A stretch of 64,000 nucleotides of DNA from Paenibacillus xylanexedens (GTDB lineage: Bacteria; Bacillota; Bacilli; Paenibacillales; Paenibacillaceae): positions 1 to 64,000 of the forward strand of contig NZ_JAGIKV010000031.1 in the NCBI RefSeq assembly GCF_017874615.1. The letters run 5' to 3'. Below the pieces are notes generated by a model. It saw only the letters and a program-made list of their open reading frames with translations. It was not told where the DNA came from and made no database searches. Below are positions 1-64,000 of this stretch, piece after piece (position 1 is the stretch's first letter; each line of letters opens with the position of its first letter). The translations under genes and the position numbers were made by a program.

Positions 1-41
1 CATTTCCGCTCCAACATCGTTTTTTTTCATTATAAACAAAA

Positions 42-87
42 TACCCTATAAGATGGACTTTTTTCAAAGTGTCCATCTTATAGGGTA
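42..87 (-). terminator. Hairpin terminator of moaB
   Basis: A perfect 17-bp inverted repeat (42-58 and 71-87) encloses a 12-base loop. On the minus strand the hairpin is followed by a T-rich run toward position 25. It lies 10 bp past the moaB stop codon, so it most likely ends that transcript. The unusually long perfect stem is the only odd thing about it. Confidence 0.8.
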
Positions 88-97
88 CATTTTACTT

Positions 98-616
98 TCA
101 GACGGGTTTATATATTTCACGCATCACATGCCGCAGCTCGGGCAAAATGAGTTTTTCCATGGCCAATTTGACGGCTCCTTTGGAACCCGGCATGGAGAAT
201 ACGGCTGTTCGTCCAATCGTTCCAGCGACGGCTCTGCTCAGGATGGCAGCGGAACCGATATCTTCGGTGTAACTGAGAAAACGGAAGATCTCACCAAAGC
301 CCGGGAGTTCCTTGTCCAGTAGTGAGGACACCGCTTCGTAGGTTGTATCTCGGGGTGCAATCCCTGTTCCGCCGCTAAGCAGCACGGCTTCAATATCATC
401 ACGAACAGCTGCATCTTGCAGGATGCTTCGAATGTTCTCCGTTTCATCTGGTGTGATGATGTATTCTACGATCTGATAACCCGCTTCATTCAGAAGCTGG
501 TGCATGAGCCGGCCACTGGCATCGGTGTCTTTAGTTCGTGTGTCAGACACTGTAACAATCATGCACGATACCGTGGTTGGAGCTTCCTGGCGATGTTGTT
601 CCACTGAATTAGTCAT
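98..616 (-). CDS. moaB: Molybdenum cofactor biosynthesis protein MoaB
   Basis: This 172-residue protein is a MoaB/MogA-fold enzyme, a family that adenylylates molybdopterin before molybdenum insertion in the cytoplasm. Visible signatures are the early beta strand with VTVSDTR, the central SGGTG loop and the late MPGSKGAV segment, all in the usual order and at the usual length of about 170 residues. I place the start at the ATG at 616 because GGAGGAAG sits just upstream; a longer reading to 640 lacks a ribosome site. It stands alone and divergent from the CobW-type gene, with no other moa or moe gene in the window. MogA-like function is the alternative. Confidence 0.9.
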   Translation of the reverse strand: MTNSVEQHRQEAPTTVSCMIVTVSDTRTKDTDASGRLMHQLLNEAGYQIVEYIITPDETENIRSILQDAAVRDDIEAVLLSGGTGIAPRDTTYEAVSSLLDKELPGFGEIFRFLSYTEDIGSAAILSRAVAGTIGRTAVFSMPGSKGAVKLAMEKLILPELRHVMREIYKPV

Positions 617-787
617 GAAACTTCCTCCTTCAATCAACATGTCCTCATAGCATAGACCATCCGGTAGAATCAGGCAATGTACTGGTGAAGAGTTGAACGT
701 TATTGCACAACGAATGCGGGATGGTGTACACTCGCTAGATATAGATAGACTAGGTTACAAGAAGGACAATCAGAGAGGTGTATACGC

Positions 788-1900
788 ATGAATGAAACGA
801 TTTTAAAAGAACAATCCATACCTGTATATATACTGTCAGGTTTTTTGGGGAGTGGCAAAACAACACTGCTTGTTCAGTTGATTGAACATTGGCAACAGCA
901 GGGTTTGCGTCCTGCAGTGGTTATGAATGAGTTGGGCGAAGTCAATCTGGATGGTCAGATTGTGGATTCCACCGTTCCGATGACAGAGATGTTAGGTGGA
1001 TGTATCTGTTGTACCGTACGTGGTGACTTGGGATTGCAACTTGCTGATCTCGTTCAGGAGGAATCACCTGATGTTATCATCATTGAAGCAACTGGTGCGG
1101 CGAATCCAATGGAGATTCTGGATGCGGTAACGGAGACTTCACTTTACATGCGGTTGGAACTGAAAAGTCTCATTACCGTTGTGGATGCAGCACATCTATC
1201 TGGTCTGTATCAGGAGCAGAAGGGGCAGACCTTCAAGCTAATGCAGGAGCAGATTCGTTGTGCGTCTGTGCTTCTCTTGAATAAAACGGATCGGGTGAGT
1301 GCACAGGAACTGAAGGATCTGGAGCAGCTTTTGGCAAAATGGAATGGCTTCGCACCTGTAATTCCTACAGTGAAATGTGAGGTGGAGATGGATCTGCTGC
1401 TTCGCAGCGGGGCAGACGTACACGTGCGTGATTCAGCTTCTGAAGCAGGTAAGCCGGCTCACCAAGAGCATCATGAGCATACGGAAGCTTGTGGTACACA
1501 TGGCTGCAATCATGGTCATGAACATACAGATCATACAGTCCAAGGCGATGATACTAATACTGACGCATCCCATAGCCATGCCCACGGTCACGAGCATTCC
1601 GCTCCTCATGCATCACACGAACATGTCATGGTGTATACGCATTATTTCAGTCATCCGGTGAACAGCGAAGCATTTGAACAATTTGTATCTGCTTTGCCAC
1701 GGGATGTATATCGAGCAAAAGGCATCTTATCGTTTAGTGACACGGCGAGCCGTTTCTGGTTCCAGTATGCCTACCGTGAATCGGATTACATGAAGATCAC
1801 ACCTCAGGGAGAGGTCCCTAATGTTGCTGTGTTTATAGGTGAACATTTTGACCAAACTGTCATTCGTGACCAATTACTGGAATTGGAAGCGATAAAGTAG
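788..1900 (+). CDS. CobW/ZNG1-type G3E GTPase, zinc metallochaperone candidate
   Basis: A 370-residue G3E-family GTPase. Walker A GFLGSGKTT lies at about residues 18-26, the metal-binding CxCC motif (CICC) at about 72-75, NKTD at about 165, and a CobW C-terminal domain follows from about 285. Between about 225 and 285 is a very His-rich stretch with repeated HEH, HGH and HSHAHGH patterns, which suggests zinc or nickel handling. Family members insert metal into client enzymes. The start has GAGAGGTG upstream. The next gene encodes a Cys-rich metal-binding protein, so the pair may be a small metal-homeostasis unit. No Zur-like box was recognised. True CobW (cobalamin) function is less likely because no cobalamin genes are near. 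Confidence 0.88.
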   Translation: MNETILKEQSIPVYILSGFLGSGKTTLLVQLIEHWQQQGLRPAVVMNELGEVNLDGQIVDSTVPMTEMLGGCICCTVRGDLGLQLADLVQEESPDVIIIEATGAANPMEILDAVTETSLYMRLELKSLITVVDAAHLSGLYQEQKGQTFKLMQEQIRCASVLLLNKTDRVSAQELKDLEQLLAKWNGFAPVIPTVKCEVEMDLLLRSGADVHVRDSASEAGKPAHQEHHEHTEACGTHGCNHGHEHTDHTVQGDDTNTDASHSHAHGHEHSAPHASHEHVMVYTHYFSHPVNSEAFEQFVSALPRDVYRAKGILSFSDTASRFWFQYAYRESDYMKITPQGEVPNVAVFIGEHFDQTVIRDQLLELEAIK

Positions 1901-1973
1901 GTTAGATGATTCAATATTCCTCCGAACTGGGTATTAAGATGCATAGCAAACTTTGCCTGGGAGGTAACTTTAA

Positions 1974-2309
1974 ATGACACAACAACAATATCAACAATGT
2001 ATCGATGCTTGCCTGGAGTGCATGAATGCATGCAACGTATGTTACATATCGAGTCTGAAAGAATATGATCTGGCGATGCTGCGTGATTGCATTCGTTTGA
2101 ATCGGGAATGTGCGGAGATCTGCAGTTTTGCTGCACAAGCGATGACACGTGGAAGTGATTTCATTGCTGAAATATGCGAATTGTGTGTGAAAGCTTGTGA
2201 AGCTTGCGCCGCTGAGTGTGGCAAACACCACCATGATCACTGCCAAGCATGTGCAGAGGCTTGCCGCAGATGTGCAGAAGCTTGCCGGTTGATGGCAGCA
2301 GTAGCGTAA
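1974..2309 (+). CDS. Four-helix-bundle Cys-rich copper-binding protein (DUF326/Csp-like)
   Basis: A 111-residue protein with about 18 cysteines, many spaced CxxxC or CxxC along predicted helices (CIDACLEC, CNVC, CEAC, CAEAC, CRRC), plus a His-rich turn KHHHDHC near residue 85. This is the pattern of the DUF326 or copper storage protein family, whose members hold copper(I) ions inside a four-helix bundle. There is no signal peptide, so it would act in the cytoplasm. The ribosome site GGGAGG precedes the ATG. It follows the CobW-type gene by 73 bp and is probably co-transcribed; a long hairpin follows the stop. Confidence 0.85.
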   Translation: MTQQQYQQCIDACLECMNACNVCYISSLKEYDLAMLRDCIRLNRECAEICSFAAQAMTRGSDFIAEICELCVKACEACAAECGKHHHDHCQACAEACRRCAEACRLMAAVA

Positions 2310-2354
2310 ATATTATTTCACTGGAATATATAAATAAAACCGATAATGACCGTT

Positions 2355-2430
2355 GTCCCCTAAGGGAAGGCAGTGAACACAAGCATCTGAGACGATGTGC
2401 CTATGTGTTGCCTTTCAGTAGGGGATTTTT
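2355..2430 (+). terminator. Long hairpin with T-run after the copper-binding gene
   Basis: Nested pairing can be drawn: CCCCT with AGGGG on the outside, then GGCA with TGCC, ACACA with TGTGT, and GCATC with GATGT, followed by ATTTTT. The element ends before the argS promoter, so I read it as the terminator of the preceding operon and not part of the T-box. A small structured RNA is an alternative. Confidence 0.5.
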
Positions 2431-2438
2431 AATGCAGG

Positions 2439-2467
2439 TTGCCAAGTCTGATCGTGGTATGTATAAT
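2439..2467 (+). promoter_or_regulatory. Sigma-A-type promoter of the argS leader
   Basis: A TTGCCA box at 2439-2444 and a perfect TATAAT at 2462-2467 are separated by 17 bp. The predicted start near 2474 lies just ahead of the T-box conserved elements. Confidence 0.75.
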
Positions 2468-2473
2468 GATGGC

Positions 2474-2800
2474 AATGAATTGAATCGAAGAATATCAATG
2501 ATCGGGAGAGTAGCCAGATCCATACATGACAGCGAGCCGGGAGAGGTGGAAGCCGGTATGACATGACCTGAGTGAAACGCACCCGTGAGATGGTTATCCG
2601 AAAAGATGTACGTATCCCGATTGGGATAGGCCATATCTGTCTGAGGGTAACCCGGCTTGCGACCGTTATACGCATCGAGCGGAACAGGTTCTACTGGTAT
2701 GCATGTTGATGCATATTAAGAGTAAGCTGTTCACTTAGAGTGGTACCGCGGGAACTGTTAAGTCAGCTCTCGTCTCTTATTTAGAGACGAGAGCTTTTTT
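2474..2800 (+). promoter_or_regulatory. T-box leader controlling argS
   Basis: A tRNA-sensing leader. Early elements include GGGAGAGTAG near 2510 and AGCGAGCCGGGAG followed by GGTGGAAGCCGG (2532-2557). The T-box itself, AGTGGTACCGCGGG, is at 2739-2752, and a strong terminator stem (2765-2776 with 84-95 of the same line, then six T) ends the leader. Position directly upstream of argS implies uncharged tRNA-Arg as ligand. I could not fix the specifier codon with certainty; a CGC near 2580 is a candidate. Confidence 0.9.
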
Positions 2801-2843
2801 GTGTTTATTTTCAGCCAATAATGAATTATAAGGAGTGTTCGAC

Positions 2844-4574
2844 ATGTTGATGAAGCAGGCTGCGGCCGATATTGCCCCTTTAACGGGATTGAATGAAGAA
2901 GAGGTTCTGAGATTACTGGAAGTCCCACCACAGGCGGAGATGGGTGATGCAGCATTCCCTTGTTTTGCATTAGCGAAGTCATTAAAGAAAGCACCGGCAG
3001 TCATTGCAACTGATCTCGCAACGGGATTGCAGGCATCTGGAATTGAAGCGACTCCCGCCGGTCCGTATGTAAATATCCGTTTTAACCGGGAGAAGCTCGC
3101 GCCGAATCTGCTGAAAGAACTGGGGAATGCGGCATTTGGTAAGCTTCAGCTTGGTCAAGGTTCACGTGTTGTGATTGATATGTCTTCCCCTAACATCGCA
3201 AAACCCTTCGGAATCGGGCATTTGCGTTCTACTGTAATCGGTGCAGCACTGTATCGGTTGTATAACGAAGCGGGTTATACCTCCGTAAGTGTGAATCATC
3301 TGGGAGACTGGGGAACCCAGTTTGGCAAGCAGATCGCAGCGTATAAACGGTGGGGCAATGATGAAGCGTTGCAGGCAGACCCGATCCGTACTTCTCTGGA
3401 GCTGTATGTGCGCTTCCACGATGAGGCGGAGAACGATCCTTCACTGGAGATTGAGGCACGCGAGTGGTTCCGCAAGCTGGAGCAGGGAGATGATGAAGCA
3501 CAGCGGTTATGGGCGTTTTTTGTGGAAGTGAGCATGAAGGAATTCAACCGGATGTATGAACGTCTGAATGTACAGTTCGACCATACACTGGGGGAGAGCT
3601 TTTACAATGACAAGATGGGTGCAGTGGTTGAAGAACTCAAGGCAAAAGGTTTACTTGAAGAGAGTGAAGGAGCACTTGTGGTACGTCTGGAAGATGAGAA
3701 CATGCCCCCGTGCCTGATTATCAAAAAAGACGGAACAACAATCTATCCTACACGGGATTTGGCTACGGCAGTCTATCGTCATGAGGTGATGAAGGCAGAT
3801 CGGTTGTTATACGTGGTCGGAGGCGAGCAGAAGTTACATTTCCGGCAGGTATTCACGGTCCTATCCCGTATGGGGCATGAATGGTCTGCGAAGTGTGAAC
3901 ATATCCCGTTTGGCTTAATGCGTTTTGAGGGAAGGAAAATGTCTACCCGCCGCGGTAAAGTCGTCTTTTTGCAGGAAGTGTTGGATGAGGCAGTTGCTCG
4001 TGCACTACAGATTATTCAGGAGAAAAACCCGAATCTGGAGAACCCTCAGAAGGTGGCTGAGGCGGTCGGTGTAGGTGCCATTGTCTTCGGTGATCTGCGT
4101 AATAATCGGTTAAACGATGTGGACTTCTCATTGGAAGATGCGGTGAGTTTTGAAGGGGAGACCGGACCTTATGTGCAATATACCCATGCCCGGATTCAAA
4201 GTGTACTTGCCAAGGCAGAAGAGGCGATCCGCGTGGAAAATGAAAACACTCTGACTAACGGCACGATTGCAGATGATGTAAATGACACAGGGACTACTTC
4301 ATCCAGTATCGGAGATACCTCATGGGCATTGCTGAAACTGCTCGGTGAATATCCCGAGTATCTTGAAAAAGCAATTCATCGGAATGAGCCTTCGGTCATT
4401 GCCAAATATACAATAGATGTCGCTCAGGCGTTCAACCGCTTCTATCACGCCGAACGGATTGCGGATGCGTCATCTGATGTAAGATCCTTCCGGGTGGCAT
4501 TGGCCAAACGTACTGCCGAACGCCTAGCGTACAGTTTACATTTGCTGGGTGTGCAAGCTCCAGAGCGGATGTGA
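2844..4574 (+). CDS. argS: Arginyl-tRNA synthetase
   Basis: A 576-residue class I aminoacyl-tRNA synthetase that charges tRNA-Arg. The HIGH-type motif appears as GIGHLRST at about residues 123-130 and the KMSKS-type motif as GRKMSTRRGKV near 365. An N-terminal Arg-tRNA-synthetase domain (about 1-85) and a C-terminal DALR-type anticodon-binding domain (about 450-576, ending LGVQAPERM) are present. I chose the ATG at 2844 because AAGGAG lies eight bases upstream; a GTG at 2835 overlaps that ribosome site. It is controlled by the T-box leader and followed after a few bases by an ABC transporter. Confidence 0.96.
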   Translation: MLMKQAAADIAPLTGLNEEEVLRLLEVPPQAEMGDAAFPCFALAKSLKKAPAVIATDLATGLQASGIEATPAGPYVNIRFNREKLAPNLLKELGNAAFGKLQLGQGSRVVIDMSSPNIAKPFGIGHLRSTVIGAALYRLYNEAGYTSVSVNHLGDWGTQFGKQIAAYKRWGNDEALQADPIRTSLELYVRFHDEAENDPSLEIEAREWFRKLEQGDDEAQRLWAFFVEVSMKEFNRMYERLNVQFDHTLGESFYNDKMGAVVEELKAKGLLEESEGALVVRLEDENMPPCLIIKKDGTTIYPTRDLATAVYRHEVMKADRLLYVVGGEQKLHFRQVFTVLSRMGHEWSAKCEHIPFGLMRFEGRKMSTRRGKVVFLQEVLDEAVARALQIIQEKNPNLENPQKVAEAVGVGAIVFGDLRNNRLNDVDFSLEDAVSFEGETGPYVQYTHARIQSVLAKAEEAIRVENENTLTNGTIADDVNDTGTTSSSIGDTSWALLKLLGEYPEYLEKAIHRNEPSVIAKYTIDVAQAFNRFYHAERIADASSDVRSFRVALAKRTAERLAYSLHLLGVQAPERM

Positions 4575-4580
4575 TCCCAG

Positions 4581-5636
4581 GTGATAAGGAGTAAACGTGG
4601 ACTTTTCAAGAAAGCCAATCAAGATGTACCAGACTCATTAGGTCGAGGTATGTTGCTTCAACAAGTGAGCAAGCGAATAGGTAATGCTCAAGTACTTGAT
4701 GAAATTAATCTGGAAGTGAAGCAGGGAGAATGTGCTGTACTTGTTGGCAGAAACGGTTCTGGCAAAAGTACGTTGCTACGTATGTTGGCAGGTATTTTGT
4801 TACCCGATACAGGATCGATCCAGCGCACAATGAAGGGTTCTGATGGGTATGCAGTAGATGGCCTGCCACGTTTACCCTTTACCTCCGGAGAGTATTTGTG
4901 GGACATGGGTCGAATTCGGGGCATTCGCCCCGAGATACTGCGTGAGCGGATTAGAGAACTTAGTGAACTTTTATATCTGGATACCGCGATCGATCAGAAG
5001 TTACCCTTATTATCGAAGGGCACACTGCAAAAAGTAAATTTGATTCAGGCCCTGTTACCTGGACCGGGTGGTCTTTTGCTACTGGATGAACCTTTATCGG
5101 GCTTGGATATTCCAGCTCAAGAGGGCATTGTATCCTTATTGCGACAATGGAAGGATGAAGGGACATCCATTGTTACAGCTTGTCATGAACCGTTGCTTAT
5201 TGAACGTTTGGCAGACCAGGTGATTGTGTTGAAGAAAGGCGGCGTGCTCCGCTACTGGAGTCGTGAAGATATACTACAAGCTGGCGAACCCGTTGTACGT
5301 ATTCAAAGTCTGACGAAAGCTGGAGAGGATCTGGCTAACGATCTATCGATTGTACAACAACCGGGAGTACTGTCTTTAGTTCGTAATACAAGCTCGGAGA
5401 TATCCAATGCTTGGTTGTGGGATTGGAAAGTGGTTCAACAATCAACATATGATGTCCTCAGAATGATTCTGGCATCCGGAGGTTCGGTTGTGTCTGTACA
5501 ACAGGAAGAAAGTCAATTACATATGGAAAGTCTGCTGGAAGGACAACATCCAGCTGTACATGCGAGGCGTGGAGGTGTCACAGAATCTGTGGACTTAAGC
5601 TCTTCCATGGATGATGCGGGGGGAGAAGCCAAATGA
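4581..5636 (+). CDS. ABC transporter ATP-binding protein
   Basis: A 351-residue ATPase. Walker A GRNGSGKST is at about residues 57-65, a signature-like LSKGTLQKV at about 150, and Walker B LLLLDEP at about 170. The last 120 residues follow the ATPase domain and have no motif I recognise. The start codon is uncertain: GTG at 4581 is the only in-frame start before the domain apart from an ATG at 4650, and neither has a good ribosome site. Its stop overlaps the ATG of the next membrane protein by four bases, so the two form one transporter. Substrate is unknown. Confidence 0.85.
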   Translation: MIRSKRGLFKKANQDVPDSLGRGMLLQQVSKRIGNAQVLDEINLEVKQGECAVLVGRNGSGKSTLLRMLAGILLPDTGSIQRTMKGSDGYAVDGLPRLPFTSGEYLWDMGRIRGIRPEILRERIRELSELLYLDTAIDQKLPLLSKGTLQKVNLIQALLPGPGGLLLLDEPLSGLDIPAQEGIVSLLRQWKDEGTSIVTACHEPLLIERLADQVIVLKKGGVLRYWSREDILQAGEPVVRIQSLTKAGEDLANDLSIVQQPGVLSLVRNTSSEISNAWLWDWKVVQQSTYDVLRMILASGGSVVSVQQEESQLHMESLLEGQHPAVHARRGGVTESVDLSSSMDDAGGEAK

Positions 5637-6343
5637 TCTATCAGACCCGATATTTGTTAAGGCATCACATTCGCTCACAGAAATATATTGCACCGGTTAT
5701 CTTTTATATCATCGCCATGCTGCTGATCTATTCCTACAAACCCAACCCTATTGCGGACAGTTACAGTGTTACGGCTATGCTGTTATTTCTGGCAGCTGCT
5801 TGGCTCGGAGTAATGGTGATGAATACCGAACCTGCTAAGCAGTATCAATTACTTGTCCTTCATACAGGAAGCAGGCGTAAGGTTGTAACAAGTCAACTCA
5901 TCTGTGCCTGGATCATGCAATTCATGCTCACCGTAATCACTGTGCTGTATCCCGTGTTCGCAGGAATGTTTGAGAGACAACCCACAGGTGAGGAGTGGAT
6001 GATGACTTGGTTAGGACATCTGGGGTTATCGTTGCTGGGATTGGGCATCAGTGTATTTTTTCAAAAATCGTACATTCCCTTGCTTAGTCGCAGTATGCCT
6101 GCCCTCATTATTGTATTATTACTATCGTTTATCCAAGGTTCCTTAAGTGAACGTTTGCCTGAATCGTTAGAATGGCTTGGCCGCATTCTTCCGCCAGCTT
6201 TTTATCTGGTTCGTGAGATGATGTTATTTGATGAATCAAAGATGGACTCTTTTGTTTCGGTTATGCTGTGGACTGTGCTCTATGCATTAGGGTTACTAAT
6301 CATCCATGTGTGGCTGTCCGGAAGAAGAGATCTGCGGAGTTAG
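5633..6343 (+). CDS. ABC transporter membrane protein
   Basis: A 236-residue protein with about six hydrophobic segments: IAPVIFYIIAMLLIY near 20, LLFLAAAWLGVMV near 55, then segments near 95-115, 130-145, 160-175 and 210-230. It overlaps the ATPase gene by ATGA and so is the likely permease partner. The arrangement resembles small two-gene ABC-2-type exporters. No transported compound can be inferred. Confidence 0.8.
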   Translation: MIYQTRYLLRHHIRSQKYIAPVIFYIIAMLLIYSYKPNPIADSYSVTAMLLFLAAAWLGVMVMNTEPAKQYQLLVLHTGSRRKVVTSQLICAWIMQFMLTVITVLYPVFAGMFERQPTGEEWMMTWLGHLGLSLLGLGISVFFQKSYIPLLSRSMPALIIVLLLSFIQGSLSERLPESLEWLGRILPPAFYLVREMMLFDESKMDSFVSVMLWTVLYALGLLIIHVWLSGRRDLRS

Positions 6344-6442
6344 AAGACGCGCTTCCCGATAACTTGAATGTTGCTCTTGGTTTGGTTAGGATAGAGGGAC
6401 ATGGAATGGTTAACATTGTACGGTTGAAGGGGGCGCTCGCAT

Positions 6443-6988
6443 ATGCAAAATACAGATATCCAGAATGGTGACATGCTGGACAGCGAACACTCCAGGGAAT
6501 TGTTTGCCTATTACGGATTGGCAGTGTACTACGGGCAGGCGCTTGAACAGCAGCTGGTCAATCTGATTTTATTAATGAAAATGTCTCAGGGCAAAGCTGT
6601 GTCTGAAGAGGATCTGGAAGATCTGTACGAACGAAAGATGAGCAGTTCACTGGGGCAGCTCATTCACGAAGTGCGCCATCATTTTACATTCTCTGAGGAA
6701 GAGACTCGCCAGTTGAATGAGTTATGGCAGCAACGTAACCGTATCGTACATCATTATTTCAAGGAACGAATTCACGAGACATTCAGTCCGGAAGGACGAT
6801 CACGCATGATTAAGGAATTGGAGGATTTCAAAGACCGTGCACAGGAGTTGGAGATCCGTCTTCAGCAATATACGGGTGCCTGGATTGCAGAGCTTGGTCT
6901 GGATGCCGAATCGGCAGCAGCTCTGCAAACGCTGGAGCGTATGCATACCGAGAGTATGCAAGCAAGGGATTTGGAAGAGGATGAATGA
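6443..6988 (+). CDS. HEPN-like helical protein of unknown role
   Basis: A 181-residue, mostly helical protein. The segment LFAYYGLAVYYGQALEQQL near the N-terminus and RNRIVHHYF at about residues 97-105 match the look of HEPN-fold proteins, where R-polar-xxx-H is the ribonuclease motif. Many such proteins are nucleases in toxin or defence systems, but non-catalytic housekeeping relatives are common. The ribosome site is AAGGGGG. It overlaps the next gene by ATGA, so it is co-translated with a YdcF-like membrane protein instead of a nucleotidyltransferase antitoxin, which argues against a standard toxin pair. Confidence 0.6.
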   Translation: MQNTDIQNGDMLDSEHSRELFAYYGLAVYYGQALEQQLVNLILLMKMSQGKAVSEEDLEDLYERKMSSSLGQLIHEVRHHFTFSEEETRQLNELWQQRNRIVHHYFKERIHETFSPEGRSRMIKELEDFKDRAQELEIRLQQYTGAWIAELGLDAESAAALQTLERMHTESMQARDLEEDE

Positions 6989-7605
6989 CAAGCAAACGGA
7001 TAACGAAACGCTGGATATTAATGACGGTTCTGGCTGTAGTATTAGTTGGAATCCTGTGGACTGTGGTTACCGCAATTCGTATATCAGCATATACGGATGA
7101 GGATTCATCCAGGATATCGGATGCAGCAATCATTCTGGGCGCAGCCGTGGCGGGGGATAACCCTTCACCTGTATTTCGCGAACGTATTGAACACGGGATT
7201 GAACTATACCGTCAGGGTACCGTTCGTAATCTGCTTTTCACAGGTGGATCAAGTGGTGATGGAGAACATACGGAAGCTGAAGTGGGTCAGAAGTATGCCA
7301 TCGCACATGGAGTAGATCCTGCGGACATTCGCATTGAGACCACATCCAGAATTACCGAGGAGAATCTGGTCAATTCAATTCCAATCGGTGAACAGGCCGG
7401 TTATCAAACGTATACGATTGTGAGTGATCCTTTACATATGAAACGAGCCATGAAGCTGGCTGCTGGACTGGGTATGGATGCCGTACCCTCTCCGACACGA
7501 ACGACGGCGTATCGAACCTGGCGCAGCAAGTTTCCTTTTCTCGCAAGAGAGACCGTGATGTACATGGGATATACAATCAAAGGATGGATAGACAATCCGC
7601 AGTAG
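6985..7605 (+). CDS. YdcF/SanA-like (DUF218) membrane-anchored protein
   Basis: A 206-residue protein with one N-terminal membrane helix (about residues 12-30) and a DUF218 domain: AIILGAAV at about 48, ERIEHGIELYRQG, LLFTGGSS at about 86, then RTEENLVNS-like ITEENLVNSI and the IVSDPLHMKRA segment. SanA-like relatives influence envelope permeability; the biochemical reaction is not established. It overlaps the HEPN-like gene and is followed by a terminator. Confidence 0.8.
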   Translation: MTSKRITKRWILMTVLAVVLVGILWTVVTAIRISAYTDEDSSRISDAAIILGAAVAGDNPSPVFRERIEHGIELYRQGTVRNLLFTGGSSGDGEHTEAEVGQKYAIAHGVDPADIRIETTSRITEENLVNSIPIGEQAGYQTYTIVSDPLHMKRAMKLAAGLGMDAVPSPTRTTAYRTWRSKFPFLARETVMYMGYTIKGWIDNPQ

Positions 7606-7635
7606 CCCATGAGGTTGCACGCGGATTGTTTTTTT
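7593..7635 (+). terminator. Terminator after the YdcF-like gene
   Basis: CAATCCGC (7593-7600) pairs with GCGGATTG (7621-7628) and is followed by seven T. The left arm overlaps the end of the coding region. Confidence 0.8.
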
Positions 7636-7685
7636 GTCTGGACGAAATAAACAGTAACGGAACATGAATCCCGATGAAAATACAA

Positions 7686-7736
7686 AAAACCGATCTACAC
7701 CGCAAACCCTGAGGTAGCTGTGTAGATCGGTTTTTG
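7686..7736. terminator. Bidirectional hairpin between convergent operons
   Basis: AACCGATCTACA pairs with TGTAGATCGGTT across about 25 bases, with an A-run on the left and a T-run on the right. It can terminate both the plus-strand operon and the bmrD transcript arriving on the minus strand. Confidence 0.75.
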
Positions 7737-7796
7737 TTTTGCCGTCAAGTACATCATTTTTGACTGGTTACTTAAAGAGTTTTCTGTTTTACTCTG

Positions 7797-9887
7797 TTAT
7801 GCATTGCCTCCGGCAAAGGAGGTTGAGGTTGGAATGATCTCACCCGACGGATTCTCGCTGGTTGCACTCGCTGCTGCTTGCGCACCTTGCTGGAGCTGAT
7901 ACATTTTATAATAGCGGCCTTTAAGCTCCATCAGTTCATCATGTGCACCTTGCTCAACGATACGCCCACGATGCAGAACCAGAATTTGATCTGCCGAACG
8001 AATAGTGGAGAGACGGTGAGCAATGATGAAGGTGGTACGTCCTTTTTTGAGGACTTCGAGTGCATTCTGAATCAATGCTTCCGTTTCCGTATCAATATTG
8101 GCAGTCGCTTCATCCAGAATGAGGATGGCCGGATCAAACGCCAGTGCCCGAGCAAAGGAGATCAATTGACGCTGTCCAGCGGACAATGTACTTCCTTTTT
8201 CGATGACAGGTTCGTCAAAGCCTTGAGGCAAATGAGCCAGGATACGTTCAGCGCCTACATCACGCAGCGCCTGTTCAATTCGTTCACGGGAAATCTTCTC
8301 ATCGCCGAGACTGACGTTGGAAGCAATGGTGCCTGTGAACAGATACGGGTCCTGCAATACAATCCCCATATGCTCGCGAATCCACTGTTTAGGCAGATCT
8401 TTGACGTTCTGACCGTCAATCGTGATCTTGCCTTTTTGCGGATCATAGAACCGGAACAGCAGGTTGATGATTGAGCTTTTACCCGAACCAGTATGACCGA
8501 CCAGAGCGACTGTCTGACCTTGGGATGCTTTAAACGAGATATTGTTGAGCACATAATCCTTTTTATAGGCAAAGGATACATCGTCGAAGACAACATTCCC
8601 TTTGTATCTTGGCATGGAGCCATCGGTTACGGCTTCTCCTTTTTCATCCATCAGCTCAAAGACGCGACCAGCGGATACGAGGGAGGAGTCTAGGTTGGCG
8701 AGCTGATTTACCATGCCGGTAATCGGCTGGAACAAGCGGCCCAGGACATCGACGAAGGCATATAGAACACCTAATGAGATAATACTTGTGCCATCCAACA
8801 CGCTGGAACCGAAGTACCACAGGACAACCGCAAAGGCGATATTCCGTAATACGTTCACCAGGTTGTGTGAGGTGAAGGCATTCAGGTTCAGCATTTTGTT
8901 CTGGTGTTTCATATAGTCATCATTCAGATCTTCGAATTCCTGTTTGGTTTGTTTCTGATGGCGGAATACGCGGATAATGGACATCCCCTGAATGGACTCG
9001 TTAATGATTGCATTGATCTCACTCAGTCGGGATCGAATGATCGTGTTGTAACGAGTGGCGAATTTGCGATAGAGCACAATCCATGTAATGAGCATCGGCA
9101 CAACGAATAATGAGATTAGACCCAGGCGAACATCAAGCAGGAAGAGTGCGACATACACACCTGTAATCGTGATGATTCCTGAGAAAAAGTTCGAAAGAAC
9201 AGCAACGAACAGATCTTTTACGGCTTCTGTATCGTTTGTGACCCGAGATACAACTTTACCTGCGGGCAGGTTATCAAAAAAGTGCACCGGCAGTCGCTGA
9301 ATATGGGCATACACATCGTTACGCAGTCTTTGAATGACCTTGTTGGCCGAGGATTGCAGCCAGAATGTTTTACCAAACTCCATAATGACCGAGATCACGA
9401 GGAAGATCATGTAATACACAATTAATTGATAGATGCTGGGCATCTCCGGTTTGTAAAAAGCAAACAGTTCACCAGCGGACAGGGGTGTTGCCGCATATTG
9501 GCCTGTTACCTCACCTGCGCGTGTAACCGTGAGGGTTCCATCCGTATATGTGCGGTCCCCGTCAGGTGCATTGACTGGTTCATTTACAAAATAAAAACTT
9601 CTGCCGGCTTGTAATACCCGCACTTCGGAACCTTTGTTTTCATCCGGTTCGAACAAGCCTTCGCGTTTGTAATTCTTACCGTTGTAGACTGCGGCTTCAT
9701 CTGAAGCTGTCGTCTCATAGAAAGGCTGCTCAATCGCGAGCAAGTGATTGTCGATCATGGATTTGGCGATGAACGGCCCGGCAAGCTCGGCCGCAACACC
9801 AATAGTAAGCATAATTAATGCAGCGATAAATGTTCCTTTGGCTTTCAAGGCGTAATCAAGCAGCCTTTTGCCTGTATTAGACTTCAA
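7797..9887 (-). CDS. bmrD: Heterodimeric ABC exporter subunit, BmrD/YheH-like
   Basis: A 696-residue half-exporter. It has a six-helix membrane domain (about 1-380) and an ATPase domain with Walker A GHTGSGKSS near 465, signature LSAGQRQ near 575 and Walker B ILILDEA. Between the first two helices is an insert of about 100 hydrophilic residues (about 45-145), the kind of extracellular domain known in BmrD of Bacillus subtilis; length (673 in B. subtilis) and gene order after the 581-residue partner also fit. BmrCD exports several drugs. The ribosome site is AGGAGG and the gene follows its partner by 12 bp. Substrate assignment here is inference from synteny. Confidence 0.85.
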   Translation of the reverse strand: MKSNTGKRLLDYALKAKGTFIAALIMLTIGVAAELAGPFIAKSMIDNHLLAIEQPFYETTASDEAAVYNGKNYKREGLFEPDENKGSEVRVLQAGRSFYFVNEPVNAPDGDRTYTDGTLTVTRAGEVTGQYAATPLSAGELFAFYKPEMPSIYQLIVYYMIFLVISVIMEFGKTFWLQSSANKVIQRLRNDVYAHIQRLPVHFFDNLPAGKVVSRVTNDTEAVKDLFVAVLSNFFSGIITITGVYVALFLLDVRLGLISLFVVPMLITWIVLYRKFATRYNTIIRSRLSEINAIINESIQGMSIIRVFRHQKQTKQEFEDLNDDYMKHQNKMLNLNAFTSHNLVNVLRNIAFAVVLWYFGSSVLDGTSIISLGVLYAFVDVLGRLFQPITGMVNQLANLDSSLVSAGRVFELMDEKGEAVTDGSMPRYKGNVVFDDVSFAYKKDYVLNNISFKASQGQTVALVGHTGSGKSSIINLLFRFYDPQKGKITIDGQNVKDLPKQWIREHMGIVLQDPYLFTGTIASNVSLGDEKISRERIEQALRDVGAERILAHLPQGFDEPVIEKGSTLSAGQRQLISFARALAFDPAILILDEATANIDTETEALIQNALEVLKKGRTTFIIAHRLSTIRSADQILVLHRGRIVEQGAHDELMELKGRYYKMYQLQQGAQAAASATSENPSGEIIPTSTSFAGGNA

Positions 9888-9899
9888 TGAATTGACCTC

Positions 9900-11645
9900 C
9901 TACGTGGACAGATTGGACTCGACCTGTTGCCGTTCATACTGTTCACGGTACCAGCCGTTCATGGCTAACAATTCCTGGTGAGTGCCTTCTTCCGTAATTT
10001 TCCCGTGCTCCAGTACGATGATTCGGTCAGCATGTTCAATAGCAGACAGGCGATGAGTCGAGATCAGCGTGGTTTTGCCCGAGCGTTTGTTGCGAATATT
10101 TTCAATGATTTTAGCTTCAGTACGTGCATCAACAGCAGATAAGGCATCATCCAGGATCAGAATATCAGGATTAGCAATAAAGGCACGCGCCAGCGATACC
10201 CGCTGTTTCTGTCCACCGGACAGAGAGATTCCTTTTTCACCAACAAGTGTATCCAGTCCATCGGACAATGTTCCCAGATCACCGTCAAAAGCGGCGGTAC
10301 GAATGGCTTCCATGATGACTTCATCACTGGCCCCAGGTTGACCGAATTGAATGTTCTGACGAACTGATTTGGAGAACAGAACTTGTTCCTGTGGTACGTA
10401 CCCGATCCAGCTGTGCAAGTCATCTTTGGCGATATCCTGAATCGGATGACCCGAGATGCTTAATGTGCCCGAACCGGCAGGGTATTCATGAAGCAGTTGT
10501 TTGAGCAAAGTAGACTTACCGCTACCCGTACGGCCCACGATACCCAATGTTTGACCCCGTCGCAGCGAAAAGCTGATATGACTGAGATTGTCGACAGTGG
10601 AACTTGGGTAACGGAATGTAACATCCTGCATCGCAATTTCTTCCGGATTCGTAACGTGAGCAGGTTGCTCCACATCTTGTACGGCAGGTTCTACCGATAA
10701 AGTCTCGTTGACCCGATCAAGCGAAGCGCTACCACGTTGCATCAGGTTAATTAATTCGCCGATGGCAAACATGGGCCAGATCATCATCCCCAGGTACATG
10801 TTAAACGATACGAGATCCCCCAGGGTAATTTCATTATGAAATACAAGATATATGCCGTAGGCAAGTGCAATCACATAACTGAGTCCAACGAAGAGGCGGA
10901 TGGTGGGTTCAAATAGGGCATCCATTCTGGCAACAGCCAGGTTTTTGCGATACACATCCTCGGTCACGTCGGCGAACCGTTTCTCGTCCAGACGTTCCTG
11001 CACATAGGCACGTACGACACGGATCCCGGCGATGGATTCCAGCACCTGGTCGTTCATATCTCCGAATGCATCCTGTGCCAGGGTGTAACGTTGATGTACA
11101 GCTTTACCATAGATCATCATGGCAATGGCGATAAAAGGTAATGGCAGGATTGCCGCCAAGGTCAGTTTCCAACTAACCAGGAAACCCATGGCGAACAATA
11201 CGGTGGCCAGAAAGGCTGTAGAGTCTGTTAAGGTCAGCATGCCGAAGCCTGCTGTAGTGGCAATGGAACGAAGATCATTGGTGGCCCGAGCCATCAGATC
11301 TCCTGTTCTGTTTTTCTCAAAAAAGGGAGGAGTCATCCGTAACAAGTGGTCCATAAAGCGTGAACGAAGCAGCCGCTCCACTAGGTTGGCACCACCAAAC
11401 AGTTTGTGCATCCAAACGTATGTAACCAGATAGATAATGATGACCGTTCCCAGAATAAGCAAAATATAACGCGTAAGTGAGGTGCCGGTAATGGAACCGC
11501 GCACAATCTCGTCGATGGCATTACCAAGAAGACGAGGAGGCAGCAGTTCGGCAATGCCCACCAGAATAAGCAAAATGACACCGGTTAGGTATCGTTTGCG
11601 TTCCAGCCGGAAGAACCAGGCCAGGTTTTTAAGTACAGAGAACAA
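9900..11645 (-). CDS. bmrC: Heterodimeric ABC exporter subunit, BmrC/YheI-like
   Basis: A 581-residue half-exporter with six membrane helices and an ATPase domain: Walker A GRTGSGKST near 372, signature LSGGQKQ near 480 and Walker B ILILDDALSAVD. The D-D in Walker B in place of the catalytic D-E marks the degenerate site typical of one half of heterodimeric exporters. The start is a TTG at 11645 preceded by AAGGAAGGG; no better in-frame start exists. It is transcribed ahead of bmrD and behind a leader with an intrinsic terminator, as expected for an antibiotic-inducible attenuated operon. Confidence 0.87.
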   Translation of the reverse strand: MFSVLKNLAWFFRLERKRYLTGVILLILVGIAELLPPRLLGNAIDEIVRGSITGTSLTRYILLILGTVIIIYLVTYVWMHKLFGGANLVERLLRSRFMDHLLRMTPPFFEKNRTGDLMARATNDLRSIATTAGFGMLTLTDSTAFLATVLFAMGFLVSWKLTLAAILPLPFIAIAMMIYGKAVHQRYTLAQDAFGDMNDQVLESIAGIRVVRAYVQERLDEKRFADVTEDVYRKNLAVARMDALFEPTIRLFVGLSYVIALAYGIYLVFHNEITLGDLVSFNMYLGMMIWPMFAIGELINLMQRGSASLDRVNETLSVEPAVQDVEQPAHVTNPEEIAMQDVTFRYPSSTVDNLSHISFSLRRGQTLGIVGRTGSGKSTLLKQLLHEYPAGSGTLSISGHPIQDIAKDDLHSWIGYVPQEQVLFSKSVRQNIQFGQPGASDEVIMEAIRTAAFDGDLGTLSDGLDTLVGEKGISLSGGQKQRVSLARAFIANPDILILDDALSAVDARTEAKIIENIRNKRSGKTTLISTHRLSAIEHADRIIVLEHGKITEEGTHQELLAMNGWYREQYERQQVESNLST

Positions 11646-11648
11646 GTG

Positions 11649-11750
11649 TTATCCCTTCCTTTCGATGTCCGAGAAATGCAGATTCCGTTCATGTATGCCG
11701 AAATGTACCCACAAAAAAAGACATACCGCACGCAGGCGGTATGTCTTCAT
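11649..11750 (-). CDS. Possible 33-residue leader peptide of the bmrC operon
   Basis: A 33-codon open frame starting MKTYRLRAVCLF runs straight through the terminator stem (11720-11745) and stops three bases before the bmrC TTG, covering the bmrC ribosome site. Translating it would keep the terminator from forming and would bring ribosomes to bmrC. That logic resembles the BmrB leader of Bacillus subtilis. There is no clear ribosome site of its own, so it may be chance. A second open frame, 11755-11853 (32 residues), lies just before it. Confidence 0.35.
   Translation of the reverse strand: MKTYRLRAVCLFLWVHFGIHERNLHFSDIERKG
11712..11745 (-). terminator. Leader terminator (attenuator) upstream of bmrC
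   Basis: GACATACCGC and GCGGTATGTC form a perfect 10-bp stem with a six-base loop, followed on the minus strand by seven T. It lies between the likely promoter region and bmrC in the sense orientation, so read-through must be regulated. Confidence 0.8.
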
Positions 11751-12130
11751 ATAATCATACGGCAGCATGGCTCCGAGAACAGAGCCGCAACCATACATAA
11801 GTTCGATTGTGAGTAAACATCACAGAGGTTCTAATGAAAGAACGCCTTGTCATGCCGACTTATGAACGGAATAATGATTTCGGGTGTGCTCCGGTATTTA
11901 GTTGTGTGCTGAATTGACCTATCATATGTTTGTTAAACACCGTAATCACCCTTTCTTTTTTGGAAATAAATACAATGTAGACCTCGTATGTTTGCATCTT
12001 AACACCGGCTTTTACAATCTGTCAAACATTTTTCACAACTTATTTTGTCTTTATGTGGTCACCCGGGTTTGTATTCAAGTCCCTGTCGAGATATGATGGA
12101 ACATATATATACAGAAGGAGCTGACACCAA

Positions 12131-12427
12131 ATGAGTACCATACATGTATCCGATCAAGCTGCTCGCTGGTACAAGGAAGAACTGAATTTGAACGAGGGAG
12201 ACAGCATTCGATTTTTTGCCCGTTATAGCTCTGGCGGAGGTCTTCACCCTGGATTTTCGCTAGGTATTGCTGTGGAGAAACCAAGACATCCTGCGGATCA
12301 AACCGAAGTGTCGGGGATTCAATTCTTTATGGAAGATCACGATTATTGGTATCTTAAAGGGCACCAACTGCATGTGGATATCGTTGATGAAGGTCAGGAT
12401 ATCGAATACCGTTATACGGAAGTCTAA
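12131..12427 (+). CDS. HesB/YneR-like small protein
   Basis: A 98-residue protein of the HesB/YneR type (iron-sulfur biosynthesis fold) with RFFARYSSGGGLHPGFSLGI near residues 35-54. It lacks the conserved C-terminal CGC pair used for cluster binding in IscA, so it may not carry a cluster. AGAAGGAG precedes the ATG. The following Nudix gene is 56 bp downstream and may share the transcript. Function is not established for the YneR branch. Confidence 0.75.
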   Translation: MSTIHVSDQAARWYKEELNLNEGDSIRFFARYSSGGGLHPGFSLGIAVEKPRHPADQTEVSGIQFFMEDHDYWYLKGHQLHVDIVDEGQDIEYRYTEV

Positions 12428-12483
12428 GCAATAGATGGATTACAGGTCGCCACCGGCTTCCGAGTAGGAGGAGGGGATAAGCA

Positions 12484-12933
12484 GTGAATCTGCCACCACG
12501 AGATTTGGCCCAGTATATCGCAAAACGCTCTCATATTGTTGTAAAAGCGGCGGTGCGGGCTGAGAACGAACAAGGTGAATTACTGCTGATTCAGCATGCT
12601 GAACATGGTCACTGGCGGTTGCCATCAGGTGAGATGCGCCCGGGTGAGGCTATTGAAGGTGCTGCACATCGGGAGTTATGGGAAGAGACAGGTTGGACTG
12701 CTGATACCATGACACTGGAAGGTCTTTATTCGGGGCCTGACCTTCGGTATTTGCATTCAAGCGGAGATGAAGAGTATTACGTCATTGCCCTGTTCCGGAC
12801 AGTGATTATTCAGGATGACCTTGTGGAGTCGCGTGTAAATAGTGATGCAGGTCTGAAGTTTTTTTCTTTGGAGTCGTTACCACCTCTGAATCAGATTAGC
12901 CGAATCCTGTTAGCGCGGGATATTGCAGAATAA
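12484..12933 (+). CDS. Nudix hydrolase
   Basis: A 149-residue enzyme with a complete Nudix box: GEMRPGEAIEGAAHRELWEETG at about residues 49-70, the metal-binding helix that cleaves nucleoside diphosphates linked to another group. A GTG start is chosen because GAGGAGGGG lies just upstream. A strong terminator follows. The substrate is unknown. Confidence 0.88.
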   Translation: MNLPPRDLAQYIAKRSHIVVKAAVRAENEQGELLLIQHAEHGHWRLPSGEMRPGEAIEGAAHRELWEETGWTADTMTLEGLYSGPDLRYLHSSGDEEYYVIALFRTVIIQDDLVESRVNSDAGLKFFSLESLPPLNQISRILLARDIAE

Positions 12934-12951
12934 AATTAGTGTTGAAGCAAA

Positions 12952-12999
12952 AAAATGACCTTGGCATGCACGATACAGTGGATGCCAAGGTCATTTTTT
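12952..12999. terminator. Bidirectional terminator
   Basis: AAATGACCTTGGCAT pairs with ATGCCAAGGTCATTT around a 17-base loop, flanked by an A-run on the left and a T-run on the right. It separates the Nudix gene from the convergent minus-strand gene. Confidence 0.85.
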
Positions 13000-13032
13000 T
13001 AGAAAATCCGATTTACGTGCTCAGAGCATGAA

Positions 13033-13545
13033 TTACACCTGATCTAGTGGTTCATCATCCATCGCAAAATCAAAATCATCAATATCGAATACCTGTACAG
13101 GTGATTCAGACTCAATTATGCGTGCAATCAGTTCAACCTGATCGGTGAGAATCGGGATACTCAGGCGCTGAGATGTCAGCAGCAGTTCGGTCTCAATGGG
13201 ATCGAAATATTCCCCGTACTGTGCCGTATCTATTGCATTGATAATGGCAATGGATACTTGGTCACCAAATAAAATGGAGGGGCTTTTGGCCCATGGAACA
13301 AGTAACGCACGCTCTATTTTTTTCTTATTCAGCGGTTCCTCGAAATAAGAAATCATTTCATTGATTTTGGATTTCACATGCTGATCATCTGCCGGGTTAT
13401 CCATCATGGGATCAGGACTGGTCTGGAATTCATATAGCTCAAGGATGGTGGTATAAGGAACAATATATTCAACAGGCGCGGGCGGCGCTAGCAATTGACC
13501 GTAAATGGCCACCATCACGGCTTCTGTAATAAACTGACGTGACAT
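13033..13545 (-). CDS. Acidic cytoplasmic protein of unknown function
   Basis: A 170-residue acidic protein, not recognised. It begins MSRQFITEAVMVAIYGQLLAP and ends in an Asp-rich tail (FDIDDFDFAMDDEPLDQ). No membrane segment or catalytic motif is visible. The internal segment PWAKSPSILFGD and helix-strand alternation suggest a single globular domain. AGGAGG lies upstream of the start. The nearest gene on the same strand is 190 bp away, so it is probably monocistronic. Confidence 0.7.
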   Translation of the reverse strand: MSRQFITEAVMVAIYGQLLAPPAPVEYIVPYTTILELYEFQTSPDPMMDNPADDQHVKSKINEMISYFEEPLNKKKIERALLVPWAKSPSILFGDQVSIAIINAIDTAQYGEYFDPIETELLLTSQRLSIPILTDQVELIARIIESESPVQVFDIDDFDFAMDDEPLDQV

Positions 13546-13737
13546 GGTTCCTTAATCCTCCTGCGCCATTAATAGTTGCAAAGTGAATCTATATTTCATG
13601 CAACAGCATAACCACAATATGGATTATTCTGCTGTAGACTCGTGTACATAATTTGCATGAATAGAAGTATATCACACAACGGTGGGAAATACAGCCAATC
13701 TGCATAGCATGTCAGGTCACAACCTTCACAACTTGAA

Positions 13738-14190
13738 TCAGGATTTGCCCAGGAGCAATGATAAAATTCCCGCCGCAATTAATGGACCCACAGGTACACC
13801 CTTGAATAGGGCAACCCCAAGTACCGTTCCGATTAACAGCCCTGCAACGACAGTTGGCTGAGTACCCATCAACGTAGCGCCACGTCCTCCGAGATATGCC
13901 ACCAATAAACCTACTCCAATGGCGAGCAGTGATTTCCAGTGCAGGAAAGACTCACCAATCGTCTGCAGACTCATCTTGCCACTGGCAAGAGGTGCCATCA
14001 CGCCAATGGTCAGAATGATAATGCCCAGTGTAAGTCCGTATTTTTCAAGCCATGGAAATGCCTGATTCAGGTTCAGGACTCGTAGCAACAACAGAAATAC
14101 CATCGCTACGGTCACAGGTGTGTTGCTGCTGATAATCCCGAGAGCCGCAAATACGAGCAACAGCAGGGAAGTCATATCCATTGTTTTCAT
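13738..14190 (-). CDS. DUF441 family membrane protein
   Basis: A 150-residue protein with four hydrophobic segments and the DUF441 look: [15 protein letters not shown] near 22-36, [22 protein letters not shown] near 50-71, [16 protein letters not shown] near 88-103 and [14 protein letters not shown] with a Gly-rich end. The ATG at 14190 overlaps the stop of ypdA (ATGA), which indicates translational coupling; a later ATG at 14181 is possible. The molecular role of DUF441 proteins is unknown. Confidence 0.85.
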
Positions 14191-15185
14191 TTCCCTTCAG
14201 TCTGTCCACGTTGTTTGCTAACGATATGTTCCGCAATGTAACGTCCATGCCAGCGCCCGGATTCAATAAAGACTTCATTGGCATTACGCCCCGAAGCGAT
14301 GACTCCACCCACATATACACCAGGTACGCTGCTTTCCATCGTTTGTGCATCATATAGAGGTTTATCCATATCATCAGACATCTCCACACCTACCGACGTG
14401 AGTAGTTGACGATCTGGACGGAAACCGGTCATTGCCAGTACGAAGTCATTATCCAGTTCCTGAGTGGAACCATCCGTGTGTATCAGACGAATCGAATCAT
14501 CGAGTATTTCATTCACGCGTGATTCCAGGTGGAGTGTGATATGACCTTTTGTCACCATGCTCTCGAATAGCGGACGTACCCACGGTTTAATATGCTGGGA
14601 CAGACCACTGCCGCGATAAACCATATCAATATGTGCTCCGACCCGAACCAGTTCCATGGCCGCATCCACGGCTGAGTTGCTTCCGCCAATAATGGCGACA
14701 CGTGTACGGGTATACGGGTGGGCTTCCCGGAAGTAGTGGGTTACTTTATCTTTATCTTCTCCAGGGATGCCCAGATAGTTAGGATGGTCAAAATAACCGG
14801 TAGCTACAACTACATTGCGTCCAACATGTATGATGGCTTCCCCGCGGCGGTTGAGCGTATGTACCTCAAACGTACCATCATCCTTGCGTTTAATTTCACG
14901 GGCTTCCTCATAGTTATGAACACGCAGACCAAAATGTTCGGCTACCCTGCGATAATAGGCAAGTGCTTCATAACGAAACGGTTTATCATTAGGTGTGCTG
15001 AACGGAACGTTTCCGATCTCAAGCAGCGGGGCTGTGCTGAAAAACTGCATATGGGTTGGATACAGATAAATAGATTGAACGATATTGTATTTCTCAACGA
15101 TCACAGCGGACAGTCCCAGCCGCTCACATTCAATGGCAGCAGACAGACCGCATGGGCCTCCGCCGATAATAATGACATCTTCCAT
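14187..15185 (-). CDS. ypdA: YpdA-like FAD/NADPH bacillithiol disulfide reductase
   Basis: A 332-residue flavoprotein related to thioredoxin reductase. The FAD Rossmann motif [10 protein letters not shown] is at about residues 9-18 and the NADPH motif [12 protein letters not shown] at about 167-178. The CxxC redox pair of thioredoxin reductases is absent, as in YpdA, which reduces bacillithiol disulfide. The ATG at 15185 is chosen because AAGGAGG precedes it; the open frame runs further upstream without a ribosome site. It is transcribed ahead of the DUF441 gene. Another reductase of the same fold is the alternative. Confidence 0.85.
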
Positions 15186-15324
15186 GTTCTTAATCCTCCT
15201 TATTTCAAGCAATATAATCCTACCGTAAATAACGAGCCAATGCCAGTTCAAGCGTGGAGTTTAATTAGACAAGCTTACTTGAAACCAAAGGAGTTGCCGT
15301 GTAGAGAAGAAAAGACTAATATCA

Positions 15325-15344
15325 AATTAGATATATATCTAATT
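15325..15344. promoter_or_regulatory. Perfect 20-bp palindrome, operator candidate
   Basis: AATTAGATATATATCTAATT is a perfect palindrome 16 bp upstream of the DUF2087 regulator, in the gap between it and divergent ypdA. AT-rich palindromes of this form are typical ArsR-family operators, so autoregulation and control of ypdA are plausible. Confidence 0.55.
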
Positions 15345-15360
15345 GAAAGCGAGATGAACG

Positions 15361-15957
15361 ATGATGCAGCTGGAGAAAATTGTGGCTTATCATAAAGCGT
15401 TGGCTGACCCGACCCGGCTTCGCATGCTGCTGTTGTTGGCACAGGGTGAACTGCACGGACAGGCACTTGCCGAGCGGCTGAATCTGTCACAGCCAACCGT
15501 GACACATCATGCATCCAAGCTGAGAGAGGCGGCGCTGATTAAGGAACGACGGGAGAAAAATACAGTGTATTTCACACTCAATCCTTCGTTTATCCGCGAG
15601 AATGCACAGGCTTCGGTTGATTTTATCTTTAATCGAGAGGAGGTTGCGGATATGGGTGATGTGAACGAAACATTGAAAGCGTCGGTCATGAGGAATTTTT
15701 TCTCCAAAGATGGACGACTGCGTCAGATTCCCGCTCAATACAAGAAAAAACTGATTGTACTTGGTCATCTGGTCGAGCAGCTTGAATTTGGTCGGAAGTA
15801 TACGGAAAAAGAAATCAATACATTTATAAAGCAATACCATGAAGACTTTGCCACGATTCGGCGGGAATTTATCATGCATCAGTTCATGTATCGGGAAGAG
15901 GAGATCTATGAATTGAATCCGAAGGAAATGTGGACACGCTGGGATCAGGTCAAATAG
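15361..15957 (+). CDS. ArsR-type regulator with DUF2087 domain
   Basis: A 198-residue regulator. Residues 1-80 form a winged helix of the ArsR type (ALADPTRLRMLLLLAQGE, then LNLSQPTVTHHASKLREA as recognition helix), and about 105-195 match DUF2087 (FFSKDGRLRQIPAQYKKK, GRKYTEKEIN, YHEDFATIRREFI). No Cys-based metal site is apparent. It is divergent from ypdA with a perfect palindrome between them. ATG at 15361 or 15364 are equally possible starts. Confidence 0.85.
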   Translation: MMQLEKIVAYHKALADPTRLRMLLLLAQGELHGQALAERLNLSQPTVTHHASKLREAALIKERREKNTVYFTLNPSFIRENAQASVDFIFNREEVADMGDVNETLKASVMRNFFSKDGRLRQIPAQYKKKLIVLGHLVEQLEFGRKYTEKEINTFIKQYHEDFATIRREFIMHQFMYREEEIYELNPKEMWTRWDQVK

Positions 15958-16047
15958 AGTAGCTGGTGGTAAAAAAAGTTTGGGCTTGACAACTGTAAAG
16001 CTCAGTGTGTAACATAATGGGTAATTCTACAAGGGAGGCGATTGTTT

Positions 16048-16119
16048 ATGACAAATTTAAATGCAGTATACGTTAATTTGAATATGAACAGCGTCTCCGG
16101 AACGGATCAAAGCATGTAA
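16048..16119 (+). CDS. Possible 23-residue peptide gene
   Basis: A 23-codon open frame starting MTNLNAVYVNLNMNSV follows AAGGGAGGCG with ideal spacing and has a TTGACA box at 15986 with a poorer -10 (TAACAT) 18 bp further. A hairpin (TGGATA/TATCCA at 16132-16147) and a strong terminator (16178-16208) follow. It could be a small secreted or regulatory peptide, or a leader peptide for downstream rsgA. No known family is recognised. Confidence 0.4.
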   Translation: MTNLNAVYVNLNMNSVSGTDQSM

Positions 16120-16177
16120 TTTTGCGTTAGCTGGATAGCAGTATCCATTGTAACGTGAAGGATCGCATGCTCAGATG

Positions 16178-16208
16178 AAGCTACGGGTGACGCACCCGTG
16201 GCTTTTTT
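16178..16208 (+). terminator. Terminator after the micropeptide
   Basis: GCTACGGGTG pairs with CACCCGTGGC (one G:T pair) around ACG, followed by six T. Confidence 0.8.
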
Positions 16209-16315
16209 GTTTGCCGATAAAAGGGTGTTCCTGAATTGTTTATAGCGGATGGTTAAGTATTTTATCCGGTTGATCTACAAGAAGGGATGATCTTTGATTC
16301 GGCTAACTACTTATT

Positions 16316-16350
16316 GCCGCGGGTGTATTTCTACTCGTGGTTTTTTGTTT
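16316..16350 (+). terminator. Second hairpin with T-run upstream of rsgA
   Basis: GCCGCGGGT pairs imperfectly with ACTCGTGG around an eight-base loop, followed by TTTTTTG. Two successive terminator-like hairpins ahead of rsgA leave its promoter unclear; the stretch 16209-16405 otherwise shows nothing recognisable. Confidence 0.45.
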
Positions 16351-16420
16351 TGATCTGAACCGGAGATGATTGTTCACTCGGCTTGAACGAAGTAAATAAC
16401 TTATTTTGGGAGGAATTTTT

Positions 16421-17515
16421 ATTTTAGTTAACCATATTGAGAAGTACGGCTGGTCTGCAAAATGGCAGGAACTGTGGCAAGAGACAGGAATGGAAGAGCA
16501 GGAGAAAAAGCCAGCCAGAATTATCGCAGACCATGGACATCTGCAACGTTTGATTACAGAAGAGGGCGAATGCTGGGGAAGAATTTCGGGACGAATGCGT
16601 CATGATAGTCTGGAGACCAGCTTGGTACCAGCGGTTGGAGATTGGGTGGCCATTACAGGTCATGCAGGTGAAGAAGCAATTATTCACAATCTGGTGCCCC
16701 GTCGGAGCAGGGTATCGAGACAGGCGGCAGGTCCGGTGACCAAGGAACAATTAATCGCCGCAAACGTAGATACACTATTAATCGTGGCTGCACTTAATCA
16801 TGATTTCAACCTTAGACGACTGGAAAGGTACGTGATGATGGCTTGGAATGGTGGCGTAAGGCCAGTCATTGTTTTGAGCAAAAGTGATCTGTGCCTGAAT
16901 GTGGAAGAGCAGATCCGAAGTGTAGAGGGAATTGCTCCGGGCGTTGAAGTGTTTGCGATATCCGCTGTGGAGGACCAAGGTAAATCTCTACTAGAAAGAT
17001 ATCTACAACCAGGGTTGACTGTTGCGCTGACGGGTTCTTCTGGTAGTGGTAAGTCTACACTTGTGAACTGGATGATGGGCGAGGACGTACAACTTACCCA
17101 ATCCGTCCGTGAGGGAGACAGCCGTGGAAGGCATACCACAACACATCGGGAAATGTTTGTGCTTCCACAGGGAGCGGTATTGATCGATACTCCGGGAATG
17201 CGTGAGCTTAATCTCTGGGATGAAGGCAATGACGGACTTTCGCATGCGTTTGGAGAAATTGAAGAACTTGCGGCCACGTGCAGATTTATGGATTGCAGTC
17301 ATACACGGGAAGCTGGATGCGCAGTGAAAGAGGCCATACAGGATGGTTCATTGGATGAAAAAAGACTGAATAATTATCTGAAAATGCAGAAGGAATTGCA
17401 ATATCAGCAACGTAAAGAAGAGGTAGCAACGAGAAGGCGAACAGCCTCCAGTAAACCGGCGAGTAGTCGCAAACCCAAGCACTCCCGTAGTGTGAAAGAG
17501 TGGGAGGAAGCCTGA
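16421..17515 (+). CDS. rsgA: Ribosome small-subunit-dependent GTPase RsgA
   Basis: A circularly permuted GTPase that aids 30S subunit maturation. In order: an OB-fold N-terminal domain with GRISGRMRH, G4 LSKSDL near 152, G1 GSSGSGKST near 205, G3 DTPGMRE near 256, and a C-terminal zinc knuckle with C-x5-C-x-H-x5-C spacing (CRFMDCSHTREAGC). The C-terminus is Lys/Arg/Ser-rich. The start is unusual: after GGGAGG the first codon at normal spacing is an ATT (16421); a TTG at 16406 overlaps the ribosome site. Protein homologs begin around KYGW, which fits the ATT. Confidence 0.9.
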   Translation: MLVNHIEKYGWSAKWQELWQETGMEEQEKKPARIIADHGHLQRLITEEGECWGRISGRMRHDSLETSLVPAVGDWVAITGHAGEEAIIHNLVPRRSRVSRQAAGPVTKEQLIAANVDTLLIVAALNHDFNLRRLERYVMMAWNGGVRPVIVLSKSDLCLNVEEQIRSVEGIAPGVEVFAISAVEDQGKSLLERYLQPGLTVALTGSSGSGKSTLVNWMMGEDVQLTQSVREGDSRGRHTTTHREMFVLPQGAVLIDTPGMRELNLWDEGNDGLSHAFGEIEELAATCRFMDCSHTREAGCAVKEAIQDGSLDEKRLNNYLKMQKELQYQQRKEEVATRRRTASSKPASSRKPKHSRSVKEWEEA

Positions 17516-17571
17516 AATCAGGCGGGCATCATCCGCTATCTTGCATAAGATAGGTCAGGAGGGATGTCATT

Positions 17572-17910
17572 ATGCCAGATTACAGGATTATTGTAGATCT
17601 GTCTGACCACATGTTGTATCTTCTGGATGGCAATCAGGTGATTAAGAGCTATCCAGTGGGCATTGGCAAGATGCTCACACAGACTCCAAACGGGGAGTTC
17701 ACTATTATTAACAAACAATCCAATCCAGGTGGGCCATTTGGCGTGTTGTGGATGGGGTTGTCTGCTCCCCATTATGGCATACACGGAACCAATGAGCCTT
17801 GGTCTATTGGCAAATCCGTCTCCCATGGTTGTATACGCATGTACAACTCGGATGTACTGGATCTGTCTTCCAAGGTATCTGTAGGCACTAGGGTAACGAT
17901 CCGGCCGTAG
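17572..17910 (+). CDS. L,D-transpeptidase (YkuD domain)
   Basis: A compact 112-residue YkuD domain. The catalytic block is [20 protein letters not shown] at about residues 73-92, containing the HxGT-type and SHGCIRM motifs with the nucleophile Cys. The N-terminus [20 protein letters not shown] is typical. No signal peptide or LysM domain is visible, so localisation is unclear. Such enzymes make 3-3 cross-links in peptidoglycan. A small terminator hairpin (GGCC-rich) overlaps the stop. Confidence 0.88.
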
Positions 17911-17925
17911 GGCCGGATTTTACTT
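17898..17925 (+). terminator. Terminator of the L,D-transpeptidase gene
   Basis: ATCCGGCC pairs with GGCCGGAT and is followed by TTTTA; the left arm lies inside the last codons. Confidence 0.7.
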
Positions 17926-18022
17926 TATAAGAGGTAGTTCAGTGGATGAATTTGGAATTAAAGAAAGAGAACATATAATATGGTAAAGCTACGGCAGTTA
18001 CGAGAGAAAGTGAGTGATAACT

Positions 18023-18559
18023 ATGCTGATCAGGCTGGCGCGTGAAGGGGATGCACAGGGGATAGCCCATGTACATACAGAGAGTTGGAAAACAACGTAT
18101 CGGGGAATTGTGCCTGACGATTTTTTGGATCATTTGACTATAGAATCAAGATTGTCCCAGTGGGAGAAGACCATTCGTTCTGGCGAAAAGGATCAGATCC
18201 TGGTGGTAGCTGAACAGGATCATGGGAACATTGTCGGATTTGCTTGTGGGGGTAAGGAACGTGAAGGCAAATTACCTTATGATGGAGAGTTGTACGCTAT
18301 ATATTTGCTGAATGAAGTGCAACAAACGGGGATAGGTCAGCAACTCGCGACACATGTCGTTCATCATCTGCAGACCCACAATATGAAACGTTTGATCATA
18401 TGGGCTTTGGAGCGTAATTCAGCTTGCCGCTTCTATGAAAAGATGGGAGGCACTCCAGTTCAGACACAGTCCATCCGCATCGGTGGTCAAGATCTGATCG
18501 AAGTTGGATACGGATGGGAAGACTTAAGCCTCTTTGGAGAGAAGAGCCTGCCCGACTGA
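18023..18559 (+). CDS. GNAT family N-acetyltransferase
   Basis: A 178-residue GNAT. It begins IRLAREGDAQGIAHVHTESW, has the acetyl-CoA-binding stretch QQTGIGQQLATHVV near 115 and ends with the usual EKMGG segment. An upstream GTG at 18014 is also in frame. Substrate is unknown; it sits alone between a transpeptidase and an aldehyde dehydrogenase. Confidence 0.85.
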   Translation: MLIRLAREGDAQGIAHVHTESWKTTYRGIVPDDFLDHLTIESRLSQWEKTIRSGEKDQILVVAEQDHGNIVGFACGGKEREGKLPYDGELYAIYLLNEVQQTGIGQQLATHVVHHLQTHNMKRLIIWALERNSACRFYEKMGGTPVQTQSIRIGGQDLIEVGYGWEDLSLFGEKSLPD

Positions 18560-18731
18560 TGAAAGACGTGTAGCTAGCGACAGAATACTGCGGGTTGTAT
18601 GGTTTCATTAAGCTTAAAGAATGGAAGAGCTAATTCAGGTCTGCACGTTTGCGTAATTCTGAACAAGGTTAATGATGTATTACACCGCTATGCAGGTGTG
18701 ACATTTAATCTTGATTAGGAGGCGTATTCAA

Positions 18732-20207
18732 ATGACTTTAATGGACACTGAACATACAACATGGACGAAACAATATATTAATGGCCAATGGGTAGATGGC
18801 TCCGGTGAGAAAACAATGGAGAATATCAACCCTTATACGGGAGAAGTTATTGCCACATGGCGCTCTTCCAATAAGAAAGACATAGATAAGGCTTATGAGT
18901 CAGCTCAGAAAAATTCGATTGAATGGGCGAAGTCTTTGCCCGCTGCGAAAGAAGAGGTATTGCGTAAAGTTTCATCCCTGATGGCGGAGCGCAAAGAGGA
19001 GATCATTCAACTGTTGATCACGGAATCCGGGAGTACCCGAATCAAATCGGAGGCGGAGTTTGCAGCGGCTAAACGCATTGTGGACGAAGCAGCATCTTTT
19101 CCTTATCGCATGAAGGGTGAGATTATTCCGTCCAATACCTCTGGCAAAGAGAACCGTGTGGTTCGTGAGCCTAAGGGAGTGATTGGTGTTATCGGGCCAT
19201 GGAATTTCCCTTTGCATCTATGCCTGCGATCTGTAGCTCCAGCGATTGCTCTTGGTAATGGTGTGGTGATTAAACCAGCATCAGACACTCCAATTACGGC
19301 AGGTTGGCTTATTGCCGATTTGTTTGAACAGGCTGGTCTGCCTGAGGGCGTGCTGAATGTCGTTGCGGGAAGTGGCAGCGAGATCGGGGATTATTTTGTC
19401 GCTCATCCGGTTCCCAAAGTGATTTCATTTACGGGTTCCACAGAAGTTGGACAAGGGATCGGTAAACTGGCGGGTGAACATTTAAAAGAAACGGCACTGG
19501 AACTTGGCGGCAACAACGCGATGGTTGTGCTGGAAGATGCGGACATTGAACGTGCTGCCGAAGCGGCGGTCTTTGGCAAGTTTCTGCATCAGGGACAGAT
19601 CTGCATGGCTCTGAATCGTATCATTGTGCATGCCGATATTTACGACCAATTCGTCGAATCATTTGTTGCCAAAACGAAGAATGTCCAGGCAGGTAATCCG
19701 GCGGATGCCAAAACACTCGTGGGTCCTCTCATTCGGGAAAAAGAGGTAACACGATTGCTCGAGCTTGTAAACAAAGCCAAGGACGAAGGGGCACGGTTAA
19801 TGCTCGGGGGGACCAGTAAAGGCAGCGTGCTGTCTCCTACTGTACTTGCCGATGTTAAACCTGAACAGGATATCGTGCAGCAGGAATTGTTTGGCCCAGT
19901 GGCAGTGATCATGAAGGCTCATGATGAGCAGGAAGCTGTACGTTTGGCGAATGATACTCCTTATGGACTTAGTGGTTCCGTATTCACCAAAGATCTGAAT
20001 CGAGGATATCAGGTTGCCCAGCGCATTGAATCGGGTATGGTGCATGTAAATGATCAGTCTGTGAACGATGAAGCGCATGTGATGTTTGGCGGTGAAAAAG
20101 CTTCAGGGATTGGACGTTTCGGTGGGGATTGGGCCATTGAGAAGTTTACACGTACGCGTTGGATCAGCATTCAGCACCAATATCGGGAATATCCGGGAGT
20201 GAAATAA
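18732..20207 (+). CDS. NAD(P)-dependent aldehyde dehydrogenase
   Basis: A 491-residue aldehyde dehydrogenase oxidising an aldehyde to its acid. Visible are the cofactor motif FTGSTEVGQ near 230, the general-base motif LELGGNN near 256, and the catalytic Cys in GQICMALNR near 290. Length fits the superfamily. TAGGAGG precedes the ATG at 18732; the open frame extends upstream without a ribosome site. It is followed by a terminator near 20290. The close similarity of its layout to benzaldehyde- or vanillin-type enzymes is only a suggestion. Confidence 0.92.
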   Translation: MTLMDTEHTTWTKQYINGQWVDGSGEKTMENINPYTGEVIATWRSSNKKDIDKAYESAQKNSIEWAKSLPAAKEEVLRKVSSLMAERKEEIIQLLITESGSTRIKSEAEFAAAKRIVDEAASFPYRMKGEIIPSNTSGKENRVVREPKGVIGVIGPWNFPLHLCLRSVAPAIALGNGVVIKPASDTPITAGWLIADLFEQAGLPEGVLNVVAGSGSEIGDYFVAHPVPKVISFTGSTEVGQGIGKLAGEHLKETALELGGNNAMVVLEDADIERAAEAAVFGKFLHQGQICMALNRIIVHADIYDQFVESFVAKTKNVQAGNPADAKTLVGPLIREKEVTRLLELVNKAKDEGARLMLGGTSKGSVLSPTVLADVKPEQDIVQQELFGPVAVIMKAHDEQEAVRLANDTPYGLSGSVFTKDLNRGYQVAQRIESGMVHVNDQSVNDEAHVMFGGEKASGIGRFGGDWAIEKFTRTRWISIQHQYREYPGVK

Positions 20208-20284
20208 GTCGAAAAAGAGTGAACTAGCAGGGGCATTTATGAATGATTAGAGTGGGTTATAAAAAGATCGACAAATCATGCGAA

Positions 20285-20318
20285 AGTCCGTTTCCAGCTT
20301 GGTGGGACGGGCTTTTTG
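20285..20318 (+). terminator. Terminator after the aldehyde dehydrogenase
   Basis: AAGTCCGTTTC pairs with GGGACGGGCTT using G:T pairs and is followed by five T. Confidence 0.6.
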
Positions 20319-20395
20319 CACAATATTACACCTCGGAAAAATACGGCTTAATATAAGAGTGGAAAAGCTGTTTGGGGCTGACGCTATCTGGTTAT

Positions 20396-20602
20396 TTATG
20401 GATACACGGAAGAATCGATCCGTAAATCCAATGGCAAAGGGGCTTTAAATTCATGTCCATTGACCGCTTTATTCTGAGGAAACTGAATACCTGTCAGGAA
20501 GAACATACACGTGCCAATTTGGTTCGGCTGTTTGTCATTCGTATTCGTAAAGCCGAGATTGCGGAAGAACATGATGCCGCCTATGTCCTGAGCAAACTGC
20601 AC
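20396..20602 (-). pseudogene. Possible C-terminal gene fragment
   Basis: A 68-codon minus-strand open frame reads like real protein (GGIMFFRNLGFTNTNDKQPN, ending LRIDSSVYP) but has no ribosome site, and a stop lies about 14 codons upstream of its first start codon. It may be the remnant of a larger gene or chance. The surrounding stretch 20208-20727 otherwise holds only terminator hairpins. Confidence 0.22.
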
Positions 20603-20651
20603 TGAGTGATGGCTGATAATAATTGCGATCCGCTGTTAACGTGTATACAAC

Positions 20652-20690
20652 TCAAAAAAGGAAGCTTGTCTGTAACGACAGCTTCCTTTT
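20652..20690 (+). terminator. Hairpin with A- and T-runs
   Basis: AAAAAGGAAGCTTGTC pairs with GACAGCTTCCTTTTT around a short loop. It can work in both directions and lies between the fragment and the minus-strand small gene. Confidence 0.7.
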
Positions 20691-20727
20691 TCATGTCTTG
20701 TAATGAATGTGGCTTGGTCGACTCCTT

Positions 20728-20967
20728 TTAATATAACGATAAAGCAAGGGAGTCGTTTTCACTTCGACTGTGGAGAATGGCTTCTCCATTAACAATCTCA
20801 ATACTAATTAAAGAATGCAGACATTTTTGAATGGCGCGTTTACCGTTGCTAATTTTATGCTCAAGAGCACTGCTGAGCAATCTTAAAGTCTTCTGCATAG
20901 GTTGTTTGTTTTCTTGATTAAAATATACAGGGATTGATTTGTTTTGAAAGGTTATTAGGGTTCTCAC
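20728..20967 (-). CDS. Small hypothetical protein
   Basis: A 79-residue protein, not recognised. The GTG start at 20967 has GAGGTGA seven bases upstream. It is basic in the middle (KISNGKRAIQKCL) and ends SENDSLALSLY. No membrane segment is visible. It is read toward the aldehyde dehydrogenase and is probably monocistronic. Confidence 0.5.
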   Translation of the reverse strand: MRTLITFQNKSIPVYFNQENKQPMQKTLRLLSSALEHKISNGKRAIQKCLHSLISIEIVNGEAILHSRSENDSLALSLY

Positions 20968-21389
20968 TTGAAATCACCTCACGGTTGTTATTTCATACAG
21001 CTAATATTAAATTCCAATGCTTAAAATTACCTTAAAATCAGCTTATGAAAACATAAAGGTGGGTAATGTTTGAAAAGTGTTCACAATTCAATTGTGAGCG
21101 AAGGAATAAAAGTCCTGAAAAACGTAACTTAATTACCATTTAAATGGAACAAAAAACGATAGTTTTCGTATCCTCGCAATATTTAATTGCATAACTGCCA
21201 CGAAAGTTCTGAGTCGAATGTACGATATTTTAATATATACGTGGGTCATATGTAACAAAATTACAGGTGGTACATTGCAAACAGGGTGTTTATGTAAGAA
21301 AATAGGGTTGATATAACGATTCATTCTCTTTTTTTTGATTTAATCTGACATTAGGACAATTTACATATGAGACCATGGGAGGTATTCGG
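20968..21389. other. AT-rich intergenic region ahead of the type VII locus
   Basis: No gene is seen. A perfect palindrome TCACAATT-C-AATTGTGA lies at 21081-21097 and may be an operator. The region must hold the promoter of the secretion locus, but no convincing -35/-10 pair was found. Confidence 0.4.
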
Positions 21390-21710
21390 ATGATTCTAAC
21401 CGTGTATTCCGGCCGCGAGGAAGGAGAATGGTTCGACATCGATGTTCCGGACGAATGTACCATTGAACATTTGAAGACATTACTCGGCGTTCGCATTTTT
21501 GGACAGGCACCGGGAGACGGCATTCAGTACATCCTTGAAGCCAAGTTTCCGGAAGGTCTGTGGTTCTCTCCGCAGAACGCACAGCAGTTAATGGAAACAG
21601 GGCTGCGACAAGGCAGTTGCGTACGTGTCCAGCGGGCTTTTTCAACGACTTCGGAAGAAGCGCCTGTATATGGAAGGCGTTCATTGTTTCAACAGGACAG
21701 CAACGAATAG
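21390..21710 (+). CDS. EsaB/YukD-like ubiquitin-fold protein
   Basis: A 106-residue protein beginning MILTVYSGREEGEWFDIDV, a pattern of the YukD/EsaB ubiquitin-like family that accompanies Firmicute type VII secretion systems. The ATG at 21390 is preceded by GGGAGGT; an ATG at 21375 overlaps that site. The last 35 residues extend beyond the ubiquitin fold and look disordered. It is the first gene of the locus, 54 bp ahead of essC. EsaB is described as a regulator or accessory factor; the exact role is unsettled. Confidence 0.75.
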   Translation: MILTVYSGREEGEWFDIDVPDECTIEHLKTLLGVRIFGQAPGDGIQYILEAKFPEGLWFSPQNAQQLMETGLRQGSCVRVQRAFSTTSEEAPVYGRRSLFQQDSNE

Positions 21711-21764
21711 GGCTTTTGAACGTATACATTCATTATTGAACGAACTAAAGGAGGTCTTTTCTTC

Positions 21765-24700
21765 GTGAATGTGTTATATCAGCGTTCTCCAAGAATGACA
21801 CCGGTTCTCAAGGAAGAGAGACTCGAAATACTCAGGCCTCCAACAGAACCGAGCAAACCCACGTTTTCCATGATATCCATTATTGTGCCGATCATGATGA
21901 CCATGGTTAGCATTGGTTTCTACGTATATATCAATATGACCGGCAAAATGAATAACAGCAATTATATGATGTTTCAGATGATGACGGTCATGATGATGCT
22001 TACTTCTTACACCATTCCATTCTTCGTGTATCTGAGCAACAAGAAATCATATCGCAAAAAATTGGAAGAACGAAAAATAATGTATCTTGCCCAACTGGAT
22101 AAACACCGGGAAGAACTGAAAGAAGCTCAGGCGGAGCAAGTGAAGAGCCTGTACGAAATTCATGGTGATCCGGGTGTGTGTCTTCAAGTGGTGAAGAACC
22201 GAAACAGTTCCTTGTGGGAGCGTTCACCAGAGGATGATGATTTCCTTCAGGTGCGTATTGGTACGGGAGAGATTCCATTCCGCATCAAACTTCAGGTTCC
22301 GCGGATTGATGGTTACGAGAAGGATGAGCTGATTGAAGCGGCCCATGAACTTGCGGCTGAATTCCAGACGGTACCGGATGCTTCCATTACATTGCCTTTG
22401 TTCCAATCGAAGGTTATGGGACTTGTCGGTGATCGGGAGGAAGTGCTTGCTTCCCTGCGAGTCATCATCTCACAACTGACGGTCCGCCATTCCCCGGATG
22501 AACTGAAGCTTGCTGCTTTCTATGAAGAAAAGGACAGCAAGGAATGGGACTGGCTTCGCTGGATGCCCCATATCTGGGATGAAGACCAAGGACAACGCTA
22601 TATGGCCGACAGGCACAGCGGTGCGCATCAATTGGCGGACAGCTTGTTTTCCGTGTTGAACCGGCGTCGTAACAATAAGGAAGACCGCTACAAGAAAAGC
22701 GTACAAACGCCGTGTTACGTTGTGATTCTCTCCGATACGCAATTAATTGAAGAAGAACCGTTGCTTCCGCTGCTGCTGGAATCGGCTCACGAGATTGATG
22801 TATGCACCATCGTACTGGCTAATCGCAAGGAGTCTCTACCGATGCATTGTCAGTTGATTATGGATGCCTCCAAAGGCAAAGGGGTTTATATCAAAAAAAC
22901 GGAAGATGCGGATGTTATTCAACAAACGTACAAGCCTGATGTGATCTCGAAAGAGATGGCAGAGGCGCTTTCCCGTTATATGTCACCGATCCGGTTAAAG
23001 CGGTCATCTGCTTCAGATATCCCGCAAGTGCTTCCGTTATTCGATATGCTGAGCACATCACGCGTGGAAGATCTGGATGTGGTGTCCAGGTGGGGACAGA
23101 CGAGATATCCTGATACGCTGCCCGTACCAATGGGTGTACGCGCTGGCGGCAAAAAAATTGCAATAAACCTGCATGACAAAATTGAACGTCAGGGTCATGG
23201 TCCCCATGGTCTGATTGCAGGTACAACTGGTTCAGGTAAAAGTGAAGTCATCCAGTCCATCGTAGCTTCACTCGCTGCTGAATTCCATCCACATGATCTG
23301 GCCTTCATGCTGATTGACTATAAAGGTGGCGGTATGTCCAATACATTTGTTGATCTGCCTCATGTGGTAGGGACAATCACCAATCTGGATGGGAATCTGA
23401 TCGAGCGGGCGAATATTTCACTTCGTGCCGAACTGGTCAGAAGGCAAAAAATATTAAATGATGCGGGAAACCTCCAGCATATTGATGAATATTACAAGAT
23501 TCTGCGTTCCAGACATGAACAGCCACTTCCACATCTGGTTATTATCATTGACGAGTTTGCTCAATTGAAGCGAGACCAGCCGGAGTTCATGGATGAATTG
23601 ATCAGTATCGCGGCCATTGGCCGGACACTTGGGGTTCATCTAATTTTGGCAACCCAAAAGCCAGCTGGCGTTGTGGACGATAAAATATGGAGTAACTCGC
23701 GCTTCCGGATCTGCCTTCGCGTACAGAGTGAGGGAGATAGCAGGGATATGATCAAGATTCCAAATGCTGCCTGGATTACGAAGCCTGGTCGCGGATATTT
23801 TCAGGTTGGTAGTGATGAAGTGTTTGAAGAAATGCAATTCGCCTGGAGTGGTGCACCTTATAACCAGCAGGAGGATTCAACGACGGTATTGCCTGTTATG
23901 GAAGTGCGCCTGAACGGTAAGCGGGAGCCTCTGTTAACTGGAGAGCGTAGAGCCGTTCTCAAAGGTGAAGATGTTCCGAAACAGCTTCAGGTATTTATTG
24001 ATTATGTTGCGCAGTCTGCAGCGGATGCGGGTATCCGTCGTTTGCCAGGACCATGGTTGCCACCTTTACCAGAGACACTGGAATGGGAAGGTCTTCAGGA
24101 CTGGCAGGAAGAAGAGAATCGGGATCTGCTGCTTGATGGCGGAGCGAGTGGTCTGAAACCACTGGTTGGTTTGCTGGATGATCTTCCGAATCAGCGCCAA
24201 CAACCGCTCGTATTGCCTGTGGACCAAGGACATTTGGTCGTGTACGGCATGCCAGGACTGGGCAAAACAACATTTGTTCAGACCTTGCTTATGTCCCTGG
24301 CGCGTTCCCACAGAACTGAGCCTTGGCATGGTTACATTATCGACATGGGCCGCATGATGAAGGACTTTGCAGCACTACCTCAGATCGGTGGCGTGATGAT
24401 GGCTGAAGAGGAAGATCGGATCAAGCGGTTATTCCGCTATATTCTTAAGCTGTCAGCACAACGTAAAGATATCATCTCGGAGGCGGGGGTTAAAACGATT
24501 TCGGCCTACCGCCGGACAGCTCACGCGGCTGTCCCGCAGGTTGTGGTCGTTATTGATGGTTATCTTTCATTCCGCAATGCCTATCCGGAAGAGAATGAAC
24601 TTCTGGAGACAATCCTGCGTGAAGGCGGAAGTCTGGGTATCACCTTTGTGCTCACCGCCAATCGGGTAACAGATGTATTTGAAAAATTCAGAAGTAATAT

Positions 24701-25769
24701 TCCCAATGCGGTTTCATTTGAGTTATCCGATCCAAGCGATTATTATTATGCCGTGGGAAGACCATCCAAGGCCCCAAGCCAACTTCCGCCAGGAAGAGGT
24801 CTGGTCAAAGGGCAAGTGCCTCCGTTAATGTTCCAGGCGGCATTACCTTCATCCGGGGCAGATGAGGGCAAGCGTTCATCGGCACTGCGCCGTACGATTG
24901 CTGAGATTCGCCAAGGCTGGACAGGGGAAGAAGCTCCGCAGATTGCTCCACTTCCGGAAGAGATCAAACTCAAGGATCTGCTCATTCGGACAGGATCATA
25001 TGGTCAGGCTTGGGATACATCGTCTGTAACTGTACCTGTGGGACTGCTTACGGATGATCTGGAACCATTCGAGCTTAATCTGCGTGAAGGTCCGCATTTC
25101 ATGGTAACGAGTCCGATGGAAGGCGGAAAAACGACATTTTTATTGACATGGATGTTATCACTGGCTTATCATGCTTCTCCGGAAGCTGTGCAAATATACA
25201 CAGTAGATATGCGTTATGGCTCAGGTGGGCTGGGGGAAATCAGCAGTTTGCCCCATGTCCGTGGACATGTATCGCGAGAAGAACAGCTTGCACCTGTGAT
25301 TCAACAGTTGTACGATGAAGTTCTGAAAAGAGGCGAGATTTCCGGTGGACCGGAACTTGTGCTCGTCATCGACGATGCGGACACCTTGTCCAAGCAGCTA
25401 AACGATTTTAATGTAAAAGATCAATTGGGAGCGATTGTTCGTCAAGGAAGGGATCGCGGTGTACACGTGATTCTATCCGGAGTTCCGGCAGACTTCCCAA
25501 CCTTTGGTTCTGACTGGGTAACGGATGTGAAGGCTTCCCAGAGTGGAATGCTGTTCGGGACTTTAGACCCTAACGATCTCTCGTTCTTCCGTATACCTTA
25601 TTCCGAATCTGGAGGTAGTTCAGGTGGGCTGAAGGTACTGCCTCCGGGTCAAGGTTATTATGTAAAACGTAAATATTCCAGGGTTAAAGGTGCAGTTCCA
25701 TGTGATGACAGCTGGAAAATGACCGATTGGATTTCTGAAATTCGTGACCGATGGCATGTTGTAGTTTGA
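21765..25769 (+). CDS. essC: Type VII secretion ATPase EssC/YukB
   Basis: A 1334-residue FtsK/SpoIIIE-family motor that drives export of WXG100 substrates across the membrane. Two membrane helices lie at about residues 36-55 and 65-90. Three P-loop domains follow: GTTGSGKSE near 484, GMPGLGKTT near 827 and a degenerate SPMEGGKTT near 1116. The N-terminal FHA pair found in Staphylococcus EssC is missing, so the protein is shorter and closer in layout to EccC. GTG start with AAAGGAGG upstream. It is the core of the locus. Confidence 0.93.
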   Translation: MNVLYQRSPRMTPVLKEERLEILRPPTEPSKPTFSMISIIVPIMMTMVSIGFYVYINMTGKMNNSNYMMFQMMTVMMMLTSYTIPFFVYLSNKKSYRKKLEERKIMYLAQLDKHREELKEAQAEQVKSLYEIHGDPGVCLQVVKNRNSSLWERSPEDDDFLQVRIGTGEIPFRIKLQVPRIDGYEKDELIEAAHELAAEFQTVPDASITLPLFQSKVMGLVGDREEVLASLRVIISQLTVRHSPDELKLAAFYEEKDSKEWDWLRWMPHIWDEDQGQRYMADRHSGAHQLADSLFSVLNRRRNNKEDRYKKSVQTPCYVVILSDTQLIEEEPLLPLLLESAHEIDVCTIVLANRKESLPMHCQLIMDASKGKGVYIKKTEDADVIQQTYKPDVISKEMAEALSRYMSPIRLKRSSASDIPQVLPLFDMLSTSRVEDLDVVSRWGQTRYPDTLPVPMGVRAGGKKIAINLHDKIERQGHGPHGLIAGTTGSGKSEVIQSIVASLAAEFHPHDLAFMLIDYKGGGMSNTFVDLPHVVGTITNLDGNLIERANISLRAELVRRQKILNDAGNLQHIDEYYKILRSRHEQPLPHLVIIIDEFAQLKRDQPEFMDELISIAAIGRTLGVHLILATQKPAGVVDDKIWSNSRFRICLRVQSEGDSRDMIKIPNAAWITKPGRGYFQVGSDEVFEEMQFAWSGAPYNQQEDSTTVLPVMEVRLNGKREPLLTGERRAVLKGEDVPKQLQVFIDYVAQSAADAGIRRLPGPWLPPLPETLEWEGLQDWQEEENRDLLLDGGASGLKPLVGLLDDLPNQRQQPLVLPVDQGHLVVYGMPGLGKTTFVQTLLMSLARSHRTEPWHGYIIDMGRMMKDFAALPQIGGVMMAEEEDRIKRLFRYILKLSAQRKDIISEAGVKTISAYRRTAHAAVPQVVVVIDGYLSFRNAYPEENELLETILREGGSLGITFVLTANRVTDVFEKFRSNIPNAVSFELSDPSDYYYAVGRPSKAPSQLPPGRGLVKGQVPPLMFQAALPSSGADEGKRSSALRRTIAEIRQGWTGEEAPQIAPLPEEIKLKDLLIRTGSYGQAWDTSSVTVPVGLLTDDLEPFELNLREGPHFMVTSPMEGGKTTFLLTWMLSLAYHASPEAVQIYTVDMRYGSGGLGEISSLPHVRGHVSREEQLAPVIQQLYDEVLKRGEISGGPELVLVIDDADTLSKQLNDFNVKDQLGAIVRQGRDRGVHVILSGVPADFPTFGSDWVTDVKASQSGMLFGTLDPNDLSFFRIPYSESGGSSGGLKVLPPGQGYYVKRKYSRVKGAVPCDDSWKMTDWISEIRDRWHVVV

Positions 25770-25785
25770 GGGGAGGTGGCTCATA

Positions 25786-26616
25786 ATGTTGACGGTTCAT
25801 GATTCTAAGCAAAAGGTAGTCACGTTGCAAACAAAGGAACTTTTTTTCCTGGCTGGTATTCTCGGTTCAGACCGACTGCTTGGTGTGGAAGATCCGTTTC
25901 GCGGCTATATGGCTGAGGATATCGCGATGGAGTGGGAGCGTGTCAAAACCTCCTTGCTTGATAAAGGATATCTGATTCGGGATCAGGATACCGATGAGCT
26001 GATCATGACACCGACCGTTTTCTCCAGGGTAGCCATTGCCGGATTGTCCGACAGAGCTTGTTGGATTCGCTACACGATCAACGGCAAGTCGTATGAGAGT
26101 TATATCCATTGCACGGATGAGCGGGTCGTTGAAGTTTCACGTGTTGACGACGTACCGGACTCGTTCCGGCTCAGCGATCTGGGAAGTGTTCGTGAAGCCA
26201 TTGATGTTCTGATAGAGCGGATGAAATGGAGCGGCCATTCTCCTGCGGAGAAACCGGCCCTAATGTGCTCCAAGAAAAAATTTTATGATGTCATGAATGA
26301 GCTCGAAAACAGCGGAGTACAGACCGTAGCAGCGGAACTCGAACAGGAGACAAGTGATCCTGAGGGCTCACTTGCACTGGCACGCTGTCTGGTGGGTAAG
26401 GAGTCAGACGGGGAGCTTAGGTTGCTTGTATGGAATGAAGACGGGTGGAAGTCGCAGTCGGCAGCATTTGCTGCAAGTGCGGTATCCAACTGGTTGTTCC
26501 GGATGAGCACTGCGGCTTCAGATGATTGGCTTGTTGCAGCACTAACGACTAGAGAACAGTTTCACGAGATGCTGCTGGACTGGCTTAAACAGCCTGCAGG
26601 GGAAGAGGAAAGGTGA
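25786..26616 (+). CDS. Type VII locus protein of unknown function, EspG-like in position
   Basis: A 276-residue soluble protein, not firmly recognised. It starts with an all-helix/strand mixture (LQTKELFFLAGILGSDRLLG) and lacks membrane segments. Its size, solubility and place between the motor ATPase and the WXG100 genes recall EspG-type chaperones of mycobacterial systems, which bind substrates, but I see no diagnostic motif. GAGGTGG lies upstream of the ATG and the gene follows essC by 16 bp, so it is surely in the same operon. Confidence 0.6.
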   Translation: MLTVHDSKQKVVTLQTKELFFLAGILGSDRLLGVEDPFRGYMAEDIAMEWERVKTSLLDKGYLIRDQDTDELIMTPTVFSRVAIAGLSDRACWIRYTINGKSYESYIHCTDERVVEVSRVDDVPDSFRLSDLGSVREAIDVLIERMKWSGHSPAEKPALMCSKKKFYDVMNELENSGVQTVAAELEQETSDPEGSLALARCLVGKESDGELRLLVWNEDGWKSQSAAFAASAVSNWLFRMSTAASDDWLVAALTTREQFHEMLLDWLKQPAGEEER

Positions 26617-26622
26617 TGGTAA

Positions 26623-27171
26623 ATGCGCATTCGTGTGGAACCGGATGTGCTTCGGGCACTGAGCAAGCAGATTCAGTATGCAGCGGAGCAAATACAGCAA
26701 AAGATGACAGTGTTGGATCAGGCGATTCATTCGCTGGAGTGGGAGGTTGAATCCCGCGCAGCGGTGATGAATGAATGGAATCACAGTAAACGACTGGGCG
26801 AGGATGCGCTGCGTCGATTAATGGACTTAAGCGTACAGCTGGGACGCAAAGCGTTGTTATTCCAGCAGGCAGACATGGAGTATCGTTCCGTGCTGAGTCA
26901 TGTGAACACAGCCTATGGTAATGCGGTCAATATGCTGAATGTTCTTCAGAACAATCGTACAGGAGAAATCATGCCTGCACATTCTGCAACTGTAGCTGTA
27001 GTATCCGATCCCCTTTCCGCAATGGCGGCCGTATATCGTGTACAGGATGCCGCTCCGCCTGATGGCTCCCCGGCTACACTGGTGCAGGCTATGCAGCCTG
27101 AGCCTGTAGCATGGAGATTCACAGATCCTTCCTTTCGGGGAAGAAGAGGGACCGAGCCTGTTGTTTCCTGA
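26623..27171 (+). CDS. Long WXG100-like protein
   Basis: A 182-residue protein whose first 110 residues form two helices around SLEWEVES (about residues 40-47), a WXG-like turn with V in place of G. The C-terminal 70 residues are Pro/Ala-rich and look disordered. It has the shape of a type VII substrate or of a partner for EsxA. The gene follows the previous one by six bases. Whether it is exported is unknown. Confidence 0.6.
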   Translation: MRIRVEPDVLRALSKQIQYAAEQIQQKMTVLDQAIHSLEWEVESRAAVMNEWNHSKRLGEDALRRLMDLSVQLGRKALLFQQADMEYRSVLSHVNTAYGNAVNMLNVLQNNRTGEIMPAHSATVAVVSDPLSAMAAVYRVQDAAPPDGSPATLVQAMQPEPVAWRFTDPSFRGRRGTEPVVS

Positions 27172-27357
27172 ACAGGGTGAATAAAAGTAACAGCAGAAAG
27201 TGAATCTTTTTTTGTAAATAGGCTGTTAGGAGAAGTTTCAAGTGCTAAAAATGGGGTAAATAGGATTAGGTCCTTCGGCTTTTGTCCGATCGATCCTGGT
27301 ATAGTACAATTTGAACAAGTAAAAATTTAATTGCACAAACCAAGGAGGAATTTACAA

Positions 27358-27633
27358 ATGGCAGGACGTATTTTAGTTACCCCAGAGCAGCTTGATCAGG
27401 TTTCCAACCAATTTAAACAAAGCGGTGAGCAAAGTCAGCAAATCGTATCTACATTGACTCAATCCATCACAAGCATGGAAGGACAATGGGAAGGTATGAC
27501 AAAGCAACGCTTCTTCCAAGAGTTCCAAGAAGCTAGCAAACAAATGCAATCATTCGTTCAAACGCTGAACAGCATCAGCGCTGAACTTACAGCTATTGCT
27601 AACAAATTCCGTACAGCTGACCAAGCTCGTTAA
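27358..27633 (+). CDS. esxA: WXG100 secreted protein EsxA
   Basis: A 91-residue helical hairpin with the WXG motif as WEG at about residues 45-47, the hallmark of type VII substrates. It begins MAGRILVTPEQL, and the ribosome site AAGGAGG precedes the ATG. A 186-bp gap and a TATAGT-like -10 near 27300 suggest it has its own promoter, and a terminator follows, so it may be expressed more strongly than the rest. It should dimerise and be exported by EssC. Confidence 0.95.
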   Translation: MAGRILVTPEQLDQVSNQFKQSGEQSQQIVSTLTQSITSMEGQWEGMTKQRFFQEFQEASKQMQSFVQTLNSISAELTAIANKFRTADQAR

Positions 27634-27720
27634 TCTGCTTTACATAGATCAGGCCGATGTGAAGTCTGAATTCGTCCTGAATTATAGGTGGATAGCAAGC
27701 TGAAGATGTACAACTACAGC

Positions 27721-27756
27721 AAAAACCGGGCGTTTTCACAACACCCGGTTTTTGTT
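27721..27756 (+). terminator. Terminator after esxA
   Basis: AAAAACCGGG and CCCGGTTTTT enclose a short loop and give a T-run, ending the esxA transcript; some read-through must serve the next gene or it has its own promoter. Confidence 0.8.
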
Positions 27757-27791
27757 GCAACTATGACACTAGGACAGAGAGAGGGATAAGC

Positions 27792-29867
27792 ATGTCTTTT
27801 CAACCAAATCCCGGGGATGAAGTGGTGATTAACGACATTGCCTATACGATTGGGCAACATCCGGCAGCGCCGGGTCTGGCTTATGCCCAAGCCGGAAGGC
27901 AGGGGATTGTTTATCAGTTGTTACCCCGAAATGGTTCCATTCATGGGGCTAAAGCACTAAAAGTATTTTTTCCTAAATTCCGTATTCCGGCTATGGTATA
28001 TCAGTCTGAGCATATGGAGTCTTATAGTGAACTGCCAGGTTTGCAAGTATGCAAGCGTGATGTGCTCACTCCGGAAAGAAACGGAGCGCTCATTGGAAAA
28101 CATCCCGATCTGTTATATGCGGTGTTGATGCCATGGGTGCAAGGTCAGACCTGGTTCGATGTGATTAGCGATCAGAGACAGTTGACGGCTGAGGAGAGCC
28201 TGAAGCTGGCCAGAGCGCTTGCTGGAACGGGTTCGGCTATGGAACAACGTGGACTGGCTCATTGCGATATGTCCGCTCCCAATGTAATGATTCCGTTTTT
28301 TTCCGAAGTGGAGAACCTGGGGAAGACGTCTGCGGTAGAACTGGTGGATGTCGAGCAGATGTACGGTTCCAAGATGGATCGTCCGGATGCCCTGCTTGCC
28401 GGGTCACCCGGTTATGCGGCCCATCGAACAGTGCACAGTGGTTTGTGGAGTTCATATGCCGACCGATTTGCCGGAGCCGTTATTATTGCTGAGATGTTAA
28501 GCTGGTCGGACCCTGTGATTGTAGAGAAAGCCTGGGGCGAAAGCTATTTTGATCAGCATGAAATGCAAACGGTGAGTGAACGGTATTATGCGATGCGGGA
28601 GTCCCTTGAGAAGCGTTGGGGTTCCAAATTGTCTGAGCTGTTTATTCGAGCTTGGGAAAGTCACGATCTGAGCAGCTGTCCGACGTTTGGTGAGTGGTAT
28701 GTTGCATTGGCTGCGGTAGACGTTCATCAGGCTAATGCGGTTGCTGCTGCGACAGCGGAAGAAGAAGCTGCCAATCCGTCCGAAGCTGATGTGAATCTGA
28801 AAAATAGCTCAGAACCAGTAAATGAACCGGTGAATACACAAGACGGGAACCGTCCCCAAACGCCGCACTCTCCCGATCAGGAAGCGGTTGTGAACCGTCT
28901 GTTCCTGCAAGCAAGAGCCCTGGAGGATGAAGATAAACCGGCTGCAGCACTGGAAGTGTACCGCTCGCTTTATCACTTTATTCCTCATAACAGCGCGATG
29001 CAGATGGAAGTCGAGGCTGCAATTAAGGAACTGGATGCCAAGCTTAATCCAAAAGAAGACACAGACAAACCTGTACCTGTGCCATTCTACAGATCCAAAA
29101 AGTTCATGATTTCCTCCGCTGTGCTTATTGTATTGCTGGCAGGTGGCGTGCCAACGGTCAAAATACTCGCCGATCAGGCAGAAGTGAAGCAGAAAGAACA
29201 GCAGGAAGCCACACGACTGGCAGAGGTCAAAGCTGCGGAAGAGGCTGAGGCAGCAAAGGCAGCTGCGCTCAAACAACAGGAAGAACAAGAGAAGCAAAAG
29301 GCCGCAGATGCTGCAAAACTGGACGCAGAGGAAAAGAAAAAGCTTGCTGAAGCCAAGCAGAAGGCAGCTGAAGCAAAGAAAAAAGAAGAAGAACGTCAGG
29401 CGTTACAGGCCAAGTACGACAAACAGGCGAAATACGAGGCCTTTCTGGTGAAGCAGGAGCAGCAGAAGAAAGAAGCGGCTAAGAGAGCGGAGCAGGAAAA
29501 ATACGATAAACAGGCAAAATATGAAGCTTATCTGGTCTGGAAAAAAGAGAATGATGCCAAGCTTGCAAAACAGGAAGCGGAGCGTAAAGCGGCAGCTGAA
29601 GTTAAACGTCAGCAGGAGATTGCTCAGAAAGCAGCTCTGAAGAAAAAACGTGCCCAGAATGTGGTCACGCTGATTGCTCATTACAATAAAACGTATAACG
29701 CGCAAAAAGGCAGAAAAATTGAAAATGCGGAAGCGTATGCCCGTGATTTCAAAAATCTATACAGTACCGATGCTGCCTATTTCAAAGGTGTTGGCAAAGT
29801 GGCCGCTCGAATGAGTGCCATTAACAAATTCCTGAGCAACAACAGTTACAAGTTGCCCAACTTATAA
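27792..29867 (+). CDS. Degenerate kinase with membrane helix and coiled-coil tail (EssB-like in role)
   Basis: A 691-residue membrane protein. Residues about 15-330 form a protein-kinase-like domain: KALKVFF near 54, catalytic-loop HCDMSAPNV near 157 in place of HRDxxxxN, and VDVEQMYG near 186 in place of DFG. One membrane helix lies at about 437-457. The outside part is an Ala/Lys/Glu-rich coiled coil with two copies of KYDKQAKYEA (near 538 and 570) and a globular end. EssB of other systems is also a pseudokinase plus one helix, so this is probably the functional counterpart. A lysine and Asp remain, so activity is not excluded. Confidence 0.75.
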   Translation: MSFQPNPGDEVVINDIAYTIGQHPAAPGLAYAQAGRQGIVYQLLPRNGSIHGAKALKVFFPKFRIPAMVYQSEHMESYSELPGLQVCKRDVLTPERNGALIGKHPDLLYAVLMPWVQGQTWFDVISDQRQLTAEESLKLARALAGTGSAMEQRGLAHCDMSAPNVMIPFFSEVENLGKTSAVELVDVEQMYGSKMDRPDALLAGSPGYAAHRTVHSGLWSSYADRFAGAVIIAEMLSWSDPVIVEKAWGESYFDQHEMQTVSERYYAMRESLEKRWGSKLSELFIRAWESHDLSSCPTFGEWYVALAAVDVHQANAVAAATAEEEAANPSEADVNLKNSSEPVNEPVNTQDGNRPQTPHSPDQEAVVNRLFLQARALEDEDKPAAALEVYRSLYHFIPHNSAMQMEVEAAIKELDAKLNPKEDTDKPVPVPFYRSKKFMISSAVLIVLLAGGVPTVKILADQAEVKQKEQQEATRLAEVKAAEEAEAAKAAALKQQEEQEKQKAADAAKLDAEEKKKLAEAKQKAAEAKKKEEERQALQAKYDKQAKYEAFLVKQEQQKKEAAKRAEQEKYDKQAKYEAYLVWKKENDAKLAKQEAERKAAAEVKRQQEIAQKAALKKKRAQNVVTLIAHYNKTYNAQKGRKIENAEAYARDFKNLYSTDAAYFKGVGKVAARMSAINKFLSNNSYKLPNL

Positions 29868-29902
29868 AATAACACGTGAATGATGGAGGTGACTCACCCT
29901 AG

Positions 29903-30655
29903 ATGAACTACACGATTCAAGCATCACAGCGTACACCTGCACTTATTATATATTTAATTGATATTAGCGCCTCCATGAACATGGTTCTGGATAATCGTCG
30001 ACGGATTGACGTCGTCTATGATGCTTTATCTCTCGCGATCCGCCAAATGGTGTTTCGGTCTACCAAGGGAAATCGTCTGACACCTCGCTATCGTATAGCC
30101 ATATTGGCTTACAGCGATGATGTATATGACTTGTTGAACGGTATCAAAGGAATTGACGAGATCGCTGCAGTTGGTTCTTTGCCTGACCTGACGCCGAGAC
30201 GGTTTTCGGATTCTGCGAAGGCTTTCCTGCAGGCGGAAAAGATACTACAGGCCGAAATTCCGAATATGCAGGACTGTCCTGCGCCACTTGTATGCCACAT
30301 GACCGATGGGGTAGCCACAGGTGAAGATCCGGAGCCTATTGCGAAAAGAATCATGGGGATGAGTGTACCTGACGGCAATGTGCTGGTGGAGAATATTTTT
30401 ATATCGGATCATCTGCTGGAAGGTCCAATTGCTGAACCTAGAAGATGGAAGGGAATCTCTTCGGAAACGAATCTACAGGATGAGCATGGAGAGAAGCTAC
30501 GCAACATGTCATCCGTCCTACCCGAAAGTTATCGGGAAATGCTTGTTGAAGCTGATTATTTGCTTGCACCCGGTGCACTCATGATGCTGCCAGGTACATG
30601 TGCAGAATTGGTATCAATCGGATTCCAGATGTCCGCTGCTACGCCTGTGAGATAG
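29903..30655 (+). CDS. VWA-domain protein
   Basis: A 250-residue von Willebrand factor A domain. The MIDAS metal motif is DISAS at about residues 20-24, with a further TDG near 135. No signal peptide or membrane helix is seen, so it is cytosolic. GGAGGTGA lies upstream. It sits between a kinase-like protein and a PP2C phosphatase, a trio (VWA, PP2C, kinase) that often acts together in signalling modules, here attached to type VII secretion. Confidence 0.85.
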   Translation: MNYTIQASQRTPALIIYLIDISASMNMVLDNRRRIDVVYDALSLAIRQMVFRSTKGNRLTPRYRIAILAYSDDVYDLLNGIKGIDEIAAVGSLPDLTPRRFSDSAKAFLQAEKILQAEIPNMQDCPAPLVCHMTDGVATGEDPEPIAKRIMGMSVPDGNVLVENIFISDHLLEGPIAEPRRWKGISSETNLQDEHGEKLRNMSSVLPESYREMLVEADYLLAPGALMMLPGTCAELVSIGFQMSAATPVR

Positions 30656-30665
30656 GAGGGGAATC

Positions 30666-31508
30666 ATGAGAGCGATGCGTTTGGCAACATTGTCTGCTGG
30701 AGATAAGGGGGGCCATGCCGAGCAACGGCATGGCAACTTTCGCTATGTGAGTGTACAGACCGGTGAACAGCCGCTAACTCGCTATCAGGGCACATTCAAG
30801 TGCAGATATGGTTATGGCAGAGCGGCTGAGACGGTACATCAGGGAGATACCGGACAGGACTTTGCTGCGGTACGTATGAAAGGGAATATCTGCAATTTTG
30901 TTTTGTGTGATGGCGTAGGCATGAGTTACCTGGGCGATTTTGCAGCGCGTTTTCTAGGGAATGCTCTGTTGGATTGGTTGGAAACGACGCAACACACAAC
31001 GGTAGAGGGTGTTGAGCGTCTTCTCCATGATCTAACCCTTCCCGCATCGGAGCAATTGGAGAAATTACAGCCACTGGAAAGTTCCCCTTTGTTGCTGCGT
31101 GAAGTGTTGATGGAAAAGCGAAGTCGGGGCAGTCAGGCCATGTATGTGTGTGGACGGATCGAGCTTACGGGAGGCGGCCGCAAAAGTCGGGTGTGGCTTG
31201 CGTGGCAAGGAGATTCCCGTATTCGCCTGTGGCGTAATGGTCAGGAACAGTCTGAATTATTTCAGACTCACTGCAAGACAAATGAGCGTTGGTCTACACT
31301 TGAAGGACCTGTTGGTGGTAAGCCGCACATCTACGAGATTAAAGGTTCAACAGGTGATTCGCTGCGGCTCCAGTTATATACGGATGGATTAAATGATCTG
31401 GATGCGATTCAAGCCTATGTCCCCGATGAACACATTCAGGTATTGCTGGATGCGACACATACCGGCGGTCTTGAAGATGATGCCGCTTTCATTGAGCTGG
31501 AATGGTGA
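30666..31508 (+). CDS. PP2C-type protein phosphatase
   Basis: A 280-residue PP2C-like phosphatase. Motifs in order: GQDFAAVR near 65, FVLCDGVG near 80, AWQGDSRIRLW near 180, LYTDGLND near 238 and EDDAAF near 270, which provide the metal-binding aspartates. It lies 10 bp after the VWA gene and would oppose the kinase-like protein two genes upstream. It is the last gene of the locus. Confidence 0.85.
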   Translation: MRAMRLATLSAGDKGGHAEQRHGNFRYVSVQTGEQPLTRYQGTFKCRYGYGRAAETVHQGDTGQDFAAVRMKGNICNFVLCDGVGMSYLGDFAARFLGNALLDWLETTQHTTVEGVERLLHDLTLPASEQLEKLQPLESSPLLLREVLMEKRSRGSQAMYVCGRIELTGGGRKSRVWLAWQGDSRIRLWRNGQEQSELFQTHCKTNERWSTLEGPVGGKPHIYEIKGSTGDSLRLQLYTDGLNDLDAIQAYVPDEHIQVLLDATHTGGLEDDAAFIELEW

Positions 31509-31697
31509 GTGCGGGATATCAAGTTGTGGATCGATCCTGATGAAGCTGTGACAGCGGCGAAGATCAACTGTGAAAAAACTTGTTGGTGTTGATTTAAAAG
31601 ACACTCTTTTTGGGTAATCTTGTGAAGAATTGACTTTAACTATGAGCTTGAACGTACATTCTTACATAATTGCTAAATCAAAGGAGTGGGATGGATA

Positions 31698-32504
31698 ATG
31701 ACACAACATAACGGCAAGTCACGGTTCCAAGGCAAGGTTGCGATTATTACCGGAGCAGGATCCGGGATTGGGAAAGCCACTGCGGTCAAGCTGGCTAAAG
31801 AGGGTGCACATGTTGCATTGTTTGATCTGGTGAATGATCGGATCTCGGAAACGGAAGCAGAGATTAATGCGCTGCACCCCGATGCGGCAAGAGCATTTGA
31901 TGTAGACATTTCTGACCCGGCACGTGTGGAAAAGGCTGTACTGGAAACCGTTGAGTTATTCGGCGGTTTGGATATTGTTTTTGCCAATGCGGGCATTAAC
32001 GGTGTATCGGCACCCATTGAGGAAATTCAGGTTGAAGATTGGCAACAAATTATTACAACCAACCTGAATGGTACATTTTTCACGATTAAATATGCATTGC
32101 CTCACGTGAAAAAACGGGGTGGCGGCAGTATTATCATTACGAGTTCCATCAATGGCAATCAACGCTTCTCAAGCTTTGGCATGTCGGCGTATAGCACGTC
32201 CAAGGCAGGGCAGGTTGCATTTGCCAAGATGGCTGCGCTTGAGCTGGCGAAGTTCAAGATACGTGTGAACGTGATCTGCCCAGGAGCAATTGCGACGAAT
32301 ATCGATCAGAGTACGGTCAAAACGGATGAACTGCAGCAGATCATTATTCCGATGGAGTTCCCGGAAGGACAGCAGCCGCTTGCGGACGGGCCGGGTCAGC
32401 CGGAACATGTTGCCGATCTGGTAAGCTTCCTCGCATCGTCCGAATCCAGACATATTACTGGAGCAGAGATCGTCATTGATGGTGCCGAATCATTGCTCAG
32501 CTAA
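31698..32504 (+). CDS. SDR family oxidoreductase
   Basis: A 268-residue short-chain dehydrogenase. The cofactor motif TGAGSGIGKA is near residue 18, NAGI near 96, and the active-site YSTSK near 170. The ATG at 31698 has AAGGAG upstream; an in-frame GTG at 31686 overlaps that site. Substrate unknown. It appears monocistronic. Confidence 0.9.
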   Translation: MTQHNGKSRFQGKVAIITGAGSGIGKATAVKLAKEGAHVALFDLVNDRISETEAEINALHPDAARAFDVDISDPARVEKAVLETVELFGGLDIVFANAGINGVSAPIEEIQVEDWQQIITTNLNGTFFTIKYALPHVKKRGGGSIIITSSINGNQRFSSFGMSAYSTSKAGQVAFAKMAALELAKFKIRVNVICPGAIATNIDQSTVKTDELQQIIIPMEFPEGQQPLADGPGQPEHVADLVSFLASSESRHITGAEIVIDGAESLLS

Positions 32505-32659
32505 GTGAGCACTCTGGATAAATTTCATTTTTGCTAAGGCGTGTCTTAGGGTGTGTCTGCGATAGTCGTTCCTCTGGAACGGCTTTTTTTGTTATAATGC
32601 TAACATTCGAATAGAGAGATACTGAAGAGCAGTAGGGTACATTCATTAGGAGCGATTAT

Positions 32660-35179
32660 ATGCATATAGAGTTACCGATACAAGAGGTTATTCCTGAGTT
32701 AAGACAGTTATTTCGGGATCAAGATACAGGTGTGTTAATTGCAGAGCCAGGAGCGGGAAAAACAACTGTTGTACCGCTGGCTTTGCTGGAGGAGTCGTGG
32801 GTTGCGGGACGGAAAATCATTATGCTGGAACCCCGAAGGCTGGCCGCGCGTTCGGCTGCATCGAGACTGGCGGCTACACTAGGGGAAAAGGCGGGTCAGA
32901 CTGTAGGATATCGTGTACGCATGGATACCCGGGTGAGTCAGGCGACGCGTATTGAAGTTGTGACGGAAGGGGTATTGACCCGGATGTTGCAGCAGGACCA
33001 GGGTCTTGAGGATACGGCGATGATTATATTTGATGAATTCCATGAGCGGCATCTACACGGGGACTTGGGTTTGGCGCTGGCATTGGAATCCCGAGCGATG
33101 TTACGTCCAGATCTGAAATTGCTGGTGATGTCGGCGACCCTTGATCCTGTTCCCGTCTGTGCATTGCTTGGCGAAGGTACAAAATCAATTCACTGTCCGG
33201 GACGTACGTTTCCAGTGGAAACTCGATATGTGCCGAGACCAACAGCCATGCCACTGGAACAATTCACGGCTCAGACGGTGACCAAGGCATTAGCCGAACA
33301 GGAGGGGGACATGCTTGTTTTCCTTCCTGGCGCAAGAGAGATACACCTTACAGAGCGGGAGTTATTAAACGGTTCTCTTCCTGGACATGTGAAAGTTCAT
33401 TCCCTGTATGGCAGTATGCCGGTGGAACAACAGGATGAGGCCATACGCCCGGCGGCTGAGGGCTCGCGCAAAGTTGTCCTGTCCACCTCCATTGCGGAAT
33501 CCAGCCTCACACTGGCTGGAGTTAAGATTGTGGTAGACGCGGGGCTGAGTCGTGCATCGGCATTCTCGCCGCGCACGGGCATGAGCCGGCTTGTTACCCT
33601 GCCGGTGTCCAAGGCGTCAGCCGATCAACGGCGGGGTCGTGCAGGGCGAATTGCCCCGGGGGTATGTTACCGGCTATGGAGCGAAGAGGTTCAGGGGGGA
33701 CTGCCTGAGGCAGCTCGCCCGGAGATCACCTCCGCGGATCTTGCGCCGCTGGCGCTGGAGCTTGCCGTCTGGGGTGTCCAGTCCCCAGCAGAGCTGCAAT
33801 GGCTGGACACCCCGCCTGACGCCGCCTACGGCCAGGCACAGGCGCTGCTGCGCCAGCTGGGCGGCCTGGACGACGCAGGCCGCATCACGCCCTTCGGGCG
33901 GCGGATGAACACGCTTGGCGTGCATCCGCGACTGGCCAGCATGCTGCTCCGCGCAGCGGAGCTTGGGCTGGCCAGCTACGCCAGCATGCTGGCGGCACTG
34001 CTGCAGGAGCCTGCCGGCCTCCGCAGCAGTGGCAGTGCAGGCGCGGGCACGGACCTCCGCCTGCGCGTAGAGGCGCTGCTGACCGCGGACAGCAGCGGCA
34101 TGCCGCAAGCGGCAGCGGCTGTCGCAGACGGCGCGGCCGTGCGGCGCATGCTCCAGGAGAGCCGCCAGCTGCGCTCGGCGCTCGGCCCGGCGGCCGATCC
34201 GGTGCGGCCGGATGAGGACAGCTGCGGATTGCTGCTGTCCTTCGCCTATCCGGACCGGATCGGGCAACGCCGGGAGGACGGCCGCTATCTGCTGAGCAGC
34301 GGCCGCGGCGTACGGCTCGCAGCGACAGAATCGCTGAGCCGTGCAGCGTATCTGGTCGCAGCCGAGGCAGACGACCAGGGCGCAGATGCTCGCATCCTGC
34401 TGGCTGCGCCGTTGCAGGAGCAGACCTTGTTGCAGGCAGGTCAGCACTTGCTGCGCGATGAAGTGCAAGTGGCTTGGGATTCCAATACCCGCAGCGTGCG
34501 GGCACATAAGAGACTTCGTATTGGAGCCCTTGTGATTAAAGAGAGCAGTATTGCACAGCCGCCTGAAGATCAGGTGCTGGAAGCACTATTATCCGGGATA
34601 CGGATGGAAGGGCTGGATTGTCTGCCCTGGACAAAAACATCCAGACAACTTGCGGACAGGCTACGGTTCCTGCATCTCCATTTACCTGAGTGGCCCGACC
34701 TGATCGAAGATGATCTGACCGAAGAGTTGGCAGAACATCTTACCCCTTATCTGACAGGCATGCGATCGGCAGCCGACCTGAAGAGATTGTCGATGCAGGA
34801 TGTATTACTGGGTGGATTGAGCTGGACGCAACGACAACAACTGGACGATGAAGCTCCGACGCATATACAGGTGCCCAGTGGTTCGCGTATCCCTGTGGAC
34901 TACAGTCGTCCAGAGGACCCGGCGCTGGCAGTAAGATTACAGGAGATGTTTGGACAACAGGAGACACCGCGTATAGCGGGTGGGCGAGTCCCGTTGACCA
35001 TCCACCTATTATCACCGGCTCAGCGACCTGTACAGGTCACACGAGACTTGGCGAATTTCTGGCGAGAGACGTACTTTGACGTCAAAAAAGATCTGAAAGG
35101 TCGTTATCCGAAGCATTACTGGCCGGATAATCCACTTGAAGCGGTCGCCACAAATCGGGCCAAACCACGGGGCAAATAG
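32660..35179 (+). CDS. hrpB: ATP-dependent helicase HrpB
   Basis: An 839-residue DEAH-box helicase of the HrpB type. Walker A EPGAGKTT is near 29-36, the box II variant DEFH near 125, SATLD near 157, then helicase C, HA2 and the HrpB C-terminal domain ending PKHYWPDNPLEA. HrpB function is poorly known; Gram-negative relatives are better studied. The section from about 33.72 to 34.50 kb is strikingly GC-rich compared with both ends of the same gene, while the reading frame stays open. Confidence 0.93.
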   Translation: MHIELPIQEVIPELRQLFRDQDTGVLIAEPGAGKTTVVPLALLEESWVAGRKIIMLEPRRLAARSAASRLAATLGEKAGQTVGYRVRMDTRVSQATRIEVVTEGVLTRMLQQDQGLEDTAMIIFDEFHERHLHGDLGLALALESRAMLRPDLKLLVMSATLDPVPVCALLGEGTKSIHCPGRTFPVETRYVPRPTAMPLEQFTAQTVTKALAEQEGDMLVFLPGAREIHLTERELLNGSLPGHVKVHSLYGSMPVEQQDEAIRPAAEGSRKVVLSTSIAESSLTLAGVKIVVDAGLSRASAFSPRTGMSRLVTLPVSKASADQRRGRAGRIAPGVCYRLWSEEVQGGLPEAARPEITSADLAPLALELAVWGVQSPAELQWLDTPPDAAYGQAQALLRQLGGLDDAGRITPFGRRMNTLGVHPRLASMLLRAAELGLASYASMLAALLQEPAGLRSSGSAGAGTDLRLRVEALLTADSSGMPQAAAAVADGAAVRRMLQESRQLRSALGPAADPVRPDEDSCGLLLSFAYPDRIGQRREDGRYLLSSGRGVRLAATESLSRAAYLVAAEADDQGADARILLAAPLQEQTLLQAGQHLLRDEVQVAWDSNTRSVRAHKRLRIGALVIKESSIAQPPEDQVLEALLSGIRMEGLDCLPWTKTSRQLADRLRFLHLHLPEWPDLIEDDLTEELAEHLTPYLTGMRSAADLKRLSMQDVLLGGLSWTQRQQLDDEAPTHIQVPSGSRIPVDYSRPEDPALAVRLQEMFGQQETPRIAGGRVPLTIHLLSPAQRPVQVTRDLANFWRETYFDVKKDLKGRYPKHYWPDNPLEAVATNRAKPRGK

Positions 35180-36029
35180 ATGAATTACTTCATTTTTTAA
35201 GACATCAACGATTTGGCTCCCAAAGGGCGCGCTTCATCAGGGTTAGAATCTGCTGAACAATTCTCAGTTTTGTAACTGATCGAATCATTCTCTGTCTTAA
35301 AGAATCACCCTTTAACCAGGACGTGTCTCAAAACTCGCTGAAGTGCATCTTTTAATATCTTTCGCTCCATGTTACGTCACTTTGCCTTTTCGTCCCATGC
35401 TGCGTCACTTTCCCTTGACGTGCCCCGGCACGCCTGCTGAAAACTTCCGGCATGGGACGAGAATGCGGCAAAATCTGCTTCCTTGGAGGTTGAAGCGTAA
35501 CTGGAACGTGCCTGGAGCAGAAAATGGGGCTGAACATGGAGCAGAACATAGAGCAGAACATAGAGCGGAGCGCTAACGAACCTGTGACGTCTTATTCAGC
35601 GATTTGAAGCGCCCACAGTAACCTAAGGAATCTGAAACACGCTATATTTGAATAACCTACCGATTACAACGGGTTTGTCAGGTGATTTTGGTAAATAACG
35701 TGTCTCATGTTCCTTACAAAATAAAATGAAGACCCGAAGGCTAAATAAGACGTCCTCGGTTCCTTAGAAAATCGTCTGGGACAATCCACCAGGATCAGCC
35801 AGTCTGGACTTCAAGATGTTTTGGACGCCCACGTCCTTCAACGTAGAGCATGCCTGACAACGTATGACATGCCTGAGTTTGAAGGCACACCCTGATGAGG
35901 AATAAAAAGGAATGAACCTCAGCAATTATTTGCTATCAACACATAGTATATTGACTTGCTAGCGTTTAAAAGAAACTTAGGCGGGTAATAACATAGCGAA
36001 CCACTCAATAATATGAGGAGGGATTCACT
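35180..36029. repeat. Repeat-rich intergenic region
   Basis: No gene is supported. It holds imperfect inverted repeats: TCGTCCCATGC near 35390 with GCATGGGACGA near 35451 (flanked by TTTGCC/GGCAAA), and GACGTCTTATT (35586-35596) with AATAAGACGTC (35744-35754), the latter enclosing a second inverted pair. A 12-base unit GAGCAGAACATA repeats about 2.5 times at 35538-35567. These look like dispersed non-coding repeat elements. Confidence 0.5.
35964..35988 (+). promoter_or_regulatory. Sigma-B-type promoter
   Basis: GTTTAA (35964-35969) and GGGTAA (35983-35988) are 13 bp apart, a precise match to the general-stress sigma-B promoter, 42 bp ahead of a YflT-like stress gene. Confidence 0.75.
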
Positions 36030-36635
36030 ATGCAGAAGAAAATCGTAGGTGTGTTTAATACAGAACGTGAAGCATCACAGGCTATCGAGGGTCTGAAAGC
36101 ACAAGGATTTACTTCAGACGAAATCTCCGTTGTTACACAGGATCGGGATGAACTGAAGGCAATTCGGGAAGAGACAGGTACCAAAGCCCCTGAGGGCGTG
36201 GCTGCTGGTGCAGCAACAGGTGGTGTACTTGGTGGTGTAGCCGGTCTGCTCGCAGGTATCGGTGCACTAGCCATACCCGGCATAGGACCGATTCTGGCCG
36301 CAGGCCCTATCGCAGCAGCATTTACCGGTGCAGCTGTGGGTGCAGGAGCTGGCGGATTGGTGGGTGGACTTGTGGGTCTTGGTATTCCGGAAGAGGACGC
36401 TAAACAGTATGAGGAGTATGTACAGAATGGTAAAATCCTGCTGCTCGTAGATTCTACGGATCGGGACTCCGATGTGTACGATGTGTTCAGTGGCAACAGC
36501 CATCTTAACCGAGACAGAGCCGAAGCAGCTCATCGCGGAGATGTGCCTGCCGAACGTCCGGATCTGGATATGGAAGAACGCAGATTGGAAGCTCAAAACA
36601 AGGCAGCGCGATTCGGTAACAATACATTCCTGTAA
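36030..36635 (+). CDS. YflT-like general stress protein
   Basis: A 201-residue protein. Residues 1-60 match the general stress protein 17M/YflT domain (KIVGVFNTEREASQAIEGLKAQGFTSDEISVVTQD begins it), followed by a Gly/Ala-rich membrane-like hairpin at about 65-120 and an acidic then charged tail. A sigma-B-type promoter lies just upstream, which agrees with a stress role. Biochemical function is unknown. GAGGAGG precedes the ATG. Confidence 0.85.
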   Translation: MQKKIVGVFNTEREASQAIEGLKAQGFTSDEISVVTQDRDELKAIREETGTKAPEGVAAGAATGGVLGGVAGLLAGIGALAIPGIGPILAAGPIAAAFTGAAVGAGAGGLVGGLVGLGIPEEDAKQYEEYVQNGKILLLVDSTDRDSDVYDVFSGNSHLNRDRAEAAHRGDVPAERPDLDMEERRLEAQNKAARFGNNTFL

Positions 36636-36728
36636 TCTTGCCGCGAATTTATTCAATATGAAATAAAACCCAATGACTTATTATCTGCAAAATGGAATGA
36701 CATATATGATCCACCAGATGGTCATTAG

Positions 36729-36757
36729 CCGGTTTCCTTAAGGGAGGCCGGCTTTTG
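36729..36757 (+). terminator. Terminator after the YflT-like gene
   Basis: GCCGG and CCGGC arms with partly paired inner bases, followed by TTTTG. Confidence 0.65.
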
Positions 36758-36812
36758 TCCCTGTGTTGCATATGGGTGGGTGTCAATAATGTCGGATGGT
36801 GTTTTTACCAAG

Positions 36813-37205
36813 TCAAGCAGGGAATAACAATACATATAACAGTACAGCCAAAGCGAGTCCAATCACCAGTAGCATCATGGTAAGAAACCGGATTAATCCG
36901 GTCGATGCCTGAAACGTCTGTTCATTGATTTGTGTACGCTTCCGATGATACGCTGCTGCCGAATACACAATGATGGATATGCCGCCAATCAGAGAAGTGA
37001 TACCCGTAATAATCGCCGCAATATGTGCAAGCCGATCATACGCCGACGAGTTGAAACCAAATCCGGCAGCAAGAAATCCGATGCCCGCCATGGCAATACC
37101 GGTGCGTACCCAGGCCAGAAAAGTTCGCTCGTTAGCCAGATGTTGCTGGACATACTTGGAATCGGTAGTGGTTACGTCTTTGTCTGTTAAAGAAATGTGA
37201 ATCAA
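36813..37205 (-). CDS. DUF202 (YidH-like) membrane protein
   Basis: A 130-residue protein with the DUF202 signature LANERTFLAWVRTGIAMAG at about residues 23-41 and three membrane helices (about 35-52, 62-85, 105-128). Role unknown. The start is uncertain: a TTG at 37205 directly abuts GGAG, and the next possible codons are ATT. It is divergent from the acyltransferase gene. Confidence 0.82.
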   Translation of the reverse strand: MIHISLTDKDVTTTDSKYVQQHLANERTFLAWVRTGIAMAGIGFLAAGFGFNSSAYDRLAHIAAIITGITSLIGGISIIVYSAAAYHRKRTQINEQTFQASTGLIRFLTMMLLVIGLALAVLLYVLLFPA

Positions 37206-37279
37206 CTCCGTTCATTAAATATACGGATTCATTTTCATTATATCTCTTATCGTAAAACCAAGAAAGGATGGCTGAATGT

Positions 37280-38428
37280 ATGCCTCGCAAAGAACGAATT
37301 ACAGAAATAGAGAGCTTAAGGGGAATCGCCTTTGGAGCGGTGGTTCTCCAGCATTCCATCGCACATTACTCATTAGTCCCGGAAACGAGACTGGAGGATG
37401 GCGTGTTACTGGCCATACTGCTGATGCTCTCCAAATTTGCAGTTCCTTTATTCATATTCATAACAGGTATGGTGCTCTTCTATAACACGGGAGACAAGCT
37501 GCATTACGGCAAGTTTATGAGAAAAAGAGTAAACGACGTGATCGTGCCTTACCTTATCTGGTCACTCATTTATTTTACACTTGCACCGCGGGGCTGGACC
37601 GGATTTGGATGGAATGACATCCCAGACTTAGGCCTGAAGTTGCTTACGGGCAAAACGACTTCACACTTTTGGTACATCATTATGTTGATTCAGTTTTATC
37701 TGTTATTTCCGCTCTTTTTGCATGCCATTCGTTATGTATATAACCGATATGAGGCCAAGGGGCGCTTGATCGCATTATTGATTTCTGGTGTGGTGTATCT
37801 TGTACTTGCGGATCAATTAAGAAACATCGCCAAGTTCATGGAACGGCTGAATATCCCGGTGCTGACAGATGCTTTTACAACGTATGCAGACCGCAATTTC
37901 CTCTATTTTTTTATTTATTTTGTACTTGGTGCAGCAGCGGGGTTATCCGTCCAGCACTGGAATGAATGGATTCATCGATTGCGCTGGATATACTGGACAG
38001 TGTTTATTGTTCTGGGTCTGCGGTTTACTTATTTATTAATGCTGGAGTTTCAGAAGCCGGAAGGAATCAAAATTACATTCTACACAGTCAGCTTGATCCG
38101 CCCTGATATGGCACTCTATCTGATCGCTTCCATTATGGTCATGTACCAGCTGGCTGGGAAACTGCATAACCTCAGGGCTACACGATTGCTGGGATGGATT
38201 GGTGGTGTATCGTATGGCGGTTATCTGATGCATATGTTGATGCTGCGGTATAGCTACATTCCGGATGAGTTATTGTACGTTGCTATGGGCTGGAACCCTG
38301 TCGTCCGAATGATCATCACCTGGTTGTTGGCTCTTGCATTATCCTGTGTACTGACATGGCTTATCTCGCGTGTAAGCTGGGGCAAATGGATTGTGGGAAC
38401 CGTACCGAAGTCTGTCCGAAATAAATGA
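37280..38428 (+). CDS. Acyltransferase family 3 membrane protein
   Basis: A 382-residue protein with about ten membrane helices. It opens with ITEIESLRGIAFGAVVLQHS, the typical beginning of acyltransferase-3 proteins with the conserved Arg and His, and continues with FITGMVLFY. Such enzymes acetylate or succinylate exported polysaccharides. An ATG at 37268 is in frame but overlaps the ribosome site, so I prefer 37280. No polysaccharide genes are adjacent. Confidence 0.88.
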   Translation: MPRKERITEIESLRGIAFGAVVLQHSIAHYSLVPETRLEDGVLLAILLMLSKFAVPLFIFITGMVLFYNTGDKLHYGKFMRKRVNDVIVPYLIWSLIYFTLAPRGWTGFGWNDIPDLGLKLLTGKTTSHFWYIIMLIQFYLLFPLFLHAIRYVYNRYEAKGRLIALLISGVVYLVLADQLRNIAKFMERLNIPVLTDAFTTYADRNFLYFFIYFVLGAAAGLSVQHWNEWIHRLRWIYWTVFIVLGLRFTYLLMLEFQKPEGIKITFYTVSLIRPDMALYLIASIMVMYQLAGKLHNLRATRLLGWIGGVSYGGYLMHMLMLRYSYIPDELLYVAMGWNPVVRMIITWLLALALSCVLTWLISRVSWGKWIVGTVPKSVRNK

Positions 38429-38928
38429 ATCCATCAACATATGAAAAATTCACAATAGATCACCACAGCCGCACAGAAGTGTACGGGAGTACGAGAGTAT
38501 ACGAACACAAGATACAGAGCACAGGTATTACAGCTTCTGCACTGACTTTCTTGTCATTAAAATTCTTGCACACGACTCGCTGAGCCTTGAAATAAACAAA
38601 CTTTTGAATCAATTTCATAACTCACTAAAAATGAATTTCTGTAACTGGATATAGACAAATTGAACCGTTTCGATCTATATCCAGCCTTGATTGAAGCAGC
38701 TAAAGGTATTATGAAATTGATTCTTTTGAATAAAAATTAAAATTTCATTACATGAAAAATTCACAACAGAAAGCCTTTTTCTGTGCTTCCCCTAGGTTAA
38801 CGCGTATCCACACGATTTCTTGCTCGCCCTCTTTGAAGATAGATAAAAGGGAGGCAAAGCGGAGAAAGATGGCAGAACCCGAACATAAGTTTTATAATAC
38901 TAGATATATAGGTTCTGACAGGAGGGGA
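38429..38928. other. Intergenic region with a nested palindrome
   Basis: The open frame continues here but has no ribosome site until 38929, so I see no gene. At 38606-38723 an outer inverted repeat (GAATCAATTTCATAA with TTATGAAATTGATTC) encloses an inner one (CTGGATATAGA with TCTATATCCAG, 38645-38684). It could be a protein-binding site for the adjacent rtp-like gene product or an RNA structure. Confidence 0.45.
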
Positions 38929-39309
38929 ATGAACGTGGCTTTTATGATTGCACAGCGGGCATTTATCAAGCTTTATCTGATTACGATGGTTGAACAGCAC
39001 AGGGGGTATGGTTACGAGATGCTGGAGGCGATGAAGCAGGAATTCAAAGACTACGGTTATGTACCACCCCAGAGCGAGGTATATCGGGCATTACATGAAT
39101 TGGTACAACAGGGTGTATTTTATCGCACGAAGAAGCTGAAGGGTAACGATCCAAAGGTCGATTTTCAGGAAATCGTTTTATATCATTTCACGGATGATGG
39201 TGCGGAAAAAGCTGAGTTATACAAGAAACAGGTCAAAACGGATCTGGATCGTTGTCTCGGCATGTTACACAAGGCAGAAGAGGACAATTACGGTACGAAA
39301 GGAAGATGA
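38929..39309 (+). CDS. rtp: Replication-terminator-protein-like winged helix protein
   Basis: A 126-residue protein that, from memory, resembles B. subtilis Rtp (122 residues) along its whole length: QRAFIKLYLITM near 8, EVYRALHELVQQG near 50, EIVLYHFTD near 84 and LYKKQVKTDLDRC near 100, with the closing coiled helix that dimerises Rtp. Rtp blocks replication forks at Ter sites. PadR-type regulators share the fold and are the alternative. AGGAGGGG fixes the start at 38929. Its stop overlaps the start region of the next oxidoreductase gene. A nested palindrome lies 200 bp upstream. Confidence 0.65.
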   Translation: MNVAFMIAQRAFIKLYLITMVEQHRGYGYEMLEAMKQEFKDYGYVPPQSEVYRALHELVQQGVFYRTKKLKGNDPKVDFQEIVLYHFTDDGAEKAELYKKQVKTDLDRCLGMLHKAEEDNYGTKGR

Positions 39310-39311
39310 GC

Positions 39312-40319
39312 ATGAACAGACAGTTACAGTGGGGTGTACTAGGTACGTCAACCATTGCCAAAAATGCAGTCATTCCAGCGATCCAGCAGTCCGAACGTGG
39401 TGAGGTGTTGGCAATTGCCAGCCGTAGCAAGGAAAAAGCGGGAACCCTTGCCGAAGAACTCGGCATTGCCAGATCGTATGGCAGTTATGAAGAGCTCATC
39501 GCTGATCCGGACATTGAAGCCGTCTATATTCCTTTGCCTAACCATATGCACAAAGAATGGACCATCAAAGCGGCACAGGCTGGCAAACACGTGTTGTGTG
39601 AGAAACCGGCTGCCCTGAATGCTGATGAATCGGCAGAAATGATTGAGGTATGTCATCAGCAAGGCGTTCTTTTTGCAGAAGCAATTATGTATCGATATCA
39701 TCCCAAGCACAGACGTGTACAAGAGATTATAGCTAGTGGAGAGATTGGCATCGTCAGAGCCATCCATGGTAACTTTACCTGTAATACCGCTGATGACAAG
39801 GAGAATGTAAGGTTCAAAAGAGAGATGGGCGGCGGATCATTATTCGATCTTGGCGTGTATCCGATCTCGGCGGCCCGGATGTATCTGGGACAGGAACCGG
39901 AAGCGGTAACAGTTCACGCTCTATTCTCGGACGAGCATGATGGCGTGGATATGATGGCGTCGGGACTGGTAGAATTTCCGAATTCGGTAGCTTTAACTTT
40001 TGACTGTGGCATGTGGGCTTCAGGTCGAGCGGAGATGGAGATTCTCGGGACGGAAGGGCGGATTGAACTGCCAAAAGTGTTTGGCTGGGAGAACAGTGAT
40101 ATTCCACCTCAGATTATTGTGCACACGGATTCGGTCAGTCGTGAGGAGCGTGTATCCGTGTCGAATTCCTATGTGCTTCAGGTGGAGACGTTTGCAACGG
40201 CTGTGCTTGAAGGAGAGGCCTTACCTTTCAGTCCGGAAAATACTATTCAAAACATGCGCGTGATTGATGCGTGCCTGGAATCGGCTCGAACTCGTCAACG
40301 TGTGCAACTGATCGATTAG
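39312..40319 (+). CDS. Gfo/Idh/MocA family oxidoreductase
   Basis: A 335-residue NAD(P)-dependent oxidoreductase. The Rossmann motif GVLGTSTIA is near 7-15 and the family motif CEKPAALN near 98. The C-terminal domain contains GGGSLFDLGVYPI. The ATG at 39312 has AAAGGAAG seven bases upstream. Substrates in this family are often sugars or inositols; none can be named here. It is translationally close to the rtp-like gene. Confidence 0.9.
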   Translation: MNRQLQWGVLGTSTIAKNAVIPAIQQSERGEVLAIASRSKEKAGTLAEELGIARSYGSYEELIADPDIEAVYIPLPNHMHKEWTIKAAQAGKHVLCEKPAALNADESAEMIEVCHQQGVLFAEAIMYRYHPKHRRVQEIIASGEIGIVRAIHGNFTCNTADDKENVRFKREMGGGSLFDLGVYPISAARMYLGQEPEAVTVHALFSDEHDGVDMMASGLVEFPNSVALTFDCGMWASGRAEMEILGTEGRIELPKVFGWENSDIPPQIIVHTDSVSREERVSVSNSYVLQVETFATAVLEGEALPFSPENTIQNMRVIDACLESARTRQRVQLID

Positions 40320-40356
40320 ATTAGGTTAAGTCAGTTTACACATACTAGAAAACGCA

Positions 40357-40388
40357 GACTCCATCTTTAGGATGAGAGTCTTTTTTTC
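40357..40388 (+). terminator. Terminator
   Basis: AGACTCCATC pairs with GATGAGAGTCT (one bulge) around a short loop and is followed by seven T. Confidence 0.75.
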
Positions 40389-40589
40389 TGTCTTAAAATG
40401 TTACCATTATAATATTTTACAATTTAAACGTCTGAATTTGATATTTATACCAAATTGATGTGATATAAATAGTCATGAGATGACTTGTTTACTATAATCT
40501 AGCAGAACGCACAACTAGAAAGTTACAGCTTGCACTTATGCATATCGTGACAACGTTCATCTACTTTGAAGGATCGGGAGGCCGGATTG

Positions 40590-41030
40590 ATGAAAAAGTT
40601 GATATCCACCGCATTACTGGCATTGTTGTTAACGTTTGTTTTCCTCACAGGTTCACAGTTCACTCCAGTCGGACAGCAGAAGGCATCTGCTGCAACATGT
40701 ACCATCATCAATACGTTTACAGGTGTAGCAAACTATTTGAGTGCAAACGGAACGTTGCCATGTAACTTTATTACCAAATCACAAGCAACAGGACTCGGCT
40801 GGGTAGCTTCACAAGGAAACTTGGCTGTAGTGGCTCCTGGGAAAAGCATCGGTGGAGACGTATTTGGCAATCGGGAGGGGCTTCTGCCTTCAGCAAGTGG
40901 ACGTACATGGCGCGAAGCAGATATTAACTATACTTCCGGCTTCCGTAATTCGGATCGGATTGTGTACTCCAATGATGGACTCATCTACAAAACGACAGAT
41001 CACTATGCATCATTTACACGTTTGAAATAG
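40590..41030 (+). CDS. Secreted ribonuclease of the barnase family
   Basis: A 146-residue precursor with a signal peptide (MKKLISTALLALLLTF, cleavage likely after ASA near 34). The mature part is barnase-like: SGRTWREADINYTSGFRNSD is present almost unchanged. Catalytic residues are all kept at barnase spacing: K63, R95, E109, R119, R123, H138. Two cysteines (C37 and C58), absent from B. amyloliquefaciens barnase as I remember it, could form a disulfide. The barstar gene follows 14 bp later. GGGAGG precedes the ATG. Confidence 0.93.
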   Translation: MKKLISTALLALLLTFVFLTGSQFTPVGQQKASAATCTIINTFTGVANYLSANGTLPCNFITKSQATGLGWVASQGNLAVVAPGKSIGGDVFGNREGLLPSASGRTWREADINYTSGFRNSDRIVYSNDGLIYKTTDHYASFTRLK

Positions 41031-41044
41031 AGGAAGGAGCAGCC

Positions 41045-41320
41045 ATGAACACCGTGATTCTGGATGGAGAAGACTTTGCTAGTAGCGCTGAACTTCATCA
41101 ACAATTAAAGGATAAGCTGGCTCTGCCGGATTTTTATGGCGGTAATCTCGACGCTCTGTGGGATTGTCTGACGGGTACGATTGAACTTCCACTAGAGTTA
41201 AAATGGACCAACTATCAAATCAGCGAAGAACGACTAGGGAATGAAGCAGACCGGGTACGTGATTTGATGTTGGAGGTACAGGCTGAACAGTCTGGATTTC
41301 AATTGCATGTTGAGAAGTAG
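41045..41320 (+). CDS. Barstar-family ribonuclease inhibitor
   Basis: A 91-residue intracellular inhibitor with the barstar sequence LPDFYGGNLDALWDCLTG at about residues 27-44, the helix that plugs the barnase active site. It lies directly behind the barnase gene, with GAGGAAGGAG upstream, so host cells are protected from their own enzyme. Length matches the family. Confidence 0.93.
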   Translation: MNTVILDGEDFASSAELHQQLKDKLALPDFYGGNLDALWDCLTGTIELPLELKWTNYQISEERLGNEADRVRDLMLEVQAEQSGFQLHVEK

Positions 41321-41362
41321 GCAGCAAATAAAGGCAGTTCAAATATAATCCGTCCAGCCGAG

Positions 41363-41388
41363 CAGACCACATGTGGTCTGTTTTTTTG
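41363..41388 (+). terminator. Terminator of the barnase-barstar operon
   Basis: A perfect 18-bp palindrome CAGACCACATGTGGTCTG followed by seven T. Confidence 0.75.
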
Positions 41389-41404
41389 TTATAGGAGATT
41401 GTTA

Positions 41405-41445
41405 AAAAGGTTGTTCAAAAAGTCTTTGTGTTGATTACGAATCAT
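41405..41445 (-). repeat. Partial copy of an interspersed repeat
   Basis: The reverse complement resembles the right end of the element at 45530-45730: shared blocks are TTGATTACGAA and GGTTGTTCAAAAAGTC. Only about 40 bp of similarity is seen. Confidence 0.45.
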
Positions 41446-41524
41446 CTGAAAGTAGAGCGAGATTTTACTTTGTTTACTTGTCGTTAAAATTATTTTCACG
41501 AAGGTATTGATTTCTGCATAACTT

Positions 41525-41562
41525 ACGTTAAAATAAAATTAACATGAAAAATATTTTAACGT
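41525..41562. promoter_or_regulatory. Inverted repeat, operator candidate of the MFS gene
   Basis: ACGTTAAAAT (41525-41534) and ATTTTAACGT (41553-41562) are perfect inverted arms 18 bp apart, ending 17 bp before the MFS start. A related half, GTTAAAATTATTTTCACG, lies near 41484. The ArsR-type regulator downstream is the likely binder. Confidence 0.55.
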
Positions 41563-41578
41563 TGAGGAGTGAAAAGGG

Positions 41579-42868
41579 ATGAGCGATAACACAGCAGTTG
41601 GCAAGCAAGGTATGGGTGAGTTAATACGAATCAGACCGTACATGCAATTTATGCTTAGTAAAGTTGTATCCAGATTTGGTGATTCGATTGACTCGATTGC
41701 CTACAGTTGGATGGTGTACATTCTAACCGGTTCGAAAGTGTTGATGGGTACGTTGCTGGCGGTGAATTTTTTGCCCAATATCCTTCTGGGTCTGTTCGCC
41801 GGGGCTTTGGTTGATCGCATGTCTCCCAAAAAAGTGATTGTGATTACGAATACGGGTCGCGGGTTGTTGGTGGGTATTACAGCTCTGCTGTTTGGATTGG
41901 GCCAACTTGAAGTCTGGCATCTGTTTGTCATTACAATTCTGAATTCTCTGCTGGAATGTTTCACTACGCCTGCGGAAGTGTCCAGTGTCCCCAGATTGCT
42001 TCCCACATCGATGCTGCTTTCGGGTAATGCCATGTCCTCTTCCGCAACCAGAGTGGCCGAACTCGCAGGACTTGCAGTGGCGGGTGCCCTTATTGCTACA
42101 ATAGGGATTGCCTGGACGATCTTGATTGATGCGGGGTTGTTTGCGCTAAGTGCTTTAATTATGAGCCGAGTAGGCTACCCTGAAGTCTTAACATCTGCTA
42201 ACAATGAAGATAAAACATCAATTGAAATGAATTCTCATCTATCCGACAAAAGTAGCATATTTTCCGAAATGGCGGAAGCTTTTCATTTTCTCCGTAAACA
42301 TGCCTTATTGTTAATTGTCTCCATCCTGTTTGCCTTCGTTAATTTCTGCCTGATGCCGTTTAATGTTCTCCGTACACCCTATGTCATTGAAACGTTGCAT
42401 GCTGGCGCTGGGGGATTAAGTCTGCTCAGTGGGCTAATGGTGGGAGGTATGCTGCTTAGCGGTGTATGGTTGACACAAAGGGGAGCGAATTATCGTAAAA
42501 GTGTGCTGGTCATCAGCGGTATTGTCATGTTGGGTCTCAGTTATGCGATGACGGCACTACCCGCTTATATGACTTCCTTCCAACTGCCGGTTGCAGCGGC
42601 CTTTTGTCTACTGATGGGTATGGGGATCCCTCTCGCTACAACACCGCTGGCTACCTATCTTATGGAAGTTACCCCCTCGGAGATGCTGGGCAGAGTGTAT
42701 GCCCTTCAGACTATGCTTGTCTTGAGTGTTGCGCCCCTTGGCAGTCTGGTTTCGGGAGCACTTGCAGATTGGTTGACTATGCCTGTTCTTTTTATCGTCT
42801 TTGGTATTATGCTTGCCATGTCAGCAGGTATGCTGTTATTTAGCAAAAGTTTTCGAAGTGCTCTGTGA
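41579..42868 (+). CDS. MFS transporter
   Basis: A 429-residue transporter with about twelve membrane helices and a central cytoplasmic loop of about 25 polar residues near 205-230. The first loop contains GALVDRMSPKKVIV, the MFS motif A, and the protein starts FGDSIDSIAYSWMVY, typical of the drug-efflux-like MefA/Tet(V)-type subgroup. GAGGAGTGAAAAGGG precedes the ATG. It is followed by a winged-helix regulator, so it may be an inducible efflux pump. Confidence 0.88.
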   Translation: MSDNTAVGKQGMGELIRIRPYMQFMLSKVVSRFGDSIDSIAYSWMVYILTGSKVLMGTLLAVNFLPNILLGLFAGALVDRMSPKKVIVITNTGRGLLVGITALLFGLGQLEVWHLFVITILNSLLECFTTPAEVSSVPRLLPTSMLLSGNAMSSSATRVAELAGLAVAGALIATIGIAWTILIDAGLFALSALIMSRVGYPEVLTSANNEDKTSIEMNSHLSDKSSIFSEMAEAFHFLRKHALLLIVSILFAFVNFCLMPFNVLRTPYVIETLHAGAGGLSLLSGLMVGGMLLSGVWLTQRGANYRKSVLVISGIVMLGLSYAMTALPAYMTSFQLPVAAAFCLLMGMGIPLATTPLATYLMEVTPSEMLGRVYALQTMLVLSVAPLGSLVSGALADWLTMPVLFIVFGIMLAMSAGMLLFSKSFRSAL

Positions 42869-42925
42869 AGATATTCAGATGTGATCATTAGCCGATTTTC
42901 TGCATCAAGTCATTTCTCGCTCGTT

Positions 42926-42955
42926 TTGACCGAAGTCCTGACGCAACGTTATAAT
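42926..42955 (+). promoter_or_regulatory. Sigma-A-type promoter of the winged-helix regulator
   Basis: TTGACC (42926-42931) and TATAAT (42950-42955) are 18 bp apart. Confidence 0.65.
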
Positions 42956-43001
42956 AGAGATATCGATGGACAACAGGTACCCCGGAAATGAGGATACAGG
43001 G

Positions 43002-43694
43002 ATGGCGCGCAAGGTTCTTTCAACAATTGAAGAAATTAAAATCTACTCCGATCCGTATCGGATACAGATCATGAATATGTTTAACAAGCAGGGCAGACCA
43101 TCCACTGTCAAAGAGATCGCCGACCAGATGGGTGAGGTGCCAGCCAAAGTTCACTATCATGTGAAAAAGCTGGAGAAAATTGGTCTGCTGACCATCGTTT
43201 CCACGCGTGAGATTAATGGGATTATCGCAAAATATTATGAACCATTCACCGGAGAGATCCATCTCCGTCATGAAGATGAAGACAAGGAAAACTCACCATT
43301 GAAACAGGTGTTTCGGTCCGAGACGCTCAAATTATTAAATGAAATGTTCGAACAGAGTCGTCAGCGATTCATGCATCAGGCGGAAAACGAAGATCGGATG
43401 TTTCTCTCGGACATCACGCTGTATGCAACCCGTGAGGAAGTAGAGCAGTTGTATAAAAACATCATAAAACTCTGTGAACCCTATACTACAAAAGAGAATC
43501 GACAAGGGGAACATGAGGTCTTTCAGTTATTCTCTGCTCTCTCTAAACCTATAGTGAAAATACCTGCTTCTAAGACAGATGCAAAAGAGAAAAAGAAAGC
43601 TACGTCTGATAAGGGTAAAGCAACTCCGAAAACGTCTCGATCTGTGTCTAAGCGGCAGGAATCTGCATCATCTGGTAGTGAGTCGGAAGAATAA
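43002..43694 (+). CDS. Winged-helix (ArsR-type) transcriptional regulator
   Basis: A 230-residue regulator with an N-terminal winged helix (IYSDPYRIQIMNMF, then STVKEIADQMGEVPAKVHYHVKKLE as recognition helix) and a helical effector part. The last 45 residues are a low-complexity Lys/Ser/Thr/Glu tail, unusual for the family and likely disordered. A promoter TATAAT ends only 11 bp before an upstream ATG at 42966, leaving no room for a ribosome site, so I choose the ATG at 43002, which follows GAGG. It probably controls the MFS gene. Confidence 0.8.
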   Translation: MARKVLSTIEEIKIYSDPYRIQIMNMFNKQGRPSTVKEIADQMGEVPAKVHYHVKKLEKIGLLTIVSTREINGIIAKYYEPFTGEIHLRHEDEDKENSPLKQVFRSETLKLLNEMFEQSRQRFMHQAENEDRMFLSDITLYATREEVEQLYKNIIKLCEPYTTKENRQGEHEVFQLFSALSKPIVKIPASKTDAKEKKKATSDKGKATPKTSRSVSKRQESASSGSESEE

Positions 43695-43772
43695 ATGGAT
43701 GGAATACATGGGTTCAGCGTTATCGCTGGAAGCAAGTAACCGCAAACGTGAGAGACTGCTTAGAAGAAAACT

Positions 43773-43802
43773 AGAAAAAGCCGCCCAATGGCGGCTTTTT
43801 AA
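43773..43802 (+). terminator. Terminator
   Basis: AAAAAGCCGCC pairs with GGCGGCTTTTT around AAT. Confidence 0.8.
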
Positions 43803-43885
43803 TGCGTGATAAGGAAGGCTAATGGTAGAGCAGCCTATTGAATCCAATTCAATTTTGACGCTTCCCGTTTCAGTTCATAACGAAG

Positions 43886-44452
43886 TTACATGTTCTCATC
43901 GTAGCCCTTCACATCACGTTTGGCTGCGGTTGCGGGGGAGTTGGATGTACCATATTCTTCGACCGCTTCCCAGGCATCTGCGTTATCGAACTTGCCAGCC
44001 CGTTGCTGTCTTCCTTCTCCAGCACCACTCGGAGGCATGGTCATTACCTCTTCTTCAACGGGCCGATCGTTGCTGATCTCCCGATTAGGTGTGTCGTCAA
44101 TACAGTAAGCCGTATAGGGGATAGCTTCAAGTCGTTCGAAGGGAATATCTTCGCCGCACGTTACACAGGTTCCATATGTACCTTGCTCCATACGTTCCAA
44201 TGCGTCGTTCACTTGATTGAATTCGTCTGTTAATGTATCGTCGATCGCCAGATCACGGCTACGTTCAAATGTTTCCGTACCAGCATCTGCCGGATGATTA
44301 TCATAGGAGGACAACTCACCGGTTGAATCTTTCAGCGACTCGACTGGAGCACCGTCTTCCATGCTGGATTCAAAATGATGCTGCAAGTTTTCACGTTGCT
44401 GCAAAAGGGCGTTTTTCAGTATTTGATGTTGATCTTTCGTTAATGTACTCAT
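43886..44452 (-). CDS. TraR/DksA-type zinc finger protein (YteA-like)
   Basis: A 188-residue protein. The N-terminal half is a coiled coil (QHQILKNALLQQRENLQHHF), followed by a DksA-type zinc finger CVTCGEDIPFERLEAIPYTAYC near residues 104-125, where the first Cys pair is intact and one Cys of the second pair is replaced, as is common in YteA proteins. The C-terminal 60 residues are acidic. The ATG at 44452 follows AAAGGAG. YteA-type proteins are linked to sporulation or stress in bacilli; the role is not settled. Confidence 0.82.
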   Translation of the reverse strand: MSTLTKDQHQILKNALLQQRENLQHHFESSMEDGAPVESLKDSTGELSSYDNHPADAGTETFERSRDLAIDDTLTDEFNQVNDALERMEQGTYGTCVTCGEDIPFERLEAIPYTAYCIDDTPNREISNDRPVEEEVMTMPPSGAGEGRQQRAGKFDNADAWEAVEEYGTSNSPATAAKRDVKGYDENM

Positions 44453-44651
44453 AAGGACATGCTCCTTTCCCGTTGTGGGGTGTAGTGAGTCTTTACCCGA
44501 AATGGATGAAAAGCAATCATTTTCGTGAGGAATAGGGCTGTATCGTTTTATATCTGACGGATTATGTGTTATAAAAAATAGAGAGAGAAAATGCCGTATG
44601 TTCTTCACAGGAAATAGAAACACGGCTTGGCTTATAATGGAGGTTGTCAAT

Positions 44652-45029
44652 ATGGATGAACATATGAAACGAAGATTGGATAAACAGAGACAATTGTTTA
44701 AACAATTGGGTGTGCAGCTAGATGCGTTATCGATACATGAAAAACAATTTAATTATAAACTTCGTGGCTATGATCCGGATGAGGTAGATGCTTATCTTGA
44801 CCTAGTCATCAAAGATTACGAACGTTTCTATGCCAATATCGCAGATCTGATGGACAAATGGCAAGAACAGCAGTTAACGATCCGCGATCTTAAGTCGTCC
44901 GCGAAACCGGTGGAAGATCCAACCAAGATTGATCGCAAACAACTGGATGATATTGTGAAACAACTGGAATACAGTGTGCGACAGCTCAAGATCAGAGCAC
45001 GTCCCGAAAAGGATCTGTTCTCTGAATAA
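44652..45029 (+). CDS. DivIVA-domain protein
   Basis: A 125-residue protein with the DivIVA start: LSIHEKQFNYKLRGYDPDEVDAYLDLV near residues 23-49, then a coiled coil and a basic/acidic end. Such proteins sense membrane curvature or act in septation and cell-wall growth; it is shorter than DivIVA itself and closer to GpsB in length. GGAGG lies upstream of the ATG at 44652. It is divergent from the YteA-like gene. Confidence 0.83.
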   Translation: MDEHMKRRLDKQRQLFKQLGVQLDALSIHEKQFNYKLRGYDPDEVDAYLDLVIKDYERFYANIADLMDKWQEQQLTIRDLKSSAKPVEDPTKIDRKQLDDIVKQLEYSVRQLKIRARPEKDLFSE

Positions 45030-45071
45030 GGTCGGCATGTCCTGGATTATATTAAATAAAGGTGGTTAATC

Positions 45072-45506
45072 ATGAGTACTCATTTTTCGGTCAGTGTGCA
45101 TTGTTTGTTGTTATTGTCACTCAGCGCGCCTGAACGAATCACGTCTGCACATATTGCAGGTAGCGTGAATACCAACCCTGTCGTCGTCAGACGTATTCTG
45201 GGCGGGCTGAAAAAGGCAGGATTGGTGAACTCCTCTCCTGGAACAAGAGGTTTCTACTTAGCGAAGCCATCAAGTGAAATCACATTAGCCATGATCTATC
45301 AGGCTGCCAAGGACGAAGGTCCATTGTTCCCGATTCACGGCAATTGTAACCCGGATTGTGAAGTGGGCTTGCATATAGACAGCTTGCTGACCAATCTGTA
45401 TCAGGTTGCCGAGGCGAAGGTGGAGCAGTTCTTTGCATCCATTACACTTGAAGATATGGAACGTTCCTGTGCCCAGATGCAAGCTGTTCCATCACAGACA
45501 GAGTAG
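45072..45506 (+). CDS. Rrf2 family transcriptional regulator
   Basis: A 144-residue Rrf2-type regulator resembling YwnA. The winged helix includes ITSAHIAGSVNTNPVVVRRILGGLKKAGLV near 25-54 and the wing SSPGTRGFYLAKP. A C-x3-C pair (CNPDC near 94-98) is present but the three-Cys iron-sulfur site of IscR is not. GGTGG precedes the ATG. It may respond to thiol or nitrosative stress; no target is evident. Confidence 0.85.
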   Translation: MSTHFSVSVHCLLLLSLSAPERITSAHIAGSVNTNPVVVRRILGGLKKAGLVNSSPGTRGFYLAKPSSEITLAMIYQAAKDEGPLFPIHGNCNPDCEVGLHIDSLLTNLYQVAEAKVEQFFASITLEDMERSCAQMQAVPSQTE

Positions 45507-45529
45507 TTTGCAGTAAGACGAAAAGTTCA

Positions 45530-45730
45530 TGTTGGTTTTCAGTACCGAGAAGATGGGATGAAGCTAGAAATGGAGTAGCGGAGCGTAGGAAACTACGTGA
45601 GCAACTACAATGTTTCCTAAGGAAACAACCTTCGTAAGCATATGCTTATTTCGGCTGAATTCCATATTCGATGTTGCGATGCCGTTAGGCATCCTTCGTA
45701 ATCAAAAGTGGACTTTTTGAACGACCTCTT
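45530..45730 (+). repeat. Interspersed palindrome-rich repeat
   Basis: No coding potential. It contains GGAGCGTAGGAAACTACG, GTTTCCTAAGGAAAC and the end AAAGTGGACTTTTTGAACGACC. Elements with this look are, from memory, frequent between genes in Paenibacillus. A partial inverted copy of its right end lies at 41405-41445. Confidence 0.5.
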
Positions 45731-45751
45731 AAAGAAAAGGTGGGTTGTTAT

Positions 45752-46249
45752 ATGAAAATTGTAGTCATCTCCGACACGCATTGTTCACGTAAATCACGGA
45801 AGTTACCGACTAGGCTCCTGGATGTATTGCCGAGTGCAGATCTCATTCTTCATGCCGGTGACTGGTCGGATTGGAGTGTATACCCATTGCTTAGTGAGTA
45901 TGCACCAGTTGAAGGGGTAGCGGGTAATACAGACCCGTCCGAAATCGCTGAAAAATTGGGGTATTCCCGTATTGTTGAAGTGGAAGGACTTCGTTTGGGT
46001 CTTGTACACGGTCATCTGGGATCAAAGGGTACGGAGCAGAATGCAATTCATACGTTTGCAGGCCAGCATGTGGATGCTGTGATCTACGGACACTCACATA
46101 TCCCGGTGATGCATACCGTCGATAACACGCTGGTATTTAATCCGGGGTCGCCTACGGATAAACGTTTTCAGAAGCAATACTCATTTGGCATCATGACAAT
46201 AGATCAGGGGAAAATACAGGCTGAACACGTGTTCTTTGATCGGGATTAG
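45752..46249 (+). CDS. YfcE/MJ0936-type metallophosphoesterase
   Basis: A 165-residue phosphodiesterase. Metal-binding motifs are in order: SDTH near 7, GDWSD near 37, GNTD near 58, HGH near 85 and GHSH near 114. Family members hydrolyse phosphodiesters in vitro. The ATG at 45752 follows AAAGGTGGG. A terminator lies about 130 bp downstream. Confidence 0.88.
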   Translation: MKIVVISDTHCSRKSRKLPTRLLDVLPSADLILHAGDWSDWSVYPLLSEYAPVEGVAGNTDPSEIAEKLGYSRIVEVEGLRLGLVHGHLGSKGTEQNAIHTFAGQHVDAVIYGHSHIPVMHTVDNTLVFNPGSPTDKRFQKQYSFGIMTIDQGKIQAEHVFFDRD

Positions 46250-46376
46250 AGAGATATGCGCTGGTTGCAAGTTGGACGAGTACAAGAGCCAGAACCAACT
46301 ACTGAAGTGGCGACTGGATAACTGATAGGGAACCTTTTCCTCAAATTTCATCTTATAGATAAAAAAGATTATTGTA

Positions 46377-46427
46377 CAAGGCATCTTTGAACAGAATTGA
46401 AATCTGTTCCAAGGATGTCTTTTTTGA
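46377..46427 (+). terminator. Terminator of the phosphodiesterase gene
   Basis: Arms GGCATCTTTGAACAGA and TCTGTTCCAAGGATGTC pair with few mismatches and are followed by six T. Confidence 0.75.
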
Positions 46428-46563
46428 TTTGAGATCACATCATTCTTTTGGAAGTTATCTCTGAATGGGGAATGTGCTCAGTTCGTTATCTGTCATTCAT
46501 CTGTTGGCCTTTTCCCCTATGGTGACGTTCAGTGGAGTGATACAATGCCTTTACGACATGAAA

Positions 46564-46577
46564 TGAATACGTTTACA
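46564..46577. promoter_or_regulatory. cre-like site (CcpA) ahead of the sugar operon
   Basis: TGAATACGTTTACA matches the catabolite-responsive element TGWAANCGNTNWCA at all but one fixed position. It lies 15 bp before the first gene, so carbon catabolite repression of the operon is likely. The rest of 46428-46563 shows nothing recognisable. Confidence 0.6.
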
Positions 46578-46591
46578 TAAGGAGATGGATC

Positions 46592-47509
46592 ATGATGAAA
46601 CTGTCTGTATTCACGGTGGCTACCCCTGATCTGAATGCAGAAGAACTGGCATCGGCTGCGGCAGCAGCGGGAATTGATGGAATTGAGTGGAGATTCCGTG
46701 GTATTCCTGAAGATGCTATATCTGAAGAGCCTTCTTACTGGAGAAATAATCGATGCTCGGTAGATCCGAGCCGCTGGGAGGAACAGGTTCCTGTTTTTCG
46801 TGAAGCAGCGTTAGGGCAAGGTAGAAAATCCATCGCACTTGTACCGTATCTGAACTGTGGAGATCTGTCTGCGACAGAGCAGGCATTTCAGGCTGCGGCT
46901 GGATTGGGAGCATCTATGATGCGTGTAGGTGTTCCTGGATATGATCGCAAGACCAGTTATCCTGAGTTGTATCGTAAAGCCGTTGATTACCTGAGTGAAG
47001 TACAGGATTTGGCCAAACAGTACAACATCAAGGCGATTGTAGAGACACATCATCAGACGATAGCACCGACGGCCTCGCTGGCCTATCGGCTTGTGCAATC
47101 GCTCGACCCGCAGCATGTGGGTGTATTGTACGATCCAGGCAATATGGTGCATGAAGGATATGAGAATCATCGGATGGGACTTGAGTTGCTGGGGCCTTAT
47201 CTGGCTCACGTACATGTAAAAAATGCCGGGTGGTTTGAACCAGAAGGGAAAGATTCACAAAAGGCTAATGTGACTGAGAAGAGCAGCGGAGTGGCTCTGA
47301 ATACAGCCTGGAAATGTCACTGGATGCCGCTGACTGAAGGCATGGTCGATTGGGTACAGATGGTGCGGGATCTTCGTGCCGTCGGGTATGACGGATATTA
47401 CGGAATAGAGGACTTTAGTGGTGCCTTGGAATCCAAGGCGATGTTACAGCATTTTGCAGACGTTTTCGCCGAAATTGAGCGTCGTGTGGACGAGGAGGAG
47501 CAGTCATGA
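46592..47509 (+). CDS. TIM-barrel sugar phosphate isomerase/epimerase family protein
   Basis: A 305-residue AP-endonuclease-2-type TIM barrel (xylose isomerase-like). Metal-site elements include IVETHHQT near 150, VLYDPGNMVHEG near 178 and the end YYGIEDFSG near 270. It starts at ATG 46592 or 46595, with AAGGAGA upstream. It overlaps the next oxidoreductase gene by four bases. Together with two Gfo/Idh enzymes it resembles operons for inositol or keto-sugar conversion. Confidence 0.88.
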   Translation: MMKLSVFTVATPDLNAEELASAAAAAGIDGIEWRFRGIPEDAISEEPSYWRNNRCSVDPSRWEEQVPVFREAALGQGRKSIALVPYLNCGDLSATEQAFQAAAGLGASMMRVGVPGYDRKTSYPELYRKAVDYLSEVQDLAKQYNIKAIVETHHQTIAPTASLAYRLVQSLDPQHVGVLYDPGNMVHEGYENHRMGLELLGPYLAHVHVKNAGWFEPEGKDSQKANVTEKSSGVALNTAWKCHWMPLTEGMVDWVQMVRDLRAVGYDGYYGIEDFSGALESKAMLQHFADVFAEIERRVDEEEQS

Positions 47510-48678
47510 GTATCGTACGAGTAGCGGTGATTGGCATTGGAAACATGGGGGCAGCACATGCCAGAACGTTGGTGGCTGGAGAAGTACCCGGTGCGGAACT
47601 GGTCGCCGTATGTGATGTAAGAAGAGAGATGGAGAGCTGGGTATCCAGTCATCTTCCGGCAACGGTCACCTATTGGCAGGATGCTGAGCAGATGATGGCT
47701 TCGGGTACGATTGATGCAGTCATTATTGCAACGCCTCACTATGACCATCCGGAACAAGCCATTCAGGCGTTCCAGCATGGTTTGCATGTCATGATCGAGA
47801 AGCCGGCCGGTGTGTATACAAAACAGGTACGCAAGATGAATGAAGCGGCCGCAGCCAGCGGTAAAGTCTTTTCCATGATGTACAACCAGCGGACCAACCC
47901 ACTCTACATTAAGCTTAGAGACTTAATCGCTTCGGGAGAACTAGGAGAGGTACGGCGTACCAATTGGATTATTACGAACTGGTACCGATCCCAAAGTTAC
48001 TATGATTCCGGCGGCTGGCGGGCAACTTGGGCAGGGGAAGGTGGCGGTGTACTGATTAACCAGGACCCGCATCAACTGGATCTGTGGCAGTGGACCATCG
48101 GCATGATGCCGGTGCGAATGCGTGCTTTCTGTTCGTTTGGCAAGTATCGGAACATTGAAGTGGAAGATGATGTAACGGCTTATGTGGAGTATGAAAATGG
48201 AGCAACAGGTGTCTTTGTAACGACTACGGGTGAAGCACCGGGTACAAACCGATTTGAGGTCAACGGAGACCGAGGTAAAATCGTGATCGAAGACGGAAAA
48301 CTTACGTTCTGGCGACTTCGGGAATCTGAGCCTGAATTCAATCAGCGGTTTACCGGAGGTTTTGGACAGCCAGAATGCTGGAAATGTGAGATTCCGATTA
48401 CAGGTGTGGAAACGGGTCACCCGGGTCTGATACGCAACTGGGTTGATGCGATTCGTACAGGCGCACCACTTATTGCTCCCGGTGAGGATGGTATACACGG
48501 ATTAACATTGTCAAACGCTATGCTGCTGTCCACCTGGACGGATAACTGGGTGGATCTGCCGATCGATGAGGATCTGTTCTACGAGCATCTGCAGGAACGC
48601 ATTGCTGGATCAACAACGAAGAAAGACAAGGCATTCAGTGGCAGTCAACCTGCTGATTTGAGTCAGACGTTTAAATGA
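47506..48678 (+). CDS. Gfo/Idh/MocA family oxidoreductase
   Basis: A 390-residue oxidoreductase with Rossmann motif GIGNMGAAHA near 9-18, IEKPAGVYTKQ near 95 and the catalytic region GGGVLINQDPHQLD near 175. Start ATGA overlaps the upstream stop, so translation is coupled. The substrate is probably a sugar or polyol, shared with the neighbours. Confidence 0.9.
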   Translation: MSIVRVAVIGIGNMGAAHARTLVAGEVPGAELVAVCDVRREMESWVSSHLPATVTYWQDAEQMMASGTIDAVIIATPHYDHPEQAIQAFQHGLHVMIEKPAGVYTKQVRKMNEAAAASGKVFSMMYNQRTNPLYIKLRDLIASGELGEVRRTNWIITNWYRSQSYYDSGGWRATWAGEGGGVLINQDPHQLDLWQWTIGMMPVRMRAFCSFGKYRNIEVEDDVTAYVEYENGATGVFVTTTGEAPGTNRFEVNGDRGKIVIEDGKLTFWRLRESEPEFNQRFTGGFGQPECWKCEIPITGVETGHPGLIRNWVDAIRTGAPLIAPGEDGIHGLTLSNAMLLSTWTDNWVDLPIDEDLFYEHLQERIAGSTTKKDKAFSGSQPADLSQTFK

Positions 48679-48739
48679 AGACGATTTTGTATAAAACGAG
48701 TTCATTGTAATCAACATTTTATAATAAGGATGGGATGAC

Positions 48740-49837
48740 ATGGCTAAAGATGGAATGTTCTATGCACCAAAAAGTGTTACAAAAGAGGTCGTATGTGGTC
48801 CGGGTGAGTTCACGATTGCTGCAGTTGCGCTGGATCATGGACACATCTACGGCATGGTTGGGGCATTGTTGGAGGCTGGAGCTACTCTCAAGTGGGTGTA
48901 TGATCCGGACCCGGCGAAGGTAGAGGCATTTCGGAAGCAGTTCCCACAGGCTCAAGTCGCTGGATCTGAAGCAGAGGTGCTTGCAGATGATGAGGTGTTA
49001 TTGGTGGCAAGTGCAGCGATCACTTCAGATCGTGCACCGCTTGGCATGAGAGTTCTGGCCGCAGGCAAGGATTATTTTACAGACAAAGCACCGTTTACCA
49101 CACTGGAGCAATTAAAGCTTGCACGAGAAGAAGTGAAGCGAACAGGCAAAAAGTACATGGTGTATTACAGTGAACGACTGCATGTAGAAAGTGCGATCTA
49201 TGCGGGGCAGCTTATCGAACAAGGGGCAATCGGCAAAGTAGTGCAAGTTATGGGTACAGGCCCGCATCGCCTGAATGCTGGAGGAAGACCCGACTGGTTC
49301 TTCAAGCATGAGCAGTATGGCGGCATTCTCTGTGATATCGGGAGTCACCAGATCGAACAATTCCTGACGTTTGCATCATGTACGGACGCTGAGGTAGGGT
49401 TCAGTCGTGTGCATAACTTCAATCACCCACAGTTCCCGGAACTGGAAGACTTCGGCGAAGCTTCTCTGATCGGGGACAACGGAGCGTCCGGTTACTTCCG
49501 AGTGGATTGGTTCACACCCGATGGTCTGGGCACATGGGGCGATGGGCGTACAGTTATTCTGGGAACGGACGGTTATATTGAGCTGCGGAAGTATATCGAC
49601 ATCGCAAGGGAACCTCAGGGGGATCAGGTGTACCTGGTCAATCATGAAGGGGAGTACCGCTACAATGTAAAAGGCAAGGTCGGTTATCCGTTCTTCGGTC
49701 AGCTCATCCGCGATTGCCTGGACCGGACCGAGACAGCCATGACACAAGAACATGCATTCAAAGCGGCAGAACTCTGTCTGATTGCACAGCATAAAGCGAT
49801 GAGCGAACGCGTGGTGTGGAGTAGTGGAGCGAAGTAA
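48740..49837 (+). CDS. Gfo/Idh/MocA family oxidoreductase
   Basis: A 365-residue relative of the preceding enzyme with a less typical N-terminus (the nucleotide-binding turn reads LDHGHIYGMV near 27), FTDKAPFTTLEQL near 115 in place of the usual EKP motif, and GGILCDIGSHQIEQF near 193. It lies 61 bp after the previous gene with AAGGATGGGATG upstream. It closes the operon; a branched terminator follows. Confidence 0.88.
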   Translation: MAKDGMFYAPKSVTKEVVCGPGEFTIAAVALDHGHIYGMVGALLEAGATLKWVYDPDPAKVEAFRKQFPQAQVAGSEAEVLADDEVLLVASAAITSDRAPLGMRVLAAGKDYFTDKAPFTTLEQLKLAREEVKRTGKKYMVYYSERLHVESAIYAGQLIEQGAIGKVVQVMGTGPHRLNAGGRPDWFFKHEQYGGILCDIGSHQIEQFLTFASCTDAEVGFSRVHNFNHPQFPELEDFGEASLIGDNGASGYFRVDWFTPDGLGTWGDGRTVILGTDGYIELRKYIDIAREPQGDQVYLVNHEGEYRYNVKGKVGYPFFGQLIRDCLDRTETAMTQEHAFKAAELCLIAQHKAMSERVVWSSGAK

Positions 49838-49910
49838 ATGTTTTAGGTAAAGGAGAGCAAAGGTTGGTTACTATAGATTATCCGTAAATCTTCTTTTGTT
49901 GAGTGAAGAA

Positions 49911-49994
49911 AGAGCAGCCCAAATGTTAAACTGCATCCAAAAGGTTAGTCTTTTCTAACAAATGGAGCAGTTCGCACTGGGGCTGCTTTTTTGA
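49911..49994 (+). terminator. Branched terminator of the sugar operon
   Basis: AGCAGCCC pairs with GGGGCTGCT across about 65 bases, with inner pairings AACTGC/GCAGTT and GTTAG/CTAAC, then six T. The stretch from 49995 to 50094 shows no gene. Confidence 0.65.
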
Positions 49995-50079
49995 GTACGT
50001 TCGTGACTTCGCAGATGGATTAATATGGGTTATATTATAAGTAGTTCGGATATTCGTTAAAAAGAGAAGTGTATACGAA

Positions 50080-50101
50080 GTTCGTAGATATGATGTTATA
50101 C
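50080..50101 (+). other. Left boundary of the cassette array (attI-like or half site)
   Basis: TTCGTAGATA followed after four bases by GTTATAC (50095-50101) resembles the right half of the array sites (the site ending at 55597 also reads TTCGTAGATA). GTTATAC is perfectly complementary to the heptamer at the end of the first cassette (GTATAAC, 50463). No left half is seen upstream. It could be the primary insertion site or the remains of a lost site. Confidence 0.55.
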
Positions 50102-50140
50102 GACAGAATCAACAAATAGAAAAATCTTGAAAAGGAACTC

Positions 50141-50169
50141 TTGTTCTCTTTTTTAGTAGGTGCTAGAAT
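50141..50169 (+). promoter_or_regulatory. Promoter inside the first cassette
   Basis: TTGTTC (50141-50146) and TAGAAT (50164-50169) are 17 bp apart, 40 bp ahead of a peptide gene. It may also serve cassettes downstream if the following terminator leaks. Confidence 0.5.
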
Positions 50170-50208
50170 ATATTTGAAATCAAATTATGATAACGGAGGT
50201 GAATTTTC

Positions 50209-50359
50209 ATGGCGGTTAAACATATTCCAACAAATATTGTGCACAGTGGAAGTAAAGGGTGGAACTACTGGATGTGGCACGAATACCAATGAACATTCGG
50301 ATCATTGGATGAGTACTGGTGCAATTGTTACTTGCAATAAAAATGGTTGTAAGAACTAA
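50209..50359 (+). pseudogene. Cys/Thr-rich small peptide gene with a frameshift
   Basis: An ATG with AACGGAGGTG upstream opens MAVKHIPTNIVHSGSKG, then runs to a stop at 50290. Removing one G from GGG at 50255-50257 would continue into a frame rich in Gly, Thr, Ser and Cys (GGTTGCGTNTNEHS, ending CNKNGCKN) and give a 49-residue peptide with a Gly-Gly and three Cys. That look recalls ribosomally made, modified peptides such as lanthipeptides, but no modification gene is present. Without the repair it encodes only 27 residues. Function unknown. Confidence 0.4.
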
Positions 50360-50366
50360 AAACGAT

Positions 50367-50416
50367 AAAACAATGACTGCCTGCGATGAGTGTTAGGGCA
50401 GTCATTGTTTTAAACT
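50367..50416 (+). terminator. Terminator in the first cassette
   Basis: AAAACAATGACTGCC and GGCAGTCATTGTTTT form a perfect 15-bp stem around a 15-base loop, with AT-rich flanks. Confidence 0.8.
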
Positions 50417-50462
50417 GAAGAAGATGAATAATAAAGGTATATTCGAGAAGAGATTTCTAGTC

Positions 50463-50577
50463 GTATAACATAATATCCAAGCACCGAATCCTTGGGGGCC
50501 TTGGTCTGCTGGATGGATTTCCAAGAGGTACATCGGCAGAGAATCCCGTTAGAGTTATTAATACAGGAACGTTATAG
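50463..50577 (+). repeat. attC-like site 1
   Basis: Left heptamer GTATAAC, right heptamer GTTATAG. TTGGTCTGCT and GGCAGAG form the internal arm. The inner arm near the ends (TATCCAAG against TTAATAC) is degraded. Confidence 0.65.
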
Positions 50578-50593
50578 AATAGAATCAAATGAA

Positions 50594-50612
50594 AAGAGAG
50601 CCGTTTGGCTTT
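50594..50612 (-). terminator. Terminator of the minus-strand cassette gene
   Basis: On the minus strand AGCC-AAAC-GGCT is followed by CTCTTTTC. Confidence 0.5.
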
Positions 50613-50899
50613 CAATTAGAATTTATATTTAATTCATTATGTAATTGAAGGGCATCTTTAAAACCTTGTAAGTAGATTTCACGTTCTAGAATTGTTTGAA
50701 CTGAGAGGTCTGCATCATCGTAAAGAAATAGAGTTTTATGCATATCCTGAGGTAGAAGTTCATGTAACTGTTTGAAGTAAAGATTTCGCTCAGAAGAGAA
50801 TTGATTGTAAATAGTGTTGTTCTTGAGAAGGTCGCTATATAAGGCTTCAATTCGGTTACGTATCAACGAATCAAGTAAGACTTCTAAAGAATTGTACAT
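50612..50899 (-). CDS. Small helical hypothetical protein (DUF6809-like)
   Basis: A 95-residue protein, the only complete array gene on the minus strand. It begins MYNSLEVLLDSLIRNRIEALY and is helical and charged throughout. This resembles a Firmicute family of about 90 residues that I tentatively associate with DUF6809; function unknown. It shares its cassette with a divergent Cro/CI-type gene, so the two may form a small regulatory or addiction-like unit, which is inference only. Confidence 0.55.
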   Translation of the reverse strand: MYNSLEVLLDSLIRNRIEALYSDLLKNNTIYNQFSSERNLYFKQLHELLPQDMHKTLFLYDDADLSVQTILEREIYLQGFKDALQLHNELNINSN

Positions 50900-51070
50900 A
50901 AATGATCACCGTCCATTATATTTTATTTTGCGAACAAAAATTTAACTTATTGAATATTATTTTATCATAATGAAAATTATAGTCAAGACATATCAAAGAT
51001 ATTTTTGATTAAAAAAATATATTTTCATATAATTAAAGAAAAATTCAATTTGGATACAAAGGAGTACCAG

Positions 51071-51274
51071 ATGATAAGTTATAAACCATTCCAAAAATTA
51101 TTGATTGACAGGGAGATTAAGAAACAAGATTTATTAAGAATGACGGGAATTTCATCGGCAACGATGGCAAAGCTCAACACAAATGAGTATGTATCTTTAG
51201 AAGTCATTGATAAATTATGTACGGCATTGGAATGCCAACCTGGAGATCTTTTGGAACATCTAACAGACCAATGA
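51071..51274 (+). CDS. Cro/CI-type helix-turn-helix protein
   Basis: A 67-residue XRE-type DNA-binding protein: KKQDLLRMTGISSATMAKLNTNE at about residues 17-40 is the helix-turn-helix. GGAG lies ten bases before the ATG at 51071; the frame extends upstream into AT-rich sequence without a ribosome site. It is divergent from the 95-residue gene and may regulate it. Confidence 0.75.
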   Translation: MISYKPFQKLLIDREIKKQDLLRMTGISSATMAKLNTNEYVSLEVIDKLCTALECQPGDLLEHLTDQ

Positions 51275-51324
51275 AAGAATAGAATGTAAGAGGATGTTGG
51301 TTAACTCGAAGATTCGATTCCGCC

Positions 51325-51433
51325 GTATAACATAATATTCAAGCTGTAGCTTCTTTAGAGCTTTGGTCTTGTGGAAGCGTTTCAGCAGACACATCCGACT
51401 TCGTCGGACGTCTTGAATACAACAACGTAAGAC
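51325..51433 (+). repeat. attC-like site 2
   Basis: Left heptamer GTATAAC; right end reads AACGTAAGAC, with a T missing from the usual GTT. Contains TATTCAAGC, TTGGTC, GCAGACACATCC and a small CCGACTTCGTCGG hairpin, then TTGAATAC. Confidence 0.75.
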
Positions 51434-51456
51434 GAAATTTATTGAGGAGAGAAAAT

Positions 51457-52686
51457 ATGAAAAGAAGACCCTCACGAAATGCTGAATGTCCATGTGGAAG
51501 TGAAAAGAAATTCAAAAAATGTTGTATTAATAAAAATTTCAGTTGGATTTTAGATGATGACGGCATTTATAAACGTTCAATACCTATCAAAGATCCAGAT
51601 ATGATTGCAGCTATGGAGGAACATGAGAAAAGATTCATTGAGATATATGGTAGAGAACCAAAGGACGACGACCTTTTCTTCTATGATCAATATGTATCAC
51701 CAATGGATGAATATGAAGTTGAAAACATGACGGTGAAATTATTAGAAGAAATAAACGCAGACCCAGCATTTATCTATGCCTATAAGAAGACTGGTAGATT
51801 AGTAGTCAAAGAGTACGAAGGGAATTTAACTGATGCAGAGTTAAGTGAATGGCGTAGTGCCTTGGCAGAGTACTATGATTTGAATGAGGAACTTCAATTT
51901 GAAGAAGTTGTATCAGATAGTGAGCAAAATAGTTTACTGGTAGAATTTGAATCTGCACTCTACTTGTTTGGAATGATCATTGCAAAGTATGACCAAGTTA
52001 AGGGGATAGACCTCACTCATAATGATTTTATTATGTTTTGTGTCACTAAATCGTTTAAGACCTTTAAATCTATTCAAGTTCAATTAAAAGCCGGACTGAT
52101 TGAAGATTCACTCAATCTATTAAGATCGGTTTATGAAAACTATCTTAACATAATATATGTTTTAAGATATCCCGAAAGATTAGATGATTTGGTGGCAGCA
52201 AGAATCGGTATGGAAGAAGGAACCCACCAGTATTTAATTCATAGTAATGGTAAGTTTGATAAGAGGACTATCGTTGATAAAGTAACTGGGCAACAATATA
52301 TAGGTCATATCTCTAATTATTCAATGGCCACTGCAAGTCCCTATAAAGAGGATATTTTTATCTTTGATAAATTGTATGAAAAACTATCGAGATTCACTCA
52401 TCCAAACATATTAGTTTCTAAGCACTATATAAGTAACGAAAAATTTAATCCTCACCATCGGGGCAAATCTGACGATGCAATTATACTTTCTATATTTATT
52501 AGCATACTTCTGTTAGAGCAACTGCTGGCTATCAACGCAGACGAACAAATGCAACAAGATATAAGAAACCGTCTAGTAAAAATGAAAAATATTATTACAG
52601 AAATATTTAGTGATTTTGTTACTGAAGAAGATGAGAAGTATATTCTTGAAAAATCAATTTATGAAAGAGTCAATAATATTGGGTGA
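51457..52686 (+). CDS. SEC-C zinc motif protein with DUF5677-like domain
   Basis: A 409-residue protein, the longest in the array. Residues 11-23 (CPCGSEKKFKKCC) form a SEC-C zinc finger, found in SecA and in many proteins of unknown role. The middle (about 195-260, LKAGLIEDSLNLLRSVYENYL and YVLRYPERLDDLV) resembles DUF5677, a helical domain seen in abortive-infection-like proteins. GAGGAGA precedes the ATG. A defence role is possible but not shown. It fills its cassette and ends 25 bp before the next site. Confidence 0.7.
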   Translation: MKRRPSRNAECPCGSEKKFKKCCINKNFSWILDDDGIYKRSIPIKDPDMIAAMEEHEKRFIEIYGREPKDDDLFFYDQYVSPMDEYEVENMTVKLLEEINADPAFIYAYKKTGRLVVKEYEGNLTDAELSEWRSALAEYYDLNEELQFEEVVSDSEQNSLLVEFESALYLFGMIIAKYDQVKGIDLTHNDFIMFCVTKSFKTFKSIQVQLKAGLIEDSLNLLRSVYENYLNIIYVLRYPERLDDLVAARIGMEEGTHQYLIHSNGKFDKRTIVDKVTGQQYIGHISNYSMATASPYKEDIFIFDKLYEKLSRFTHPNILVSKHYISNEKFNPHHRGKSDDAIILSIFISILLLEQLLAINADEQMQQDIRNRLVKMKNIITEIFSDFVTEEDEKYILEKSIYERVNNIG

Positions 52687-52711
52687 ACTCGATGAGGATC
52701 CAATAAACTTC

Positions 52712-52859
52712 GTCCAACAACATTTTTACGCTTTTGCCCATTCTGCTCTCGGTCCGGCCTGATGAAGAAAAGATATGGATGATTTCAGTCGGACACATCT
52801 TTTCCCTAAGATAAGAGCTATCTAAGGGGAAAGGTGTCGTGAACACAAGAACGTTATAT
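52712..52859 (+). repeat. attC-like site 3
   Basis: Left heptamer GTCCAAC, right heptamer GTTATAT. Contains CTCGGTCCGGCC, CGGACACATC, an inner hairpin around AAGATAAGAGCTATCTAAGG and CGTGAACAC. The same AAGATAAGAGCTATCTA block returns at the right edge of the window. Confidence 0.75.
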
Positions 52860-53040
52860 GACAGAATCAAATGAAAAGAGAGCCGTTTGGCTCTAATTAG
52901 AATTTATATTTAATTCATTATGTAATTGAAGAATATCTTTAAAACCCTTGCAAGTAGATTTCACGAATGCCAACCTGGAGATCTTTTGGAACATCTAACA
53001 GACCAATGAAAGAACAGAGTATAAGAGGATGTTGGTTAAC
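52860..53040. pseudogene. Deleted copy of an earlier cassette
   Basis: 52865-52965 repeats 50585-50690 (the minus-strand gene's 3' end) and then jumps, at TTCACG/AATGCCAAC, to a copy of 51228-51320 (the tail of the Cro/CI-type gene and its spacer). About 540 bp between these points are missing, so neither gene survives. The cassette still has its two sites. Confidence 0.85.
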
Positions 53041-53059
53041 TCGAAGATGTGATTCCGTC

Positions 53060-53175
53060 GTATAACATAATATTCAAGCTGCGGCTCCTCTGGAGCCTTG
53101 GTCTGCTGGATGAATTCTGTGGAAGCATTTCAGCAGACAACCCCTTCGGGGATCGTGAATACAGGAACGTTATAT
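53060..53175 (+). repeat. attC-like site 4
   Basis: Left heptamer GTATAAC, right heptamer GTTATAT. TATTCA pairs with TGAATA, GTCTGCT with AGCAGAC, and CCCCTTCGGGG is a small hairpin. This is one of the cleanest sites. Confidence 0.85.
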
Positions 53176-53231
53176 GAAATCTGTGTAGAGCTTAAAACCC
53201 ACAATATTAACAATAAAATGGAGGTGTTTTC

Positions 53232-53657
53232 ATGGAGATGATCTATAAAGATTATTTAATTTCTGATGATAAATCTAAGCTTGACAAGCAAGTGATTTTA
53301 GATTTTTTAGTCCAAAGCTATTGGGCTAATAGGAGACCACAAGAACGTATATTAAGATCTATAGAAAATTCACATTGTTTTGGAGTTTATCATAATGACA
53401 AGCAAATTGCTTTTGCAAGAGTAGTTACAGATAATGCTACTGTCTATTATCTCTGTGATGTATTTGTATTGAAAGAATATCAAGGTCAGGGGATTGGAAA
53501 GAAATTGGTAGAACAAATTGTAAATTCTGATGAATATGAATGGATGAGTGGAATTCTTGGGACATTAGATGCACATAGTTTATATGAACAATATGGATTT
53601 GAAAGAGACTTAGAACGATCAATGAGAAGAATACCTCAGGGAAGAAAGACAATGTGA
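53232..53657 (+). CDS. GNAT family N-acetyltransferase (cassette)
   Basis: A 141-residue GNAT. The acetyl-CoA loop YQGQGIGKKL is near residues 78-87 and the late YEQYGFERD near 116-124. It resembles the YjcF/YjgM-like small acetyltransferases common in gene cassettes. GGAGGTG lies upstream of the ATG. Substrate unknown; a resistance role is conceivable but unsupported. Confidence 0.88.
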   Translation: MEMIYKDYLISDDKSKLDKQVILDFLVQSYWANRRPQERILRSIENSHCFGVYHNDKQIAFARVVTDNATVYYLCDVFVLKEYQGQGIGKKLVEQIVNSDEYEWMSGILGTLDAHSLYEQYGFERDLERSMRRIPQGRKTM

Positions 53658-53681
53658 GCAATTCAAGAAGACACAGACTTC

Positions 53682-53847
53682 ATATAACATTATATCCACG
53701 CTTCGGGCCTAAAAGCCCTCGGTCCGCTAGAAGCGATTGGCAGGGAAGCAGAATCAGCGGACACATCCGCACCGACTAACCGCATCGCGGCCGGCACCTG
53801 GCGGAGCCTTAAGTCGGTAGTACGTCGTGGATACAGGAACGTTATCT
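53682..53847 (+). repeat. attC-like site 5
   Basis: Left heptamer ATATAAC, right heptamer GTTATCT. TATCCACG pairs perfectly with CGTGGATA, and GTCCGCT with AGCGGAC. The inner part is long and nearly the same as in the site at 57352. Confidence 0.85.
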
Positions 53848-53886
53848 GAAATCACTACAAATTCAACATTTTGAGGGAGCTATTAC

Positions 53887-54381
53887 GTGGAGATCAACCA
53901 AGAAATAATAAAAATGCTATATCAAATTCAGTGGTTTAGTAAATGTGGAATAAGAGATTATCAAAGTGATACCGTAATATATACTAATTCTTGGGTTGAA
54001 GCGTCTGAACATTATAATTCTCGAGAATGGGAAGAAACAACTTTGAAGGCCAGGAATCAGTTGACTTTGTATTTACATAATAATTTTTCGAAAGAGTATT
54101 TACATTGGAATGCCATAGTCAAAGAAGCAAAGATAATTATCAATACGATGTTAAGCGAGCAACTGGATAGAACTCGAAATGAGTTCCAACTAGAGGATGT
54201 ATTCAGTGAATGTGTTAGATGGGATATCTTAAATATAATTATGGAATACAGTTATTTAAGTAAGTTGAGAAAAAAATATAATAGATTTTACTCGGAACAA
54301 ATATTATATATCTATTCTATAGGCCATCTGCCTTGTGGATGGGAAGGGAAATGGCCTTCAGGTAAGTTAGTGATTTTTTAA
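53887..54381 (+). CDS. Hypothetical protein (cassette)
   Basis: A 164-residue protein, not recognised. It is helical, rich in Tyr, Trp and charged residues (QIQWFSKCGIRDYQSDTV near the start; YIYSIGHLPCGWEGKWPSG at the end). The GTG start follows TGAGGGAG. No membrane segment or signal peptide is seen. It ends 36 bp before the next site. Confidence 0.7.
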   Translation: MEINQEIIKMLYQIQWFSKCGIRDYQSDTVIYTNSWVEASEHYNSREWEETTLKARNQLTLYLHNNFSKEYLHWNAIVKEAKIIINTMLSEQLDRTRNEFQLEDVFSECVRWDILNIIMEYSYLSKLRKKYNRFYSEQILYIYSIGHLPCGWEGKWPSGKLVIF

Positions 54382-54417
54382 ATATTGTTGAAGGCTTCTC
54401 GGGAAGGCAGTGACATC

Positions 54418-54513
54418 AGCTAACATAATATTCACGCTGCGGACATTCGTCCTTGGCCCGGCATTCGCCGGACACCTAGCATTCGCTAGGTCGTGAATAC
54501 AGGAACGTTAGGT
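54418..54513 (+). repeat. attC-like site 6
   Basis: The shortest site, 96 bp. Left heptamer AGCTAAC, right heptamer GTTAGGT. ATTCACG pairs with CGTGAAT; CCGGC-ATTC-GCCGG and CCTAGC-ATTC-GCTAGG are two small hairpins inside. Confidence 0.85.
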
Positions 54514-54539
54514 AAAATTCAGGGAAAGAAGGTAAGGTA

Positions 54540-55424
54540 ATGACAGTAGAAACTCAATATTCAATTAAAAAAGCTGATCAAACCAAATATTCGAAGTGTT
54601 TTGCTACTTATAGAAAGAATATATGGTTTAGACCAAGTTGGTCTTTTTTACAACAGATGATGCTAGATGCAAGCGATTGTTTTTGGATTTATAGAGATGA
54701 TAAACGAGTAGCTGGAATCTCTTTAAGTAACAATGAGTTGGGATCATTTTTTATGATACCTCCATTTGCCTTAACAGTTGATATAGTCTCTTTTCTAAAA
54801 GATGTTGTAGTCAAGAGTTCTGAAGGCAGTCACAGAGTAGAGGCTTATAATGTTTTAAGCGAACATATAGAAGTTTTTATGAACGAGGGTTTTAATATTT
54901 TGAGTACAAGGAAGTGTATGATTAGACCAACAGAGAAGATTGAGACTTCTCTTCCTAGTGATATTACTTGTGTCAAACCTAATCTGGAACACATTACAAG
55001 TATTACTCAGTTAATGAATGAAGCCTATTGTACAGGACCAGATAAAAGGGATTTAGATACATATAGACGAGATTTAATATATTATTTTGAACACAATAAT
55101 CAAGAAGAAGTACTAGATGCATCAACTATCCTAGTTCAAAAAGAAACTAATGAGATTGTGGGTGTTTGTCTGGTCTCCATTTGGGAAGGTATCCCTCTTA
55201 TTTATGAAATTGCTGTTAAACCAAACTACAACAATCAAGGATTAGGGAGATATATGTTATGTAAGGCTATTACTCATTTAGAGTCAGTATATCCGGTAAT
55301 TCGATTATTTTTAACTGCAGGGAATAATGCTGAATATTTGTATTCGAAGCTTGGTTTTCTGTCAGGGGAGGAGACTTCTCACTTAGTTTTTGAAACTGAA
55401 GAAACACCGATAGCAACTCAATGA
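54540..55424 (+). CDS. Two-part GNAT-like acetyltransferase (cassette)
   Basis: A 294-residue protein. The C-terminal half is a clear GNAT, with NQGLGRYM near 226-233 and EYLYSKLGF near 265-273. The N-terminal half (about 1-135) looks like a degenerate GNAT fold without the acetyl-CoA loop, as in mycothiol-synthase-like tandem GNATs. AAAGAAGGTAAG precedes the ATG. It ends 14 bp before the next site. Confidence 0.82.
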   Translation: MTVETQYSIKKADQTKYSKCFATYRKNIWFRPSWSFLQQMMLDASDCFWIYRDDKRVAGISLSNNELGSFFMIPPFALTVDIVSFLKDVVVKSSEGSHRVEAYNVLSEHIEVFMNEGFNILSTRKCMIRPTEKIETSLPSDITCVKPNLEHITSITQLMNEAYCTGPDKRDLDTYRRDLIYYFEHNNQEEVLDASTILVQKETNEIVGVCLVSIWEGIPLIYEIAVKPNYNNQGLGRYMLCKAITHLESVYPVIRLFLTAGNNAEYLYSKLGFLSGEETSHLVFETEETPIATQ

Positions 55425-55437
55425 TGTCCTGAACTCC

Positions 55438-55597
55438 ACCTAACACCGTATCTACGCTGCGGGCTACGCCCTTGGTTCGTTAGAAGTGGTAAACGGGGAA
55501 GCTGACTCAGCTCACAACCCTGCGAGGCTAAGTCCGTCGGACCTGGTCACGTTGCTCCCTTAAGCCTCTCGGGTTCGTAGATACAACAACGTTCGGC
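55438..55597 (+). repeat. attC-like site 7
   Basis: Left heptamer ACCTAAC, right heptamer GTTCGGC. TATCTACG pairs perfectly with CGTAGATA, a compensated change relative to most sites. The inner part (CCTGCGAGGCTAAGTC ... TTAAGCCTCTCGGG) is shared with the sites at 59925 and 62956. Confidence 0.85.
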
Positions 55598-55655
55598 GAA
55601 ACCACCCAGGAGTAATTGTATAATTGTATGCGGATCAAGGAAGGGGATAAATTGA

Positions 55656-56446
55656 ATGATATTGAATTTGGAATTAGCGGATATTTTAGAAAAATCTGAA
55701 ATTAATTATATGGTTGATCGAATGACTGCAATCAGAGAACGAGAAGGAAACCCTGAGGGAATTGAAATAAAACGATTCGGGAGAGCACGGCGTTTTATAG
55801 TAAAACCATGCCATGGGGTCTTTTTAATAATGTAAAGGGAAGGATTTCTGAAGATGTCATTGAAGATATCTTAGACTTTTATAATGAGCGGGAAAGGAAT
55901 TTTGAGATTCAAGTCATCCCGGGTAATATAAATCAAGAAGTTATGAAAAAACTCCATAATATAGGCTTTTATCAATCAGGATTTCATACAACGCTTTTTT
56001 GTGAACCTGGAAATCTAAATTCGTTTGATCATCATAAACTGGAAATTCGTGAACTACTTGAAGATGAGTTCGATACATATGCAGAAATTCATTGTTTAGG
56101 TACAGGATTATCTCTTGATGGGAAAGAACACGTAGCTGCAAATAACCGAGTACTGTTTTCCCGTCCTGGATGGCACTATTATTTGGGGTTGGATCAGGGC
56201 TATCCAGTTGCAGTAGCTGTAATGTATATAGAGAACAATGTTGCTTCATTAACATTTGCGACAACACTACCTGAATATCGAAATAAAGGATTTCAAACAA
56301 ATTTATTACTTAGACGAATTCATGATACCTACAACAATTGTAATCTCATTGTTAGTCAGTGCTCATTTGGCTCGCAAAGCCATCGGAATATGGAAAGAGT
56401 GGGTATGAGAATTGGATATACCCGAGCAACATGGACAAGGGATTAA
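55656..56446 (+). pseudogene. GNAT-like acetyltransferase gene with a frameshift (cassette)
   Basis: An ATG at 55656, with AAGGGG upstream, opens a frame (MILNLELADILEKSEINY) that continues about 50 residues to FIVKPCHG. Adding one A to the run at 55802-55805 would join it smoothly to the long frame starting at 55808 (MPWGLFNNVKGR, 212 residues), giving about 263 residues. The second part holds the GNAT core, with PEYRNKGFQTNLLLRR near its residue 158. Either it is a pseudogene, a slippage-expressed gene, a shorter protein from 55808, or a sequencing error. There is no ribosome site before 55808. Confidence 0.7.
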
Positions 56447-56473
56447 TTGTGAGGGGAAATTTAGGCTGGCATC

Positions 56474-56589
56474 GCCTAACATAATATTCAAAGCCGCGGC
56501 CCTTCGGAGTCTTGGTCTGCGAGGTGGATTTCGAAGAGGCATTTCAGCAGACAACTCCGTTGGGGTTCATGAATACAGGAACGTTATCT
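56474..56589 (+). repeat. attC-like site 8
   Basis: Left heptamer GCCTAAC, right heptamer GTTATCT. ATTCA pairs with TGAAT; TTGGTCTGC and GCAGACAAC form the internal arm; CTCCGTTGGGG is a small hairpin. Confidence 0.85.
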
Positions 56590-56620
56590 TACATAAACCT
56601 ATTACATTTAGGAGCAAATA

Positions 56621-57340
56621 ATGAAGATCACTTTCTCGAAATGGGTTCAATATTATCGAAAAAATAATCAAAACCTCAAATATATTCATTGGGATGACAA
56701 CTATAAATTAACAAATAATGAAAGAGAAATAATCATTAAGTCAATTCAACAGTTTCAATTAGGAGAAAACTCTGAAGGTAAATATCTAATTAAACGTGCA
56801 CAAGAATATGTACATCAGACACAAGATCAGGATTACTATGAAGCGCTTATAGAATTCATTAAAGAAGAACAGAGGCACGCTAGAGATCTAGGCAGATTTA
56901 TGAAGGTACAGGGAATCCCACTCCTTCGTAGACATTGGGTGGACAATGTATTTAGAAGATTACGTCGATATGCAAGTCTAGAACAATCAGTCATTGTTCT
57001 ATTAACTGCTGAGATCATTGCTAAGTTGTACTATAAAGCCTTGCAAAAATCTACAAAGTCAGAAGTATTAATAGATATATGTAATCAAATTTTAAGTGAT
57101 GAGGAGAAACATGTTCAGTTTCAATCTGAAACACTTCATAAATTTGCTCAAAATAGAAGTGTTTTCTTTAACAGAATAGTTTATATCCTTCGTAGAATCC
57201 TTTTTGAAGGAACGCTAATTATCGTGTGGTATCAACATAAGCGTGTATTTAAAGCTGGGGGATATAAACTCAAAAGTTATTACTATGAATGCCGTCATGA
57301 GTTTAACTTAACAAAGAAGATTATAGCTAATTCACAGTAG
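56621..57340 (+). CDS. Ferritin-like diiron protein (cassette)
   Basis: A 239-residue four-helix protein. Two ExxH motifs, at about E83-H86 (EEQRH) and E161-H164 (EEKH), with a further Glu near 131 (TAEIIAKLYY), are the metal ligands of ferritin-like diiron proteins. The C-terminal 60 residues carry a hydrophobic stretch (FEGTLIIVWY) and a basic end. Relatives include oxygenases and storage proteins; the reaction is unknown. GGAG precedes the ATG. Confidence 0.75.
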   Translation: MKITFSKWVQYYRKNNQNLKYIHWDDNYKLTNNEREIIIKSIQQFQLGENSEGKYLIKRAQEYVHQTQDQDYYEALIEFIKEEQRHARDLGRFMKVQGIPLLRRHWVDNVFRRLRRYASLEQSVIVLLTAEIIAKLYYKALQKSTKSEVLIDICNQILSDEEKHVQFQSETLHKFAQNRSVFFNRIVYILRRILFEGTLIIVWYQHKRVFKAGGYKLKSYYYECRHEFNLTKKIIANSQ

Positions 57341-57351
57341 AGGTTTACGTC

Positions 57352-57520
57352 AGATAACATTATATCCAAGCTTTGGGTCCTGACGCTCCCTCGGTCAGCC
57401 CGAAGGGAATTGGCAGGGAAGTGGAATCTGGCGGACACATCCGCACCGACTAACCGCATCGCGGCCGTCTTTTGACGGAGCCTTAATTCGGTGGGACGTC
57501 GTGAATACAGAACTTTATAG
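57352..57520 (+). repeat. attC-like site 9
   Basis: Left heptamer AGATAAC; right end AACTTTATAG, where the usual G of GTT is T. The inner 90 bp closely match site 5 (53682-53847), including ACATCCGCACCGACTAACCG. Confidence 0.8.
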
Positions 57521-57579
57521 GTTATCAGCGTAAAAACAGTATAACAATTCATAATTTTATTTTGAATAGGAGAGAAACC

Positions 57580-58239
57580 ATGCTGGAGGCAGTCATTTTC
57601 GATATGGATGGAACACTATTTCAAACAAACAAAATCTTAGAGTTATCGTTAGAAGAAACATTCTCTATCTTAAGGTCTCTAAATGAATGGACGAGTGAAG
57701 CTCCAACCCAAAAATATCGTGAAATAATGGGAGTTCCTCTACCAGTAGTTTGGGAAACGTTATTGCCGAACCATTCAAATGAAATCAGACGAATTGTGGA
57801 CGAGATCTTCCTAGAGAAGCTAATTGCAAATATTAATTATGGCAATGGTGCACTTTATCCACATGTCAAAGAAGTTTTTGATTTTTTAAAACAGGAAGGC
57901 TGCTTAATTTTTATTGCAAGTAATGGACTAATCGAATACCTCAATGCTATTGTTAACTGTTACAAGTTAAATAATTGGGTGACAGAAACCTTTAGCATCC
58001 AACAAATAGAGACTCAGAATAAGGATGACTTAGTCGGTCATATTCTTAAAAAACATCACATCAGCAATGCAACTGTAGTTGGGGACAGGATTTCTGATTT
58101 CAATGCCGCAAAAAACAATGGGTTGAAGGCTATTGGTTGTCGATTTGATTTTGCCCAAGAAGGGGAGCTTGCACAAGCGGATTTTATTATTGACGACTTA
58201 CTTGAATTAAAAAGTATATTTAGACATCAGGGAAAATAG
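57580..58239 (+). CDS. HAD family hydrolase (cassette)
   Basis: A 219-residue HAD of the phosphoglycolate-phosphatase/beta-phosphoglucomutase type. Motif I DMDGTLF is at residues 8-14, motif II IASNG near 116, and motif IV GDRISDFNAA near 170-179. The cap is helical. The ATG at 57580 follows AGGAGAG; the frame upstream enters the site region. Substrate unknown. Confidence 0.88.
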   Translation: MLEAVIFDMDGTLFQTNKILELSLEETFSILRSLNEWTSEAPTQKYREIMGVPLPVVWETLLPNHSNEIRRIVDEIFLEKLIANINYGNGALYPHVKEVFDFLKQEGCLIFIASNGLIEYLNAIVNCYKLNNWVTETFSIQQIETQNKDDLVGHILKKHHISNATVVGDRISDFNAAKNNGLKAIGCRFDFAQEGELAQADFIIDDLLELKSIFRHQGK

Positions 58240-58277
58240 AATGCTTTTGTAATTATATCGATGAAGGCGCTGAAATC

Positions 58278-58394
58278 CTATAACACCATATTTAAGCTGC
58301 GGTTACCCCTTGGTCACAATGATGTTTTTGGCACAGGGGAGTTGATTCATGTGACAACTTGCTTCGCAAGTTCGTGAATACAAAAACGTTATAG
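58278..58394 (+). repeat. attC-like site 10
   Basis: Left heptamer CTATAAC, right heptamer GTTATAG. GTCAC pairs with GTGAC in the internal arm (a compensated change), and ACTTGCTTCGCAAGT is a small hairpin. Confidence 0.85.
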
Positions 58395-58445
58395 GAAATC
58401 AATAAAGACAGTTAACAGATAAATAATTAAAAGCAGGTGAAAACA

Positions 58446-59024
58446 ATGACTACAGATTTCATCATTCTCCATGGCTCAGCAGGAAATGGGAAGACAACAT
58501 TGTCTCGGAGACTACATGAACATTTAAGATCTCCATATTTTGAATTTGGATGGATTCCAGAATTCCGTTCTCTATCTCCTTCAGTTCAAATCACGCAGAG
58601 GGAAGAAGAGCAGTTGTCATTTGAGAATTTGATGTTAGTTGTTAAAAATTATAATCGACATGGATTTAAGAACATTATAATTACAGACTTGGATGACGCA
58701 CGCATACGGGATATTCCTATTCAATTTGAAGGATTCAATTATATTATTTTTACACTCTATAGTGATGAGGACGAAGTAATTAGACTAAGAATTCAGAACA
58801 GAAATAATGGGAATAGCTATTCTGATTGGGAACAATCTATTAAATTGAATTCGCTCATTAGGGGGAGAAACAAACTGCCGAATGAATATCGTATTTTGAA
58901 TTCAAGCAAGGATGTCGAAAGCACATTAAAAGAACTATTAAATCATTTGGAAAGCCATCTCCCATCACGAAATAATAAAATACAAGTAAGTAAAAATGAT
59001 TTCTATAGCTATATAAAAGATTGA
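58446..59024 (+). CDS. P-loop kinase-like protein (cassette)
   Basis: A 192-residue protein with Walker A GSAGNGKTT at residues 10-18 and a nucleoside-kinase-like build: FEFGWIPEFR near 35-44 and the LIRGRNKLPNEYR lid-like segment near 140-152. ATG at 58446 follows AGGTG; GTG at 58437 overlaps that site. Shikimate- or nucleotide-kinase-like proteins that modify antibiotics (chloramphenicol phosphotransferase type) share this form, but nothing specific points to one. Confidence 0.75.
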   Translation: MTTDFIILHGSAGNGKTTLSRRLHEHLRSPYFEFGWIPEFRSLSPSVQITQREEEQLSFENLMLVVKNYNRHGFKNIIITDLDDARIRDIPIQFEGFNYIIFTLYSDEDEVIRLRIQNRNNGNSYSDWEQSIKLNSLIRGRNKLPNEYRILNSSKDVESTLKELLNHLESHLPSRNNKIQVSKNDFYSYIKD

Positions 59025-59064
59025 ATAAACGCGTTTTACCTAATTCTAAGAAGACGCTGACATC

Positions 59065-59182
59065 CTATAACAAAATGTTCACGCATAGGGCATCCGCCCA
59101 CGGTCCCAGTAGCGACTTCGGAGAGTAGTTGCTGCGGACACATCCGCTTTCGCCGAGCGTCGTGAATACAGGAACGTTAGCA
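59065..59182 (+). repeat. attC-like site 11
   Basis: Left heptamer CTATAAC, right heptamer GTTAGCA. GTTCACG pairs with CGTGAAT imperfectly; ACGGTCCCAGTAGC and GTTGCTGCGGACA form the internal arm; CTTTCGCCGAGCG follows. Confidence 0.8.
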
Positions 59183-59250
59183 GAAACCAAGGGATTCCTT
59201 AATCAAATTATAAAGATTAGATATACTATTATTAAAGGACGGGGATTTCA

Positions 59251-59877
59251 ATGAGTAGCTTGTTATTAACTTCTTGTGGTTTTTATACTGATGATATTAA
59301 AAACCAATTTCTGGATTTAATTGATGGAGATATCTCTCAATTAAAAGTCTCAATTATTACAACAGCATCCCCTATGCGAGAAAATAATAGATATGCACAA
59401 AGAGCATTGCAAGAGTTTAAGGACATGGGATTTCAGCATATCAATTTTGTAGATATAGAATTTGATGACCCGCAAATTCTCTTACATAGAGATGTTATAT
59501 ATATCAATGGTGGAAATCCATTTACATTATTGTATTACGCTAAGAAAAGTGGTGCTGATGAAATTATCAGAACACTGGCCGCACAGAATGTAATTATAGT
59601 TGGAGTAAGCGCAGGAACGTTATTACTGGGGCCGAATATTAACATTGTTGATTTCTTTACTCCACAGATGAACACAATGGATTTAACGGATTTTAAGGCA
59701 TTAGGTGTAACCGACAAGCTTATTTTTCCTCACTATGATCGAGAGGACATATTTAAAGATAGTACTAATAAAACAATTGAAGAGAGAATAGTGGAATTTG
59801 AATCCAATGAGAACTGTAGTGTGACAAGGCTTAAAGATGAAGAATATATCTCAATCTTAATGAAACAAGCACATTGA
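59251..59877 (+). CDS. Peptidase E-like (S51) protein (cassette)
   Basis: A 208-residue class-I-glutamine-amidotransferase-fold serine peptidase. The nucleophile Ser120 is in GVSAGT, and INGGNPFTLL lies near 85-94, both typical of peptidase E (aspartyl dipeptidase) and cyanophycinase relatives. It lacks a signal peptide, so it is cytosolic. GGACGGGG is upstream. Substrate unknown. Confidence 0.85.
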   Translation: MSSLLLTSCGFYTDDIKNQFLDLIDGDISQLKVSIITTASPMRENNRYAQRALQEFKDMGFQHINFVDIEFDDPQILLHRDVIYINGGNPFTLLYYAKKSGADEIIRTLAAQNVIIVGVSAGTLLLGPNINIVDFFTPQMNTMDLTDFKALGVTDKLIFPHYDREDIFKDSTNKTIEERIVEFESNENCSVTRLKDEEYISILMKQAH

Positions 59878-59924
59878 AAGTGATAAATTCATTGAAAGTA
59901 GCTCGAAGAAGCCCTTAAAAATCT

Positions 59925-60079
59925 TGCCAACACCGTATTCACACTGAGGGGCTCAGCCCCTTGGTCTGTCAGTGGGGTTTCGAGGAAGTAGTATCCAGTA
60001 GACAATTCCTGTGAGGCTAAGTCTTCGACCCAGTCGCTCCATTAAGTCTCTCGGGTTCGTGAATACAACAACGGTAGAT
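59925..60079 (+). repeat. attC-like site 12
   Basis: Left heptamer TGCCAAC; right end AACGGTAGAT, with G in place of the first T. GTATTCACA pairs with GTGAATAC. The inner part matches sites 7 and 15 (GTGAGGCTAAGTCTTCGACC ... GTCTCTCGGG). Confidence 0.8.
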
Positions 60080-60115
60080 AAAATAACGAAGAAGTTTGTA
60101 TTGGGAGTTGATTCA

Positions 60116-60895
60116 TTGAAGTATTCAACTGTAGTTCTTGACTTGGACGGAACATTATTAAATTCAAAAAAAGAGGTATCTAAGAGAAATGTAGATGCGG
60201 TTTTATCTTGTTATCAGAAAGGAATGAGAATAATATTTGCAACAGCTCGACCGCCGAGGGCGGTTAATTGGTTGCTTCCACAAGGATTAGTAGATATCGG
60301 GGCTTTTGTATATTACAACGGAGCTCAAGTGATATGTAAGGAAACCAAGATAGAGATTAATGAATCAATCCCTGCTAATGTAACTACAGAAATTCTTGAT
60401 TACTGTTTGAAGTGTGACCCTCAAATTGAACTGACTATGGAAGTGAAGGATGAGTGGTTTAGTTTAAGAGAGCTTGATTATATGAGCTCAATGAACACAC
60501 AATCAAACCCCATAGTAAAACCCTTAAAAGAATTAAAGCAATATGATGCTACGAAGATACTTCTGACTGGCAATAATCACAATCCTGGATTGTTTGAAAA
60601 ATTCGAGGGTAGAGTGAATATACTAATTACGGATAATAATAAATTAGTACAAATCATGCCTCTTCTGGCATCTAAGGAAATGGCAATTACTAAACTCTGT
60701 GAATTATATAATGTAGAATTGGATTCCGTTATTGTATTTGGTGATGATCATAATGATGTAGGCCTCTTTAAGATGGCGGGATATTCTATTGCTATGGGAA
60801 ATGCGATTAGGGAATTGAAGGAAATCGCTGATGAAATAACCGTTAATAATGATGAAAACGGTGTTGCTGTAAGTCTAGAAAGATTTTGGGGGTAA
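60116..60895 (+). CDS. Cof-type HAD hydrolase (cassette)
   Basis: A 259-residue HAD-IIB (Cof) phosphatase. Motif I DLDGTLLNSKK starts at residue 9 and motif IV is GDDHNDVGLFKMAG near 207-220. The open frame extends back through the whole preceding site to 60011, but I start at the TTG at 60116, which follows GGGAG by eight bases and puts motif I at the usual place. Members dephosphorylate sugar phosphates or flavins. Confidence 0.87.
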   Translation: MKYSTVVLDLDGTLLNSKKEVSKRNVDAVLSCYQKGMRIIFATARPPRAVNWLLPQGLVDIGAFVYYNGAQVICKETKIEINESIPANVTTEILDYCLKCDPQIELTMEVKDEWFSLRELDYMSSMNTQSNPIVKPLKELKQYDATKILLTGNNHNPGLFEKFEGRVNILITDNNKLVQIMPLLASKEMAITKLCELYNVELDSVIVFGDDHNDVGLFKMAGYSIAMGNAIRELKEIADEITVNNDENGVAVSLERFWG

Positions 60896-60909
60896 CTCAA
60901 GGTTACTTT

Positions 60910-61065
60910 ATCTAACAGTACATTCATACACCGTCGCACTTGCTCCTCGGTCGCCAAGAAGGATATCTGAGAAGTTGATTAAGGTGACACATTCAATCAG
61001 CTAAGTCTATTGACCCGTTCCCAACGGTAAGGTGCTTGAACGTCAGGAATACAACAACGTTAGCC
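60910..61065 (+). repeat. attC-like site 13
   Basis: Left heptamer ATCTAAC, right heptamer GTTAGCC. ATTCAT and GGAAT form a weak inner arm; GTCGCC and GGTGAC form the internal arm with one G:T pair. Confidence 0.75.
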
Positions 61066-61096
61066 GAAAGAAGTTCTTATTTTAGGAGGAGTCTAT

Positions 61097-61867
61097 ATGA
61101 TATTAGAAAAAGTTATAAATAGAATTGAAATACAAAGTGAATATAAGGATTTGGTTGATAAGTATATAGATCATATACTTAACGAATTTAAAGGTAAGAT
61201 TCATAGCATTTATATGTGTGGCTCGATTCCAAAAGGAACAGCTCAACCTTTTAAGTCAGATGCAGACTTTACTATTGTATGTGCAAATCCCCAAGATATT
61301 GATTACGAACGATTGTCAAATATCAAAGACAGGCTATTGGAAGAATATCCATTCGTCACTAAGATGGATACGATCATTTGCTCGATTGATGATGTATTAA
61401 GTAGACCGAATGATTGGGGTTTTTGGATTAAGATTATTTGTGTTTGCATACATGGGGAGGACATTGGTGAAAAAGTACCCCCGATCATAATTTCTCCAGA
61501 ATTCATTTTAGACTTAAATACAGATACCAAGGAGGAAGTAGATCGTGTACATCGTTCACTTTCTAATGTTAGTGATCTCTCAATGAAAACTAGATATATT
61601 AAAGGTTACTCTAAGAGATTAATTCGTGCATTATACTCTTTGGTTTTAGAAGATACAGGGGTATGGGAAGATGAAATCATTAAGATGAAGAATGCTATAT
61701 TAAACTATTGTGAGATTAACTCCGCTTTAGTTGAGTATCTATATGCTTGTTACTTGGATAGTAGCAATGTACTTGTTGAAGAGTTTTTGAGAATTGCAGA
61801 TGAAATATATCGCTACTTTGAAAACGTTTTAAATACAATGGCTGCTTCCAGAAATTCATTTGACTAA
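61097..61867 (+). CDS. Nucleotidyltransferase-domain protein (cassette)
   Basis: A 256-residue nucleotidyltransferase with the family motif GSIPKGTAQPFKSDADF: G42-S43 and metal ligands D55 and D57. The helical C-terminal part resembles that of aminoglycoside nucleotidyltransferases and of other minimal nucleotidyltransferases. GGAGGAG is upstream of the ATG. The stop codon is part of the left heptamer of the next site. Resistance activity is only a possibility. Confidence 0.8.
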   Translation: MILEKVINRIEIQSEYKDLVDKYIDHILNEFKGKIHSIYMCGSIPKGTAQPFKSDADFTIVCANPQDIDYERLSNIKDRLLEEYPFVTKMDTIICSIDDVLSRPNDWGFWIKIICVCIHGEDIGEKVPPIIISPEFILDLNTDTKEEVDRVHRSLSNVSDLSMKTRYIKGYSKRLIRALYSLVLEDTGVWEDEIIKMKNAILNYCEINSALVEYLYACYLDSSNVLVEEFLRIADEIYRYFENVLNTMAASRNSFD

Positions 61868-62022
61868 CAATATATTAACGATCGTAGTCACTCTGAGAAG
61901 CGAGTGAGCACATCCAGTCCCTAAGCCCGTCGGGACGTTACTTCATTAGGTGTTCGGCAAGCCTCACAACTATAAGCAGCGACTCTAAGGGGCCAGGACG
62001 TCGTCAATACAAAACGTTAGAT
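61862..62022 (+). repeat. attC-like site 14
   Basis: Left heptamer GACTAAC (its TAA is the stop of the gene before), right heptamer GTTAGAT. The TTGGTC block is not recognisable; GTGAGCACATCC and CGTCAATAC remain. This is a divergent site. Confidence 0.7.
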
Positions 62023-62059
62023 GAAATTGCTGTAATAAGAAATAAATAAGTGCGGACAA

Positions 62060-62415
62060 ATGGGGGAGACTAGTCCTAAGTTTGCTGATAAAGAATCAAT
62101 TGAAGTCTTATAAAGAAATTACATTTACCGCCACTTACTCCGTTTTCACAGGACTGGGAATATACGTTGGCTGATTCTTCGAAAGTAAATGAATTTATTA
62201 CATATTATGAAAATAATAAATTTAACAACAAAGAGAAATTTATGCTGATGATAGTTATAATATCTTCATTTGATGATTATCTTTCCGAGGGAATAGGAAT
62301 TGAAGAGATCAGAATTTGGAATCGAATAAAACAAAATATACTTAAAGACGATAAATTACATACAACAACGTTATATACAATCAGGCAAGAATTTACACCC
62401 CGAGGAGAGGTTTAG
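62060..62415 (+). pseudogene. Small hypothetical gene, probably frameshifted (cassette)
   Basis: An ATG at 62060 opens MGETSPKFADKESIEVL and stops at 62111. One extra A near 62110 would continue as KKLHLPPLTPFSQDWEY into the open frame ending at 62415, for about 119 residues. The downstream part (EFITYYENNKFNNKEKFMLM, ISSFDDYL) looks like an intact immunity- or accessory-type helical protein. A TTG at 62167 could start an 82-residue product, but it has no clear ribosome site. Pseudogene is my preferred reading. Confidence 0.5.
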
Positions 62416-62961
62416 TTGTTCAATACAAACGCAATAACAAAATTTATAGGTTTATGTTTTATGTTCTTAGGCTATTGGAGATTAACTGATTTTGTAATTT
62501 TAAATCCGGTATTTACTTTTAGTTTCTCTATTGCTGGCTTCTTTTTCATATTATTTGATTTAACAACTCACCATCTTGAGCAATTAAAAAGGGAAAAAGA
62601 AAAATACTATAGTTGGAAAGGGAAGATTCTTAGATTTTTAAAACTCTCTCTACTATTCTTAACTGCATTTTCTATAGTAGCATTGCCTCATCTTACACTT
62701 GGTTGGGAACAGGAATTAATTTTGAAATTAAATGATGCAATTGTTCTTTTAGGTTTAGGTATTGTTGTTTTCCTAATCGGACTAAAATCAGACCAAGAAA
62801 TAGATAACGTACTAGAGGTCTTTGAAGACGTAGAAAATAGATTGAAAAATATCGATGATAAATTTAGCGGTATAATAGCTAGTAAAGATGAAGAGATAGA
62901 AAAATTAAAACATGAACTTAAAGAACTGAGAGATGACTCAGGAAGCCCGGGAAGCATATAA
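62416..62961 (+). CDS. Four-helix membrane protein with coiled-coil tail (cassette)
   Basis: A 181-residue membrane protein. Hydrophobic segments lie at about 8-23, 30-46, 70-90 and 107-122, followed by a charged coiled coil (about 125-172, SKDEEIEKLKHELKEL). The TTG start at 62416 abuts the upstream stop codon and has GAGGAGAGG five bases before it. Its own stop lies within the next site. It is probably translated together with the preceding gene, the only two-gene plus-strand cassette here. Confidence 0.65.
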   Translation: MFNTNAITKFIGLCFMFLGYWRLTDFVILNPVFTFSFSIAGFFFILFDLTTHHLEQLKREKEKYYSWKGKILRFLKLSLLFLTAFSIVALPHLTLGWEQELILKLNDAIVLLGLGIVVFLIGLKSDQEIDNVLEVFEDVENRLKNIDDKFSGIIASKDEEIEKLKHELKELRDDSGSPGSI

Positions 62962-63134
62962 CAACACATTCAACGCTTCGGTCGCTCCCTCGGTCCGTTA
63001 GAGGCATTTCGAGGAAGCTTATTCAGCGACAACACCTGCGAGGCTAAGTCTTCGACCCAGCAAGGCAATTACTTCGTTTTATCGCCGCGGCAACCTTAAG
63101 CCTCTCGGGTTCGTGAATGCGGAAAGCGTTATGC
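62956..63134 (+). repeat. attC-like site 15
   Basis: The longest site, 179 bp. Left heptamer ATATAAC, right heptamer GTTATGC. CATTCA pairs with TGAATG, again a compensated change. The inner part shares GCGAGGCTAAGTC and TTAAGCCTCTCGGG with site 7. Confidence 0.8.
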
Positions 63135-63179
63135 GCCATTACCTGTAAATATTAAAGATAATATTTAAGGAGAAAACTT

Positions 63180-63836
63180 ATGAAAAGTAAGATACTCTTA
63201 TTATTTTTTATTACGATAATGTTTTCATCTTGTCAAGATAGTAGTCTACCGACTACTTTAAACAGCGAAACTAATTCAATAATGAATTCTGAACTGCCTC
63301 CTGATGTTGTGAGTACAGGTGATGGAACAGAATCAAAAGAAATAACGGAAGGTCTATCAGATACTGCTAACAATAAAAAAATATTACCCATGAGCATTGG
63401 GAACCTTGATTTAAAAGGAGAATTTTATGATGAAATGCTTCGAAATCTTATAGATCATCATTATGAAGTGGAATTTAATGAATTTCAAAATTCCAAAGAG
63501 ATTATTACAACATTGGAATGGGGGGCATTTGAAAGCAAATATACAGAGATTTGGGATAAAGAGTTGAATCAAATATATAAAACGCTTCTTTCTAAGTTGG
63601 ATAGAGAACCAAGAGAAGCACTAATTGAATCGCAGAAAGAATGGTTACAGCATCACTTAAGGGAAACAAAATTTGTAGAGAAGACATTTATTGATAATGG
63701 TTACCTTGGATCAAAAGGATCAGTAAGCCTAACAACGGTTATACGGGAGAGAATTAGGGAAAGAACAATGCAATTATTTGAATATCGATATCTACTAGAT
63801 GGTGAAATTGAGTTTGTTTACCAAAGTAAAAAATAA
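63180..63836 (+). CDS. Lipoprotein with LprI-like (DUF1311) domain (cassette)
   Basis: A 218-residue lipoprotein. The signal MKSKILLLFFITIMFSSC has the lipid-attachment Cys at 18. A Ser/Thr-rich linker follows, and the C-terminal part (about 115-200) carries the LprI/DUF1311 look: ELNQIYKTLLSKLDREPREA and ESQKEWLQHHLRE. LprI-type proteins inhibit lysozyme. AAGGAG is upstream of the ATG. It would sit on the outer face of the membrane. Confidence 0.75.
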   Translation: MKSKILLLFFITIMFSSCQDSSLPTTLNSETNSIMNSELPPDVVSTGDGTESKEITEGLSDTANNKKILPMSIGNLDLKGEFYDEMLRNLIDHHYEVEFNEFQNSKEIITTLEWGAFESKYTEIWDKELNQIYKTLLSKLDREPREALIESQKEWLQHHLRETKFVEKTFIDNGYLGSKGSVSLTTVIRERIRERTMQLFEYRYLLDGEIEFVYQSKK

Positions 63837-63890
63837 AGTTGGAATCTGGATCAAAGGTTTTTTAGGTGATACTTCGAAGAGGGTAACGGC

Positions 63891-64000
63891 GCATAACAAT
63901 GTAATCAAGCTGCGGGGCTACCACGTCTTGGTCGCCTGCGAAGTTTCGATGAAATGAATCCATACGACACTTTAATTTTACTTAAGATAAGAGCTATCTA
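63891..64000 (+). repeat. attC-like site 16 (runs off the window)
   Basis: Left heptamer GCATAAC, then TAATCAAGCTGCGGGG, CTTGGTCG and CGACAC, then the AAGATAAGAGCTATCTA block known from site 3. The right half lies outside the window. The next ten bases before GCATAAC also mirror the head of the same cassette (63128 onward). Confidence 0.75.

Follow-up and report, generated by a model that had tools for sequence, protein, structure and literature searches.

A cassette array at a conserved, integrase-less attI in Paenibacillus xylanexedens very probably represents a second kind of integron in Bacillota

The last 14 kb of the window, which is the whole 64,000-nucleotide stretch of Paenibacillus xylanexedens DNA analyzed here, raise the question of whether a series of short genes separated by palindromes is an integron-type array and, if so, which recombinase assembled it. 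A sequence-only reading had described 16 attC-like palindromes bounding about 16 units, each normally with one gene, in one orientation. Direct reading and measurement showed that positions 50,097 to 64,000 are a head-to-tail cassette array on the plus strand. The exact tally was 15 complete attC-like sites spanning 50,467-63,130, a 16th that begins at 63,894 and ends past the window edge at contig position 64,030 (locus L015), and one right half-site at 62,359-62,373 whose left half is gone. The 2.6 kb of contig past the window finish the 16th site, and an extra site lies past the window at contig positions 65,316-65,429. One forward gene per unit was correct for most units, but unit 50571-51427 carries two open reading frames (ORFs), one of them reversed, unit 52853-53169 has no intact gene, and unit 62016-63128 is disturbed at the half-site. 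The features are as follows, in window coordinates.

50035-50099, +: predicted attI with no integrase gene; cassettes join at the GTT close to its end (shared 24-mer, end of flank homology, likeness to integrase-side attI)
50463-50577, +: attC site 1 (match to covariance model R1, E 1.7e-4)
50571-51427, +: cassette with an HTH_26 gene (51005-51274, +) and a DUF6809-like ORF (50612-50899, minus) (Pfam)
51325-51433, +: attC site 2 (R1, E 2.4e-10)
51427-52853, +: cassette, SEC-C / DUF5677 protein (51442-52686) (Pfam)
52712-52859, +: attC site 3 (R1, E 6.3e-4)
52853-53169, +: short remnant unit, no intact gene (ORF list)
53060-53175, +: attC site 4 (R1, E 1.3e-19)
53169-53841, +: cassette, GNAT acetyltransferase (Pfam)
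53682-53847, +: attC site 5 (R1, E 2.8e-13)
53841-54507, +: cassette, unknown protein, with a 97.3% copy in the C2 array of this genome (cassette comparison)
54418-54513, +: attC site 6, clearest three-arm fold (R1, E 3.2e-25; fold z -4.36)
54507-55591, +: cassette, GNAT protein (Pfam)
55438-55597, +: attC site 7 (R1, E 2.9e-5)
55591-56583, +: cassette, unknown protein (55808-56446) (no Pfam match)
56474-56589, +: attC site 8 (R1, E 1.3e-14)
56583-57514, +: cassette, ferritin-like protein, found beside different neighbors in other species (weak Pfam; cross-species comparison)
57352-57520, +: attC site 9 (R1, E 0.009)
57514-58388, +: cassette, HAD hydrolase (Pfam)
58278-58394, +: attC site 10 (R1, E 2.0e-10)
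58388-59176, +: cassette, P-loop NTPase (weak Pfam)
59065-59182, +: attC site 11 (R1, E 4.6e-10)
59176-60073, +: cassette, peptidase S51 (Pfam)
59925-60079, +: attC site 12 (R1, E 0.0025)
60073-61059, +: cassette, HAD hydrolase (Hydrolase_3), missing at the matching place in genomes G041 and G002 (Pfam; flank comparison)
60910-61065, +: attC site 13 (by eye, under the model threshold; TAAC/GTTA ends)
61059-62016, +: cassette, nucleotidyltransferase (Pfam)
61862-62022, +: attC site 14 (by eye; arms 7/8)
62356-62373, +: right half of an attC, left half lost (direct reading)
62370-63128, +: cassette, predicted membrane protein (62416-62961) (ORF list; no Pfam match)
62956-63134, +: attC site 15 (by eye; arms 7/8)
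63128-64000, +: cassette, LprI-like lipoprotein (63180-63836), own end and start complementary over 14 nt (Pfam; end-start pairing)
63891-64000, +: attC site 16, left part, finished at contig position 64,030 (direct reading)

The ends of the sites had been read as RYYYAAC and GTTRRRY or near variants. Strict fits to these classical ends were found in only 4 and 3, respectively, of 17 complete sites, whereas a core of TAAC and GTTA was real, with sites starting NNNTAAC and ending GTTANNN. The outer arms are typically TATTCACG and CGTGAATA. Unpaired spacers separate them from the ends of the site and are mostly 4 nt long on the left side (from AAC) and 7 nt on the right side (to GTT). When G-T is counted as a pair, 7 or 8 of the 8 arm positions are paired in 12 of the 17 complete sites. 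A plain repeat finder missed the sites, and an Rfam scan of the array returned nothing relevant. A loose first site finder also gave many matches in reversed controls, and a covariance model, R1, was used instead; 46 sites from 20 arrays went into it, 3 of them from the window. R1 had 25 matches at E<0.1 in the 7.0 Mb genome. Chance can be excluded because every one of them fell into one of two arrays, at C31:50463-65435, on the contig of the window, and at C2:391099-425248; sites standing alone around the genome, which would have spoken against the sequence-only reading, were not seen by this model. Within the genus, 75 of 76 genomes had R1 sites; within the family, 187 of 300 genomes did, and these represent 16 of 19 genera. 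Plasmid R388, whose integron is of class 1, gave no match.

In integrons, the last bases of a cassette pair with its own first bases because the two meet in the circular form. Cassettes in the window followed this rule, with own end-start complementarity at 7.06 of 10 positions compared to 4.13 for other pairs (permutation p<1e-5), and the start of the next cassette was complementary no better than chance. Among 304 cassettes from many genomes, the own end-start value was reached in 0 of 20,000 permutations, and next-cassette starts equaled shuffled values. Pairing in these cassettes continued as far as about position 17, interrupted by an invariant mismatch at 10-11, and is thus longer than the 7-nt R box of a classical attC.

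The fold of the sites was determined from an alignment of the short-armed class, since MAFFT aligned all window sites, which are of mixed length, poorly. De novo folding of 46 aligned sites gave an outer stem bearing three hairpins. In the helices named, 94.4% of cells paired, both sides had changed in 171 cells compared to a shuffled mean of 70, and the covariation score was 0.324 compared to 0.114, a signal lost when partners were slid by 1-3 columns. For 66 further sites, mostly from other species or genera, the scores were 0.354 and 0.122, although that alignment was fitted to the model and so is biased towards it. Folding of single sequences showed the three arms clearly in some sites only. 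The single imperfect hairpin with RYYYAAC/GTTRRRY ends that defines a classical attC was not found; the three-arm fold was found instead.

The array begins at the predicted attI, whose GTT lies at about 50,095-50,097. The 24-mer ACGAAGTTCGTAGATATGATGTTA (50075-50098) had identical copies in six other genomes, and the window attI resembles attI sequences adjoining integrases elsewhere. The chromosome upstream of the array was conserved in nine other Paenibacillus species (about 72-95% identity). In the closer species, flank homology ended at 50,093-50,107, at the attI-like sequence, and the cassettes differed from there on. These comparisons indicate that the window array possesses an attI of its own, at a place in the chromosome that different species share.

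Movement of cassettes was examined in 314 cassettes, which included 69 homologous pairs. Where homologous cassettes had unrelated neighbors, homology started and stopped at AACGTTA on both sides. The downstream site went with the gene (identity 0.76 compared to 0.62 for the upstream site and a background of 0.57; p=0.0014), so that, as in an integron, a 3' attC moves along with its gene and the crossover lies at the GTT core. For one cassette of the C2 array, 99% identical to a cassette in another species, the site upstream was unrelated between the two contexts and the site downstream matched; homology stopped at the next GTTA. Related genomes, compared between species, thus differed by units cut at AAC/GTT as had been predicted, and this, with the confinement of the sites to arrays, bears out the proposal of an integron-type array in a Paenibacillus-like Firmicute. 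Insertion of a single cassette between conserved neighbors (A-B versus A-X-B) was not found under strict criteria among the compared genomes, which were of other species. In some homologous cassettes the interiors of the 3' attC differed, which indicates that other kinds of exchange also occur.

These results bear on a simpler scenario, in which the palindromes are ordinary repeats and homologous recombination shuffles the genes without a site-specific enzyme. Long similar stretches are common to the sites, and some neighboring changes are not clean units, as this scenario would predict. However, homology breaks at the 7-bp core rather than across the site, the complementarity between the end and start of each unit would be left unexplained, and an integrase and attI precede the sites in relatives. 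We regard ordinary repeat recombination as extremely unlikely.

No integrase gene was found in the window, as had been stated, but the statement failed for the genome: the best integron-integrase match was a broken gene on the minus strand (C2:426074-427175) that immediately precedes the C2 array and reads in the same direction. Compared to the intact gene at L088:1810-2925, it has at least 2 lesions, a premature stop soon after the frame begins and a small frame-shifting deletion. Since the sole clade member of the strain is broken, the window array may now be frozen. With this integrase as the query, 48 of 76 genomes of the genus had a match at E<=1e-60, many copies being intact and many decayed. 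Intact integrases with an attI and cassettes downstream occur across Paenibacillaceae. The order of integrase, attI and cassettes on one strand was seen in all four loci read fully (C2, L088, L103 and L104), and other integrase loci examined had R1 matches beside the gene. The attI at the head of the array thus lies beside an integrase in relatives and in the C2 array, while the window attI has none.

The catalytic residues (R, K, HxxR, H and Y) were conserved in intact relatives. The best match of the integrase was VchIntIA (2a3v), of which it lacks about 42 residues; compared to IntI1, blocks of 31 and 10 residues are missing while the catalytic residues are retained. The spacing of the flanking boxes was 55-61 in 96 relatives, compared to 100-101 for three IntI and 100 for a canonical IntI from Bacillota, and the IntI-specific additional domain was absent from the clade integrases. 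Scores against TIGR02249 (integron integrase) were 197.8, 207.7 and 181.6 bits, under the cut-off of 265, compared to 507.5 for IntI1. The L088 integrase was under the cut-offs for both XerC (196.1 bits vs 335.15) and XerD (190.7 vs 329.6), and three members scored 214.6, 224.8 and 194.2 bits against NF040815 (XerA_Arch; cut-off 220). In a tree with few IntI, long Xer branches and no fixed root, IntI formed one branch (100/98) and the new proteins stood apart with weak support (74/76). A predicted structure of moderate quality (mean pLDDT 78, pTM 0.48) was used solely for fold comparison, in which 2a3v was nearest. The suggestion of a non-standard recombinase therefore proved sound, as a family without the IntI additional domain adjoins such arrays in many relatives.

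Two further explanations can be weighed against these data. The window could be an ordinary CALIN, that is, a decayed canonical integron with IntI and standard attC that has lost its integrase. The window does have attC-like sites without an integrase, and IntegronFinder 2.0 has reported a few CALIN in Firmicutes (PMC9024848). However, no canonical IntI above the cut-off was found in this genome, the array-linked integrase of relatives lacks the additional domain, and the sites have three covarying arms and a model that matches nothing in R388, all of which make a decayed canonical integron very unlikely. Alternatively, the units could be moved by another recombinase, for example XerC/XerD, or by a transposase, as in pdif modules, and it is consistent with this that the clade integrase was not found at E<=1e-60 in 27 of the 75 site-bearing genomes of the genus. 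Those gaps are explained by loss of the integrase and retention of the array, decayed copies being common. In addition, the linked recombinase lies directly at attI in the loci examined, and no dif-like core stood out when the sites were read; we consider a different recombinase highly improbable. An integron-type array at a conserved attI without an integrase remains the reading that we favor.

Relatives of the integrase at 40-50% identity were found in Clostridia and beyond. A generic test of the unit rule at 87 loci of relatives, some from Paenibacillaceae and most from other groups, gave 65 links, compared to 0 in reversed and opposite-strand controls. Arrays beside the gene in distant relatives, among them Pseudobacteroides cellulosolvens, Alkaliphilus and several Bacillota of other classes, had attC sequences unlike those of Paenibacillus. 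Among 398 sampled Bacillota genomes, the clade was present in 26 and canonical IntI above the cut-off in 2, a ratio of about 13-fold that is approximate because the search thresholds differed (E<=1e-75 and E<=1e-60). Some of the 26 had no array in the DNA examined. Loci examined from relatives outside Bacillota (archaea, Nitrospirota, Dehalococcoidia and others) had no repeated sites or clear arrays, and single weak links in Nitrospinota (L162) and Atribacterota (L193) were not scored as arrays.

Taken together, these data make it very probable that the region is an integron-type array at a conserved attI without an integrase, and that it is one example of a second kind of integron that is widespread in Bacillota and whose tyrosine recombinase clade is related to yet distinct from IntI. 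Comparison of sequences shows the anatomy of the units, the position of the crossover, the carriage of the 3' attC with the gene, the divergence at attI, the conserved three-arm fold and the linkage of recombinase, attI and array. In the mechanism that we propose, the recombinase would cut within the AACGTTA core of attI and attC. An excised cassette would be a circle in which its own end (R'') joins its own start (R'), pairing over about 17 nt with the fixed mismatch at 10-11. One strand of this junction would fold into an outer stem bearing three hairpins, and this folded strand, as the substrate, would be inserted at the attI that heads the array. The clade recombinase presumably catalyzes this reaction, on a substrate that is likely single-stranded and folds in the cell. 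It could also act in trans on a second attI, and the cassettes are probably expressed from outside.

With more reserve, we think it probable that Bacillota hold a second, distinct integron lineage that is the main type of the phylum. Its recombinase would lie outside IntI and, without the additional domain held necessary for attC recombination, would insert cassettes by means of a folded, single-stranded three-arm attC (in Paenibacillaceae); the lineage may be sister to the IntI system or represent its ancestral form. Integrons in Firmicutes have been described as extremely rare, the IntegronFinder 2.0 survey listing a single complete case, that of Limnochorda pilosa (PMC9024848), and the additional domain has been described as a distinguishing feature of IntI involved in single-strand binding (PMC7784347). 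We suggest that both statements are partly effects of search tools, because the tools are built on IntI and canonical attC, and some reported Firmicutes CALIN may be arrays of the kind described here. Among open-licence PMC papers, preprints not included, we found no such system reported from Paenibacillus or Paenibacillaceae, nor from Clostridia or Bacillota. The finding also suggests that bacteria of soils and plants carry a large stock of mobile cassettes that current annotation likely misses. Two questions become testable: what takes the place of the additional domain when a folded attC is recognized, and whether a simpler system of this sort gave rise to the IntI integron.

The system resembles the Vibrio cholerae and class 1 integrons in having attI beside the integrase, mostly promoterless one-gene cassettes each with a 3' attC, crossover at the GTT core, end pairing in the circular form, and an integrase nearest to VchIntIA in sequence and fold. 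We did not assign it to the classical integrons because tests for the IntI additional domain and for a single-hairpin attC were both negative: its integrase lacks that domain and falls under the integron-integrase cut-off, and its attC folds into three arms borne on an outer stem about 17 nt long. Unlike R388, its integrase is on the same strand as the cassettes. The window alone is like a CALIN, an attC array of at least two sites with no integrase nearby, but it differs in having its own attI at a conserved locus and kin elsewhere with a non-IntI integrase. Like archaeal integrons it was found outside the classical host range; unlike the system described here, those have reportedly retained both the additional domain of IntI and the attC fold seen in bacteria (PMC9668308). 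XerA, XerC and XerD belong to the same protein superfamily and gave the closest scores besides IntI, but the clade integrase falls under the XerC and XerD cut-offs and, unlike those proteins, is linked to attI and cassette arrays.

The attI at the head of the array in the window (50035-50099), which has no integrase gene beside it, was found at the same chromosomal place across species, with counterparts at loci L108 and L112-L116. The distance from such an integrase-less attI to the integrase locus was approximately 0.9 Mb in genome G041. It is possible that the conserved attI is a platform that is served in trans.

A hairpin, CCTAAGATA(A/G)GAGCTATCTAAGG, was repeatedly present in the interiors of attC sites in both Paenibacillus and distant Bacillota arrays, at the following places:

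Window, 52809: hairpin
Window, 63985: hairpin
L094, L098, L102, L183, L195, L230, L238 and L244: hairpin

It was carried by 14 of 385 attC sites (42 kb), compared to 1 match in cassette bodies (270 kb, both strands), and is perhaps a conserved terminal arm.

In the window, the first cassette has a small ORF (MAVKHIPTN..., 50209-50359) that is frame shifted, whereas the same ORF is open in the relative's array at L104 (about 15690-15540). By eye, the first cassette of the array in a Clostridia MAG (L142:7300-7860) resembles a toxin-antitoxin pair with a toxin of the Fic/Doc type. Several arrays and copies share a cassette type in which an HTH_26 gene is accompanied by a DUF6809-like ORF on the reverse strand, perhaps a stabilising pair:

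Window, 50571-51427: HTH_26 and DUF6809-like cassette
L015, which reaches beyond the window edge, 700-1320 and 1960-2215: same type
L104, about 14720-15460: same type

In the second array of this genome (L054/L055, contig C2), the covariance model matches fell into two stretches, 391-397 kb and 421-425 kb, and the approximately 24 kb separating these (G000:C2:397-421 kb) had none. At L088:5200-7600, the cassette array of a relative is broken up by a block of unrelated genes, which by eye includes a TetR-like regulator.

Canonical IntI scored above the curated integron-integrase cut-off in two sampled Bacillota genomes, G637:C1 and G451:C122 (L252-L254). The additional domain of canonical IntI, absent from the Bacillota clade integrase, was present in the one of these two that was examined.
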